From Deltaproteobacteria bacterium (GTDB lineage Bacteria > Lernaellota > Lernaellaia > JACKCT01), in assembly GCA_020845895.1 (NCBI GenBank), contig JADLEX010000125.1:1-49728 (forward strand): a stretch of 49,728 bases of DNA, given 5' to 3'. The notes under the pieces are model-generated. The model saw only the letters and a program-made list of their open reading frames with translations, searched no databases and had not been told where the DNA came from. The position numbers were made by a program, and so were the translations under genes. Position 1 is the first letter of the stretch, and every line of letters starts with the position of its first letter. Shown piece by piece: positions 1-49,728 of this stretch.

Positions 1-94
1 CCCCCGCCCTTCCGGGCCGCCGGTCGAGGTCAACGGAGGGTGAAGACGCCGTTCCCGGCCTGTCGACCCACCGTGCAAAATCCTCACGATGAAC

Positions 95-100
95 TATAAT
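95..100 (+). promoter_or_regulatory. Candidate -10 box upstream of rmlD
   Basis: A perfect TATAAT lies about 70 bases before the RmlD start codon. No good -35 hexamer is visible at 16-18 bp spacing (CGTGCA at 72-77 is poor). The upstream 90 bases hold no gene I can support; a short reading frame ending near base 42 could be the tail of an upstream gene. Confidence 0.4.
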
Positions 101-170
101 CGCGGCGATCTTCGAACATCGAGAGCGCGAAAGGGAGCGGGGACGCCGTGAAAAGGGACCTGGGAACGCG

Positions 171-1031
171 ATGAGTCGAATTGTGGTGGCGGGCGCGAGG
201 GGGATGCTCGGACGCGCGGTAGCGGGCGCGTTGCGCGCTTATCGTCACAATGTCGTCGAATGGGACGTCGCCGAAGGCGATCTTTCCGACGAAAAGACGG
301 TCGCGTGGATGATGGACGACATGCGTCCCGGCGTGGTCATCAACTGCGCGGGGTACACCGACGTCGAGGGCGCGGAAGATCCGGCGAATCTGGACGCGGC
401 GCGGCGGGCCAATGTCGACATCCCGGCACATCTCGCCCGCGCGTGCGCAAAAAAGAACCGCCGCTTCGTGCACATCTCCACCGACTATGTATTCGATGGA
501 ACGGCGCGCGCGCCGATCACGGAAGACGCCGAGCCGAATCCCATTTCGGTTTACGCGCGGACGAAACTCGACGGCGAGCGCGCGGTGCTGGAATCCGGCG
601 CGCAAAACGCGGTCATCATCCGGACCGCATGGCTCTATGGTCGGCTCGGACGCAACTTCGTGGACACCATTCGCCGAAAGGCGCGCGAACATCATCGTCT
701 CGAAGTGGTGAACGACCAGACCGGCTGTCCGACATATGCGACCGATCTCGCCGAGACCATCGTGCGCGTCACGCATGGCGTCGAGACGGGGATCTTCAAC
801 GCAGTCAACGCGGGGCAGGCGACGTGGTACGACCTCGCGTGCGCGGTGGTGGAGCTGGCCGGAATCGAGGGTGTCGAGGTCGTTCCCTGCACGAGCGACC
901 GCTACCCCACCAAAGCCAAACGCCCTGCTTATTCGGTGCTCGACTGTTCCCGGCTCACGCGCGCGATCGGCTTTACGATGCGCCCGTGGCGTGAAGCCCT
1001 GCGCGACTATCTGACCGGATCTCCCGCATGA
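171..1031 (+). CDS. rfbD: dTDP-4-dehydrorhamnose reductase (RmlD/RfbD)
   Basis: NADPH-dependent reductase for the last step of dTDP-L-rhamnose synthesis, which supplies rhamnose for surface polysaccharide. At 286 aa it has the usual family length and every hallmark of this short-chain dehydrogenase subfamily is visible. These are a Rossmann GARGMLG near residues 8-14, STDYVFDG at 103-110, the catalytic Y128-x3-K132 (YARTK), NDQTGCPT at 181-188 and the C-terminal RPAYSVL at 251-257. Translation starts at an ATG without a strong ribosome binding site. The next gene, a membrane glycosyltransferase, begins 17 bases after the stop, so the two are probably cotranscribed. Other rml genes are not in this window. 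Confidence 0.95.
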   Translation: MSRIVVAGARGMLGRAVAGALRAYRHNVVEWDVAEGDLSDEKTVAWMMDDMRPGVVINCAGYTDVEGAEDPANLDAARRANVDIPAHLARACAKKNRRFVHISTDYVFDGTARAPITEDAEPNPISVYARTKLDGERAVLESGAQNAVIIRTAWLYGRLGRNFVDTIRRKAREHHRLEVVNDQTGCPTYATDLAETIVRVTHGVETGIFNAVNAGQATWYDLACAVVELAGIEGVEVVPCTSDRYPTKAKRPAYSVLDCSRLTRAIGFTMRPWREALRDYLTGSPA

Positions 1032-1047
1032 ACCGGCCCGGGGTCGC

Positions 1048-2526
1048 GTGATGCTCCCCGACGAAAACTGGCGGGGCTGGCGCGTCGCGCCGGTGGTCGT
1101 ATTCGCCGCGTACGTCGCCGTGCGTCTCGCGGTCTTCGCGGCGTCCGACAACGGCATCGACTTCCACCACAACGCGTACGACCGCGGCTTGTTCGTCGAG
1201 CGCTGGCTCGCGAACTTCGAGGTCGTGCCCGACGCCGCGTACGGCCCCGTCGGTTATTACCTCACCGCCGCGACGATGGCCCTTGTGCCCGACCCGATTC
1301 TCGCGCCGCGCCTGCTGTCACTCATTTCCTCTCTCGCACTGTTCTGGATCGTCGCGGTTCTCGCGCGGCGAATCTTCGGCGTGCGCGAGGCCGTGCTCGC
1401 CCTCGTGCTGCTCTCGGTGCACCCGCACGGCATTCGACTTTCGGTCGTGGGCCTCGACATGATGCCCTACGCGGCGCTCGTCATGGCGGCGTTTCTCGCA
1501 TGGGACCGGTGGTGGACGAACCCCGAGCGCGTCGGACTCGCCGCTCTCGCGGGTTTCGCGTTCACGATCGCGGCGGCCACGCGGTTCGAGATCTGGGCCG
1601 TGCTGCCGATGGTCGCGGGGCTCGCGCTCTTGCGCGCGCGGCGCGCGGGGCTCGCGTTTGTCGCCGCGAGCGCGGTGTTTCCGGTGGCGTGGTGCGTGTG
1701 GCAGTGGCGGCAAACGGGCGATCCGCTGAATTTCCTCGGCATCTCGCAGGGTGTGTCGGCGATCCACATGGCGGGGCTCTCACTCTTCGAGCGCGCGATC
1801 GCCTGGCCGGCGGTGCTCGCCCACGACGCACCGCTTCCCACCGCGTTGCTCGCTCTCGCCGCGTTCATCACGCTGCGTCGCACGCGCCGGGCGTGGGCGC
1901 TGATGGCGAGCGCCGCGTGGACCTTCGCGGTCTTCGAGACGCAGACCCTGCGTGGCGCGATGGGCACGAACGAAACCAAATACGTCATGCCGCTCGTGGT
2001 GATGCTGATCCCGCAGGCCGCGGCGGAACTCGTTCGCCGGCTGAACGGACGTCGGTTCGAGAAGTTCATCGCGTCGGGGATGTCGGTGATCCTCATCGGT
2101 CTCTCGACGATCGTCACGCTCGCCGACAACACGCGCTTCGCCGTCCCCGGCGGGGCGGTGGAACAGGCTGCGTTTCTGCGCGAGACCCCCCGCCGGCCCG
2201 AGCGCGTGGTGATCGGAACGAGCCTGCAGGGCTGGCTGCTTGTGCACGCCGATCTGGCGGACGGCCGGGCGGTGCTGGCCGCGCCGGGGCCTGGCGGGGC
2301 GTTCGACGAGGATGACTTGCGGAAGTTGCTCGACGAACCGTGCGTCCGGTATCTCGCATACGAGCCGGACAACCCGGTCGATTTCGCGCCGGTGCTCGAG
2401 CTCCCCGACGAGACGAAGGCCGAGCGCCTCGGTTTCACGTTCACGCGGGTCTTCCGCTCGGGCGACGGGCGATTCGCGGTCTATCGGGTGGAGAGACCCG
2501 ACTCCGCGGATTGCCTTGGTCCATAA
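1048..2526 (+). CDS. GT39-like polytopic membrane glycosyltransferase
   Basis: A 492-aa integral membrane protein with a run of hydrophobic segments over the first two thirds and a soluble C-terminal domain of about 140 residues. The arrangement fits lipid-linked sugar transferases of the GT39/PMT (ArnT-like) class. These use polyprenyl-phosphate sugars and have an acidic residue early in the first periplasmic loop; here NGIDFHHNAYDRG occupies about residues 33-45. The start is GTG at 1048 with an alternative ATG one codon later. It follows rfbD closely and probably acts in the same glycan pathway. The exact acceptor and sugar cannot be read from the sequence. Confidence 0.72.
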   Translation: MMLPDENWRGWRVAPVVVFAAYVAVRLAVFAASDNGIDFHHNAYDRGLFVERWLANFEVVPDAAYGPVGYYLTAATMALVPDPILAPRLLSLISSLALFWIVAVLARRIFGVREAVLALVLLSVHPHGIRLSVVGLDMMPYAALVMAAFLAWDRWWTNPERVGLAALAGFAFTIAAATRFEIWAVLPMVAGLALLRARRAGLAFVAASAVFPVAWCVWQWRQTGDPLNFLGISQGVSAIHMAGLSLFERAIAWPAVLAHDAPLPTALLALAAFITLRRTRRAWALMASAAWTFAVFETQTLRGAMGTNETKYVMPLVVMLIPQAAAELVRRLNGRRFEKFIASGMSVILIGLSTIVTLADNTRFAVPGGAVEQAAFLRETPRRPERVVIGTSLQGWLLVHADLADGRAVLAAPGPGGAFDEDDLRKLLDEPCVRYLAYEPDNPVDFAPVLELPDETKAERLGFTFTRVFRSGDGRFAVYRVERPDSADCLGP

Positions 2527-2541
2527 AGCGAGCCCAAGCGA

Positions 2542-2559
2542 CCACTTCGCGTGAAGTGG
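2542..2559 (+). terminator. Hairpin after the RmlD-glycosyltransferase pair
   Basis: CCACTTC and GAAGTGG form a perfect 7-bp stem with a GCGT loop, 15 bases after the stop codon. No T-run follows, so it is at best a weak or factor-assisted terminator. Confidence 0.3.
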
Positions 2560-2598
2560 GCGACTCCGGTGACGGAAGCTGCGATCACGTTTTTCGCG

Positions 2599-2604
2599 TA
2601 CAAT
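2599..2604 (+). promoter_or_regulatory. Candidate -10 box for the 2633 lipoprotein
   Basis: TACAAT lies 28 bases before the GTG start, in a short AT-richer patch just after the upstream hairpin. No convincing -35 is visible. An AGAGG ribosome binding site sits between it and the start codon. Confidence 0.35.
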
Positions 2605-2632
2605 ATGTCGATATTCGACGTTAGAGGTTGCC

Positions 2633-4855
2633 GTGCAGCGCGAATCCGAACGGTTGTGGCAGACACTCGTCGCATTCTCGATGCTCGTCGCGTTTGCCGG
2701 TTGCGACTGCGGTGACAATGACGGCGATTCGCTTTCGTCGGATTCCGGCGCTACAGGCGACGACGACGCGACGGATGACGACACAGGCAACGACGATGCC
2801 GACGACGATACGTGGCCGCCGCTTCCGGACGACGACTCGGAAGATGACGACGCGGACGACGATGGGTTCGATCTCGAAGTCCACGATGCGCTGACCGCGG
2901 GGCCATCGGTCCTGCCGGGGGAGGTCGAGTCCTGCGCGATCATCGACCAGACCGAATGCCGCGGCGGCACCGAGCATGTCTGCGCGATCTACGACGCGGG
3001 CGCGGGCGATTTCACCGACGATCCGCCCGAATTCATCAAACGCATCTATCACCACGAGCGATACCACGATCTCCAGCACAAATCCGACAGCACGATGCTG
3101 ACGGTTCACACAACCGCCGGCATGCCGCCGGGCACCGACCGCGACGTGTGGAGCAATCCCGCCGCGTTCGAAGAATACGCCGACTGGGGCGACGGAGCGT
3201 ATTACGCGAGCATGGCGCTGTCCGCCGCGTCGCTGCGTTTCGCGGCCACCGGGACCGACGCCGATTACGCACGCATGGTCGATTACGCGAACACGCTTTT
3301 GCTCAACTGGCGCGTGACCGACGTGGCCGGCTACATGATCCGCTCGGTCGCGGCCATGCTCGACGACGGCGTGCCGATCCCGCCCGGCCACCCGGAATAC
3401 AATCTGCGCGAATACAAGGAACGCACGAACCACGTGCTCTACACCCTCGCGCCCGAACTGCACGACCTCGTGCCCGCGTATTATTACGAGGGCGCGGACC
3501 TCGACCACGACACCACGCCCGATCTCGCCACGACGCCGTTGCTCGAAGGCAGCCCGAGCCAGGACGCCTATTCCGCAGCGCTGGTCGGCATGCAGCTCGC
3601 GTACGATCTGCTGCGCGGCGAGCACCAGGCCCTGAAAGACGAGATCGCCGACAACGCGGTGTGCAACGTGACGCGCCTTCGCAAAATGCGCATCACGCAC
3701 CTGTCCGACAGCGCGCTGGGCCGCCTCGCCGTGCAGTACCTCACGTCGTCGGGCGGATTCCATCCGGATCCCGACGATATCGACCTGGACGGGATCGACA
3801 CGATGATCGGCTACGTGCAGGAGGCGCTGCCGCCGGGCGATCCCGGCGATTTCGAATACGGCTGCCCCGCGGACCCGCCGACCGAGGTCGATCCGAAATA
3901 CGATTGGGACGCGACCGATCCGCTGTTTCTGATTCGCATCGCGGACTTCGCGGCGAAGATGGCGGGCGAGGGCGATCACCCGATCGACTTCGTCTATTTC
4001 GTCTCGCACCGGGGCGGCGATGTGATCTACATGATCAACTACGCACTCTTCGCGTATCACGTCTCGGGCAACCCGAAATTTCTCGACTTCATCAAGAACC
4101 AGCTCATCGACGAGATCGACGGCCTCGCCGTACTCAACACCGCGGGGTCTTTTTTCTTAAATCCCTATTGCGGTTCGTGGATCGGCGGTGATCTTTCTCA
4201 CCCGGTCATGTACGCGACGCTGCTGCACATCGACGACGATCTGGTGGCCGCCGAGCACCAGCGGGCGATGCTCGAAGAGTTCAAAGACAAGATGTTCGAA
4301 AACGACAACAACGCGTATTTCGGCATGACCTACGCCGCCACGGTCGGCGACGATGTCGATCCGCTGGTGGACGACTACGGCGAATGGGCGGCCGGGGAGC
4401 TCGACGCTTACATGCTGAATGCGGATCACCCGCTCGATCCGAAACGCAACTACAGCACCGACTACGTGGCCAATCCGCTGGCGCCGCCCTACGATCCCTC
4501 GCCGCCCACCGACGACGAAATCGCCGAGTGCGAAGCGGGACTCGAACTCTTCGGCATCCCCATTGTGCCGGGACCCGGCGTCGATCCCGACTTCACGGTG
4601 CTCTCCCGCGAGCCGCTGCCGGTGGGGCTGCGCGTGCCGCACGATCTCATCTGGCACTTCTCGCCGTTCAACCTGAAACGCAATTGGGGCGCCAACGACG
4701 GGCGCTACCAGATGACCTTCCTCGATCTCACGCTGCCGTTCTGGATCGGCCGGTACCACGAACGCATCGATTCGGGCGAAGGCATGGCACTCGCGTGGAA
4801 GGATACCGGCGGGCCGTGCGACGTCAGGGACACGCCGGCAGCGCGTCGTCCGTAG
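2633..4855 (+). CDS. Asp-stalk lipoprotein with alpha/alpha-barrel-like domain
   Basis: A 740-aa protein of unknown function. It starts at GTG with AGAGG five bases upstream. Residues 1-24 form a lipoprotein signal ending in VAFAGC, so Cys24 is the predicted lipidation site. Residues about 25-80 are an Asp-rich low-complexity stalk (DDDATDDD type). The rest is a folded domain with helical, aromatic-rich segments such as WGDGAYYASMALSAASLRFA. These recall six-hairpin (alpha/alpha) glycosidase-like folds, but I recognise no family or catalytic residues. Its 3' end overlaps the 3' end of the opposite-strand lipase gene by 32 bases. Probably tethered to the cell surface or periplasmic membrane face. 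Confidence 0.8.
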   Translation: MQRESERLWQTLVAFSMLVAFAGCDCGDNDGDSLSSDSGATGDDDATDDDTGNDDADDDTWPPLPDDDSEDDDADDDGFDLEVHDALTAGPSVLPGEVESCAIIDQTECRGGTEHVCAIYDAGAGDFTDDPPEFIKRIYHHERYHDLQHKSDSTMLTVHTTAGMPPGTDRDVWSNPAAFEEYADWGDGAYYASMALSAASLRFAATGTDADYARMVDYANTLLLNWRVTDVAGYMIRSVAAMLDDGVPIPPGHPEYNLREYKERTNHVLYTLAPELHDLVPAYYYEGADLDHDTTPDLATTPLLEGSPSQDAYSAALVGMQLAYDLLRGEHQALKDEIADNAVCNVTRLRKMRITHLSDSALGRLAVQYLTSSGGFHPDPDDIDLDGIDTMIGYVQEALPPGDPGDFEYGCPADPPTEVDPKYDWDATDPLFLIRIADFAAKMAGEGDHPIDFVYFVSHRGGDVIYMINYALFAYHVSGNPKFLDFIKNQLIDEIDGLAVLNTAGSFFLNPYCGSWIGGDLSHPVMYATLLHIDDDLVAAEHQRAMLEEFKDKMFENDNNAYFGMTYAATVGDDVDPLVDDYGEWAAGELDAYMLNADHPLDPKRNYSTDYVANPLAPPYDPSPPTDDEIAECEAGLELFGIPIVPGPGVDPDFTVLSREPLPVGLRVPHDLIWHFSPFNLKRNWGANDGRYQMTFLDLTLPFWIGRYHERIDSGEGMALAWKDTGGPCDVRDTPAARRP

Positions 4856-6278
4856 GGCATTCGCCGCCGCCCATCGTCGCCCAGTCGATCGCGAAGCCGA
4901 CCGCCGCCGCCGGCAAGCCCATGTGATCGATGCCCGCCCACGCGCAGCTCTGCACGTCGATGCCCGCGGCGACCATGTCGTCATACAGGCACGCCTGCTC
5001 GACGGGCGTGCGCTGTACATCGTCGAGCCCTGAGATCATCAGCACCGGTGCGCCGTCCGAATCCATGGGCACGTCGTTTTCGGCGGTCCACTGCGTGTAC
5101 GCCGCCGCCCGCGCGGTGCAGTCGGCCGTGTCGTTCAGGCAGTCCACGACCTCTTCGCGAAACGCGGGCTCGACCATCTCGCCCACCGTATCCGGCGGCG
5201 TGTAATCCGCCGTCGGCGTCGCGAGCGTCGCCGTGATGCCGAACACGCACTGCGTTTCGATCGATTCGATCAACGCGTCGGCGATGTCCGGCTGATAAGC
5301 CTCGGCGACGTGATCCAGACCGAACAGATTGGCGAAGGCCGCATACAGCGCGAGGGCGACGACCACGCGGGTGACGCCCGCGCCGGTGTCGATGGGCCAG
5401 TTCGGCAGGCGGTACGCATTGGCGGAATTGCCGTCGGGATAGTCGCCCGCGAAAGCGATCGCGGCGACGAGTTCGAGGTCGGGCTCGCCGTCGATGGCCA
5501 TGCGCGCCTGCGTGCCGAGGGCCGCTCCGCCGCCCTGGCTGTGGCCCGTCACGATCACGCGGCCGTCGAGCGCGCCCGGCGTCGTCGCGCGAATCGCGGC
5601 GCGGGCCGCGTCGATCACGGAACGCACCGTGTCGGGCATGGAGCCGTAGCCCTGCGTGCCCTCGTTGCCCATGCCCGCGTAATCGGGCGCGATGACCGGC
5701 AGACCCGCCGCGACCCATGGAACGATCAGGTCATCGCTCGGGCGGAGCGTGGTGGACGGCGCGCAAAAGTCGGCGAGTCCCACGGTGCCGTGCGCGACGG
5801 CGACGATCGGGAGCGGTCCCGGCGCTGGCGAATCGGGCAGCAACAGGCGCGCGGTGCCGACGCCCGCGATGCCGTCGCGCCGCTCGGTGCGATATGCGAT
5901 GCGATACGAACGATAGCCGCTCGTCACCGTGATCCCGTCGATGTCGGCGAGTCGCTCGGCCACTGTTGCGGCGTCCACCGTTTCGTCGGGCGCGCAACGC
6001 ACGATCGCCCCGCGCTCGCCATCGTCAAAGGGCGGGAGGCTGCCGGGCGTGACATACACGTCGTCTTCAGAATCCACGCACGCGATGGCGAGATCCGGCG
6101 GCGGCGCATCGTCGTCCACGTCATCATCCGTCAAGTCGTCGTCGGAATCGTCGTCCGTGTCGTCGTCCGCGTCGTCGTCCACCGCCGCGCCGCGATCGTC
6201 CGATCCGCCATCCGACGCACAACCCATGACGGCGAGGTACGCAAACAGCAGGAGCAGGTGGGCGGTCTTCGTATTCAT
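4824..6278 (-). CDS. Asp-stalk lipoprotein, secretory lipase (LIP) family
   Basis: Predicted alpha/beta hydrolase of 484 aa acting on ester substrates outside the cytoplasm. Residues 1-20 are a lipoprotein signal with VMGC (Cys20). Residues about 30-58 are an Asp-rich stalk. The hydrolase domain has VAVAHGT (oxyanion region, about 160-165), nucleophile elbow GHSQGG with Ser247, an acid candidate in SGLDDVQRTP (Asp419/420) and His452 in GIDHMG. This triad layout matches the secretory lipase family known from fungi and actinomycetes. There is no clear ribosome binding site; TATCCT lies 10 bases before the ATG, suggesting a leaderless or very short leader. The gene overlaps the converging neighbour by 32 bases. 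Confidence 0.85.
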   Translation of the reverse strand: MNTKTAHLLLLFAYLAVMGCASDGGSDDRGAAVDDDADDDTDDDSDDDLTDDDVDDDAPPPDLAIACVDSEDDVYVTPGSLPPFDDGERGAIVRCAPDETVDAATVAERLADIDGITVTSGYRSYRIAYRTERRDGIAGVGTARLLLPDSPAPGPLPIVAVAHGTVGLADFCAPSTTLRPSDDLIVPWVAAGLPVIAPDYAGMGNEGTQGYGSMPDTVRSVIDAARAAIRATTPGALDGRVIVTGHSQGGGAALGTQARMAIDGEPDLELVAAIAFAGDYPDGNSANAYRLPNWPIDTGAGVTRVVVALALYAAFANLFGLDHVAEAYQPDIADALIESIETQCVFGITATLATPTADYTPPDTVGEMVEPAFREEVVDCLNDTADCTARAAAYTQWTAENDVPMDSDGAPVLMISGLDDVQRTPVEQACLYDDMVAAGIDVQSCAWAGIDHMGLPAAAVGFAIDWATMGGGECPTDDALPACP

Positions 6279-6325
6279 CGGAAACAGCAGGATAGCATGA
6301 CCGCACGGAATTCGGTTGCGGCGTC

Positions 6326-6802
6326 CTAACGGTAAACGACGTCGAGAATTTCCAGGCTGCGCACGCCGCCCGGGACCTCGATGTCGACGAAGTCGTGCTT
6401 CGACTTGCCGATCAGGTGGCGGGCGATCGGCGATTTGATCGAGAGGCGGCCGTTTTCGGTGTCGGCTTCGAACTCGCCGACGATCTGGTACTCGAACTCC
6501 TCGTCCGTATTCAGATCCAGCAGACGTACGATCGCTCCGAAGACGATTCGGTCGCCGCGGATCGTGGACGTGTCGATCACCTGCGCGGTGGTGAGCAGGG
6601 CTTGAAGCTGTCCGATGCGCGCCTCGAGCATGCCCTGCGCGTCCTTGGCCGCGTGATACTCGGCGTTTTCGGACAGGTCGCCGTGCTCGCGCGCCACGCC
6701 GATAGCCTTCGACGCCTTGGGCCGCTCGAATTTGGTGAGCTGCTCGAGCGTCTGTTTGAGGCGTTCAAACCCGTGTTTGGTGATCGGAGACCGATCGGAC
6801 AT
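6326..6802 (-). CDS. greA: Transcription elongation factor GreA
   Basis: Cleavage factor that rescues backtracked RNA polymerase through the secondary channel. The start is set at 6802 because GAGGGAG precedes that ATG and the resulting 158 aa is the typical GreA length; an upstream in-frame extension lacks GreA sequence. The N-terminal coiled coil carries AREHGDLSENAEYHAAKD, the signature with acidic tip residues that coordinate magnesium. The C-terminal FKBP-like domain includes IKSPIARHLIGK. It appears to be monocistronic, flanked by envelope-protein genes, with no visible carAB or lysS neighbour. Confidence 0.95.
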   Translation of the reverse strand: MSDRSPITKHGFERLKQTLEQLTKFERPKASKAIGVAREHGDLSENAEYHAAKDAQGMLEARIGQLQALLTTAQVIDTSTIRGDRIVFGAIVRLLDLNTDEEFEYQIVGEFEADTENGRLSIKSPIARHLIGKSKHDFVDIEVPGGVRSLEILDVVYR

Positions 6803-6894
6803 CCCCACTCCCTCTTTTCTGTCCGGGCCGGTGCGAACGCGTTTTATGGGTGATTTCACTCCGGATTGTCAAGAATCCGGCGAATGGAAAAGAG

Positions 6895-6918
6895 AACGCG
6901 GGCCGCAAGACCCGCGTT
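6895..6918 (-). terminator. Terminator-type hairpin after paralog 1
   Basis: AACGCGGG pairs with CCCGCGTT (8 bp) around an 8-base loop, 26 bases beyond the stop of the 6944 gene. On the minus strand it is followed by a pyrimidine-rich tail with TTTT. A closely similar hairpin follows paralog 2. Confidence 0.6.
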
Positions 6919-6943
6919 CGTTGTGTTTCCGGAAGGGGAGACG

Positions 6944-9262
6944 TCAGCAGCCGCAGCAGCCGCCGTCGTCATCGTCGTCGTCACCACCGCCATCGGCCGC
7001 GTCATCGTCGCCCGACGCGTCGTCGTCGCCCGCCGCGTCGTCGTCACCCGAATCATCGTCGGTGTCGTCGTCGCCCGCGTCGCCGATCAGATCGAGGGCG
7101 TCGGCCATCGAATCGAAGAGCGTGTCGGGGTTCACGACGCGCACGGCGTAGAGCCCTTCTCCCAAACCGCCGGGGACATTGGCGACCAGCGTTTCCGAGT
7201 CCGTGAACGTCACTTCTGAAATCTCGGTGTCGCCCACGAAGACCTTTGCGCCGACCGCGAAATTCTCGCCGGTGATTGTCACCGATCCGCCGGCAGGTTC
7301 CACCAATTCGCCCGGCTCGACCGCGACGATCTCGGGCTTCGCCGCGGGATTCTCGTCCATGAACAGCTGGAAGCGGTATCCCATTTCGATGTTGTCATAC
7401 TCGTTCCAGGCGATCGACACGCGGTCGTGACGCATCGAGCCGCGAATGTCGAACGGCCATTGCACGTAATCGCCGTTGTCGACGTCCACATCCCGCGCCA
7501 GCGTGGGACCTTCGATGATGTCGCCATCGTAACCCAGAATCGCGTACCAGATGTCCTGATCGTAGGACGTTCCGTTCTTGTCGTTGAACACCATCAGCAC
7601 GCCGCCGCCGTCGGGATTCGCGAACAGGTGCGGGTGCTGATAGTTCGTGCCGGGATCGACATTGGTCGCCGCCATCGCGACGCCGCTCGGGGCAACGGTG
7701 CTGAAGGTGAACACGTCGCCCACCGCGAAGTCCGTCCCGCCCGCCTCGATCTTGAACGCGACGGCTCCGGAATCGGAGCTGTACGCCGTTCCCGTTGTGG
7801 CGTCTTCATAGGTATCGTCCTCGGTTTCCACCGACCAGATCTCCGCACCGGGGGTCGAATCGTCCGTGCAGGTGAGCGTCCAGTTCCCCGCGGGGGCCGA
7901 CAGCGAAACGCGCACATCGGTCATCGTGCCATCGCCGGTATTGCCGCCGTCCGCGTCGGGCTCGACCGGCTCGGTGAGCGCCGATCCGTCGAACCCGTTC
8001 ACCGCCGGATCGAGGAGCATGACGAACAACTCCGTCTGCGATCCATCGGCCAGATAGGTCTGGAACGCGATCAGCACCCGTCCATCCGGCATCGTTTCAA
8101 TGGTCTGTCGTTTGACTTCCCCGTTGATGAACACGTCCGTCGGGGCGACCGTGTAGGAGCCGTCGGACGGATCGAACGCGAAATACGTGAGGACGTTGGC
8201 GTATTCGCCGATCCAGGGTTCGGAAACGACAAGCGTGTTCACGCCGTACGACGCGGCGGACACCTCGATATCGCCGCCGCCGTAGTTGGCCATGGTGCCG
8301 CTGTCCGAATCCCACACTTCTTCGATATCGGACCACGCCTTGGACACGGGCGACCCCGTGCGGTAACCGATCGTCATGTCCGTTTCGTCCTGATAGGCTT
8401 GCCCGTTTCGCCAGACGAGCAAGAGATCGTTGTTCGGCAGGACGGTGAACTTCGGATGGACCGAGATGACCGCGTCATCTTCGGAAACCGCTTCGTCGGC
8501 CGCCTCGGAGAGGATCGGACTCGCCGTCGTCGAGAACGTGAACTCGTCGCCGTCCGCGAACGGATCGCCACTCGTATCGATTCGGAACGACACTCGGTCG
8601 ACACGCGGATTATCCACATTGTAACTATAGCTGTCGGCGGGATACAGCACATCGTCCGTCGCGACGAGTTGGGTCCCGCTCACCGAGCCTTCCACGTCCC
8701 AATCCGTCGCGCCGCGGCTCACGGTCCAGTCTTCCGTACGCGTGACCATCGCGCCGCCCCAGACCTGGTCGATCGTGCCGTCGCCGGCGTTTCCGCCATC
8801 GGCGACGGGCGTCGTGGCGGTGGCGTTGGCGTCGCTGCCGTCCTGCGGATGCTGCGACGGATCGATGACGCCGATCAGCACCTCGCCCTCGCCCTGGTGC
8901 CAGACCACCGCGATGCGAGGATCGTCGCCGACGCCGTCCACGAATGCGACTTCCATGCGGGCGACCCACTGCCCGACCGTCAGGACCGTCTGATCGATCA
9001 GGATATTTCCTTCGGAATCCACCATGAAATACACCATCTGATCCCAGCCGGACCAACCCAGCTCAGCGGTGTCGTCCGCTTCCATCTTGTAAAACGCGTG
9101 GATGTTGCCGGACGGATCTTCCAGCAACGCGGGATGCGTATCCCCATCGGAGACCATGGAAGGGTCGGAATTCAGGGTCAGGACGTCCGCGCCGGCCGAA
9201 AGCGGCCCGCCGAACGCGAGCAAGGCCAACGTCACACACACAGCGATTCGCCACGCGGCCAT
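6944..9262 (-). CDS. Secreted repeat protein, C-terminal Asp tail and GGCCGC (paralog 1)
   Basis: A 772-aa exported protein of unknown function. The ATG at 9262 is preferred because GGGAG lies five bases upstream; a TTG lies four codons further out. The N terminus is a cleavable-type signal peptide without lipobox (about residues 1-25, ending near LSAGA). The body has propeller-like repeats (HPALLEDPSGNIHAFY, GNILIDQ). It contains two copies of an embedded module marked by DGGNxGDGT, a WT(L)T segment, GxxFxI and GDxFTFST. Near the C terminus is an IPT/TIG domain (ITGENFAVGAKVFVGD ... YAVRVVNPDTLF). The last 45 or so residues are Asp-rich and end in GGCCGC. A tandem paralog lies directly upstream. 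Probably a surface protein. Confidence 0.85.
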   Translation of the reverse strand: MAAWRIAVCVTLALLAFGGPLSAGADVLTLNSDPSMVSDGDTHPALLEDPSGNIHAFYKMEADDTAELGWSGWDQMVYFMVDSEGNILIDQTVLTVGQWVARMEVAFVDGVGDDPRIAVVWHQGEGEVLIGVIDPSQHPQDGSDANATATTPVADGGNAGDGTIDQVWGGAMVTRTEDWTVSRGATDWDVEGSVSGTQLVATDDVLYPADSYSYNVDNPRVDRVSFRIDTSGDPFADGDEFTFSTTASPILSEAADEAVSEDDAVISVHPKFTVLPNNDLLLVWRNGQAYQDETDMTIGYRTGSPVSKAWSDIEEVWDSDSGTMANYGGGDIEVSAASYGVNTLVVSEPWIGEYANVLTYFAFDPSDGSYTVAPTDVFINGEVKRQTIETMPDGRVLIAFQTYLADGSQTELFVMLLDPAVNGFDGSALTEPVEPDADGGNTGDGTMTDVRVSLSAPAGNWTLTCTDDSTPGAEIWSVETEDDTYEDATTGTAYSSDSGAVAFKIEAGGTDFAVGDVFTFSTVAPSGVAMAATNVDPGTNYQHPHLFANPDGGGVLMVFNDKNGTSYDQDIWYAILGYDGDIIEGPTLARDVDVDNGDYVQWPFDIRGSMRHDRVSIAWNEYDNIEMGYRFQLFMDENPAAKPEIVAVEPGELVEPAGGSVTITGENFAVGAKVFVGDTEISEVTFTDSETLVANVPGGLGEGLYAVRVVNPDTLFDSMADALDLIGDAGDDDTDDDSGDDDAAGDDDASGDDDAADGGGDDDDDDGGCCGC

Positions 9263-9327
9263 GAAAACTCCCAAGGGTGAAGGTTTTTCGGTCTCAAGAA
9301 CGATATTCTAGATTGGCGGATGAAAAA

Positions 9328-9345
9328 CATGATCCGCGCCATATT
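9328..9345 (-). promoter_or_regulatory. Conserved 18-base upstream element, copy 1
   Basis: The plus-strand sequence CATGATCCGCGCCATATT lies 66 bases upstream of the paralog 1 start. It differs at only two positions from a block at almost the same distance upstream of paralog 2. The ATGA...CAT ends make it partly dyad-symmetric. TAGAAT on the minus strand (9305-9310) could be the -10 box downstream of it. Confidence 0.5.
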
Positions 9346-9396
9346 CTCCCCTTCGCACCGTCGAAATTGGTCAAGGCGAACGAAGGGCTCAAACGC

Positions 9397-9424
9397 CGAA
9401 CGCGGGCCGCAAAGCCCGCGTTCG
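9397..9424 (-). terminator. Terminator-type hairpin after paralog 2
   Basis: CGAACGCGGGC and GCCCGCGTTCG form a perfect 11-bp stem with a six-base loop, 23 bases beyond the stop of the 9448 gene. The T-run is short. The hairpin core is shared with the one after paralog 1. Confidence 0.65.
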
Positions 9425-9447
9425 AAGTATTTCGGAATTGTGGGACG

Positions 9448-11790
9448 TCAGCAGCCGCAGCAGCCGCCGTCGTCATCGTCGTCGTCATCACCGCCATCGG
9501 ACGCGTCGTCGTCGCCGGACGCGTCGTCGTCGCCGCCCGCGTCGTCGTCCGAATCGTCGTCCGAATCGTCGTCCGAATCGTCGTCGCCTGACGTCACGAT
9601 CGTGAGCGCGTCGTCGAGCGTGCCGAAGAGCGTGTCGGGGTTCACCACACGCACCGCGTAGGTGCCCTCGCCGATCCCGGCGGGGACGGTGGCCGTGAGA
9701 TTCTCGGCGTCGGTGAACGTGACGGCCGTGGCTTCGTTGTCTCCGACGAACACCGCCGCTCCATCGACGAAGTTTTCGCCGACGACGGCGATGTCGCCGC
9801 CGGTCGCGTCGTCGAGTTCGGCCGGCGTCACCGAGGTGACGATCGGCGCATCGGCAGGGATGTCGCTGAGGAATAGTTGGTGCTTCAGGCCGCTCGTGAC
9901 GCCGTCGTTCTCGTTCCACATCAGGATGACCTGATCGTGGGCCATCGAACCACCCATGTCGTACGGCCATTCCATGACATCGAGGTCGCCGTCGTTGTCG
10001 ATATTGGCGGCCTGCGTCGGCTCTTCGATCTGCGCGCCGTCGTAGCCGTAGATCGCGTAATACGGCTGGTTTTTGCCGGCGTTGTCGTCATCCTTGTGCA
10101 GAACGGCGAGCAGGATGCCGCGCCCGCCGGGGTTCATGTAGAGGCGCGGGTGGTGCATGACTTGACCGTCGTCCACGGCCGTCGGGCCCGACACCACGGC
10201 GGTCGAGGCGGTCGTCGAGAAGGTGAACGTGTCACCCACGGCGAAGTCCGTGCCGCCCGCCTCGATCACGAAACTGATCGCGCCCGAATCGGTGAAGTAG
10301 TAAATGCCGGTCTCCGCGTCCTCATACGTATCGTCCTCGGTCTCGACGGACCAAATTTCCGAGCCGGCTGTCGTGTCGTCGGTGCAGGTCACGGTCCAAT
10401 TCGCCGTGGGCGCGATGAGCGAGGTTAACACGTCGGACATCGTGCCGTCGCCGGTGTTGCCGCCGTCCGCGTCGGGCACGACATCGGGCGTCAGCGTGTC
10501 GCCGTTCAGGCCACCCGCCGCCGGATCGAACACCATTGTGTAGGTGTCGGTCAGGCTGTCGCCGATCATGTAAGATTGAAACGCCACGAGCACATTGCCG
10601 TTCGGCAGATTCACGAATGATCGACGTTTCGCCTTGTCGTTCATGAACACATACGTGCGGGCGACGACTGGGTCGAAGGTTCCGGATTCCACTCGTTCGT
10701 AGGAATGGAGTTCGATCGCATTGCCGTCGTTATCTCCCAGATAATCGGGGACGACAGTGTACATGAAATCCAGGTAATCCCCCGTGACCGAAACCTGGAA
10801 ATCACCGCCGCCGTAATCGGCGTAACCGCCCGCCGACGGCGTTTCACTGATGGTCTGGGTTGCGCCGAACGACTTGGAGAAGTCGCCGAAGCGACCGACG
10901 ATCGCCTGATCGGCGCCTTCGTCATACGTGTCGCCGTAACGCCACAACACGCCCAGTTCGCCCGACGGCATGTGGACGAACTGGCCGTGAACGTCGCGGA
11001 ATGCGTCGCCGTCATCCGAGAACGGATCCTTCGTCGCCTGCACGAGAATGGGGCTGGCCGTGACGGAGAACGTGAACTTGTCGCCGTTCACGAACGCATC
11101 ACCCGAAGGCGTGATATAAAAGGCCACCGGATCGGCATCGAGAAACGAGCCGGAGGTGCTTTCCGCGTCGTAGGGGTACCAGTAGTCGGTGTCCGCACGG
11201 CTGTCGAGCTCTCCGGAGACGGAACCCGTGACGCCCCAATCCGTCCCGTCGAATTCCACGTCCCAGTCCTCGGTCGGCGCGGCGAGCATGCCCGGCCAAA
11301 CCTCGTCGATCGATCCGTCGCCGGTGTTGCCGCCGTCCGCCGCGGGCGTCGTCGCCGTCGCGTTTGCGTCGCTGCCGTCCATGGGATGCAGATAAGGATC
11401 GATGATCGCAAGCTGAATCTCGCCGACGCGCTGGTGGTACAGGATGGCGATTTCGGTGCTCGCCCATGTCGGATCGATCGGCGCCATTTCCGCACGACCG
11501 GCGCGACGGCCGACCGTCAAGAACGTCTTGTCGATGAGGATGTTTCCTTCCGAATCGGTCATATAGTAGACGAGCATGTCGTCCGTGCCCCATCCATCTT
11601 CCACGCTGCTGTCGAGCTTCGTCAGGATGTGGATGTTGCCGTTGGCATCTTCCAACACGCGCGTGTGCATGTAGCCGTAGCTGTTGCTCTCGTCATCGGG
11701 GTTGAGCGTGATGACCGCCGCCATCGAGCTGCTGGCCAGCAGGGCCACCAGGACGCACACAAATCCCAGCGCAAAACTCCTCATCCGCAT
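9448..11790 (-). CDS. Secreted repeat protein, C-terminal Asp tail and GGCCGC (paralog 2)
   Basis: A 780-aa exported paralog of the downstream gene with the same order of parts. It has a signal peptide (about residues 1-26, ending SSSMAA), propeller-like repeats and two embedded DGGNTGDGT...GDxFTFS modules. These are followed by an IPT/TIG domain (VVGENFVDGAAVFVGD ... YAVRVVNPDTLF), an Asp-rich tail and the terminal GGCCGC. The ATG at 11790 is chosen because GAGGAGG lies nine bases upstream; an ATG two codons later is also possible. Hydrophobic membrane segments are absent after the signal peptide, so the protein should be released or held by its C-terminal cluster. Function is unknown; the pair presumably arose by tandem duplication. 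Confidence 0.85.
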   Translation of the reverse strand: MRMRSFALGFVCVLVALLASSSMAAVITLNPDDESNSYGYMHTRVLEDANGNIHILTKLDSSVEDGWGTDDMLVYYMTDSEGNILIDKTFLTVGRRAGRAEMAPIDPTWASTEIAILYHQRVGEIQLAIIDPYLHPMDGSDANATATTPAADGGNTGDGSIDEVWPGMLAAPTEDWDVEFDGTDWGVTGSVSGELDSRADTDYWYPYDAESTSGSFLDADPVAFYITPSGDAFVNGDKFTFSVTASPILVQATKDPFSDDGDAFRDVHGQFVHMPSGELGVLWRYGDTYDEGADQAIVGRFGDFSKSFGATQTISETPSAGGYADYGGGDFQVSVTGDYLDFMYTVVPDYLGDNDGNAIELHSYERVESGTFDPVVARTYVFMNDKAKRRSFVNLPNGNVLVAFQSYMIGDSLTDTYTMVFDPAAGGLNGDTLTPDVVPDADGGNTGDGTMSDVLTSLIAPTANWTVTCTDDTTAGSEIWSVETEDDTYEDAETGIYYFTDSGAISFVIEAGGTDFAVGDTFTFSTTASTAVVSGPTAVDDGQVMHHPRLYMNPGGRGILLAVLHKDDDNAGKNQPYYAIYGYDGAQIEEPTQAANIDNDGDLDVMEWPYDMGGSMAHDQVILMWNENDGVTSGLKHQLFLSDIPADAPIVTSVTPAELDDATGGDIAVVGENFVDGAAVFVGDNEATAVTFTDAENLTATVPAGIGEGTYAVRVVNPDTLFGTLDDALTIVTSGDDDSDDDSDDDSDDDAGGDDDASGDDDASDGGDDDDDDDGGCCGC

Positions 11791-11858
11791 CGCGTGATGC
11801 CTCCTCAAAGCAGGTTTTCGAGACCCTCCCAAAATAGCGGGTCTGCTCACTTTTGTTT

Positions 11859-11876
11859 CATGATTCGCGTCATATT
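11859..11876 (-). promoter_or_regulatory. Conserved 18-base upstream element, copy 2
   Basis: CATGATTCGCGTCATATT (plus strand), 69 bases upstream of the paralog 2 start, matches copy 1 at 16 of 18 positions and at nearly the same distance. It may be an operator or part of an alternative promoter shared by the two genes. Confidence 0.5.
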
Positions 11877-11953
11877 ACGTCGTTTGTGGCGGAAAATCGG
11901 CCGATCCAACGCCCCGTTGTCAATCGCCAAGCCGCCTAATAGCATTGCACGGC

Positions 11954-13066
11954 ATGCGTTTTCGGTCGGTTGTAATTGCGCTCACGTTGCTGGCCGCCAC
12001 GGCGTTCGCCGCTCCCGCGCCCGCGTGGGAAGAGGTCGTGGGACTGCGTTTCGAGGAACGTGGCGACACGCGCGGGCTGCTGCTGGCCCTGGACCGTCAA
12101 GCCGCCCACCTCGCCAAGTCGCCGGGCACGGCGGTGCGGATCGGCAACAGCCGCGTCACGCACCGCCAGCTCCTCCACGGCGTGCGCACGCTCCAGCGGC
12201 TCGTGATGGAATACCCGGACCCGACCGCGCTCTCCGATCAGGTGAACGCGCACTTTAGGGTATATCGCACCAGCCACCCGGAGCGCGCGGGCAAGGCGCA
12301 CTTCACTGCCTATTACGACTCGGTGCTCGAGGCGTCGCCCGTTCGCACCGGGGCGTTCCAGTATCCGCTCTACGCGCGGCCCGGCGATCTGGCCGAAAAA
12401 AACGGGCGGTCGTGGCGCAAGGTCGGCGAGGCGCTGGTGCCGTATCACACGCGCCGCGAGATCGAGGAGGGCGGCGCGCTCGCAGGACGCGGGCTCGAGA
12501 TTGCGTGGGTCGCCGACTACGTCGAACTGCACTATCTGCACATCCAGGGTTCGGGCCGGCTGCATTTCCCGGACGGCTCGGTGAAAACGGCGCATTTTTC
12601 CGGCACGAACGGCTATCCGTTCCAGAGCGCGGCGAAACTGATGATCGACGCGGGGCTGACTTCGGGCGGCTATCTCGCGGTCAAGCAGTGGATGCGCGAA
12701 CACCTCGACGTGGCCACACCGTATTTTTGGCGCAATTCGCGCTTCATCTTTTTCCGCCTGTCCGACGAAGAGCCCTCCGGGGCCGCGGGCATCCCCCTCA
12801 CGCCGGGGCGCACCATCGCCACGGACAAATCGATATATCCCTCGGGCGCCATCGCCTTCGTGCGTTACAGCGCTCCGGTCATCGACGACGCGGGCAAGGT
12901 GACCTCGACGGTCATGACCTCGCGGTTCGTCACCGACAACGACACCGGCGTGGCGATCGTCGGCCCGGGCCGCGCCGACCTGTACGTCGGCACCGGGGCC
13001 AAGGCCGAGATGCTCGCCGGCGCGACCAACACCTTCGGCGAGATGTATTATCTGATTCCGAGGTGA
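11954..13066 (+). CDS. mltA: MltA-family lytic murein transglycosylase
   Basis: Cleaves the MurNAc-GlcNAc bond of peptidoglycan to give 1,6-anhydro ends, acting in the periplasm. At 370 aa it carries the MltA domain (FTAYYDSVLEAS, YLHIQGSGRLHFPDG, FSGTNGYPF) followed by the 3D domain (DKSIYPSGAIAFV, GPGRADLYVGTG). Asp342 in RADLYVG corresponds to the catalytic Asp308 of the E. coli enzyme. The N terminus is an ordinary signal peptide (ending near AFAAPA) with no lipobox, unlike the E. coli lipoprotein. An in-frame TTG lies three codons upstream, but the ATG gives the better signal peptide. No ribosome binding site is visible; TAATAG lies 11 bases before the ATG. Confidence 0.92.
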   Translation: MRFRSVVIALTLLAATAFAAPAPAWEEVVGLRFEERGDTRGLLLALDRQAAHLAKSPGTAVRIGNSRVTHRQLLHGVRTLQRLVMEYPDPTALSDQVNAHFRVYRTSHPERAGKAHFTAYYDSVLEASPVRTGAFQYPLYARPGDLAEKNGRSWRKVGEALVPYHTRREIEEGGALAGRGLEIAWVADYVELHYLHIQGSGRLHFPDGSVKTAHFSGTNGYPFQSAAKLMIDAGLTSGGYLAVKQWMREHLDVATPYFWRNSRFIFFRLSDEEPSGAAGIPLTPGRTIATDKSIYPSGAIAFVRYSAPVIDDAGKVTSTVMTSRFVTDNDTGVAIVGPGRADLYVGTGAKAEMLAGATNTFGEMYYLIPR

Positions 13067-13153
13067 GCGGCGTTCGGGGACACGCCCGCCCGCGAACGGT
13101 CGCGGCTCTGTCGCGGCAATGCGGCAACGTCGCAAACGCACGTTTCGATCCGA

Positions 13154-14533
13154 CTACGGCGTCAGATGCTCCGAACGCGTGGCGAAGATCATCAGGTCCA
13201 TCACGTTGGTGTTGGTGGCCGTGGCGGTGGTGAGCTGATCGCCGAGCGCGGCGAAAAACGTCCCGGTGTCGTGCGCGTCCATCGCGGCATCGGCATCGAG
13301 CCCGGCCTCGGTTGCACGCGCGAGCGTCGTCGGCGTGACGATCGCCCCGGCCGCGCCGGTGTTGCCGTCCGCGCCGTCGGTGGCGAGCGAATAAAACACC
13401 TGATGCCCGCCGTCGGGCGCGATGCGCTTCGCGACGAGCAACGCGAGTTCGTGGTTGCGTCCGCCCTTGCCCGCGTCCTCCCCCACGCGGACCTGCGTCT
13501 CGCCGCCGGCGACCAGCGCGGCATAGGGCCCGGCGTCGCGCCGATGCGCGCGCCACAGCGCCACCAGACGATTCGCGGCGGATTCCACGTCGCCCGCGAG
13601 GTCCTCGGGCGCGACGAAGACCGCGTAGCCGCGTTCTCTGAGGCTGTGCGCCGCCGCTGTTCGGGCGAGGGCGTTGTCGGCGATGAGGTGGAAGCGATCG
13701 CGCCAGTCGGCGTCTTCACTCGGCTTGAGCGTCTCGCCGCCGGTCTCGCGCAGCGCCGCGATGGCCGGCTCGGCGAGGTCGGCGTCCACGTGGCGGCGCA
13801 GCGCCACCTCGGCCTCCGCCGTCGACGTGGGGTCGGGCACGGTGGGCCCCGAGCCGATGTCCCATGGGTACGAACGCGGCACGTCGCTGATTGCGAAGGT
13901 CACGACGCGCGCCGGACCGAGCCGTCGGCGCAGCCCACCGCCCTTCACCCGTGACAGATGGCGGCGCACCGTGTTGATCTCGCCGATCGGCGCGCCGCTA
14001 CGCACGAGCGCATCCACGATGCGGGCTTTTTCGCGGGGCGGCAGGCCGGCGATGGAATGCGTGAGCAGGGCCGAAGCGCCGCCGGAGATCAGGACGATTG
14101 CCAGCGTCTTCGGTTTCGCCGCGCCCGCCGCCGCCATGACCAGATGCAGCGACGATCCGCCGCTGTGCTGGCCTGGCACCGGATGCTCGCCGGGCAGGAC
14201 GGTGATGTGCGGGATGTTCACCTTGGCCGCCTCTTCGGGCGAGAGCGGCGCGATCACGCACCCCTCGGCGACGCGATCGCCGAACAGATCCGACGCTTGC
14301 CGCGCCATGGCGACGGCGGCTTTGCCCGCGCCGAGCACGACGAGGCGGTCCCAGGTCGCGGGTTGGATATCGAGCGTCGCCGTGGTGATGCGCCGGCCCT
14401 CGACGCCGATCGCCGCGCGCAGCGCCGTGCCCCCGTGCGCCGCCGCGAGCGCGAGATCGCCCGCCTTGAGCACGTGCGCGTAGAGCGCCGCGTCGGTCGG
14501 ATCGAGCGGCTTGTGCCGGGGGGCGAGTGCCAT
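13154..14533 (-). CDS. Glycerate 2-kinase, MOFRL family
   Basis: ATP-dependent phosphorylation of D-glycerate to 2-phosphoglycerate. At 459 aa it is normal for the GckA/TtuD-type family. The N-terminal DUF4147-like domain includes VVLGAGKAAVAMA, VLPGEHPVPGQHS and LISGGASALL. The C-terminal MOFRL domain has GEDAGKGGRNHELALLVA and SLATDGADGNTGAAGAIV. The start at 14533 is chosen over a longer frame because the preceding 68 codons are low-quality sequence that overlaps the divergent gene. It converges with mltA (87 bases between stops) and diverges from the helicase gene with a 79-base shared upstream region. No neighbour suggests a dedicated serine or glyoxylate pathway. Confidence 0.9.
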   Translation of the reverse strand: MALAPRHKPLDPTDAALYAHVLKAGDLALAAAHGGTALRAAIGVEGRRITTATLDIQPATWDRLVVLGAGKAAVAMARQASDLFGDRVAEGCVIAPLSPEEAAKVNIPHITVLPGEHPVPGQHSGGSSLHLVMAAAGAAKPKTLAIVLISGGASALLTHSIAGLPPREKARIVDALVRSGAPIGEINTVRRHLSRVKGGGLRRRLGPARVVTFAISDVPRSYPWDIGSGPTVPDPTSTAEAEVALRRHVDADLAEPAIAALRETGGETLKPSEDADWRDRFHLIADNALARTAAAHSLRERGYAVFVAPEDLAGDVESAANRLVALWRAHRRDAGPYAALVAGGETQVRVGEDAGKGGRNHELALLVAKRIAPDGGHQVFYSLATDGADGNTGAAGAIVTPTTLARATEAGLDADAAMDAHDTGTFFAALGDQLTTATATNTNVMDLMIFATRSEHLTP

Positions 14534-14612
14534 GCCCACAACTTTGCGCCGGGCGGCCTTCGGAGTAAACTGGCTCCTTTTCTTGGGCGCGAATTGGGGG
14601 ATTTTGCGCGAG

Positions 14613-16949
14613 ATGGGCGAGACGGACGCCATCAGGCTGACCGAGGACGATCGGGCGATCGTGCGCGAGGAGGAAGACCTGCTCGCGTCGGTGCACGCGG
14701 CGCTGCGCCGCGCACGGATGTCCGGGGCGGTCGACACCGCACCGATCCACGGGCGGCTGCGTCATCTTCGCGACGAGGCCGCGCTCGCCTCGGTGAGCGA
14801 CCTTCCCGCGATCTTCGACCAGCTCCATTCGCATCAGGCGCTCGCGTCGCATCGGTTCGGCCAGACGCTGCCCGACGAACGCTCGCCCTACTTCGCCCGC
14901 ATGCGCCTGCGCGAGGGAAACACCGCGCGCGACGTTCTGCTGGGACACGCGTCATTCATCGACCCGCGCGGCGGCGTGACGGTCATCGATTGGCGGCATG
15001 CGCCCGTGTCGCGCATCTTCTACAACTACCGCGAGGGCGACGAATACGAGGAAAAGCTCCCGGGACGCACCGCGTCGGGCGTGGTCGAGGTGCGCCGCGT
15101 GATCACCGTCGAGGACGGCCGGCTCATGCGCATCACCATGCCGGGCGGCTCGCTCGTGCGCGAGGGCGTCCATGCGTGGCGGCGCGAGGGCCCGCGCGAG
15201 CTGCCGCGTCTCGCGGGAGGCCAAGGCAGCGCCGAGCGCGGCCGCACGGTCGGCGGATTCGGCGCGGGGCGACTCGGCACGGGGCAGTCGGGGCGTGCGC
15301 TCGCGCAGGTCGCGGCGCTGCTCGACCGCGAACAGTTCGCGCTGCTCGAGGCCGAGGCCGACGCGTCGCTGCTGGTGCTGGGCGGTGCGGGATGCGGCAA
15401 AACCACCGTCGCGCTGCACCGGCTCGCGGCGCTCGCCTACCGCGACCGCAAGCGATTCGCCGCAAAAAAGATGCTTGTCATTGTGCCCGAGCGCGGACTC
15501 GTGCGTCTGTCGCAAAAGCTCCTCGCGGGCCTCGGCATGTCCGAGGTGCGCGTCACGACCTTCGACGACTGGATTCGCGGGCAGGCCCGGATGCTGTGCC
15601 GCGACCTTCCCCGGCGCATCTGCGAATCGACTCCCGCGCGCGTGATGCGCTTCAAACGCCACGGCGCGGTGCTGTCGGTTCTGGGCGACTTCGTGCTCCG
15701 GCGCGAGACCGAGATCGCCGAGCGCCTGCGCCGCAAGCTGATCGACACGCCGCAGGTGGCGGACGAATTTTCCCGCGCGCGCGGCCCGAACCCGGCCGCG
15801 AAACTGATTCATGTCGAACGGCGATATCGCGAGTCGGGCGAAAACGAGCCCTACGACCCGAAGCGCGAGATCCTCGCCGCCGAGGTCCGCCGCGTGCTCG
15901 CCGCCGAACGCGACCGGCTCGAGGCGCTCGACGCGGACCGCATCGACCTGTTCTCCGACCGCGCGATACTGGAACGCATCGTCGCCGCGTCGAACGGCGA
16001 TCTAACGCCCGGGATGATCGACGAGGTGCTCGCGCACACGCGGTTGCAGGCGATGGATACCGAAAACGTGCGCTACGCGGATATCGACGGCGAGCGCCTG
16101 AAGACGGTGGACGGGCGCTCGCTCGACGACGGCACGCCCGAGGCCAAGGCGGGCACGATCGACGTGGAGGACTACGCGATCCTGCTCGAACTCCTGCGAC
16201 GCAAGACGGGGCGCGTGCAGACCTCGGCGGGGCGGCTGCATAGTTACGCGCACATGGTGGTGGACGAGGCGCAGGATCTCGCGCCCGTGGAGCTGCGCGC
16301 GCTGGGCGAGGCGTTGCGCGAAGGGGCGTCGGTGACCATTGCGGGCGACGCGGCGCAGCAGATCGACGTGTCGTCGTGCTTCGAGTCGTGGGAGCGCGTG
16401 CTGCGGCTGCTCGGCGTCGAGTCCGACGCGACCGCGCATCACTTGACCACGTCCTACCGCTCGGCGCGACCGATCGCGCTTTACGCGCACGGCATCCTCG
16501 GTCGCCTCGCGCCGCCCGAGCCGCCGCGGACCGTGCGCGACGGCGCGCCGGTGCAGCGCAGCGATTTCCCCAACGAGGGGCACACGACGGTGTTTCTGGC
16601 CGAGGCGCTGGCCGACCTGATGGACCGGGAGGGCTCGGCGAGCGTGGCGGTGATCGCGCGGCGGCCGTCCACCGCGGCGCGCATCGCCGACGCGCTGCGT
16701 TCCGTGCCGAAACTGCGGCACGTTGTCGCGGGCGAATTCCCCTTCACGCCCGGCATCGACGTGACCGACGTGCATCAGGTGAAGGGGCTGGAGTGGGATT
16801 ACGTCGTCATCCCCGATGCGAACGCCAACGACTACCCCGACACGCCCGAGGCGCGCCGCCTGTTGCACGTCGCGACCACCCGCGCCATTCACCAGCTCTG
16901 GCTGATCTCGGTCGGCAAGCCGTCGCCGGTGCTGCCGTCGGAAGTGTAG
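14613..16949 (+). CDS. HelD-like superfamily 1 helicase / ATPase
   Basis: A 778-aa UvrD/Rep-superfamily ATPase closest in layout to HelD, which removes stalled RNA polymerase from DNA. The N-terminal region has the HelD-type stretch YFARMRLREGNTARDVLLG followed by IDWRHAPVSRIFYNY. Walker A is GGAGCGKTT at 257-265 and Walker B is VVDEAQDL. Later helicase motifs are TTSYRSARPI, HQVKGLEWDYV and ATTRAIHQLWL at the C terminus. The start at 14613 is chosen because the longer frame adds 34 non-conserved residues overlapping the divergent kinase gene; GCGCGAG directly before the ATG is a weak ribosome binding site. An ATP-dependent DNA helicase role cannot be excluded. Confidence 0.85.
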   Translation: MGETDAIRLTEDDRAIVREEEDLLASVHAALRRARMSGAVDTAPIHGRLRHLRDEAALASVSDLPAIFDQLHSHQALASHRFGQTLPDERSPYFARMRLREGNTARDVLLGHASFIDPRGGVTVIDWRHAPVSRIFYNYREGDEYEEKLPGRTASGVVEVRRVITVEDGRLMRITMPGGSLVREGVHAWRREGPRELPRLAGGQGSAERGRTVGGFGAGRLGTGQSGRALAQVAALLDREQFALLEAEADASLLVLGGAGCGKTTVALHRLAALAYRDRKRFAAKKMLVIVPERGLVRLSQKLLAGLGMSEVRVTTFDDWIRGQARMLCRDLPRRICESTPARVMRFKRHGAVLSVLGDFVLRRETEIAERLRRKLIDTPQVADEFSRARGPNPAAKLIHVERRYRESGENEPYDPKREILAAEVRRVLAAERDRLEALDADRIDLFSDRAILERIVAASNGDLTPGMIDEVLAHTRLQAMDTENVRYADIDGERLKTVDGRSLDDGTPEAKAGTIDVEDYAILLELLRRKTGRVQTSAGRLHSYAHMVVDEAQDLAPVELRALGEALREGASVTIAGDAAQQIDVSSCFESWERVLRLLGVESDATAHHLTTSYRSARPIALYAHGILGRLAPPEPPRTVRDGAPVQRSDFPNEGHTTVFLAEALADLMDREGSASVAVIARRPSTAARIADALRSVPKLRHVVAGEFPFTPGIDVTDVHQVKGLEWDYVVIPDANANDYPDTPEARRLLHVATTRAIHQLWLISVGKPSPVLPSEV

Positions 16950-16966
16950 ATCGCGCCCGCAGCGAC

Positions 16967-17677
16967 CTACCACGTCCCCGCGATCGCGACGCCGTTCGGC
17001 GTGACCAGCACGTTCCACGTCGGTGTGGGCGATACCGACGTGGCATTTGTCCCGCGCGAATATGCGTCCCAGGCGCGGATGGCGGCCCGGGGCTGCGTGA
17101 AGATCATGATCTCCGAGATCGTGAACGATCCGACGCCCTGAGCGATGGCATCGGTCGTTTGCCCGCGCGCGAGCAGGATTCCGCCCGACGCGACCGACAG
17201 CAGCGCGCACCCCACGTGATTCTTCCAGTCGATGCCCTTGCGTTCGCCGACGGCGGCGCGGCGCAGAAGGTCCTCGGCGCGCGCGAGTTTTTGCCGCCGC
17301 TCGTCGGGAGTCGATTCGGGCCAGGCGCGCATGCGATCGGCGGCGACGTGGCTGACGAACGGCCCCGTGATGCCCAGATGCACCACGCCGATCCCCGCCA
17401 TGGCTCCGCTCACGCCGCGGGCCCAGCGCTCGTCCTCGATGGGCGCGCCGATCGCCGCGACGCCGTTGCCGACGAGCATGAGCGAGTTGAAGAGCAGCCA
17501 GCTCCGCCACCAGAGCTGGGCGCGGGGCTCGGCGTTGTCGAACCGCGACTGGATCCATTCGAGGTTTTGGGTGACGTCAGCATCGGTGGGTGATTCGGTA
17601 GCGGTCGCGCTACGAGCGAATAGCGGCGCGATCGCAAGCACGATCAGCAGCGTGCAGAGGATTCGGGAACATCGCAC
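16967..17677 (-). CDS. Exported or membrane protein of unknown function
   Basis: A 236-residue protein starting at GTG 17677, with an N-terminal signal-like segment (RILCTLLIVLAIAPLFARSATA). It then has a predicted helical region and hydrophobic stretches (WLLFNSLMLVGNGVAAIGAP, CALLSVASGGILLARG). I recognise no family. It begins 62 bases after the patatin-like phospholipase gene on the same strand and probably shares its transcript, so a membrane-lipid role is possible but unproven. The frame continues open upstream through the neighbour, but that part is Arg/Gly/His-rich shadow sequence. The start codon is uncertain because no ribosome binding site is evident. Confidence 0.6.
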   Translation of the reverse strand: MRCSRILCTLLIVLAIAPLFARSATATESPTDADVTQNLEWIQSRFDNAEPRAQLWWRSWLLFNSLMLVGNGVAAIGAPIEDERWARGVSGAMAGIGVVHLGITGPFVSHVAADRMRAWPESTPDERRQKLARAEDLLRRAAVGERKGIDWKNHVGCALLSVASGGILLARGQTTDAIAQGVGSFTISEIMIFTQPRAAIRAWDAYSRGTNATSVSPTPTWNVLVTPNGVAIAGTW

Positions 17678-17739
17678 GGGTCGCGGCACGGCGCCGGGTG
17701 TGCCACGAACAGGCCGCGAACGCAAACCGGGCGGCCCGC

Positions 17740-19095
17740 CTACATCGCCAGGCGGATATCGCGCTTCGCGCGCTCCTTGCCGAGGACGCTGATGACGGTT
17801 TCGTCGTAGGGCGTCGCCTGGATCTTCTTCGCGTCCTCGTCGATGAACGCCATTGTGGTCTCGATGCCGTACGCGCCGAGAATCTGCTTGACGCGGCCGA
17901 AGTGCTCTTCGATCGATTCCTTGACCGAGATAAAGCCGTGCTCGGCCGCCTTGCCGCGCTCCCAGAACGCGACCGGATTGATGTCGAAGAACGTGATGTC
18001 GTGGATGTCGGGCTCGATGAGGATGATGTCGCCGCGAAACGCCGGGTTTTGCGCGTAACGCAGTAGCGCGTGTTCGAGCCGGTAGTGCAGCAGCGCGCGG
18101 AACGCCTGATTGAGCACCGCGAAAAACCCGCCGTCGGACAGGTATTTCTTGTCGGCGAGGTAAGTGCCCATCTCCTTGTAGTAGCGGATGAGCAGGCGGT
18201 TGTGCAGCGGGCGGAACGGATTGTAGACGATGACGAGTTCCGCGCCGTGGTCGATCGCCACGTCGATGTTCGCCGTGGTCGTGACGCCGCCGTCGAGGTA
18301 CTCGTGGCCCTTGATGCGCGCGGGTTTGAAGAAGCCGGGCAGCGCCGTGCTCGCCTGCACCGCCTCGCTGATCGTCAGGCTGTTGTCCTCGTCGTGCCCG
18401 AAGACCACGCGGTCCGCGGAGTCGAGGTTCATCGCCGTGATGTAGAGCGCCTTGCGCCGGCGGTAGTACAGCTCGGCGAAGTCGTTCTTGCGGTTGTTGC
18501 GTTCGAAATTCTTGCGGATGTATCGCTCGAGGGAGCGGTTGTCGAAGACGCCCGACGGCAGGTACTTGAGCGGGCTCGACACGTGCGAGCTGGCCATGGT
18601 CACGCGCGTGAGCACCTTCATCAGGTCGTCGGTGCGGCGCCAGTTGGGCTTGCGAAGGAAGCGCGCGAGGGTCGACCAGTAGCGGTGCTCCGGATTGAAC
18701 AGCCCCGTGACGAGGTTGATGGCGAAGCGCGGCGCGGCGGTTGTGCCGTCGTAGACGAGTTCGAGCGGCTTGCTGATGTATTCCGAGATGTTCGGGTTGT
18801 AGAAGTCGAGGGGCTTGAGCTGGCTGATGATGTTGCTGCGTCCGTCGAGGCTCTTGAGCAGCTCCTCGACCGAGATGCCGTGGGCCACCGGCGCGGCGAT
18901 GAACGCCCCCGCGGACAGACCGACGAAGATGTCGAAGTCGGTCACGTCTTTGTTGATCATCAGGTTGTTGAGGGCCTTGAGCCCGGCCAGCGTATAGGAT
19001 CCGCCCGAGATGGCGCCGCCGGCGAGGACGAGGGCGACCTTGGCGTGGGGACGCTTGATGGCCAAGTCGCTCTTCTGGACGAAGGTGATTCCCAT
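17740..19095 (-). CDS. Patatin-like phospholipase
   Basis: Predicted lipid acyl hydrolase of 451 aa with a Ser-Asp catalytic dyad. The oxyanion glycine loop is GGAISGG at 26-32. The nucleophile elbow is GLSAG at 59-63 (Ser61), and Asp268 lies in the DGG motif (YLDGGVTTTANI). The patatin core spans about residues 20-290. A C-terminal extension of about 160 residues (RYYKEMGTYLADKKYLSDGG onward) resembles the longer bacterial subgroup. There is no signal peptide, so it is likely cytoplasmic or membrane-associated. GGAGTG precedes the ATG. It probably forms a transcript with the downstream membrane protein. Confidence 0.9.
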   Translation of the reverse strand: MGITFVQKSDLAIKRPHAKVALVLAGGAISGGSYTLAGLKALNNLMINKDVTDFDIFVGLSAGAFIAAPVAHGISVEELLKSLDGRSNIISQLKPLDFYNPNISEYISKPLELVYDGTTAAPRFAINLVTGLFNPEHRYWSTLARFLRKPNWRRTDDLMKVLTRVTMASSHVSSPLKYLPSGVFDNRSLERYIRKNFERNNRKNDFAELYYRRRKALYITAMNLDSADRVVFGHDEDNSLTISEAVQASTALPGFFKPARIKGHEYLDGGVTTTANIDVAIDHGAELVIVYNPFRPLHNRLLIRYYKEMGTYLADKKYLSDGGFFAVLNQAFRALLHYRLEHALLRYAQNPAFRGDIILIEPDIHDITFFDINPVAFWERGKAAEHGFISVKESIEEHFGRVKQILGAYGIETTMAFIDEDAKKIQATPYDETVISVLGKERAKRDIRLAM

Positions 19096-19328
19096 GAACC
19101 TTCACTCCGTGTTTCGCCCGCGACGATTCGCCGCAGGGGCGAGTTCGCGACGGATCTTACGGGCCGCGTCGCCGTCCGTCAATCGAAAATCGTCGGCACA
19201 GCAGTTCGGTAACCACTGGATTTTTCAAAGAAATTTTGATTTCGCGAGAATATCTTGACGCACCGCGTTTCCACATCCTCTCTTATCGACAGATCGGCGC
19301 ATCAGCTTGATTCGAGGTGAATGAATCG

Positions 19329-20690
19329 TTACGGCGAGACGGATCTGGTCAGCCAGTCATCCCAGATGGCTGCGGAGACTTTCGGATTATGTTCGTAATC
19401 CAGTATCCCCATGGACCCCCACGCCAACCAAGCGGAAAGCCAGCCCGGCCCCATCGCGTCCATGACGTCGTAGATCGCGCACCACTCCAAACCGTAGTCG
19501 CACGGGCATTCGGCCAGAACCCCGTCCGGCAGGAAATCGACGAGCGACCACCACACGACGAGATCGGCGTGGGCGGTTTCGGCCTCCGCGAGCAGGAAGT
19601 CGAGGAAGCCCGACTCGTCGGCATCGTCAAAAACGAAGAGCGGCGTGCACACGTCGTCGATCGGCTGCGTGATCGCACGATTCGACTGCCCGGTTTCGGC
19701 GATCATGATCCGCTCTCCGGTCGCCATCGCGACATCGGCGAAAAGTCCCTCGGGCGGATGCTCCGGGTCGTCGACGAAAAACATGGGATAAGCGCTCAGG
19801 GCCATCCGGTCGCGCTTCACGTCCCCGATCGTCGCGAGCTGCGCGTCGAGGCAACTGTGGTCCAGCAACTCGCAGGGACCGAAAGCACCCGTGTCCCAGA
19901 GCTGCTCGAGCACGAAGGTGGGGAAGATCGGGATTTCCGGGGCGAGTTCGCGCGCTTCGTCGTACAAGTCGTTGGCGAAGTCGATCAGCGCGCCGTATCC
20001 CTCTTCGCAAAAGTGATCGAACAGGTTCAATTCGATGACGTGCGTGAAAAAATCGGGCTCAAACAGGTCGATCATGTACGCCATGTAGTTGGCGTACGCG
20101 GTGCGGTAGCGCGCGGCGTCGGGCGCGGCGGCGAAATCGTAACACGGGTCGTTCCAGTCCGCGACCGTAATGAGACGGCCCTCACCGTCCACGTCGGGGT
20201 ACGGCGCGAGCCCCGTGCGGTTGCCGTCGAGCGGCGTCAAGGACAGGTAGATCGGCACGCCGAGCGCCTCCACGACGCTCTTCGCCGCGTTCATGGTGTC
20301 GATCCACACCTGCGGTGGGTCCTCGCCGTCGGCAAACTCTTCCCACGGCACACCGAAGAACGAATCCATGTGCAGCGAGACCGCATCCACGCGTCCGTCG
20401 AATCCCGCGAAGTCGAATACGGTTTCCACGTGGTACGGTTCGATTTGGTACTGCATCGGCGCGGCGGCCATGCGGAAGGGCCGCGTGGGCCCGGCGTCGT
20501 CACCCGAGTCGTCATCCGAATCGTCATCCGCAACATCGTCGTCGATGAGGTCGTCGTCCGCGTCATCGTCTTCGGAATCGTCGGTCGGCGAGGTGTCGTC
20601 GTCTCCCGAATCTCCGCCCGAACACGCGACGCACGCCGACAGCAGAAAGATGACGGCGAGACTCAAAGCACGAAGGACGAGGCGATTCAT
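19329..20690 (-). CDS. Asp-stalk lipoprotein, TIM-barrel glycosidase-like
   Basis: A 453-aa lipoprotein. Residues 1-20 end in a classic lipobox (LSAC, Cys20). Residues about 24-62 form the Asp-rich stalk (DDDADDD units). The remainder looks like a (beta/alpha)8 glycoside hydrolase-type domain: strand-like segments VDAVSLHMDSFF, PIYLSLTPLD, HVIELNLFDHF and ERIMIAETGQSN, and a late LVVWWSLVDF. The acidic residues ending the ELNLF and IAETG strands sit where clan GH-A enzymes such as GH53 place catalytic glutamates. That is inference from layout, not a confirmed family. No strong ribosome binding site is present; TAAGAT lies six bases before the ATG. Confidence 0.72.
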   Translation of the reverse strand: MNRLVLRALSLAVIFLLSACVACSGGDSGDDDTSPTDDSEDDDADDDLIDDDVADDDSDDDSGDDAGPTRPFRMAAAPMQYQIEPYHVETVFDFAGFDGRVDAVSLHMDSFFGVPWEEFADGEDPPQVWIDTMNAAKSVVEALGVPIYLSLTPLDGNRTGLAPYPDVDGEGRLITVADWNDPCYDFAAAPDAARYRTAYANYMAYMIDLFEPDFFTHVIELNLFDHFCEEGYGALIDFANDLYDEARELAPEIPIFPTFVLEQLWDTGAFGPCELLDHSCLDAQLATIGDVKRDRMALSAYPMFFVDDPEHPPEGLFADVAMATGERIMIAETGQSNRAITQPIDDVCTPLFVFDDADESGFLDFLLAEAETAHADLVVWWSLVDFLPDGVLAECPCDYGLEWCAIYDVMDAMGPGWLSAWLAWGSMGILDYEHNPKVSAAIWDDWLTRSVSP

Positions 20691-20757
20691 GAGGCCATCT
20701 TACCGCTCGACTCGTTCGAACTCCACCGCGCACGCAGGTCGAGTCGTTACAAAAAGA

Positions 20758-20787
20758 GAACCCCCGCCCGGTGAGGGGCGGGGGTTC
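20758..20787 (-). terminator. Intrinsic terminator of the 20809 gene
   Basis: GAACCCCCGCCC pairs perfectly with GGGCGGGGGTTC (12 bp) around a six-base loop. On the minus strand the stem is followed by TCTTTTTG. It lies 21 bases beyond the stop codon. Confidence 0.9.
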
Positions 20788-20808
20788 GTGGATTCGCGGA
20801 GGGGCGGA

Positions 20809-22536
20809 CTAGAACAGACCGGTGAGGTCGAGGTTCGTCCACAGGTTCACGGCCGAGATGTCAAAGGACATGACGTCGAGCGGGTTGTAGTCGTCACCGT
20901 CGAAGCCGTCGGGCATGGACGCGCCGACCACGACCACGATGTCCGCGGCGGACGGAGCGGCGCACGCGCCCTCGGGCACCACGAACGAGGTGTCGGTGCC
21001 GGGCACCTGGGCCAGGAGCTGCTCGCACGAGGTGTCATCCGGCACGTAGATGATCTGATACACGTCGGGCGTGTCGCCGGACTCGAGCGCCCACTCGATG
21101 GTCGAGGTCGCCTCGTCCCACGAGCAGTTGCCGCTGTCGAACGCGGGCAGGAAGTCGGCGCCGCCGTCGAACGAAACGCCGCCGGTGAACTCGTCGATGC
21201 TCTCGGCGTACTTGATCGCGAACGAGAAGTTCGCGCTTGTGAAGCCGGACTGGAGCAGGTCGGTGGCGCCCAGGACCGCCATGTAGTCGGCGTTCGGCAC
21301 GTCGGCGTAATCGACCGCCGTGGAGCCGCTGTCGACGATGCCGATGCCCAGGGGCAGCAGCGCGCGGTTCGGGATTTCCGCCGCGAGGATGGCGAGGTAA
21401 TCGTAGTCGCCATCGGCGTTGGCGAGGTTGACGTCGAGCTCGGCCTTGGCCTGCGTGTCCTGCACTTCGATGTCGGGAGCACCCGTGCCGTCCCAATCGG
21501 GAACCGCGCCCGCATAGGAGAACGACATGCCGTCGTTGATCAACGGCGTCACGAGCGGCGCGATGCAGGTGAGGATGTCGGGCTCGGTCCCGATGCAGGC
21601 GATCAGGTCGGTGATTGCGCCAAGGTCGCTGAGGATCGAGCTGATGAGCACCTGGATCACGAAGCCTTCGATCGGACTCGTGGTGGCGTCGCCGTTGACC
21701 GGCACGACGTACTGCTCGTTCTCGCCGCTGGCTTCGAAAACGCCGGGAATGGCGAGGTTGAGGTTCGGCAGATACACGTTGGCCGGAATCTCGGTGACCT
21801 CGGGGCCGTCGCCGGTGTCGAGGGTCAGGTCGAAGTTCGAGCCCGCGAGCAGGCCGTAGAAGTCCGTGTAAAGGATCGACTCGCGGGAGACGCCCGGGAG
21901 CGCGACGCCCAGCGTGACCGGGGTCGAGAAGAGCTGGAGCAGGTTCGGGTTCGTCAGACCGAGCGGCGTGCCGCCTTCGGTGAAGTCGCCGGGGTCGGAG
22001 TCGGTGTAGCTGGCCGTCGAGTTGCACTTCAGGCGGAACACCATGGTGGCGGCGTCGGCCTTGTACGACCAGGACCAGCAGTCGGTCGCGGTCGCCGTCA
22101 CAGTCTGGGCCGCGTCGACGATCGCCAGTTCGGCCATGCCGTCGGAATCGGTGGTGTCGGTCGCGTCGCCGTCATTGAGAATCACGGTCGCGTTCTCGAT
22201 TGGGTCGCACGACAGGTCGTCGTACACGTACACGGTGATCGTCGAGCCGATCGCGCCGCCGCTCACGCCCGCGGGCTGCGTGGTGTCGCACACGAGCGAG
22301 TCGTACTCGACATCGGCGTCGTCGTCGGTCGTGTCGTCGTCGGTGGTATCGTCGTCGGTGGTGTCGTCATCGGTGGTGTCGTCGTCGGTCGAATCATCGT
22401 CGGTCGAATCGTCGTCGGTGGCGTCGTCGTCCGCCGGCGCGCTGTCGTCGTCGTCATCGTCGTCACCGCAACCGCAACCGGTCGCGAAGGCGAACATGGC
22501 GATCGCCAGCATCAGGATGAACCATTTTTCCTTCAT
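20809..22536 (-). CDS. Asp-stalk lipoprotein with CarboxypepD_reg-like domain
   Basis: A 575-aa lipoprotein of unknown function. The start is fixed by GGAAGGGAG six bases upstream of the ATG at 22536. Residues 1-21 are the lipoprotein signal (FATGC, Cys21), directly followed by GCG and poly-Asp. Residues 36-75 are eight five-residue DDDxT-type repeats. Residues about 85-165 resemble a carboxypeptidase-regulatory or Ig-like fold (PIENATVILNDGDATDTTD). The rest is a beta-rich region with paired Cys and no recognised enzyme motif. The gene ends with a strong intrinsic terminator and lies divergent from the C25 peptidase gene. Probably surface-exposed on a flexible acidic stalk. Confidence 0.82.
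   Translation of the reverse strand: MKEKWFILMLAIAMFAFATGCGCGDDDDDDDSAPADDDATDDDSTDDDSTDDDTTDDDTTDDDTTDDDTTDDDADVEYDSLVCDTTQPAGVSGGAIGSTITVYVYDDLSCDPIENATVILNDGDATDTTDSDGMAELAIVDAAQTVTATATDCWSWSYKADAATMVFRLKCNSTASYTDSDPGDFTEGGTPLGLTNPNLLQLFSTPVTLGVALPGVSRESILYTDFYGLLAGSNFDLTLDTGDGPEVTEIPANVYLPNLNLAIPGVFEASGENEQYVVPVNGDATTSPIEGFVIQVLISSILSDLGAITDLIACIGTEPDILTCIAPLVTPLINDGMSFSYAGAVPDWDGTGAPDIEVQDTQAKAELDVNLANADGDYDYLAILAAEIPNRALLPLGIGIVDSGSTAVDYADVPNADYMAVLGATDLLQSGFTSANFSFAIKYAESIDEFTGGVSFDGGADFLPAFDSGNCSWDEATSTIEWALESGDTPDVYQIIYVPDDTSCEQLLAQVPGTDTSFVVPEGACAAPSAADIVVVVGASMPDGFDGDDYNPLDVMSFDISAVNLWTNLDLTGLF
22312..22431 (-). repeat. Eight tandem 15-bp units encoding the DDDxT stalk
   Basis: The coding DNA repeats a 15-base unit eight times (DDDAT, DDDST twice, DDDTT four times, DDDAD), with GTCGTC runs on the plus strand. 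Near-identity of several units makes slippage and length variation likely. Confidence 0.85.
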
Positions 22537-22958
22537 CTCGTACTCCCTTCCGTAAAACGGTGTTCGGGGTTTCGTGCGGCGCATCGCGCCGCGAACCGGG
22601 AAAGTGGGTTTGGAATTACATGGGAACTCTGGAGCCGATTCCGGGACATCGGGCACACGTGGCCGCACCTCCTTGGCGTACGGTTCAACGGGTTGTCGTT
22701 AGCCCCAGGAAAATGGCGGATGGCGCATCATTCAAGTGACTCGACTATCCGCCCCCCATGGAGAAAAGTCAAGAAAGATCTGAAGGTGAGGACCGGCGGA
22801 AATCTCGAATTCCCGGCCCGCGCTGCGGATTTCGTCCGGGGCTTTCGGGATCTCACGCGAACGACGACGAAACTTCACGCGTCCGACGCCGGGGCCGATA
22901 TCGACGCGGTGCGATGCGCCGCATGTTCTCGCGCCTCCCGCGCGGTATAATGCCACCC
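22537..22958. other. 422-base divergent intergenic region
   Basis: Lies between two divergently transcribed exported-protein genes. It holds a 7-bp hairpin GCGGCGC/GCGCCGC (22576-22592) in the leader of the minus-strand gene. A spaced inverted repeat GGCGGAT/ATCCGCC lies at 22715-22721 and 22747-22753. TATAAT (22946-22951) sits directly before the plus-strand gene. I see no supported coding sequence in it. Confidence 0.6.
22946..22951 (+). promoter_or_regulatory. -10 box at leaderless distance from the C25 peptidase gene
   Basis: A perfect TATAAT ends seven bases before the ATG at 22959, and no ribosome binding site is present. The expected transcription start would coincide with the start codon. 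The -35 region (ATGTTC) is poor. Confidence 0.5.
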
Positions 22959-24905
22959 ATGAAAGTGCGTCTGGTCATCGCGATGTGCCTGGTCTTCTGG
23001 ACGCTCCCGGCTCGTGCGCAGGACGGTTTCGCTCTCGACGCGACGCGCATCGACGCGTCGGGATTCGACCTCGACCTGCGCGTGACGGACTGGTCGATCG
23101 AGCGCGACGGCGCGTTCACGCGCGTCGTCATCCCGGGCGCGGGATCGACGGGCACGATCGGCGGCCCCGAGCTGCCCGCGATTCGCCGCTGGATGCAGGT
23201 GCCCGACGGGGCGACGATCCGCGTCCGCGTCATCGCGGTCGAAACCATCTGGGTCCCCGTCGGCCTGATCGCGCCGCGCCGCGATTTCACGACGGACCTC
23301 GAATCCCCTGCGACTCTTGCGTTCGATCCGCACGCATACTTCGCGCCGGACCGCTCCGAGCCGATCGTCCGCGCGGGACGGGGTGCGGTGATGGGCGGCG
23401 TGCGCGCCCGGACCCTCGCGATCGATCCGGTGATCTACGACGCCGCGCGTGGGGAGGCCGAGATCGTCACACGGCTGCGCGCCGAGATCCGGTTCTCGAA
23501 ACCGCTGACGATCATTCGCGGCAGGTCGAAAGCGCAACGCCTCGCGGCGACCCTCCTGAACTTCGACCCCCTTCGCTTCGCGTCCGCTCCGGCGCGCGAT
23601 GACGCGCCCGTCACACTGGTGCTCCACGACGACGCCTTCGAGGGCGATGCGTCGCTCGATGACCTTGTCGCGGCGCACGAAACCGAGGGACCGGTCGAAG
23701 CCGTCGCGGTTGCCGACGGCGCGGACCCCGAGGCGATTTACGCGACCATCGCGTCCGCCTACGCGGCGAGCGATCCCCCGGTGCTCACGACCGTTCTGCT
23801 GGTGGGCGACGCGAGCGCGACGGGGATTCCGTTTCGCATGGGCACGACGGGCCGCATCGCCGACGCGCCGTATTCCTTTCTCGACGGCGACGATTTGCTC
23901 GCCGATGTCGATCTCGGCCGCCTGCCCGCAAAGGACTCCGACGAGCTCGCGAATATGACGTCGAAGACGCTCGCGTGGCTGGACGGCGATCTGCTGGATG
24001 GCGACTGGCTGTCGCGCGCTTTGCTCGTCGCGCACGCGCAGGGCTATCCGTTCAAGTACACCGCCGCGTGCGAAGAGATTCGCACGGCCGCGTACGCGCT
24101 GCCGCCGCCCGATTTCGTCCCGGTGTATGGCGGCGAGGGCGCGACGAACGCCACGCTGCTCGCGGCGATCGACGACGGGGCGTTCCTCATCACCTATCGC
24201 GGCCATGGCCTGGTCGAGGAATGGGCCGAGTGGTCGTCGGAGGAAGAGGATTTCGATGTGGACGACGTGGCGCTGATCGACACGGGCGGTCGGCCCGGCG
24301 TGGTGCTCGACGTCGCCTGCGACAACGCGGACTTGAATCAGGAAGACCCGAGTTTCGCCGAGGCGTGGATCGCGCACCCCGACGCGGCGGTCGCGTTTCT
24401 CGGATCGGTCTACGCCAGCTACACGGTGCCCAACGACCAGTTCTCGCGGTTCCTGTTTACGGCCATGTACGACGACGGCCTTGCGCGCCTCGGCGACATC
24501 CTCGCCGTCGCCAACGCGAATCTGGCCGCATATTACGCCGACGACGACATGTACCGGCCCTACGCGAACAAGAACATCGAGATGTATCTGTGGCTCGGCG
24601 ATCCCGCCATCGAGTTGCCCATCGACCGGCTCGTCGCGCCCGACGACCTCGCCGCGCGCGCGACCACGTCGCGCTCCGTATTGGTGACGTGGCGCGATCG
24701 CGCCTTGAACGAAGTCGGCTACCGCGTATGGCGGCAGGCCGCGCACGAAAAAACGCCGCGTCTCGTGGGCGAGGTCGGCGCGGACCGCGTGCGGTTCGAG
24801 GACCGGCTCGTCCGGCGCGGCGTACGCTATTCGTATTCGGTCGAGGCGTGGCGCGACGCCGAGTCGAAGATGTCGCGGCGTGCCGCCGTGGTGCGCGTGC
24901 CCTAG
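22959..24905 (+). CDS. Peptidase C25 (gingipain-like) with fibronectin III-like tail
   Basis: A 648-aa secreted cysteine peptidase. Residues 1-21 are a signal peptide (MKVRLVIAMCLVFWTLPARA). A propeptide-type domain follows (PELPAIRRWMQVPDGATIRV). The catalytic domain runs from about 215 to 560, with the strand VLLVGDAS, His416 in YRGHG and Cys454 in DVACDNADL, the C25 dyad order. A fibronectin III-like domain occupies the last 90 residues (TSRSVLVTWRDRALNEVGYR). The start is the ATG followed by the signal peptide; a longer frame adds Arg-rich non-conserved sequence. It lacks the C-terminal sorting domain of Porphyromonas gingipains and has no Asp stalk. A C25-family peptidase (PorU) is the sortase of type IX secretion, but assigning that role here is speculation. 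Confidence 0.82.
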   Translation: MKVRLVIAMCLVFWTLPARAQDGFALDATRIDASGFDLDLRVTDWSIERDGAFTRVVIPGAGSTGTIGGPELPAIRRWMQVPDGATIRVRVIAVETIWVPVGLIAPRRDFTTDLESPATLAFDPHAYFAPDRSEPIVRAGRGAVMGGVRARTLAIDPVIYDAARGEAEIVTRLRAEIRFSKPLTIIRGRSKAQRLAATLLNFDPLRFASAPARDDAPVTLVLHDDAFEGDASLDDLVAAHETEGPVEAVAVADGADPEAIYATIASAYAASDPPVLTTVLLVGDASATGIPFRMGTTGRIADAPYSFLDGDDLLADVDLGRLPAKDSDELANMTSKTLAWLDGDLLDGDWLSRALLVAHAQGYPFKYTAACEEIRTAAYALPPPDFVPVYGGEGATNATLLAAIDDGAFLITYRGHGLVEEWAEWSSEEEDFDVDDVALIDTGGRPGVVLDVACDNADLNQEDPSFAEAWIAHPDAAVAFLGSVYASYTVPNDQFSRFLFTAMYDDGLARLGDILAVANANLAAYYADDDMYRPYANKNIEMYLWLGDPAIELPIDRLVAPDDLAARATTSRSVLVTWRDRALNEVGYRVWRQAAHEKTPRLVGEVGADRVRFEDRLVRRGVRYSYSVEAWRDAESKMSRRAAVVRVP

Positions 24906-24914
24906 CCCCGGCTT

Positions 24915-26624
24915 TCACCGCACCGCGAGGAAGGGCCCCAGAATCATCGCGTCGATGCCCGAGGCGACGAAGGCGCGGACCGCGTCGCCCGCGCCGCAGA
25001 CGATGGGCTCCTCGTGCATGTTGAAGCTGGTATTGATGAGGCTGGGGATGCCGGTGCGCCGGTGGTAGGCGGCGAGAATGGCGTACGCGCCGGGGTTGTC
25101 GCGCCCGCGCAGGAGCTGCGGCCTGGCGGTGCCGTCCACGTGCGCGCCGCCGGGCGAAACGACACGGAATTCATCGCGGGCGTCGTAGGCGATCGTCATG
25201 AAGCGCCCCGCGCGAACGCCCTTGGCAAAATCGCGAAAACACGCGGGCGCGTGCTCTTCCAACGTGATCGGCGCGAAGGGCATGTAGTGCGCGCGGCGCA
25301 GTTTTTTATTGAGCCAGTCGCCGATCGTCGGGTCGGTCGTCCGGGTGAAGATGCTGCGGTTGCCCAGCGCGCGCGGGCCGTATTCCATCGCGCCGTCCAC
25401 GCGCGCCACGACCTGCCCGGCGGCGAGCCGGTCGGCGGCGGCGGCGGCGATGTCGCCGGGGCGCGTGAAGGGGATGCCCGTCTCACGCAGCGCGGCCTCG
25501 CACTCGGCCTCGGTCGGCGCGGGGCCGAGGAAGACGCTTTCGAGTTCGAAAGGCCGGACGTGTCGTCGCGCCGCGATCGCGTGCAGCGCCGCGCCCAGCG
25601 CGATCCCCTGGTCGCTCATGGCGGGGTGAATCCACACTGCATCGACGCCCTCCATGCGCATGATCTCCTGATTCACGCGCACGTTGGCGAAACAGCCGCC
25701 GGCGAGGGCGACGTTGCGCCGGCCCGTCGCCGCGATCGCCGCGCGCACATATTCGATCAGCGCGTCCTCCAGCCGCCGCTGCGTCGCGGCGGCGATGTCG
25801 TAACGCGCGTGCGCGCCGAGCTCCGGGAAGGGTGGCGTCCCGCGCGAGCGCCACACGCCGAAGGTGCGCGTAAAATCGCGCCCGCCGCGCTCGACATCGA
25901 AAAATGGTCGTATCGTCGCGGTCGCGCGGCGCGGGTCTCCGTGCGCGGCCATGCCGGTGAGCTTGCCCGCGAGCAGGGGATGTATGCCGCAAAGCTGCGC
26001 GACCTCTCCGTAAAACTGCCCCGGCGAGTTGAGCGCCGACGAACCGTGGACGAAGCGCATCGCGCCGCCCTCGCCGTCGAACACCTTGGCCGAGTAGCCG
26101 TCGCCGAAATTGTCCGCCGTGATCGCCACCGCGTCGGAAAAGCCCGACGTGTAGTAGGCCGACGCGGCGTGCGCGAGGTGGTGATCGACGAGCGTCACGC
26201 GCCGCCGCCCTCGCGCGGCCAGCAACAGGCGGCTCACGCCTTCCATCATCGACGTGAACGCGGGCGAAACGAAGCACGCGTGGTGGTAGAGCAACATCAG
26301 CTTGTGCGCCGCGCCGAATAGGTCGTGCTCGGACGACGGAAAGCGCGCGCCGAGCAGGCGCGGCAGGAAGTGCGTCCGGTTCCCGAACACCCACGTCGAT
26401 GCATCCGCGGCACGCACGCCCGATTCGTGCTCGATCCACTCCAGCGCGCGCTTCGGGAATCCGCCCTGGAATCGCCGCCGCGTGAGCCGCTCCTCGGCGA
26501 CGGCGTAGATCGTGCCGTCGGGGTGGATCATCGCGGCATTCGCGTTCGAATCCTCATGGAACGCGAAGACAGGTTCGTCCGGTCGCCATTCGGGCGGCAC
26601 GCGAAGGCGCGCGATGCCGTTCAT
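24915..26624 (-). CDS. NodU/TobZ-family carbamoyltransferase
   Basis: A 569-aa O-carbamoyltransferase that uses carbamoyl phosphate and ATP through a carbamoyl-adenylate intermediate. The N-terminal YrdC/Kae1-like half has EERLTRRRFQGGFP at 45-58, the metal-binding HHLAHA at 148-153, ADNFGDG at 170-176 and LAGGCFANVRVNQEI. The C-terminal half has EYGPRALGNRSIF, MPFAPITLEEHA and LINTSFNMHEEPIVC, all characteristic of the family. The start ATG overlaps the upstream gene's stop as ATGA, so the two are translationally coupled. It is the last gene of an operon led by transketolase. The acceptor, possibly a sugar or lipid-linked glycan, cannot be read from the sequence. Confidence 0.93.
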   Translation of the reverse strand: MNGIARLRVPPEWRPDEPVFAFHEDSNANAAMIHPDGTIYAVAEERLTRRRFQGGFPKRALEWIEHESGVRAADASTWVFGNRTHFLPRLLGARFPSSEHDLFGAAHKLMLLYHHACFVSPAFTSMMEGVSRLLLAARGRRRVTLVDHHLAHAASAYYTSGFSDAVAITADNFGDGYSAKVFDGEGGAMRFVHGSSALNSPGQFYGEVAQLCGIHPLLAGKLTGMAAHGDPRRATATIRPFFDVERGGRDFTRTFGVWRSRGTPPFPELGAHARYDIAAATQRRLEDALIEYVRAAIAATGRRNVALAGGCFANVRVNQEIMRMEGVDAVWIHPAMSDQGIALGAALHAIAARRHVRPFELESVFLGPAPTEAECEAALRETGIPFTRPGDIAAAAADRLAAGQVVARVDGAMEYGPRALGNRSIFTRTTDPTIGDWLNKKLRRAHYMPFAPITLEEHAPACFRDFAKGVRAGRFMTIAYDARDEFRVVSPGGAHVDGTARPQLLRGRDNPGAYAILAAYHRRTGIPSLINTSFNMHEEPIVCGAGDAVRAFVASGIDAMILGPFLAVR

Positions 26625-27391
26625 GCGAGTTCCACGGGCAGGCCGCCGGTGCCGAAGGCGCGCACCTCGCCGGGGCGGATCACCACCGTGCGAAACGGCG
26701 CGCCGGAGCGCGTTGCGAAGTCGGCGACCTGCGCGGCGCGGCCGGGGTGGTGGGAGAGTGGCGGCACGCTCATCCACTCGCCGCCCTCGTGGATCGGCAC
26801 CAGCGAGCGGCAGCGCAGGTCGATCGCCGCCTGCACGCAGTCGAGCGGGTTCATCACGATACGCCGTCCCACGATCTCGGTTCCTCCACAGGGCAACAGG
26901 GCGATGTCGACGCGATGCGCCGCGCCGATGCGCGCGAAGACATCCGTGTAGCGCGCATCGCCGCCGAAGAAAACCGACTGGCCGCGACGCGCGATCAGAT
27001 AGCCGAGTTCGAAGCCCGAATGAAAGACGCGAAACGCGCGGATCGTGAATTCACCGTCCTCGAAGACGTTCCCGTCGCCCAGTACGGCGATGCGGTTTGC
27101 ACGCACGCCGTCGAGCACGCCCGGCGGTGGTGGAGGAACGACGAGTCGAGCGACCTCGTGGCGCAATTCGCGCATCGCGCGGCGGTCGAAATGGTCGGGG
27201 TGGTAGTGGCTCGCGAGCACGAGATCGAGCGGCGGCAATTCGCCCGGCCGCACGCACGGGCGCACGAAGACGGGCAGCCCCCTCATGCGCGGCGCGAACC
27301 ACGGATCGGTGAGGATGTGCGCGCCGTCCCACTCGATCCACACGCACGATGCGCGGACGTAGCGGATGCGGATCGGCGCGCTCGTGTCCAT
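26621..27391 (-). CDS. MBL-fold metal-dependent hydrolase (UlaG-like)
   Basis: A 256-aa metallo-beta-lactamase-fold protein. Metal ligands are visible in SHYHPDHFD (the HxHxDH motif) and in FGGDARYTD. The late PIHEGGEW contributes another ligand. The layout matches the UlaG/NAPE-PLD-like branch (phosphodiesterase or lactonase) rather than beta-lactamases. It lacks a signal peptide and is likely cytoplasmic. It starts nine bases after the transketolase stop and overlaps the carbamoyltransferase start by four bases, placing it in the middle of a tight three-gene operon. The substrate is unknown. Confidence 0.87.
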   Translation of the reverse strand: MDTSAPIRIRYVRASCVWIEWDGAHILTDPWFAPRMRGLPVFVRPCVRPGELPPLDLVLASHYHPDHFDRRAMRELRHEVARLVVPPPPPGVLDGVRANRIAVLGDGNVFEDGEFTIRAFRVFHSGFELGYLIARRGQSVFFGGDARYTDVFARIGAAHRVDIALLPCGGTEIVGRRIVMNPLDCVQAAIDLRCRSLVPIHEGGEWMSVPPLSHHPGRAAQVADFATRSGAPFRTVVIRPGEVRAFGTGGLPVELA

Positions 27392-27400
27392 GCGAAGCGG

Positions 27401-29404
27401 CTAGACCCGCGCGAGCCACTCGCGCAGACGCGCCGCGACGGACTCGGCGACGAACCCGAACTGACGCGCGAGCTCCTCGGCGGGGGCCGAGGCGCCGAAG
27501 CGGTCGAGCCCGATGCGCAGGCCGTCGCGCCCGGTGATCGCGACCCATCCGTTCGTCACGCCCGCCTCGATCGAGCACACCGGCTGGCCCGGCGGGACGA
27601 CGCGGTCGCGCTCGATCTCGGGACGTTCCAGAAACCGCTCGCGGCACATCATCGACACGACGCGCAGCTTCGTGCCCTCGGCCGCGAGGATCTTCGCCGC
27701 CTCGATCGCGAGCCCCACCTCGGAGCCCGTGGCGACCATCGTCGCCGCTTCGTCGAGACCCGAGCCGAGCGCCTGCGCGCCCATTACGAGATCGGGAGGT
27801 CCGAACGCGGTTTCGCGGTAGATCGTCGGCACCTTTTGGCGGGTGAGGATGATGGCCGTCGGACCTGTGTGGTGCAGCGCCGCGAACCACGCCGCCGCCG
27901 TTTCGACGGCGTCCGCGGGACGCAGCACGCGAAGCCCCGGGATCATGCGCAACGCTTCGACGTGCTCGATCGGCTGGTGCGTCGGACCGTCTTCGCCGAC
28001 CTGGAACGAGTCGTGTGTGAAGACGTAGACGACCGGCAGGTGCATGAGCGCCGCGAGGCGGATCGCCGGGCGCATGTAGTCGGCGAAGACGAGGAAGGTC
28101 GCCGCGTAGGGACGCCATCCGCCGAACGCGGCGAGGCCGTTGCACACCGCACCCATCGCGTGCTCGCGCACGCCGAAGTGCAGGTTGCGCCCGCCGAATT
28201 TGCCGGCCGCGATCGACTCGGACCCCTTGACGAACGACTTGTTCGAGGGCTCGAGATCCGCCGATCCGCCCACCAGGAACGGCACGCGCTCCGCGGCGGC
28301 CTGCAACACCGCACAGCCGTGACTGCGCGTCGCGTCGGCCTTTTGCGGCGCCGCGGCGAACAGGTCGGACAGCAGATTCGCGGGCAGACGGCGCTTCTCG
28401 AAATCGGTGTAGAGCGCCGCGCGTTTCTCGTCGCTGTCGAACCACGCCGTGAACTGCGCGCGCCACGTCCCCGCCACCGCCCGCTTGAGATCGGCGATGC
28501 GGCGGCAATCGGCGGCCACGTCGTCCGCGATGAAGAAGTTCTTCGCGGGATCGAATCCCAGCGCGGTCTTCGCCGCCGCGATCTCTTCCGCACCCAGCGG
28601 CGCGCCGTGGGCGTCGGCGGTGTCCTGCTTCTTCGGTGCGCCGAAGGCGATGTGCGTCTTGCAGATGACGAGCGCGGGTTTGCCCGCAAGCTTGGCGGCG
28701 GCGATCGCCGCATCGACGGCGGCCAGGTCGTGGCCGTCGCACGAGCGCACGTCCCAGCCGAATGCGCGATAGCGCTCGGCGACGTCCTCGGTGAAGGCGA
28801 GGTCGGTCGATCCCTCGATGGTGATGCGGTTGCTGTCATAAAGCACGACGAGATTGTCGAGACGCAGATGCCCCGCGAGGCTCGCCGCTTCGTACGCGAC
28901 ACCTTCCATCATGCAGCCGTCGCCGGAGAGCGCGTAAACCTTGAGATCGAAGGGGTCGAACCCGGGATCCGCGAAACGCGCGGAAGCCATCTTCGCGCCG
29001 AGCGCCATGCCCACGGCGTTGGCAATGCCTTGGCCGAGCGGGCCGGTCGTCACCTCGACGCCGGGGGCCTCGCCGCGCTCCGGATGGCCGGGGGTCTTCG
29101 ATCCCCACTGGCGGAAGCGCACGAGCTCGTCCATCGACAGGTCGAAGCCGAACAGGTGCAGCAGCGCATACTGAAGCATCGAGCCATGGCCCGCGGAGAG
29201 CACGAAGCGGTCGCGGCCCATCCACGCGGGGTGGTCGGGGTCGAAGCGCAGGTGCCGCGCCCAGAGCACGGTGGCGAGGTCGGCGCAGCCCATCGGCATT
29301 CCGGGGTGGCCGGAGTTCGCCTTTTGCACCGCGTCGGCGGCGAGGAAACGGATCGTGTCGGCGACGCGTTTCAACGCGCCCAAATCGCCCAGACCATCGG
29401 CCAT
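27401..29404 (-). CDS. tkt: Transketolase
   Basis: Thiamine diphosphate-dependent transfer of two-carbon ketol units in the pentose phosphate pathway. At 667 aa it is full length. It has the N-terminal [11 protein letters not shown] (31-40), [13 protein letters not shown] and the diphosphate-binding [13 protein letters not shown] continuing to DSN. The pyrimidine-domain [13 protein letters not shown] contains the conserved catalytic Glu, and [17 protein letters not shown] is also present. The start is placed at 29404, eight bases after GGGAG; an in-frame ATG five codons upstream is also possible. It heads a transcript with the MBL-fold hydrolase and the carbamoyltransferase, an unusual setting for a central-metabolism gene. 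Confidence 0.95.
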
Positions 29405-29483
29405 CGCAATCACTCCCATGCGGATATGATGAAGTCACGACGAGACGTCGCGCGAACAAATTAGCACGACTGACGGCGCGGGT

Positions 29484-30617
29484 CTAAGGGTTTGTCCCGA
29501 GTCCGATGTCCGCGACGACGCCGAAGTGGTCGGACGCCGGGCGGTCGTTTTCGAGTCGCGTGCCGAAGAGCCCCGCATTGCGGACCTCGGCCCAGTCGGG
29601 CGCGTCGCGCAAAAAGATGTAGTCGAGCCGCCGGATCTCCTGCTCCAGAATCGGCTGAAGCACGTCGTTCACCGCCGCCTCGAACTCGTAGACCGGCTTG
29701 AAGGTCTTGAGGGTGTGCGTGTTGGGGTTGTTGGCGTAATCCCACGTCATCAGCAGCGTTTGCGGATCGTCGTCCTTCGTGACCGACGTGAAGCGGTGTT
29801 CGCGCCGCAGCCACGCGAGCTCCTCCGACTCCGGCGAGGCGTTGAAGTCTCCCGCGAAAATCACCGGCTCGCGCGCGAAGCCCAGCTCGCGCATCCACGT
29901 CGTCGCGGCGGCCAGCTCGTCGCGTCGTCGTTCGTCCGATTCCGCCATGGTCGCGAAGATCTCGGCCGGGCGCGTCGCCGGGATCTTTCCCTTTCGGGGG
30001 AGTCCTTCGATCGCGTCGCGGATCTCGCTCGTGATTTCCGGCCCGTGGTGCAGGTGCGTGACGACCAGCAGGATCTCGCGACCGTTCACGCGAATCGTGG
30101 CCGCCCCCGCGGTGCGCACCTCGGACGTCTGAAAGCAGACGGCGCGCGACGCATACCACAGCGATCCGGAGAGCTGGCGCACGCCCAGATCCGCAAGACC
30201 CAGATCGCGCTTCGCCAGAATCGCGAGCCCCGAGAACAGATTCGTCGGCACGCCGAACCCCGCGATCTTGATGCCCGTGTTGTCGAAGACCCACGCGGCG
30301 TCCATGTCCAGTTCGCGCGCGATGCGCTCCGTGAGCGCCGGGGCGGGGTTCACCTCCTGCAGGAAAAGGATGTCGGCGTCCGCCTCGCGGGCCTGCGTGA
30401 GAAAGAGTTGCAGGCGTCGTTCGCGCTCGGCCGGCGTTTCGAACTCGCCGAACTTCAGCATGCTGGTGGGGTTCAGGCCGTGCCAGACGTTGTAGGTGAT
30501 CACGCGCAGGGATTCGCGTTTCGCGGACATGTCGTTTCCTCGCCGGGGGGATGAGCAGGAGATCGTGAGCAGCGCGAGCGCGGCGCAGGCGACTCGCGCG
30601 AAACGGCGATGCGTCAT
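29484..30617 (-). CDS. Endonuclease/exonuclease/phosphatase-fold lipoprotein
   Basis: A 377-aa lipoprotein whose signal ends in LTISC (Cys21). The mature domain is the EEP fold: ITYNVWHG (Asn43), FLQEVNPAP (Glu88, metal ligand), VVTHLHHG, IFAGDFNASPESEE and the C-terminal SDHFG. This catalytic set belongs to a family that includes DNases, sphingomyelinases and inositol phosphatases. Extracytoplasmic location argues against DNA repair, so a lipid or nucleotide phosphodiesterase is more plausible. The start ATG overlaps the stop of the upstream FGE-like lipoprotein as ATGA, so the products are probably made together. Confidence 0.85.
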   Translation of the reverse strand: MTHRRFARVACAALALLTISCSSPRRGNDMSAKRESLRVITYNVWHGLNPTSMLKFGEFETPAERERRLQLFLTQAREADADILFLQEVNPAPALTERIARELDMDAAWVFDNTGIKIAGFGVPTNLFSGLAILAKRDLGLADLGVRQLSGSLWYASRAVCFQTSEVRTAGAATIRVNGREILLVVTHLHHGPEITSEIRDAIEGLPRKGKIPATRPAEIFATMAESDERRRDELAAATTWMRELGFAREPVIFAGDFNASPESEELAWLRREHRFTSVTKDDDPQTLLMTWDYANNPNTHTLKTFKPVYEFEAAVNDVLQPILEQEIRRLDYIFLRDAPDWAEVRNAGLFGTRLENDRPASDHFGVVADIGLGTNP

Positions 30618-31525
30618 TCGTACACCGGGTCCGCGGCGCAGCGGAATCCGAACATGGGTCCGCCGACGGTTTCGTCGGGCACGGCGATGCGGCGCGTCGC
30701 GCGGTATTGAATAGCGGGGTTCGATTCGTCGCCCACGCCGTCCATCAATTGGAAGCCGCCGCCGCGCAGCCACGCGCGCGTGGCGCCCTCGGCGTCAGGC
30801 CCGACCGTCCACTCCCACACGTTGCCCGAAAGCTGAAAGACGCCGTAGGGGCTTGCGCCGGTCGTGAATTCCGTAACGGGGGCCGCTGCGGCGAATCCGT
30901 CCACGCTGCCGTCGCAGGCGGCGTTGTCGCACCAGTTGCAGCAGGTGTCGCACCACGCGTCGCCCCACGGGTAACGCAGCCCCTCCACCCCGCGCGCGGC
31001 GCGTTCCCACTCGGCGTCGGCGGGGAGTCGTCCGCCGGCGAACGCGCAGTAATCCTCGGCGTCCTCGACCGAGACGAAGGTGATGGGATCCTTCGCGCTC
31101 GCCGACACGGGGCCGGGCAATTCGGACATCGCGCGGCACGCGCCGGCCTGCGCGCACGCGTCGTACTTCTCCACGCTCGTTTCGCGCTCGTCGATCCAGA
31201 ACATGTCGAGGCTGACCACGCCGATCGGCGCATCGGACCCCTTGCAGCCCTCGTCGTATTCCGGATCGCAGCCGTAGCCGCCCAGTCCTTCGGGAATCAG
31301 CTTCATGCCGTCCGGGTGCACCAGGAAACGCACCCCGGCGATGTCGAGGTCTCCGCTCGGGCTCGGGGCGAAGTCATCGTCGCCCGCCGCGTCGTCGTCC
31401 GCCGCGCCGAAGCGCGTCTCGTCGCCGCCGTCGTCGTCACCGCAGCCTCCGTGCCCAACGAGCCCGACCGCCGCACACAGCAGCGCGACGAGGTACGAAT
31501 AGCGGGCGAAACGGGCGGCGTGCAC
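30614..31525 (-). CDS. Asp-stalk lipoprotein, SUMF1/FGE-fold domain
   Basis: A 303-aa lipoprotein starting at GTG with GGGGGAAAG upstream. The signal ends in HGGC (Cys28), a non-canonical lipobox, followed by a short Asp-rich linker to about residue 52. The rest is a formylglycine-generating-enzyme-type domain (FWIDERETSVEKY, RLPADAEWERAARG, YPWGDAW, SGNVWEWTVG, LRGGGFQL, GFRC). The paired catalytic Cys expected between RGG and GFR in true FGEs are absent, so it is probably a binding domain and not a sulfatase activator. A Cys-rich insert (CDTCCNWCDNAAC) is unusual. It is coupled to the downstream EEP lipoprotein. Confidence 0.85.
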   Translation of the reverse strand: MHAARFARYSYLVALLCAAVGLVGHGGCGDDDGGDETRFGAADDDAAGDDDFAPSPSGDLDIAGVRFLVHPDGMKLIPEGLGGYGCDPEYDEGCKGSDAPIGVVSLDMFWIDERETSVEKYDACAQAGACRAMSELPGPVSASAKDPITFVSVEDAEDYCAFAGGRLPADAEWERAARGVEGLRYPWGDAWCDTCCNWCDNAACDGSVDGFAAAAPVTEFTTGASPYGVFQLSGNVWEWTVGPDAEGATRAWLRGGGFQLMDGVGDESNPAIQYRATRRIAVPDETVGGPMFGFRCAADPVYE

Positions 31526-31577
31526 GATTGCTTTCCCCCGGCACGGGCGGTAGAAATTGCGCCCGACGGTGTGCGGG

Positions 31578-31595
31578 GCGGATGATAACATCCGC
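31578..31595. promoter_or_regulatory. Perfect dyad in divergent intergenic region
   Basis: GCGGATG-ATAA-CATCCGC is a perfect 7-bp inverted repeat located between two divergent genes, 53 bases from one start and 64 from the other. No terminator-type T-run follows. It is a candidate operator. Confidence 0.4.
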
Positions 31596-31658
31596 GGCGC
31601 ATTCGCGAAATCGCTCGCCCGTCGGGGTCCCATCTGGGTCGTCGTGTCGAGGCCGCCC

Positions 31659-32789
31659 TTGTCCATCGCCGAAAAACGCATCCTGCTCACGACCAGCCAC
31701 GGTCGCATCGGCTCCGGCGGCTCGATGCAGCTCTACCTGCTCGCGCGGGCCGCACGTCAAGCCGGGGCGCACGTAGAATGCGTGTTCGCGCACTCGCCGG
31801 GGTCGTTCGCCGACCGCCACCTCGACCGACTCGCCGATCTCGGCGTTCCCGTCCACCAAATGCGTCCTTCGCGTTGGTACAACCCCGCCGAAATCGCGCG
31901 GATGCGTCGTCTGTTGCGCGACGGCCGCTTCGATCTCGTTCACACGCACAAGGGCGGCGACCTGTCGCTGGTGCTGCTCGCGTCGGCGGGATTGCCGCGT
32001 TTCGCCCTCGTCAACACACGGGGCGTGAACTTTCCGCTGGGCGCGAACCGATTCAAGTACAATCTGAACCGACTCGACCGGGCGATCGTCGTGAGCGAGG
32101 ACTCGAAGCGCGTCATGGCGCGAAGCGGGGTGCGCCCGGACAAGATCGAGGTCATCTACGGCGGCGTCGATATCGCGCGGTTCGTTCCACGACCGGAGCT
32201 GCGCGCGCCCGTCCGCGCCGAATTGGGGATCGCGCCGGACGCGTTCGTGTTCCTGATGGTCGCCAACCTCGTGCGTCAAAAGGGTCACGGCGACTACCTC
32301 GAAGCGGCGGCCCGGCTCGCCCGGTCGCACCCTGGAGCGTTTCACCTGTTCGCGGGCAAGGGAGATTCCTCGGCGTGGCAGGCGAGAGCCGCGGAACTCG
32401 GGCTTGCCGACGTGGTGCGGTTTTTGGGATTCCGGTCGGACGTCGAGCGGCTATTCGCGGCGGCGGACGCCTCGGTGGTGTCGTCATTCGCGGGCGAGGG
32501 TGTCTCGGGTGTCCTGCGCGAGTCGATGGCCTGCGCCGTGCCGGTCATCACCACAAACGTGGGCGGAAACGCGGAGCTGGTCGCGGACGGAGAAACCGGG
32601 CTGGTCGTCCCGATGCGCGATCCGCCGGCGCTGGCCGCCGCGATGGCTCGAATGATCGATGGCGACGCATTGCGGACCACCTTGTCTCAAAAGGGGCTTG
32701 TCCTCGTGCGGGAACGCTTTTCCGACGACGCTCGGGCGGCGCGGATCTTCGCGCTGTACGTTGAGCTTCTCAGTGGTACGGGCTCGTGA
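31659..32789 (+). CDS. Glycosyltransferase family 4
   Basis: A GT-B fold retaining glycosyltransferase of about 376 aa, with a nucleotide-sugar donor, acting at the cytoplasmic membrane face. The N-terminal domain has SHGRIGSGGSMQLYLLARAA, a donor-side glycine loop. The C-terminal domain has KIEVIYGGVDIARF, LVRQKGHGDYLEAA and the EX7E region GEGVSGVLRESMACAVPVIT, followed by NVGGNAELV. The start is uncertain. TTG at 31659 follows GAGG by seven bases and leaves the Rossmann strand (KRILLTTSHG) intact; in-frame upstream codons add nothing conserved. It stands alone on this strand between a lipoprotein operon and a beta-barrel gene. Confidence 0.88.
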   Translation: MSIAEKRILLTTSHGRIGSGGSMQLYLLARAARQAGAHVECVFAHSPGSFADRHLDRLADLGVPVHQMRPSRWYNPAEIARMRRLLRDGRFDLVHTHKGGDLSLVLLASAGLPRFALVNTRGVNFPLGANRFKYNLNRLDRAIVVSEDSKRVMARSGVRPDKIEVIYGGVDIARFVPRPELRAPVRAELGIAPDAFVFLMVANLVRQKGHGDYLEAAARLARSHPGAFHLFAGKGDSSAWQARAAELGLADVVRFLGFRSDVERLFAAADASVVSSFAGEGVSGVLRESMACAVPVITTNVGGNAELVADGETGLVVPMRDPPALAAAMARMIDGDALRTTLSQKGLVLVRERFSDDARAARIFALYVELLSGTGS

Positions 32790-32885
32790 ACCGGACGGTT
32801 ACGTCGCACGCCCGAGGCGTAAAGGGTGGTCGACCACACCGCGCAACCGGGTCGTCCGGAACGCCGTCGTTTGTCGGCCATTTCC

Positions 32886-32914
32886 TTGACAATCACGGGG
32901 CGCGCGGATACAAG
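32886..32914 (+). promoter_or_regulatory. Strong sigma-70-type promoter of the beta-barrel gene
   Basis: TTGACA (32886-32891), a 17-base spacer and TACAAG (32909-32914) match the housekeeping consensus better than any other promoter in the window. The gene starts 52 bases downstream. Confidence 0.8.
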
Positions 32915-32925
32915 TTGACAACTTG
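32911..32925. promoter_or_regulatory. Operator-like dyad over the promoter -10
   Basis: CAAGTT-GAC-AACTTG is a perfect 6-bp inverted repeat overlapping the -10 box and the probable transcription start. That is the place where a repressor would block initiation. Confidence 0.5.
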
Positions 32926-32966
32926 CGCTCCCCGGGGTCCGTCCCAAAACCATTGAGGGTATCGGT

Positions 32967-35790
<2,824 letters not shown>

Positions 35791-35802
35791 CCGCGGGCGC
35801 GA

Positions 35803-36330
35803 TCAGCAGCCCAGCGATTCCATCGCGAGGACAACGGGGTCGTCGCCGGTGAGGTCGACGGTCTGCTCCATCTCGCAGCGCAGATCGGCCTCCGTTTCTC
35901 CCTGTTCGAGCTCGCGATAGACGAGCGAGTAAACGCCAGCCTGCGCGCCGGGAATCCGGTAGACGTAGTCGTAATAGCACATGCAGCCGGCCTGTGCGCC
36001 CTGCCAGACGAATCCCTCAACGATGCGAATCGAGCCGCCGACGATCTCGCCGGTGATGATCGGATCCCACGCACAGCCCCGGTACTCCGCCGTGTGCGCG
36101 ACAACGAGCTCGCCGCCGAGGATCTCGAGCGACAACGTTTCGACCGGGCCGAATTTCCCCGAGCCGCAGCCGTACATCTCGACGCCCAATGCGCCATCCT
36201 CGCTTTGCTCATACGTGGCGCTCGCGGTCGCGCCCTTCTCCGAAGAGTCGGCGCACCCAAAAACGCCCGGAATCGCCAGCACCGAAACCAAGAGAAGAAC
36301 GCCCGCCGACCTTTTCGAAAAGACGAACAT
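35803..36330 (-). CDS. Small Cys-rich lipoprotein of unknown function
   Basis: A 175-aa lipoprotein; the signal ends in GVFGC (Cys26). GGAGG lies six bases before the ATG at 36330. The mature part is beta-rich and includes several Cys (MYGCGSG, YRGCAW, GCMCYYDY, RCEMEQ, final LGC) that could form disulfides. The chain ends in Cys. It has no Asp-rich stalk, unlike the other lipoproteins nearby. I recognise no family. It is convergent with the FadH-type gene (12 bases between stops) and follows the HAD phosphatase gene on the same strand. Confidence 0.75.
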   Translation of the reverse strand: MFVFSKRSAGVLLLVSVLAIPGVFGCADSSEKGATASATYEQSEDGALGVEMYGCGSGKFGPVETLSLEILGGELVVAHTAEYRGCAWDPIITGEIVGGSIRIVEGFVWQGAQAGCMCYYDYVYRIPGAQAGVYSLVYRELEQGETEADLRCEMEQTVDLTGDDPVVLAMESLGC

Positions 36331-36422
36331 CACGGTCCTCCAAGGGAACTTTCGCAAGGATCTTAACACATCGACTCGGCAGCAGCGCGGAAATTTCGAT
36401 GAATGGGGGTGCGGACGGCGCG

Positions 36423-37406
36423 TCACATCGGCGGATGAACGCGCCGCGATTTCGCGCGGCGGCGTGGGCGGCCATAGCTCGCGGGGGGAGGATCGGCGAG
36501 GCTCGCGGCGGCGAGGGCGGCGTGCAAGGCTCGCGCGGCCGTTGCGCCGACATCCCCGCGCGCGACGAGGTCCGCGATGTGCGCCGCCGCCGCCTGAGGA
36601 TCGAGCCCGGCGCGCAACGAGAGATCCCGCGCCGTTTCGACGACGGCCTTCGCGCGCACGCGGCCCGTCGCGGCAAGGTGCAGCGCGAGTTGGAGCGCGT
36701 CGCAGCACGGCACGAGCGTTGGACCAAAGCTATCGAACGACGCGGGTTCGCCCCCGGCGGCCAGCAGGATATAAATCGTTTCGACGCGCCCGGCATGCGC
36801 GGGCACGGCCGTCAGCGCCTCGCGCACGAAGTTCCGCTCGTCGCGATCGCACCCATGGCGCGAGAGGATGCGCGTGAGTTCGTCCGGCGCGACGCGCCCG
36901 GCGATCAGGTCCGCGTAGAGCGCATACGCGTCGGCATCGCTTTCGACGTCATCACCGATCAGGATCTCCCGCGCGGCGGCGGGCAGCAGTTTTCTCCGGT
37001 TCAGCAGTCCGCACAATTTGTATGCGATCTGGCGGCGCAACCACGCCGGGCGGCGGTGCGTCGCGAGGATGCGACCCCAGTCCTTGCACGTCATGCCGTC
37101 GGCTTCGACGCCGTCGATCAGCATTTTTCGAAACAGCACGCGCGACAGTTGCGGCGGGCTCGCGGTCAGAAAATAGAGGGGCGTTTGCGCGCTGCGCGGC
37201 CCGGCGCCGAAACGCAGTTCGCGCAGAACCGTCGCCATGCCCGCGACCGTGCGCTTGTCGGTCGCCCATTCGAGGGGGATGCGCAGAAGGCCGCCGACAC
37301 CGTGAAAATCGGTGTCGAGCCAGGTCTTGTCGACGTCGCAGGTGACGACCAGCCCTGAAAAGTCGGGCGGCAACTCACGTTCGTCGATGCGAACGAGAGG
37401 GAACAT
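36423..37406 (-). CDS. HAD-superfamily phosphatase, APP1-like
   Basis: A 327-aa predicted phosphatase. The HAD motif I is TCDVDKTWLD with Asp24 and Asp26, motif II is YFLTASPP (about 78-85) and the late acidic motif is IGDDVESDADAY (150-161). The DxDxT plus TASPP plus GDD pattern resembles the catalytic domain of APP1-type phosphatidate phosphatases. An extra alpha-helical C-terminal part ends in an Arg-rich tail. The start ATG shares one base with the stop of the GpsA-like gene (TGATG), so translation is coupled. With an acyltransferase and a glycerol-phosphate dehydrogenase homolog in the same operon, phosphatidate or a related glycerolipid is the likely substrate. Confidence 0.8.
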   Translation of the reverse strand: MFPLVRIDERELPPDFSGLVVTCDVDKTWLDTDFHGVGGLLRIPLEWATDKRTVAGMATVLRELRFGAGPRSAQTPLYFLTASPPQLSRVLFRKMLIDGVEADGMTCKDWGRILATHRRPAWLRRQIAYKLCGLLNRRKLLPAAAREILIGDDVESDADAYALYADLIAGRVAPDELTRILSRHGCDRDERNFVREALTAVPAHAGRVETIYILLAAGGEPASFDSFGPTLVPCCDALQLALHLAATGRVRAKAVVETARDLSLRAGLDPQAAAAHIADLVARGDVGATAARALHAALAAASLADPPPASYGRPRRRAKSRRVHPPM

Positions 37407-38491
37407 CAGGTTTTTCCGCGACCGCCCTGCGGCGTGCGGGCGCGGGTGCGGATTTCGACACGGCCGGGATCGACCGCGTCCGCGCCCTTCGCGTCGCGCG
37501 CGCCGACGAGTGCCGCCGCGTCGCCGGGTTTCGCGCGGCCCTCGGCGGCAGCGCGGGCAACGATGGCGAGCACCGGCATGTCGATCGCTTCGATGCGCGC
37601 CGCGGACGCGACGAGGGCGGCGGTGCACACGGCCTCGCGCACACGCACGTCGTTCCCAACCGTTTCGGATTTTTCGCGAGCGGCCTTTCGCGCGGTCGAG
37701 CGCGGCGCGGCAGCGAGCGCCTTGCCGAACTCGAACGGCGCGGAGTCTTCGCCCGCAACGAGCGTGAACAGGTCTCCGAGACCCGAAAGCCCCGAGAACG
37801 TCTGCGCGCGGGCGTCGCGCGCCTGGCCGAACGCGGCCATCTCGGCCAGCGAACGCGCGAGCAACGCCGCCCGGGCCGCCACGCCGAAGCCGCCGCCGGC
37901 CGCGATGCCGGCAGCGATCGCGTACACGGGCGCGAGGGCCGAGGCGATCTCGACGCCCGCGAGGTCGTCTGAGCGGAACACTGAGGCCGACGTGCCGTCG
38001 AAGACGTCGCGAACCGCGGCGAGCACCTCGGCGAAACCCGAAGCGGCCACCAGCGCCGCCGGCTCGCCCGCCATCGCCTCCTCGGCGAGAAACGGCCCCG
38101 CGATCGCGCCGATCTTGCGCACCGCGCTTTCGCGCGCGATCACCTGGGACACGCGCATCGGCTCGCCGTCCGCATCGAGCAGCCCCCGCGCTGCGTGGAT
38201 CACATACTGCTCGGGACGCAACCGTTCGCCGATCGCCGCGAAGAGTTCGGCGACGCGGGCGCTTCCGGTCGCCACGATCACGAGCGGAGCGGCGAGCGCG
38301 TCGCGGTCGACGGATTCGTGGACGCGTACATCTCGCGGCACGCGCAGGCCGCGAAACGCGTTCTCGCCGCCGCCTTCGGTCGTTCCCGGGCACAGGCACG
38401 TGTCGGCGCCGCCGCGCGCGGCGAGGGCGGCCAGCGTCGCCGCCATGCGGCCGCGGCCGATCACGCACACCCGTTCTTTACGCGGTGCCAT
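37406..38491 (-). CDS. GpsA-like glycerol-3-phosphate dehydrogenase homolog, degenerate
   Basis: A 361-aa protein with the overall plan of NAD(P)-dependent glycerol-3-phosphate dehydrogenase: IAGPFLAEEAMAGEPAALV, GVEIASALAPVYAIAAGIA and TFSGLSGLGDLFTLV align with the family. Key residues are altered. The expected catalytic lysine of the GALKN-type motif is Ala187, the lysine of the SATKG-type motif is Arg102, and the dinucleotide loop reads GRGRMA instead of GxGxxG. It overlaps the upstream acyltransferase stop by 14 bases and couples to the downstream phosphatase. It may have a changed reaction or a non-enzymatic role in the glycerolipid operon; ordinary GpsA activity is doubtful. Confidence 0.8.
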   Translation of the reverse strand: MAPRKERVCVIGRGRMAATLAALAARGGADTCLCPGTTEGGGENAFRGLRVPRDVRVHESVDRDALAAPLVIVATGSARVAELFAAIGERLRPEQYVIHAARGLLDADGEPMRVSQVIARESAVRKIGAIAGPFLAEEAMAGEPAALVAASGFAEVLAAVRDVFDGTSASVFRSDDLAGVEIASALAPVYAIAAGIAAGGGFGVAARAALLARSLAEMAAFGQARDARAQTFSGLSGLGDLFTLVAGEDSAPFEFGKALAAAPRSTARKAAREKSETVGNDVRVREAVCTAALVASAARIEAIDMPVLAIVARAAAEGRAKPGDAAALVGARDAKGADAVDPGRVEIRTRARTPQGGRGKT

Positions 38492-40100
38492 CGCTCGCTC
38501 CGAAACGCACCTCGCGTTCGAGTCCGTACCCGAACAGGCGATTGCGGTAGTAGTAGAGCAGGTTCATGTCGGTCGGAAACAGCCGGTCGCCGTGGCGCGT
38601 GAGCACGGGCTTGGTGTGGTAGCACGCGAACAGGCCCAGTGCGCGCTGCGCGACACGCTCCGGCTCGGAATTGGCGATCGTGTCGGAGATGCGCACCGCA
38701 CCGCGCGCGGCCATGCGACGCAGTCCGGCCAGCGTTTTTGCGAGATCGTCGAGCATGTCGCCCATGGGCAACGTGATGTCGTAGGCCGCCGCGCGCAGGA
38801 ATCGGTAGAAGTCGGGATCGGGGCACAGGGCGCGCAGCCGCTCGAAGACGGTCCACGCCAGCGCGTGCGTGGAAAAGATCATCGAGTCGGCCATGAACGA
38901 TTCGACGACGCGCTCGCCGACGAGGCGCGTGAACTGGGCGTTGCGGTCGGGATCGTCGACCAGTTCGCCCCGGCGCTTCAGATAGCCTTCGATGTCGATC
39001 TCGCGGCCGTGGGCGTCGCGCGAGACGCCCTCGTCGTCCACGACATTGCCGAAGGGGTCGATCGCCCGGCCGATCGTGATGTAGATCCGCTCGTCGAGCG
39101 TGACGAGATTGCGCAGGAAGCTGTAGATGCGCGTGGGCATCGAGAACTCGTCGTCCATGATGATGTACCGCGACTTGCCCGCTTCCTTCAGGTAGTCCTC
39201 GACGAGGGATGCGGCCTCGAGCACGAGCTGGTAGTTGATCGTGCAGGGGATGATGAAGACGCGCGGCTTCGCGCTCTTGCGCTTGAGGTTGTTGTAGTAG
39301 GCCTGGATGCCCGATCCCATCAAGCCGAGCTTGAGCTTCTGCTCCACCGCGCCAGACCGGCTGCGCGTGCCGCCGGGAAAAAACAGGTTGTGGTAGCCCA
39401 GCTCGATCGTGACCGTCGCATATTCCTTGAGCACGTCCTTGTAGAGCGAATGGCGCTTGAGTCGATCGACTTTGTAACAGCCGAGCCGCTGCATGAAAAA
39501 GCCAAGGAACCGGTGCTCGAACAGGTTCAGCCCCGCGCCGTAGGTGAAAGGCGGCAGCCCGAGCCGGTAGATCGCGTAACCGATCAGAGGCGAGTCCATG
39601 TTGGATTGGTGCGTGGGCGCGAGAATCAACGTGCCGAGCTTTTCGAGCTTGCGCATGCGGTCGATCTCGCCCCGAAGCACCACGCGGTCGGCGACGTCGG
39701 GAAGGTTCGGGAAATCTCGGATGAGCTTGAGCGGCGACCACGGTTGCAGGATCATTCCCAGCCCGCGCGGCAGCACGCTGGTGGACAGCTCGTAAACCGG
39801 TTCGCTGAAATGGCCCATGATCTCGTGGGCGTGGCGCTCGACGATGTCCACGAGCAGGCGCTTCTTTTCGAACTCACTCGCATGCGAGAAGCGGCGGCGG
39901 ATCGCGCCGAGCCACGCGCGGTCCTCGTCGCGCTTCACCGTGTGACGATCGGTGCGGACGCGCTCGTCCTCGAAATAGATCGTCTCGTGGATGAGATGGT
40001 CGAGGTACGCCTCATCGCTTGCGGCGGCGCGCGCAAGATGACGTTCCTTCACCCGGCTGATCACTTCGATCAGCACCTTCGACTTGTCGGCGGAGCGCAT
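38478..40100 (-). CDS. PlsB-like glycerol-3-phosphate acyltransferase
   Basis: A 540-aa acyltransferase of the PlsB/GPAT type, transferring an acyl chain to glycerol 3-phosphate or a related acceptor at the inner membrane. The catalytic HX4D box is HQSNMD at 164-169 (APTHQSNMDSP). The substrate-binding box is FFPGGTRSRSG at about 240-250, with Gly in place of the usual Glu of PEGTRS. VFIIPCTINYQ follows as a later block. It is shorter than E. coli PlsB. The ATG at 40100 lacks a ribosome binding site; TATCAT lies six bases before it. First gene of an operon with the GpsA-like and HAD genes. Confidence 0.87.
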   Translation of the reverse strand: MRSADKSKVLIEVISRVKERHLARAAASDEAYLDHLIHETIYFEDERVRTDRHTVKRDEDRAWLGAIRRRFSHASEFEKKRLLVDIVERHAHEIMGHFSEPVYELSTSVLPRGLGMILQPWSPLKLIRDFPNLPDVADRVVLRGEIDRMRKLEKLGTLILAPTHQSNMDSPLIGYAIYRLGLPPFTYGAGLNLFEHRFLGFFMQRLGCYKVDRLKRHSLYKDVLKEYATVTIELGYHNLFFPGGTRSRSGAVEQKLKLGLMGSGIQAYYNNLKRKSAKPRVFIIPCTINYQLVLEAASLVEDYLKEAGKSRYIIMDDEFSMPTRIYSFLRNLVTLDERIYITIGRAIDPFGNVVDDEGVSRDAHGREIDIEGYLKRRGELVDDPDRNAQFTRLVGERVVESFMADSMIFSTHALAWTVFERLRALCPDPDFYRFLRAAAYDITLPMGDMLDDLAKTLAGLRRMAARGAVRISDTIANSEPERVAQRALGLFACYHTKPVLTRHGDRLFPTDMNLLYYYRNRLFGYGLEREVRFGASDGTA

Positions 40101-40152
40101 GATCCGATGATAAACGCGCCCGCGCCCGGCGCAAGGCGTGTGCGGTGTGCGC

Positions 40153-41199
40153 CTATTTGCTCGCCTGGCACTTCTCCGACTTCGTCTTCCAGCGCTCCCA
40201 GAACGCATCGCGCCACTCGTCGGTTCCCAGACCGTCGGCGACGCGGGCGGCGAGTTCGTCGTATCCGTCCTGGTTGAGGTGGAAGAAGTCCTTGTCGAAA
40301 AATCGGCGCTCCGCGTAGTACGTCATCGGCTGTTCGACATCGACGATCGGCACGGAGGCCGCGTCGGCGGCTCGGCGGATGATGTCGTTGAGGTGCCCGA
40401 ATCGGTCGAAGTGATAGGTGAGCAGGATCGGCTGCGCGCCGATGCCCTTCAGGATCTCGATGAGCGTCCCGAGGTCGCGCTCGATCCATCGCGAGAGCAG
40501 TTCGTCCTCGAACGAGTTGAAGAACATATCCCAACCGTGCTCGTCGAGCGCGCGCCGGAATGCGCCGCCCTGCGTCCGCGTCACCTCGCGAACGGCCTCG
40601 GAACGATTTTGCGCGGCGATCTTGAAGACCTTGTCGAGCTGCAATTTGCTGTTGAGGTACTCGCCGTAATTCGCGTCGCGCGCCCGTTCGTCCCACTCCC
40701 AGAACGTCGCTTCGTGCAGGTTCCAGCGGTTGTTCACGCCGTACATGATGAGTGCGTAGTCGATGCCGGGATCGGGATGCACGTCGAGAAATGCCCGGAG
40801 CATGTTGATGCCCTCGGAGGTGTTCGTGCCCGGCACGCCGAGGTTCACGGTCTTCGCGTCGAGCAGACGGTAGTGCTCCTCGAAGTGTTCGGGAAAGCGC
40901 GCGGGGTAGGACTGCGTGGCGTGATCCGCGCCGAGTCCCCACGTCATCGAATCGCCCATCGTGAGAAAGATGAGCGACTTGCACGGATCGGGAATCGTGA
41001 GCTGCGCGGTCTGCTGTCGCGCGCGCATCCGATTGAAACGCAGTCCCGCCTCGGCGAACAGCGAGAGCGCGAGCAGCGCCACTGCGATGGCAACGATCGC
41101 ATGGATCGCGCGACGGCGACCGGATGCGAACGCTGAGGCCGACGAAACGGCGGGAACGGGCGCGGCAGAAGATTCGTGATTTACGTGATCCGCGGACAT
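40153..41199 (-). CDS. SGNH/GDSL-family hydrolase, membrane-anchored
   Basis: A 348-aa protein with one N-terminal membrane helix (about 31-48) and an extracytoplasmic SGNH hydrolase domain. Block I is MGDSMTWGLG with Ser84. Block II contributes the Gly of NLGVPGTNT and block III the Asn of MYGVNNRW. Block V is DFFHLNQDGY carrying the Asp/His pair. These are the four catalytic blocks of esterases and O-acetyl hydrolases or transferases acting on polysaccharides or lipids. GAGGGG lies six bases before the ATG. It lies 52 bases upstream of the acyltransferase gene on the same strand. Confidence 0.88.
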   Translation of the reverse strand: MSADHVNHESSAAPVPAVSSASAFASGRRRAIHAIVAIAVALLALSLFAEAGLRFNRMRARQQTAQLTIPDPCKSLIFLTMGDSMTWGLGADHATQSYPARFPEHFEEHYRLLDAKTVNLGVPGTNTSEGINMLRAFLDVHPDPGIDYALIMYGVNNRWNLHEATFWEWDERARDANYGEYLNSKLQLDKVFKIAAQNRSEAVREVTRTQGGAFRRALDEHGWDMFFNSFEDELLSRWIERDLGTLIEILKGIGAQPILLTYHFDRFGHLNDIIRRAADAASVPIVDVEQPMTYYAERRFFDKDFFHLNQDGYDELAARVADGLGTDEWRDAFWERWKTKSEKCQASK

Positions 41200-41338
41200 C
41201 GCCTGCCCCTCGGCCCCGATTCATCAATCATGCAAATTCAATCAAGCGCACGCAGACCCGAGTACAATGTACGAAAATTCACACCCGCGGCGCAAGACGC
41301 ATGTGATCTCGCGACCGACGGACTCGGCGGGCGTCGCT

Positions 41339-42514
41339 TCAGTACGCCCGCTTCAGAATCGCGAGCGCCTCGTCCACCGTCAGGTCCTCGGGGTTATACG
41401 TCACCGAGCCGTCGTTGATCGCGGCGCGGGCGATCTCGGGCAGCTTCGATTCGGCCACGTTCGCGTCGCGCAGGCGGTAGGGCAGGCCGCACACGCCGTG
41501 CAGCCGCCGCGAGAGCCGCCGAATCGCCTCGATCGACGCGTACGCGCGGTCGATGTCGCGCGCGGGGATCGGCGTCACGCCCAGCGGTCCGGCGATCTCG
41601 CCGATCAGCGGCGCGACGCGTTCGAGATTCTGCTCCAGCCCGAAGGGCAGAAAGATGTTGTTCGCCACGCCGTGCGGCACGTGACACACGGCCCCCGTGG
41701 CGTGCGCGAGCGCGTGCACCACGCCGACCATCGCGTTCGAAAACGCGATACCCGCGAGCATCGCCGCGTTGGCCACCGCGAGCCGCGCGTTTTCGTCGTC
41801 GCCGTGCTCCACCGCTTTCGGCAGATGTTCGACGATCAGGCGGATCGCCGACACCGCGAATGCGTCGGAAACCGGGTTCTTTTGCAGGCAGTAGAATGCC
41901 TCGACCGCGTGCGTGAGCGCGTCCATGCCCGTCGCGGCGGTGATCTTCGGCGGCATCGTCAGCGTCATGCGCGGATCGAGGATCGCGACGTTCGGATAGA
42001 GCCGGTCGGAGGTGAACGGCATCTTCACGCCGAGCTTCGAATTCTTCACCACCGACACGAGCGTGACCTCGGAACCCGTGCCCGACGTGGTGGGGATCGC
42101 GACGAGCGGCTTGAACGCCTTCGTGAACCGGTCCGCGCCCTGATACGCCATCAGGTCGTCGGCGTTTTCGCTCACGACGATGTTGATCGCCTTCGCCGTG
42201 TCCATGGCGCTTCCGCCGCCCAGCGCCACAATGCCTTCGCACCGCTCTGCGCGAAACAGCCGCGCCCCCGCGTTCACCGCGTCGCTCGACGAATCGGGCG
42301 GCGTTTCGTCGTACACCGCGGCGATCACCGGCTTTGCGCCGCGCATCGCCGCCTGCACCACCTTGAGCAGCCCCGCGCCCACCACGCCCGCGTCGGTGAC
42401 GACGAGCGCGCGCGTGACGCCGAGCAATTCCAACTCGTGCGGCAGATGGGCCAGCGCCTTGTGGCCCGACAGAATCTTCACCGGACAGAAAAACTCGTAA
42501 TACGACGGAAACAT
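41339..42514 (-). CDS. Iron-containing alcohol dehydrogenase
   Basis: A 391-aa group III alcohol dehydrogenase that reversibly oxidises an alcohol with NAD(P). The cofactor motif is GGGSAMDTAKAI at about 99-110, followed by IPTTSGTGSEVT. Metal ligands lie in the conserved GMDALTHAVEAF and GVVHALAHATGAVCHVPHGVANNIF segments. GGGGGAG precedes the ATG. The C-terminal 90 residues are the usual helical bundle. It lies 46 bases after an SCP2-like gene on the same strand, so the pair is probably one transcript. Substrate identity is not evident. Confidence 0.93.
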   Translation of the reverse strand: MFPSYYEFFCPVKILSGHKALAHLPHELELLGVTRALVVTDAGVVGAGLLKVVQAAMRGAKPVIAAVYDETPPDSSSDAVNAGARLFRAERCEGIVALGGGSAMDTAKAINIVVSENADDLMAYQGADRFTKAFKPLVAIPTTSGTGSEVTLVSVVKNSKLGVKMPFTSDRLYPNVAILDPRMTLTMPPKITAATGMDALTHAVEAFYCLQKNPVSDAFAVSAIRLIVEHLPKAVEHGDDENARLAVANAAMLAGIAFSNAMVGVVHALAHATGAVCHVPHGVANNIFLPFGLEQNLERVAPLIGEIAGPLGVTPIPARDIDRAYASIEAIRRLSRRLHGVCGLPYRLRDANVAESKLPEIARAAINDGSVTYNPEDLTVDEALAILKRAY

Positions 42515-42560
42515 GACCGCTCCCCCGATAGCGCCTGCAAAGCGCGAACGATTTCCCCAA

Positions 42561-43145
42561 CTATTCCGAACGCACCGCGTGCGTCACCAGCAGCGGACCG
42601 AGCCCGGCCATGACGCGCGCCTTGATCCACATCTTCGCCGGCGTCATCACCGGCGGGCGTTTGTAGACTTTACGCAGCAGTGCGATCGGCAGCACGTAGG
42701 TCTGCACGATGTTGAGTGCGCGAGAGATGCGCATGCCGTCGGCGACGTTGCCGTGGACGACGAAGCGCCGCTGGATGACGGCGGTGTGCGTGCCGAGCTG
42801 CGCCGTGAACGAAAGCACGGCGTCGTCGAGGCTCTTGAACAAAATCTTGATACCCGCGTCGGGCACGTCGCGCAGGCCGAGGTAACGCACCCGCCCGCCC
42901 TCGTTCTTCACGGCCATGTACGGGCCCGCGGGCAGCACGCCCATGACGAAGATGAGGCCGTCGTCCCAGTCGGCCAGCTCGGCCTGCAACTCGGGACACC
43001 AGCGCGAGACGAGCTCGAACGCCGCGCCCACGGCGGCCAGCGAACTGGTGACGACGACGGACTTGAGCGCGTGGCCGTCGGCGACCGACGACATGGTTTG
43101 CGCAAGACGCGCCCCGGGCGCTCCCACCACGGATTCGACAGACAT
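42561..43145 (-). CDS. SCP2-like sterol/lipid-binding protein
   Basis: A 194-aa soluble protein. The ATG at 43145 is preferred because GGAG lies seven bases upstream and an upstream in-frame ATG has no ribosome binding site. The middle and C-terminal part (IKILFKSLDDAVLSFTAQ, VVHGNVADGMRISRALNIV, AKMWIKARVM) resembles SCP2-type lipid-binding domains. These bind fatty acyl or sterol ligands in a hydrophobic cavity. The assignment rests on weak pattern similarity. It precedes the iron-dependent alcohol dehydrogenase and may act with it on a hydrophobic alcohol or aldehyde. Confidence 0.6.
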   Translation of the reverse strand: MSVESVVGAPGARLAQTMSSVADGHALKSVVVTSSLAAVGAAFELVSRWCPELQAELADWDDGLIFVMGVLPAGPYMAVKNEGGRVRYLGLRDVPDAGIKILFKSLDDAVLSFTAQLGTHTAVIQRRFVVHGNVADGMRISRALNIVQTYVLPIALLRKVYKRPPVMTPAKMWIKARVMAGLGPLLVTHAVRSE

Positions 43146-43381
43146 GAAAAGACTCCAACCCCGCACGTGCAGGCAATCATGTTACACGCCCGGCGGGCGG
43201 AGTCCAGAGAAAAACGAAGCGCGATCTGCCGTGCGCCCCGTCGGTGGTCCCGTCGAGCAGAATCGGTTTGCCGTCGAGAGGTCTGCGGCGAAGCCGGGAC
43301 GGCTCGTGATCTCGAGGCACCAAAGTTTTGGCGAAGGTGGCTCATCGATCTTCGCGGCGCAAATTCGCCGACTCCGGGCGC

Positions 43382-45973
43382 TCATAGATGGTCGGGCAGG
43401 TCCATTTTCCAATCGCTCATGAGGATCAAAATGCCTTCAACGATCTCGCCGTTGTTGACCAGCTCCAATTCGCCGACCGGCGTAACGTCGTCCCACTGAA
43501 AATGGTTCGAAAGGAACGACAACGTCTCGCGTTTGTAGGCCGTGTCAAGATTGTCGAGCTGATCACCTTTGGTCTCCAGCACCGTGATCCGCCTGGTCCC
43601 GCCTTCCCGCTGCACCGCAAAGATAAAGTCCGGATAGATTTTGGCTTTTTTCCACCCCTGAATGCCGTACTGGGTCCGTGCGACATTGCGGTGCCACCAA
43701 GCCAGCGTTTGTTCGCCATCGAGGTACACGGCCACATCCCGCTCGTCGGGATTCATCTCGTTTTCGTAGATCGGTGAGAAGAGGCTCTTTTCGAGTGGAC
43801 CGCCCGCCCGGTTCAAGAGTTGGCGTGCGTTCTCCGGTTCTGTTGTCTCGATGCTGAAAGGCATCCTCCAGTTGCGACCGTCGAGCCGGAGGCGGAACTG
43901 AATCCGCCCGGCGGCGACTTCGGCCTTGAACAGCTCTTCGGCGCGCGCGTTGCGCGCGGCATCGAGCCCTTTGCGCAACTCTTCGACAATCAGGCTGGCG
44001 AGCCGGCCGATCTTGACATCATCGAAACCTCGCGCCCCGAGTGTCGCGACCATCGCCCCGACAATCTCGCGCCCGACGAAAGGATTCAGAACAATGTCGG
44101 ATATCATCCGGACAGCATGGGACGGATCGAAGGCGAGGGTCTCCGCGTTCGCTGCCACCGTTTCGCCGATGAACAGCTCGTCGCCGTCATCCGCGAGCCT
44201 GATCCTCTGTAGCTGACTCTCCGCCGCCTGTGCGTTCTCCGGAACACGCTCCGCGATTTCCCGGGGATCAAAACCCCGCCAATCGACAGCACTGAGCACA
44301 TCCGTCTCGTAGTCCAACTCGCGCGCCTCGCCGTTCTCCACCACCATGACCTTGGGCAGGTAGATTTTAGTGGCGGCAAGAGCGGGGCGTCGCTTGATCG
44401 AACGGGCCGTCTTGCCTATCCCGCTCATATCGCCCTGCGTCACGCGTAGAACCAGATCGCCGAGACCGTCCTGTTCAAGACCTTCTTTGACCGCACCGAC
44501 AACAGACGCAGTATCGGCATGGTGCGTGATGACGTGGCATTCATCAAGCGTGTCCACGCCCGTCTTGAGCGCGCCGGGTTGCCGAAGAATGCGGCCGACG
44601 AGTTGCGTCATGGCTTTCAGGTTGGCGCTGGCCGCAAGGCTGCACAGCACATAGGCGAAAGGACAGTCCCAACCTTCCTGAAGAGCCTGCTTCGTGATGA
44701 TCGCACGGACGCGATTCGTCGACGACAAAAGGTCTTGGTTCTCGGGATCGTTCAGGTCGTTTTGCTCTGCGGTTTTAATCGCGATTTCCGCCTGATCGAA
44801 ACCGGCCGTCAGGAGCCAGTCCTTGACGTGTTCGGCATGGATGTGGTCGCTCCCGCGTTGACTCTCGCCCGTTCGCTCGACTTGGATCAACATGATTGGC
44901 CGGATGTAGCGGTTCGTGTCGGCGCGCAATTTCCGGGCATCGGCATCGAGAGCGTTAAGCTTGCTCAGCGCCTCATTCAGCGTTGCCTTCCAGTCAGTGC
45001 CCTGCCGGGGATTGAGGTTGAGCGGCATTTTGATCATGCCTTCCCGGTCCAGTTCGCGCCCCGTCACCTCAACGAGCACGTTGGCGTAGCGGCCTTCACG
45101 CGGACTGCGTCCACCGCGCGGCTGCACGTCTTGCGGCGTGGCCGTTAGTTCCAGCACAAAGCAGGGATTGAAGCCGTAAAGCGTACCGAATGCGAGATCG
45201 GAAATTGCCCGGTGCCCTTCATCCAGAACCACAACGGGTCGGATGCTCCGCAGGGCATTCCCAAGCGAATCCTTCACCATCGGAAATATGTCTCTGTAGG
45301 CGTCGAGATTCGGTGTGCGTTCTATCGCGGCCCTGTGCGCTTGTTGCTCGCCTTCAGGCGGAAAGAAGCCGTGAACGTCGCCGCGGTCCTGAAACATCTT
45401 GAGGGTTTCCTGCGTCACGCGATTCGCGGATTGCAGCATCAGCAGCATGATGCAGAGGTGTGTCTCCACGTCCCGCGCATCGAGCCGGTCCGCCTTTTCC
45501 ATGATCTTCACGCGACCCGCCGCTGCACGGTCGAGCGCCTGTCGGTAGGGGTGCTGGCGATCCTTCAGGTGCTTGAGCGTCTGCGTATAGATGGCCTCGT
45601 TCGGCACGATCCACAGGACGAAGCCGGTGTTCCGGTTGAGATAGCGGCCCAACATCCGAGAGACGGCCGAAACGGCAAGCCATGTCTTGCCGCCGCCGGT
45701 CGGCACCTTGAGCAACGCATTGGGCACGGGCCTGTTGCATCCGTCCATGCGCGGCGAAAAAGGAATTTCCGCACGAGAGTTGGGGAGTCGCCCCGCCGCC
45801 TTCAGCCCGTCCCAAGCTTCCTTGGCGAAATCCGGGATGGCAAGGCCGAGGTCCGGGTCTTCCGCCGCAAGCGCGGCAACCTTGTCCGCGCGTGCCTTTT
45901 TTTCTTTCAGAAGATCAAGGTAGGCTTCGAGCGTCGAGATCACGCGGTCTTGATAGTCGAGCCGGCGAAACAC
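43382..45973 (-). CDS. res: Type III restriction enzyme, Res subunit
   Basis: The ATP-dependent translocase/nuclease of a type III restriction-modification system, 863 aa. Superfamily 2 motifs are PTGGGKT (91-97), LDEGHR (250-255), LTATP (276-280) and QLVGRILRQP. The C-terminal nuclease has the PD-(D/E)xK pattern, with Pro781-Asp782 and Glu800-Thr-Lys802 (ETK). The start is GTG at 45973. GGAG lies eight bases upstream, and the product begins FRRLDYQDRV, typical for Res. It lies four bases after the Mod stop, so the two are translationally linked. No frameshift or truncation is visible, so the system looks intact. Confidence 0.95.
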   Translation of the reverse strand: MFRRLDYQDRVISTLEAYLDLLKEKKARADKVAALAAEDPDLGLAIPDFAKEAWDGLKAAGRLPNSRAEIPFSPRMDGCNRPVPNALLKVPTGGGKTWLAVSAVSRMLGRYLNRNTGFVLWIVPNEAIYTQTLKHLKDRQHPYRQALDRAAAGRVKIMEKADRLDARDVETHLCIMLLMLQSANRVTQETLKMFQDRGDVHGFFPPEGEQQAHRAAIERTPNLDAYRDIFPMVKDSLGNALRSIRPVVVLDEGHRAISDLAFGTLYGFNPCFVLELTATPQDVQPRGGRSPREGRYANVLVEVTGRELDREGMIKMPLNLNPRQGTDWKATLNEALSKLNALDADARKLRADTNRYIRPIMLIQVERTGESQRGSDHIHAEHVKDWLLTAGFDQAEIAIKTAEQNDLNDPENQDLLSSTNRVRAIITKQALQEGWDCPFAYVLCSLAASANLKAMTQLVGRILRQPGALKTGVDTLDECHVITHHADTASVVGAVKEGLEQDGLGDLVLRVTQGDMSGIGKTARSIKRRPALAATKIYLPKVMVVENGEARELDYETDVLSAVDWRGFDPREIAERVPENAQAAESQLQRIRLADDGDELFIGETVAANAETLAFDPSHAVRMISDIVLNPFVGREIVGAMVATLGARGFDDVKIGRLASLIVEELRKGLDAARNARAEELFKAEVAAGRIQFRLRLDGRNWRMPFSIETTEPENARQLLNRAGGPLEKSLFSPIYENEMNPDERDVAVYLDGEQTLAWWHRNVARTQYGIQGWKKAKIYPDFIFAVQREGGTRRITVLETKGDQLDNLDTAYKRETLSFLSNHFQWDDVTPVGELELVNNGEIVEGILILMSDWKMDLPDHL

Positions 45974-45977
45974 CGCG

Positions 45978-47831
45978 TCAGCTCCGTTCAATCCGGTAGA
46001 GCGCGAAGGGCAGCGGGACGAATTCAACAGGGATATTCTGTTCCGCCAGCATCTTCTGGCTCACGAACCGCGCCGGGGCGAAAACCAAGTGGCGTTTCTC
46101 ACCGTCGAACGCGGCGAAAGCTTTGGCGCGCGTAAGCGTCAGCGCCGCCTCCGGCGATTTCAGCCATTCGAGATCGGGCTTGTAGATCAGCCAGACATGC
46201 TGGCCTTCTGTCGAGCCGAGGTAGAAGTCGTCTTCCCGAATCGCAGCGGGATCGAGCGCATGGTTGGTGGCCATGTGGAATAATGCCGCGCCGAGACCGG
46301 CATAGGGCGGCAGGGCTTCCCCGCTCAACACCTTGTCCAGTTCGACGGGATCGCCGAGCGTGCAGTAGGTGAAGGAGCCGCCTAGTCCTTCCGCGTGTTC
46401 CGCAACTGTCTTTTCGCCAGTGACAATCAGCTCGCCGTCTTTCACCTCTTTCTTGATATGGTCGTATTCGTGGCTGTGGAGGTTCTCGATGCCTTCGACC
46501 GTGTGGACCAGCGTACCGGCGTTGCGAAGCGTGCTCCAATTCAGGCGCTTTCGCAGCAGCTCTGTCCGCTGTATGCCATTGAACTCGTAGCCATCGATGA
46601 CGCGGCGAACACGTTCTGCCGTTAAGTTGTCGGCGTAATCTTCCATCTCGACTAAGATAAAACGGCGGTTACCGCCGTCATGTTTATTGGCTTCGAGGAC
46701 GGCGTGGGCGGTTGTTCCAGAACCGGCGAATGAATCCAATATCAGTGCGTCATCCGAGGTTGCGATGCTCAAAACATCCTCAAGAAGACCCAAAGGTTTG
46801 GGAAAAGGAAACAAACCAGCCAGCCCCAGCCTTCCAAGCTCAACAGTCCCTTGTTCTGTTATATGTTTGTTTTCGGCCCAAATGGTTTTGGCTTTAATCG
46901 ACTCTTTTCTGTATTTTTCAAAAATTCTCCATTCTCCGGATCGTGTTTTAGATGCAAATAGGAATTCAGTTGAATTACTTTGTGTTTTATTTCTGCTCCT
47001 TTCTTTTCCCCACCGCCAGCAACTTTCACCGCCTGAGCTGTTCATAGGCAGAACCTCTTCCGCCCCATCTAGGCGATCGATGGAGACTATATGGTGTCCA
47101 TTGTCGTCGGAAAAGCCATCCTTCACGTAGAATGGATAAAAAAGATTTGACCTGTTGTGACGACCATACTTAGGATTTCGATTTCTCAATTCGCGAGCAG
47201 AGAAGATCCCAAAACTGTCTTTCATAGGAAGGTTATTGCCATCGGTGTCAATCTCATGTAGTGCCGAAAATTGCGTCTTTCCATAAACAATTATGTACTC
47301 ATGTGTTTTTGCAATTTCTTTGTAGGTCTGTCCGCGCTTGTTTGATTGGGTGACAATTTTGCAAATAAAAAGATTCTCTCCAAATACCTCGTCAAGTATT
47401 TCGCGAGCGCGATGTATCTCGTTGTCATCCAATGTGATCCAAATAGTACCTTCGTCGCTCAGCAGTTCATGAAGAAGTCGCAGCCTAGGCCACATCATCG
47501 TACACCACTTATCATGGCGAAGGCCATCTTCGATGCCGACGGGGTTGGCTGCCAACCATTCGCGGATCATCGGGGCATTGACGTTGTCGTTATAGCACCA
47601 GCCCTCATTGCCGGTGTTGTAGGGAGGGTCGATAAAGATGCAGTCCACTTTTCCCGCATAGAGCGGCAAGAGCGCCTTCAGGGCGTGGAGATTGTCGCCG
47701 TGAATGACCAAGTTGCCGTCGAGGGCGACGGGGCCGATGCCTTTGTCTTCTTGGGGAACGAGCGGACGGAAAGGAACCGCCAGATGGTGATTATAGACAA
47801 ACTCCTTGCCCTTGAAATTCAGCTCCGTCAT
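45978..47831 (-). CDS. mod: Type III DNA methyltransferase, Mod subunit
   Basis: N6-adenine methyltransferase and specificity subunit, 617 aa. Motif IV DPPYN begins at Asp68, before the SAM-binding motif I FAGSGTT at 368-374, the beta-class order found in type III Mod proteins. The region between them, about residues 150-345, is the target recognition domain. Its DNA (about 46800-47400) is conspicuously AT-rich relative to the rest of the window. The ATG at 47831 has GAGGAAGGG upstream; nine further in-frame codons upstream are not needed. It is followed four bases later by res. The recognition sequence cannot be predicted from what is visible. Confidence 0.95.
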   Translation of the reverse strand: MTELNFKGKEFVYNHHLAVPFRPLVPQEDKGIGPVALDGNLVIHGDNLHALKALLPLYAGKVDCIFIDPPYNTGNEGWCYNDNVNAPMIREWLAANPVGIEDGLRHDKWCTMMWPRLRLLHELLSDEGTIWITLDDNEIHRAREILDEVFGENLFICKIVTQSNKRGQTYKEIAKTHEYIIVYGKTQFSALHEIDTDGNNLPMKDSFGIFSARELRNRNPKYGRHNRSNLFYPFYVKDGFSDDNGHHIVSIDRLDGAEEVLPMNSSGGESCWRWGKERSRNKTQSNSTEFLFASKTRSGEWRIFEKYRKESIKAKTIWAENKHITEQGTVELGRLGLAGLFPFPKPLGLLEDVLSIATSDDALILDSFAGSGTTAHAVLEANKHDGGNRRFILVEMEDYADNLTAERVRRVIDGYEFNGIQRTELLRKRLNWSTLRNAGTLVHTVEGIENLHSHEYDHIKKEVKDGELIVTGEKTVAEHAEGLGGSFTYCTLGDPVELDKVLSGEALPPYAGLGAALFHMATNHALDPAAIREDDFYLGSTEGQHVWLIYKPDLEWLKSPEAALTLTRAKAFAAFDGEKRHLVFAPARFVSQKMLAEQNIPVEFVPLPFALYRIERS

Positions 47832-48011
47832 GCCGGACCCTTCCTCAAGCCGTCTCACGCAACGGGCGGTCTTTTCGCGTTTGCCGTTTATAGAACGAGA
47901 TCAACCGAAATTCAAACCGACCGGGAGTGCTGCGAGATGCTAGAAGGGGCAAGTCCCGAATTTGCCGGGGACACGATGCCGAGCAGGCCGATCGACCGCG
48001 ATCGGGAAGCA

Positions 48012-48037
48012 AAGCGGCCGGCTCAAACCGACCGCTT
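48012..48037 (-). terminator. Terminator-type hairpin after the Cys-rich lipoprotein
   Basis: AAGCGGCCGG and CCGACCGCTT form a 10-bp stem with one mismatch or wobble position and a six-base loop, 28 bases beyond the stop. The minus-strand tail (TTTGCTTCC) is only moderately T-rich. Confidence 0.55.
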
Positions 48038-48065
48038 CGTATCGTTCCGAAAAAGGATGTGTGCG

Positions 48066-48452
48066 TTAGACGCAGAAGTTCGTGAAGCACTCGGTGCCGC
48101 AGGGGCTGAACTCTTCGCACGAGCCGCCCGCGTTGTAGGCGTCGCCGCACGCACACAGGCAGTCGGTGTAGCCTTCGGCGCACGACTCCCAGTAGCTTTC
48201 CGAGAAGCCCATGCACTCGTCCACGCTCGCGAACCCGTCGCACTCGACGGTGATTTCGCACATCGATTCGGGCGTGCACGCGGCATCGTCGTCATCGGCC
48301 GCGTCGTCATCCGCGTCGTCATCCGTGTCGTCGTCGGCGTCGTCATCGGCCGCATCGTCATCATCGTCGTCATCGTCGTCGCCGCAGGCGACCACGCTAC
48401 CCGCCGCCAACATCAGCGACGCGGTGAGCAGGAGCATCCAGAACGCTTTCAT
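48066..48452 (-). CDS. Small Cys-rich Asp-stalk lipoprotein
   Basis: A 128-aa lipoprotein. The signal ends in VVAC (Cys23), followed at once by GDDDDDDDDD and DDDA/DDDT units to about residue 56. The remaining 70 or so residues contain 12 Cys, consistent with a compact disulfide-bonded domain (CTPESMC, TDCLCAC, PCGTECFTNFC). GGAGG lies six bases before the ATG. I recognise no family. It sits between the type III restriction-modification genes and the penicillin acylase gene, with its own terminator-type hairpin. The stalk makes up about a quarter of the protein. Confidence 0.85.
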   Translation of the reverse strand: MKAFWMLLLTASLMLAAGSVVACGDDDDDDDDDAADDDADDDTDDDADDDAADDDDAACTPESMCEITVECDGFASVDECMGFSESYWESCAEGYTDCLCACGDAYNAGGSCEEFSPCGTECFTNFCV

Positions 48453-48530
48453 GTCGCACCTCCAAATTTGGCTCGCGCCATCGTGAAAGGGCGCGTTTAC
48501 CCGAACGCGGCGCGTTTGAAAAGGGCGAGA

Positions 48531-48598
48531 CCCTCACCCCGGCTCCCTTCGCTCACCACCCCTCTCCCGCCCGGCGGGAGAGGGGCCGGGGGTGAGGG
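48531..48598. repeat. Long nested palindromic element (REP-like)
   Basis: Outer arms CCCTCACCCC (48531-48540) and GGGGTGAGGG (48589-48598) enclose a perfect 13-bp inner palindrome, CCCCTCTCCCGCC/GGCGGGAGAGGGG (48559-48585) with a one-base loop. From memory, elements of this exact flavour occur dispersed in many GC-rich genomes. It lies five bases after the stop of the penicillin acylase gene and may also act as its transcription terminator. Confidence 0.8.
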
Positions 48599-48603
48599 CC
48601 GAC

Positions 48604-49728
48604 TTATTTCGCCGGGCGCTTCAAAATCACCGTCGCCGCTTTGGCCGCGCGGGACAGATCTTCGTCGCGATGGAGCAGCGGGTAGTCGCCGCCTTCGTAC
48701 CAGCCGAGCAGCAGGTTCGCGTAGGACGGATGCCGGCCGATCTCGGACTGCCCGCCGGGGATCGCGAAGCGCGCCTCGCCGGGAGCGGCCATGTCGATCG
48801 CGAAACGCAGCGACGAGTAGTTCGTCGCGTCGAACGAATGCCCGAGCCGGTAGGTGCCGCTCGACACCGTCGCCGCGTCGCCGCCGAAGGGCAGCGGCGG
48901 CAGCCGATAGAACTTGCCGATCGCCTTCGCCTCGGCGAGCGGATGCTCGAAATACAGCTTGTGCAGGTCGCCCCACGTCGCCGTGTCGAGCCGCGCGCCG
49001 AACATCTTGCGCAGGCGCGCCGCCGCGTCGGCGAGGGCGTCCTCGACCAATACGTCGCGTTCGAGCGCGCTGCCCCACCACACGGTTTTTTCGCGCGGGA
49101 GCGCGTCGGCCAGAATCGGGCCGAAGGGATCGCGCCAAAGGTACGCCCCGCGCGCGCCCGCGGGGATCTGCGCGGCGAGCCGCCGCTGGAAGCTGTCGAG
49201 AAAGACCTCCCAGTAGAGCGCCCCCGGCGAATCGGCACGCACGGCCTTTTTCCACGAGCGCAACGTGGCCAGGGCATCCTGCGCGTCGGGCGAACGCGGC
49301 GCGACGCCCAGCACGATCGGCAGCAGCTTGTCGGCCTGATTGCTGTGCAGATCGGACTGCGTCTCGCGCATGTCGGCGAGGGTGAGTTTGTCCTTGGCTT
49401 TGAGCTTTTCGACGATGCGGTCGTGGCGGTACGGCGCGGGATACGACGATGTGATCTTGTCCGCCGCCGCGTGGTCGGGCCGGTTGTTCGCCGTGACGAT
49501 GATCCCCGATTTGGGATCGTACGCGCCGGGGCGCGCGTCGTGCGCCATCAGGCCCGTCCACTCCTGCGCCGAGGTGCGTCCGTCCTTGGGCAGCACGCCG
49601 GTGTAACCGGTGCGCTCGGGGATATCGCCCGTGACCGACCAGCCGATGTGCCCATCGACATCCGCGTACACAAGGTTGAGGGCAAGCGAGCCGAAGTCGC
49701 CCGCGAGCGCGGAAACGTCCTTTGCCGA
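48604..49728 (-). CDS. Penicillin acylase-family protein, C-terminal part (5' end off window)
   Basis: An open frame of 374 residues that runs through the right edge, so only the C-terminal part of the protein is present. SLALNLVYADVDGHIGW and TGVLPKDGRTSAQEWTG, with IIVTANNRPD, match the beta-chain region of penicillin amidase Ntn hydrolases. The catalytic N-terminal Ser of the beta chain lies outside the window. Members are secreted or periplasmic amidases acting on N-acyl compounds, including homoserine lactones. The internal GTG at 49671 is not a real start because family sequence continues upstream of it. A palindromic repeat follows the stop. Confidence 0.85.
   Translation of the reverse strand, partial: SAKDVSALAGDFGSLALNLVYADVDGHIGWSVTGDIPERTGYTGVLPKDGRTSAQEWTGLMAHDARPGAYDPKSGIIVTANNRPDHAAADKITSSYPAPYRHDRIVEKLKAKDKLTLADMRETQSDLHSNQADKLLPIVLGVAPRSPDAQDALATLRSWKKAVRADSPGALYWEVFLDSFQRRLAAQIPAGARGAYLWRDPFGPILADALPREKTVWWGSALERDVLVEDALADAAARLRKMFGARLDTATWGDLHKLYFEHPLAEAKAIGKFYRLPPLPFGGDAATVSSGTYRLGHSFDATNYSSLRFAIDMAAPGEARFAIPGGQSEIGRHPSYANLLLGWYEGGDYPLLHRDEDLSRAAKAATVILKRPAK

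Follow-up and report, generated by a model that had tools for sequence, protein, structure and literature searches.

Two tandem genes for secreted paralogs in the window (the whole stretch of DNA analysed, 49,728 nucleotides) end in an Asp-rich stretch, the hexapeptide GGCCGC and a stop codon, and they raise the question of whether this ending is a C-terminal tag that anchors proteins and, if so, by what means. The original prediction, made from the letters of the DNA, claimed an Asp-rich stretch of about 30-40 residues followed by terminal GGCCGC in both proteins, with no hydrophobic helix or basic tail. Both points hold for the pair: the stretches are 37 and 40 residues long, and both ORFs finish with DDDDDDGGCCGC and a stop directly behind the Cys. 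The features of the two genes are given below.

6944..9262, minus strand: secreted paralog 1, with a beta-strand-rich body, a C-terminal IPT/TIG-like domain, an acidic stalk and GGCCGC
9188..9262, minus strand: signal peptide of paralog 1 (MAAWRIAVCVTLALLAFGGPLSAGA), type I, without lipobox
6965..7075, minus strand: Asp-rich stalk of paralog 1, 37 residues
6947..6964, minus strand: terminal GGCCGC of paralog 1, with stop codon TGA at 6944-6946
6887..6919, minus strand: terminator-like GC hairpin and T-run 3' of paralog 1, read by eye
9448..11790, minus strand: secreted paralog 2, with an IPT/TIG domain and a fold model
11719..11790, minus strand: signal peptide of paralog 2 (MRMRSFALGFVCVLVALLASSSMA), type I, without lipobox
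9469..9588, minus strand: Asp-rich stalk of paralog 2, 40 residues
9451..9468, minus strand: terminal GGCCGC of paralog 2, with stop codon TGA at 9448-9450
9398..9423, minus strand: terminator-like GC hairpin 3' of paralog 2, read by eye

The most plausible starts are 11790 and 9262, the latter set at the Met preceding the signal peptide of paralog 1. The paralogs are 51% identical, the terminator-like hairpins lie 25-30 nt from the stop in both, and the DNA downstream of paralog 1, read by eye, contains no coding sequence continuing past the stop. The structure model of paralog 2 (mean pLDDT 71.6) is beta-rich with a disordered tail, and its better-fitting structure matches are polysaccharide-lyase propellers (7drq, Uly1; TM-score 0.51 by target length), which are too weak to suggest an activity. 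Relatives of the paralog body were sought in other genomes and none were found. The window's own genome contains another tandem pair from this beta-rich family (G000:C74:4900-10930, L070), and both of its proteins also end in GGCCGC.

The same ending was sought in the genome to which the window belongs (G000; 4.98 Mb, 99.5% complete) and in six other genomes (G001-G006) of GTDB phylum FEN-1099, which has been equated with Ca. Lernaellota or Ca. Podoxiota (PMC11382960, PMC13248872). In a whole-genome pattern search, GCCGC followed by a stop (GGNTGYTGYGGNTGYTRR) occurs at 11 sites in G000, against none for the reversed-pattern control, and all 11 are the C-termini of secreted-looking, mostly unrelated proteins; the stalk upstream is Asp-rich in ten of them and consists of a Thr-rich linker with a short Asp run in the other. 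Sites of the form GCGC-stop (GGNTGYGGNTGYTRA) number 34 in G000 (control 3), 44 in G001 (control 1), 40 in G002 (2), 52 in G004 (3), 66 in G005 (4) and 33 in G006 (6). The fewest tags are found in G003, with eight such sites (control 1), of which two of the four that were read are real. Nearly all of the GCGC-stop sequences that were read carry an Asp stalk, and a chance origin is ruled out by the reversed-pattern controls. In an unbiased sample from two genomes, G000 and G002 (1.6 Mb; 1,324 genes from a simple gene caller), CGC is the commonest C-terminal tripeptide in each, and Asp-rich tails end with Cys in 11/15 cases in G000 and 16/26 in G002. The predicted tag is therefore real, but its ending is wider than GGCCGC: the core is G-C-(C)-G-C-stop. 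CGC is invariant among 50 aligned members, as a result of how they were selected. Two or three cysteines per tag are usual, nearly always arranged as CxC or CCxC, and the variants include GCSC, RCGC, GCGCGC, GCCG, GCCGS, GCGGC, MCA and CNCSK, in which 0 to 3 residues follow the last Cys; GCSC, GCCG and GCNCSK are among the rare ones, as are the single-Cys forms GGMCA and WCA. One G000 protein (G000:C47:13887-15833) ends in GGCCGCGDNGKDD, the tag signature plus seven hydrophilic residues, and is homologous to stop-form tagged proteins. Long Thr-rich stretches, which resemble glycosylated linkers, often lie upstream of the Asp stalk (e.g. L071, L134).

The search proposed with the original prediction, for the same ending in this and related genomes, returned well over 100 proteins; with tails removed beforehand, the 123 that were collected fall into 42 blastp similarity clusters. 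The condition named for refuting the prediction, that the ending is shared by no further protein, is thereby contradicted. Their domains include subtilase, peptidases C25 and M14, trypsin, arginine deiminase and beta-galactosidase, as well as N-acetylglucosaminidase, glycerophosphodiesterase, Kelch, FG-GAP, PKD and TIG. Signal peptides, which were also to be looked for, are of type I in 15 of the 18 tag candidates from G000, compared with 169 of 565 other genes of that genome. The lipobox in the signal peptide that marks N-terminal lipoproteins is not a feature of tagged proteins (0/16 by a strict pattern in the G000 sample, 2/21 in G002), and the mutual exclusion of lipobox and tag in G000 alone is not significant given the background rate (p 0.24). 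As a short motif common to many unrelated secreted proteins with signal peptides, the tag belongs to the general kind of C-terminal protein-sorting signal. Beyond the phylum, a scan for DDDxGCGC-stop across 84,980 species, a set that may leave out close relatives of the window, gave 20 matches: 12 in FR_14, a MAG of the FEN-1099 lineage, and eight singletons elsewhere. Of those eight, seven are apparently spurious reading frames and the other is an unrelated protein with a Cys-rich end; the scan found the tag on no comparable protein outside FEN-1099. A search of 379 genomes from other phyla found none with DxGCCGC-stop. The tag is genuine and present throughout the phylum; no earlier description of it was found, and a mention in the in silico study predicting myxosortases (cited in PMC11980579) is possible.

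Selection acts on the peptide and not on the DNA, since the 67 GCCGC tags are spelled in about 30 different DNA versions, and TGA, TAA and TAG all serve as stop codons among 102 tagged genes (79, 14 and 9, respectively). A helix with basic residues lies past the stop, in any frame, in only three of those 102 genes, and there it is apparently the start of the next gene. The varied spellings and stop codons and the near-absence of a downstream helix show that the ending is not a repeat, a readthrough or selenocysteine product, or a sequencing frameshift. The view that there is no functional tag, and that the ending arose from a DNA repeat or from an assembly error (for example a frameshift that truncates MYXO-CTERM tags), could appeal to the runs of Asp codons as repetitive DNA; it is nevertheless already refuted by these counts and by the presence of the tag in seven independent assemblies, with a GCCGC control of zero in G000, and retains next to no probability.

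The question then becomes how the ending relates to known sorting signals. In the myxosortase literature, the C-terminal sorting signals named for prokaryotes are built of three parts and require a protease. MYXO-CTERM is made up of a Cys signature (generic GCGC), followed by a helix and then an Arg-rich end; the helix is removed by myxosortase, which requires the Cys for cleavage, and the Cys has been proposed to be lipidated beforehand, Lgt being the leading guess for an acyltransferase that was not identified in that work (PMC11980579). The stop-form tag shares with MYXO-CTERM (TIGR03901; MrtX, CPBP family) its place on secreted proteins, a Cys signature behind a disordered linker, tens of copies per genome and a type II secretion system (T2SS) in the genome. 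In contrast, it has neither transmembrane helix nor Arg tail, and the chain ends at the Cys. Two stop-form tails gave no match to TIGR03901, and in G000 there are no matches either to that model or to PF02517, the CPBP protease family to which myxosortases belong; the stop form must therefore work without the protease in that genome. GlyGly-CTERM/rhombosortase, PEP-CTERM/exosortase, JDVT-CTERM and Synerg-CTERM are likewise C-terminal sorting signals on secreted proteins, but they are three-part, with helix and basic residues, and protease-dependent, whereas the stop-form tag is neither. The original prediction was thus correct that the helix and Arg-rich end of MYXO-CTERM are lacking, but not in setting the two apart, as the signatures are alike and full tags occur in sister genomes. 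True three-part MYXO-CTERM tags are found there behind the same Asp stalk, for instance DDDDDDDDGCGCVIGGGADGAGLAFAMLALGLAALAVSLRKKR in G005 and DDDDDGCGCSVTSGKASGFALPVGMLAIGILAFGLGLRRSR in G002, and both of these tails pass the TIGR03901 cut-off of 20 bits (25.9 and 22.2 bits). The myxosortase-core protease model Mrt_core exceeds its cut-off in G002, G004, G005 and G006 and is just below it in G003 (98.8 of 100 bits), and sister genomes having myxosortase still employ the stop form for most tags. No true ortholog pairs of transmembrane form and stop form were found, the matches being at the level of domains. Judged by its letters, the stop form resembles a MYXO-CTERM signature terminated at the point of cleavage by the protease, and we infer that evolution ran from MYXO-CTERM to the stop form. 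G005 and G002 also encode tandem small Cys-rich proteins with true three-part MYXO-CTERM tags, outside Myxococcota (L250, L254, L255, L257), some of them behind Asp stalks.

The strongest indirect evidence for what the tag does comes from lipoproteins in which the same elements appear in reverse at the N-terminus. The original prediction had counted six proteins with an N-terminal lipobox and Asp stalk in the window; such proteins are indeed there, although they number five:

2633..4855, plus strand: N-terminal lipobox, mature end CDCGDND, Asp stalk
4824..6278, minus strand: N-terminal lipobox (VMGC), then Asp stalk, with a secretory-lipase-like body
19329..20690, minus strand: N-terminal lipobox and Asp stalk
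20809..22668, minus strand: lipobox, mature end CGCGDDDDDDD, the reverse of DDDGCGC
48066..48452, minus strand: lipobox, mature end CGDDDDDDDDD

The sample holds 56 Asp-stalk lipoproteins, with the stalk placed after the lipobox Cys. The mature N-terminus of 13 of these begins with C-x-C, compared with 1 of 56 stalkless lipoproteins (p 0.0009), so that CGCGDDD at one end mirrors DDDGCGC at the other. Moreover, one G000 contig encodes both arrangements on homologous bodies (33% identity over 430 residues, E 7e-62): C36:31068-32675 has a signal peptide, the body, the stalk and GCGC, and C36:60898-62502 has a lipobox Cys22, the stalk and then the body. The latter is also matched by C-tagged relatives from other genomes of the phylum. 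The predicted reversal of the lipobox and Asp-stalk anchor is borne out by these bodies anchored at either end and by the mirrored C-x-C-G-D-D-D, which together suggest that the tag fulfils the role of a lipid anchor. Tagged proteins and stalked N-terminal lipoproteins (lipobox, Lgt, LspA) thus have in common a Cys next to an Asp-rich stalk and homologous bodies, but the tag would anchor at the C-terminus, with no lipobox and no LspA-type cleavage, and the lipid there is only proposed.

By sequence, a tagged protein consists of a Sec-type signal peptide, a varied body, a disordered Asp-rich stalk and a Gly/Cys cluster exactly at the stop. The ending is likely to be an anchor, and the best account of how it anchors is a lipid on the Cys, which is somewhat more probable than not. 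On the reading that is favoured with fair confidence, the ending is a C-terminal surface-anchoring signal whose terminal Cys is lipidated after export, without cleavage, the protein being surfaced by the T2SS. Sec export would come first, and the terminal cysteine(s) would then be lipidated, as proposed for MYXO-CTERM and its Cys signature; with the stop codon immediately after the signature, there would be no helix to cut and no myxosortase would be needed. The lipid would hold the protein in the membrane, and the T2SS, whose secretin is present in 7/7 genomes and offers a plausible route, may carry it to the cell surface, where the acidic stalk would act as a spacer. In the most tentative step, the lipid may be added by one of two phylum-specific Lgt paralogs. 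Counting against a lipid anchor are two G002 proteins that carry lipobox and tag together, and the lack of a helix, which leaves the C-terminus with nothing obvious to keep it near a membrane enzyme. The missing ortholog pairs of transmembrane form and stop form, the predominance of the stop form in sister genomes having myxosortase, the non-significant exclusion of lipobox by tag in G000, and the Lgt neighbourhoods and extra Lgt copies of other phyla described below also tell against this reading.

All seven genomes of the phylum encode three Lgt copies; most of 112 genomes of other phyla have one, and at least three copies occur in 5/112. Lgt-A, which is regarded as the ordinary enzyme, lies within a same-strand run of genes that also encodes an LspA-like signal peptidase. 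Lgt-B (7/7 genomes) and Lgt-C (6/7) form a phylum-specific clade (support 100/98). Lgt-B belongs to the Lgt family (PF01790), aligns to E. coli Lgt 5azb (E 5.7e-16) and has Arg at the GRLGN and EFFR sites. Both Arg sites of the E. coli enzyme are thereby matched, and we take them to be catalytic. Lgt-C is absent from G003, the genome with the fewest tags, which is a single case; that genome also encodes an Lgt of GNFxNSE type that is divergent and long-branched (L136, G003:C8). The neighbourhoods of Lgt-B and Lgt-C contain no consistent tag gene and nothing informative; in G001, one tagged gene is located some 600 bp from Lgt-C. For the co-occurring processing enzyme that the original prediction proposed to look for, Lgt-B or Lgt-C is put forward as a tentative candidate, somewhat less probable than not; no gene neighbourhood ties either copy to the tag. 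It is conceivable, with somewhat less than even probability, that the phylum has a second class of bacterial lipoprotein, Sec-exported and lipidated on an encoded C-terminal Cys by a phylum-specific Lgt paralog, without cleavage or helix, and derived from MYXO-CTERM by deletion of the part that myxosortase removes.

Other chemistries have been considered for the cysteines. They could anchor or assemble the proteins through disulfide or thioether cross-links to surface proteins or matrix instead of a lipid, as might be expected from the two or three cysteines in near-constant CxC or CCxC spacing, the many Cys-rich secreted proteins of the same genomes and the want of a lipid-transfer enzyme directly tied to the tag. 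This is unlikely, however, in view of the homologous bodies that exchange the C-terminal tag for a lipobox anchor, the rare variants with a single Cys, and the nearest known signature, the GCGC of MYXO-CTERM, for which lipidation has been proposed (PMC11980579). The acidic stalk and Cys cluster, rich as they are in Asp and Cys, might alternatively bind metal ions as a metal-binding or redox tail, but such a tail would leave the strict position at the stop codon, the N/C mirror and the likeness to MYXO-CTERM unexplained, and is improbable.

Enzymes of the MNIO family (PF05114) recognise C-terminal motifs on diverse proteins, large ones included (PMC12636315), and the tag resembles the motifs that they modify (DAG-RiPPs) in being a conserved C-terminal motif across diverse proteins. 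Oxidative remodelling of the cysteines by such an enzyme has in its favour that MNIO enzymes act on motifs of this kind and that one lies 1.6 kb from Lgt-C in G002; nevertheless, PF05114 has no match in six of the seven genomes, the nearly complete G000 among them, and this absence largely refutes the idea for the phylum, leaving it barely credible. The G002 locus itself (G002:C6:103035-106182; L130, L354), found in one genome only, is a possible RiPP-lipoprotein link. The ending might also be an outer-membrane secretion signal, for the T2SS or another route, with the protein then released and the cysteines bound, oxidised or removed. The secretin in every genome would suit this, as would the gingipain-type C25 and other tagged enzymes that elsewhere bear secretion C-terminal domains, but the mirrored N-terminal Asp-stalk anchor on homologous bodies favours attachment over release. 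To our knowledge no T2SS substrate carries a short linear C-terminal tag, which counts further against this reading, and its probability is put low, between those of cross-linking and of metal binding. Eukaryotic Rab/CAAX proteins carry a prenylated Cys pair or CxC at the extreme C-terminus and are cytosolic, whereas the tagged proteins are exported by a Sec signal peptide, and the likeness serves as a lead only.

If the ending is indeed a lipidated anchor, a phylum-wide tag cut down to the Cys signature would show that a signal can be recognised and modified without a helix and without being cleaved. This bears on the question, raised for myxosortase, of which enzyme modifies the invariant Cys (PMC11980579): a kept Cys signature, a lost protease and three Lgt copies, two of them in a private clade, would amount to a natural experiment pointing to enzymes. 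The tag further suggests a means by which dozens of proteases and glycosidases may be displayed in this uncultured phylum, to which some authors ascribe polymer degradation (PMC13248872). Elsewhere in the window, at its low-GC end, a DNA methylase (N6_N4_Mtase) adjoins a Res-type helicase (43382-47858), and the pair is a probable type III restriction-modification system.
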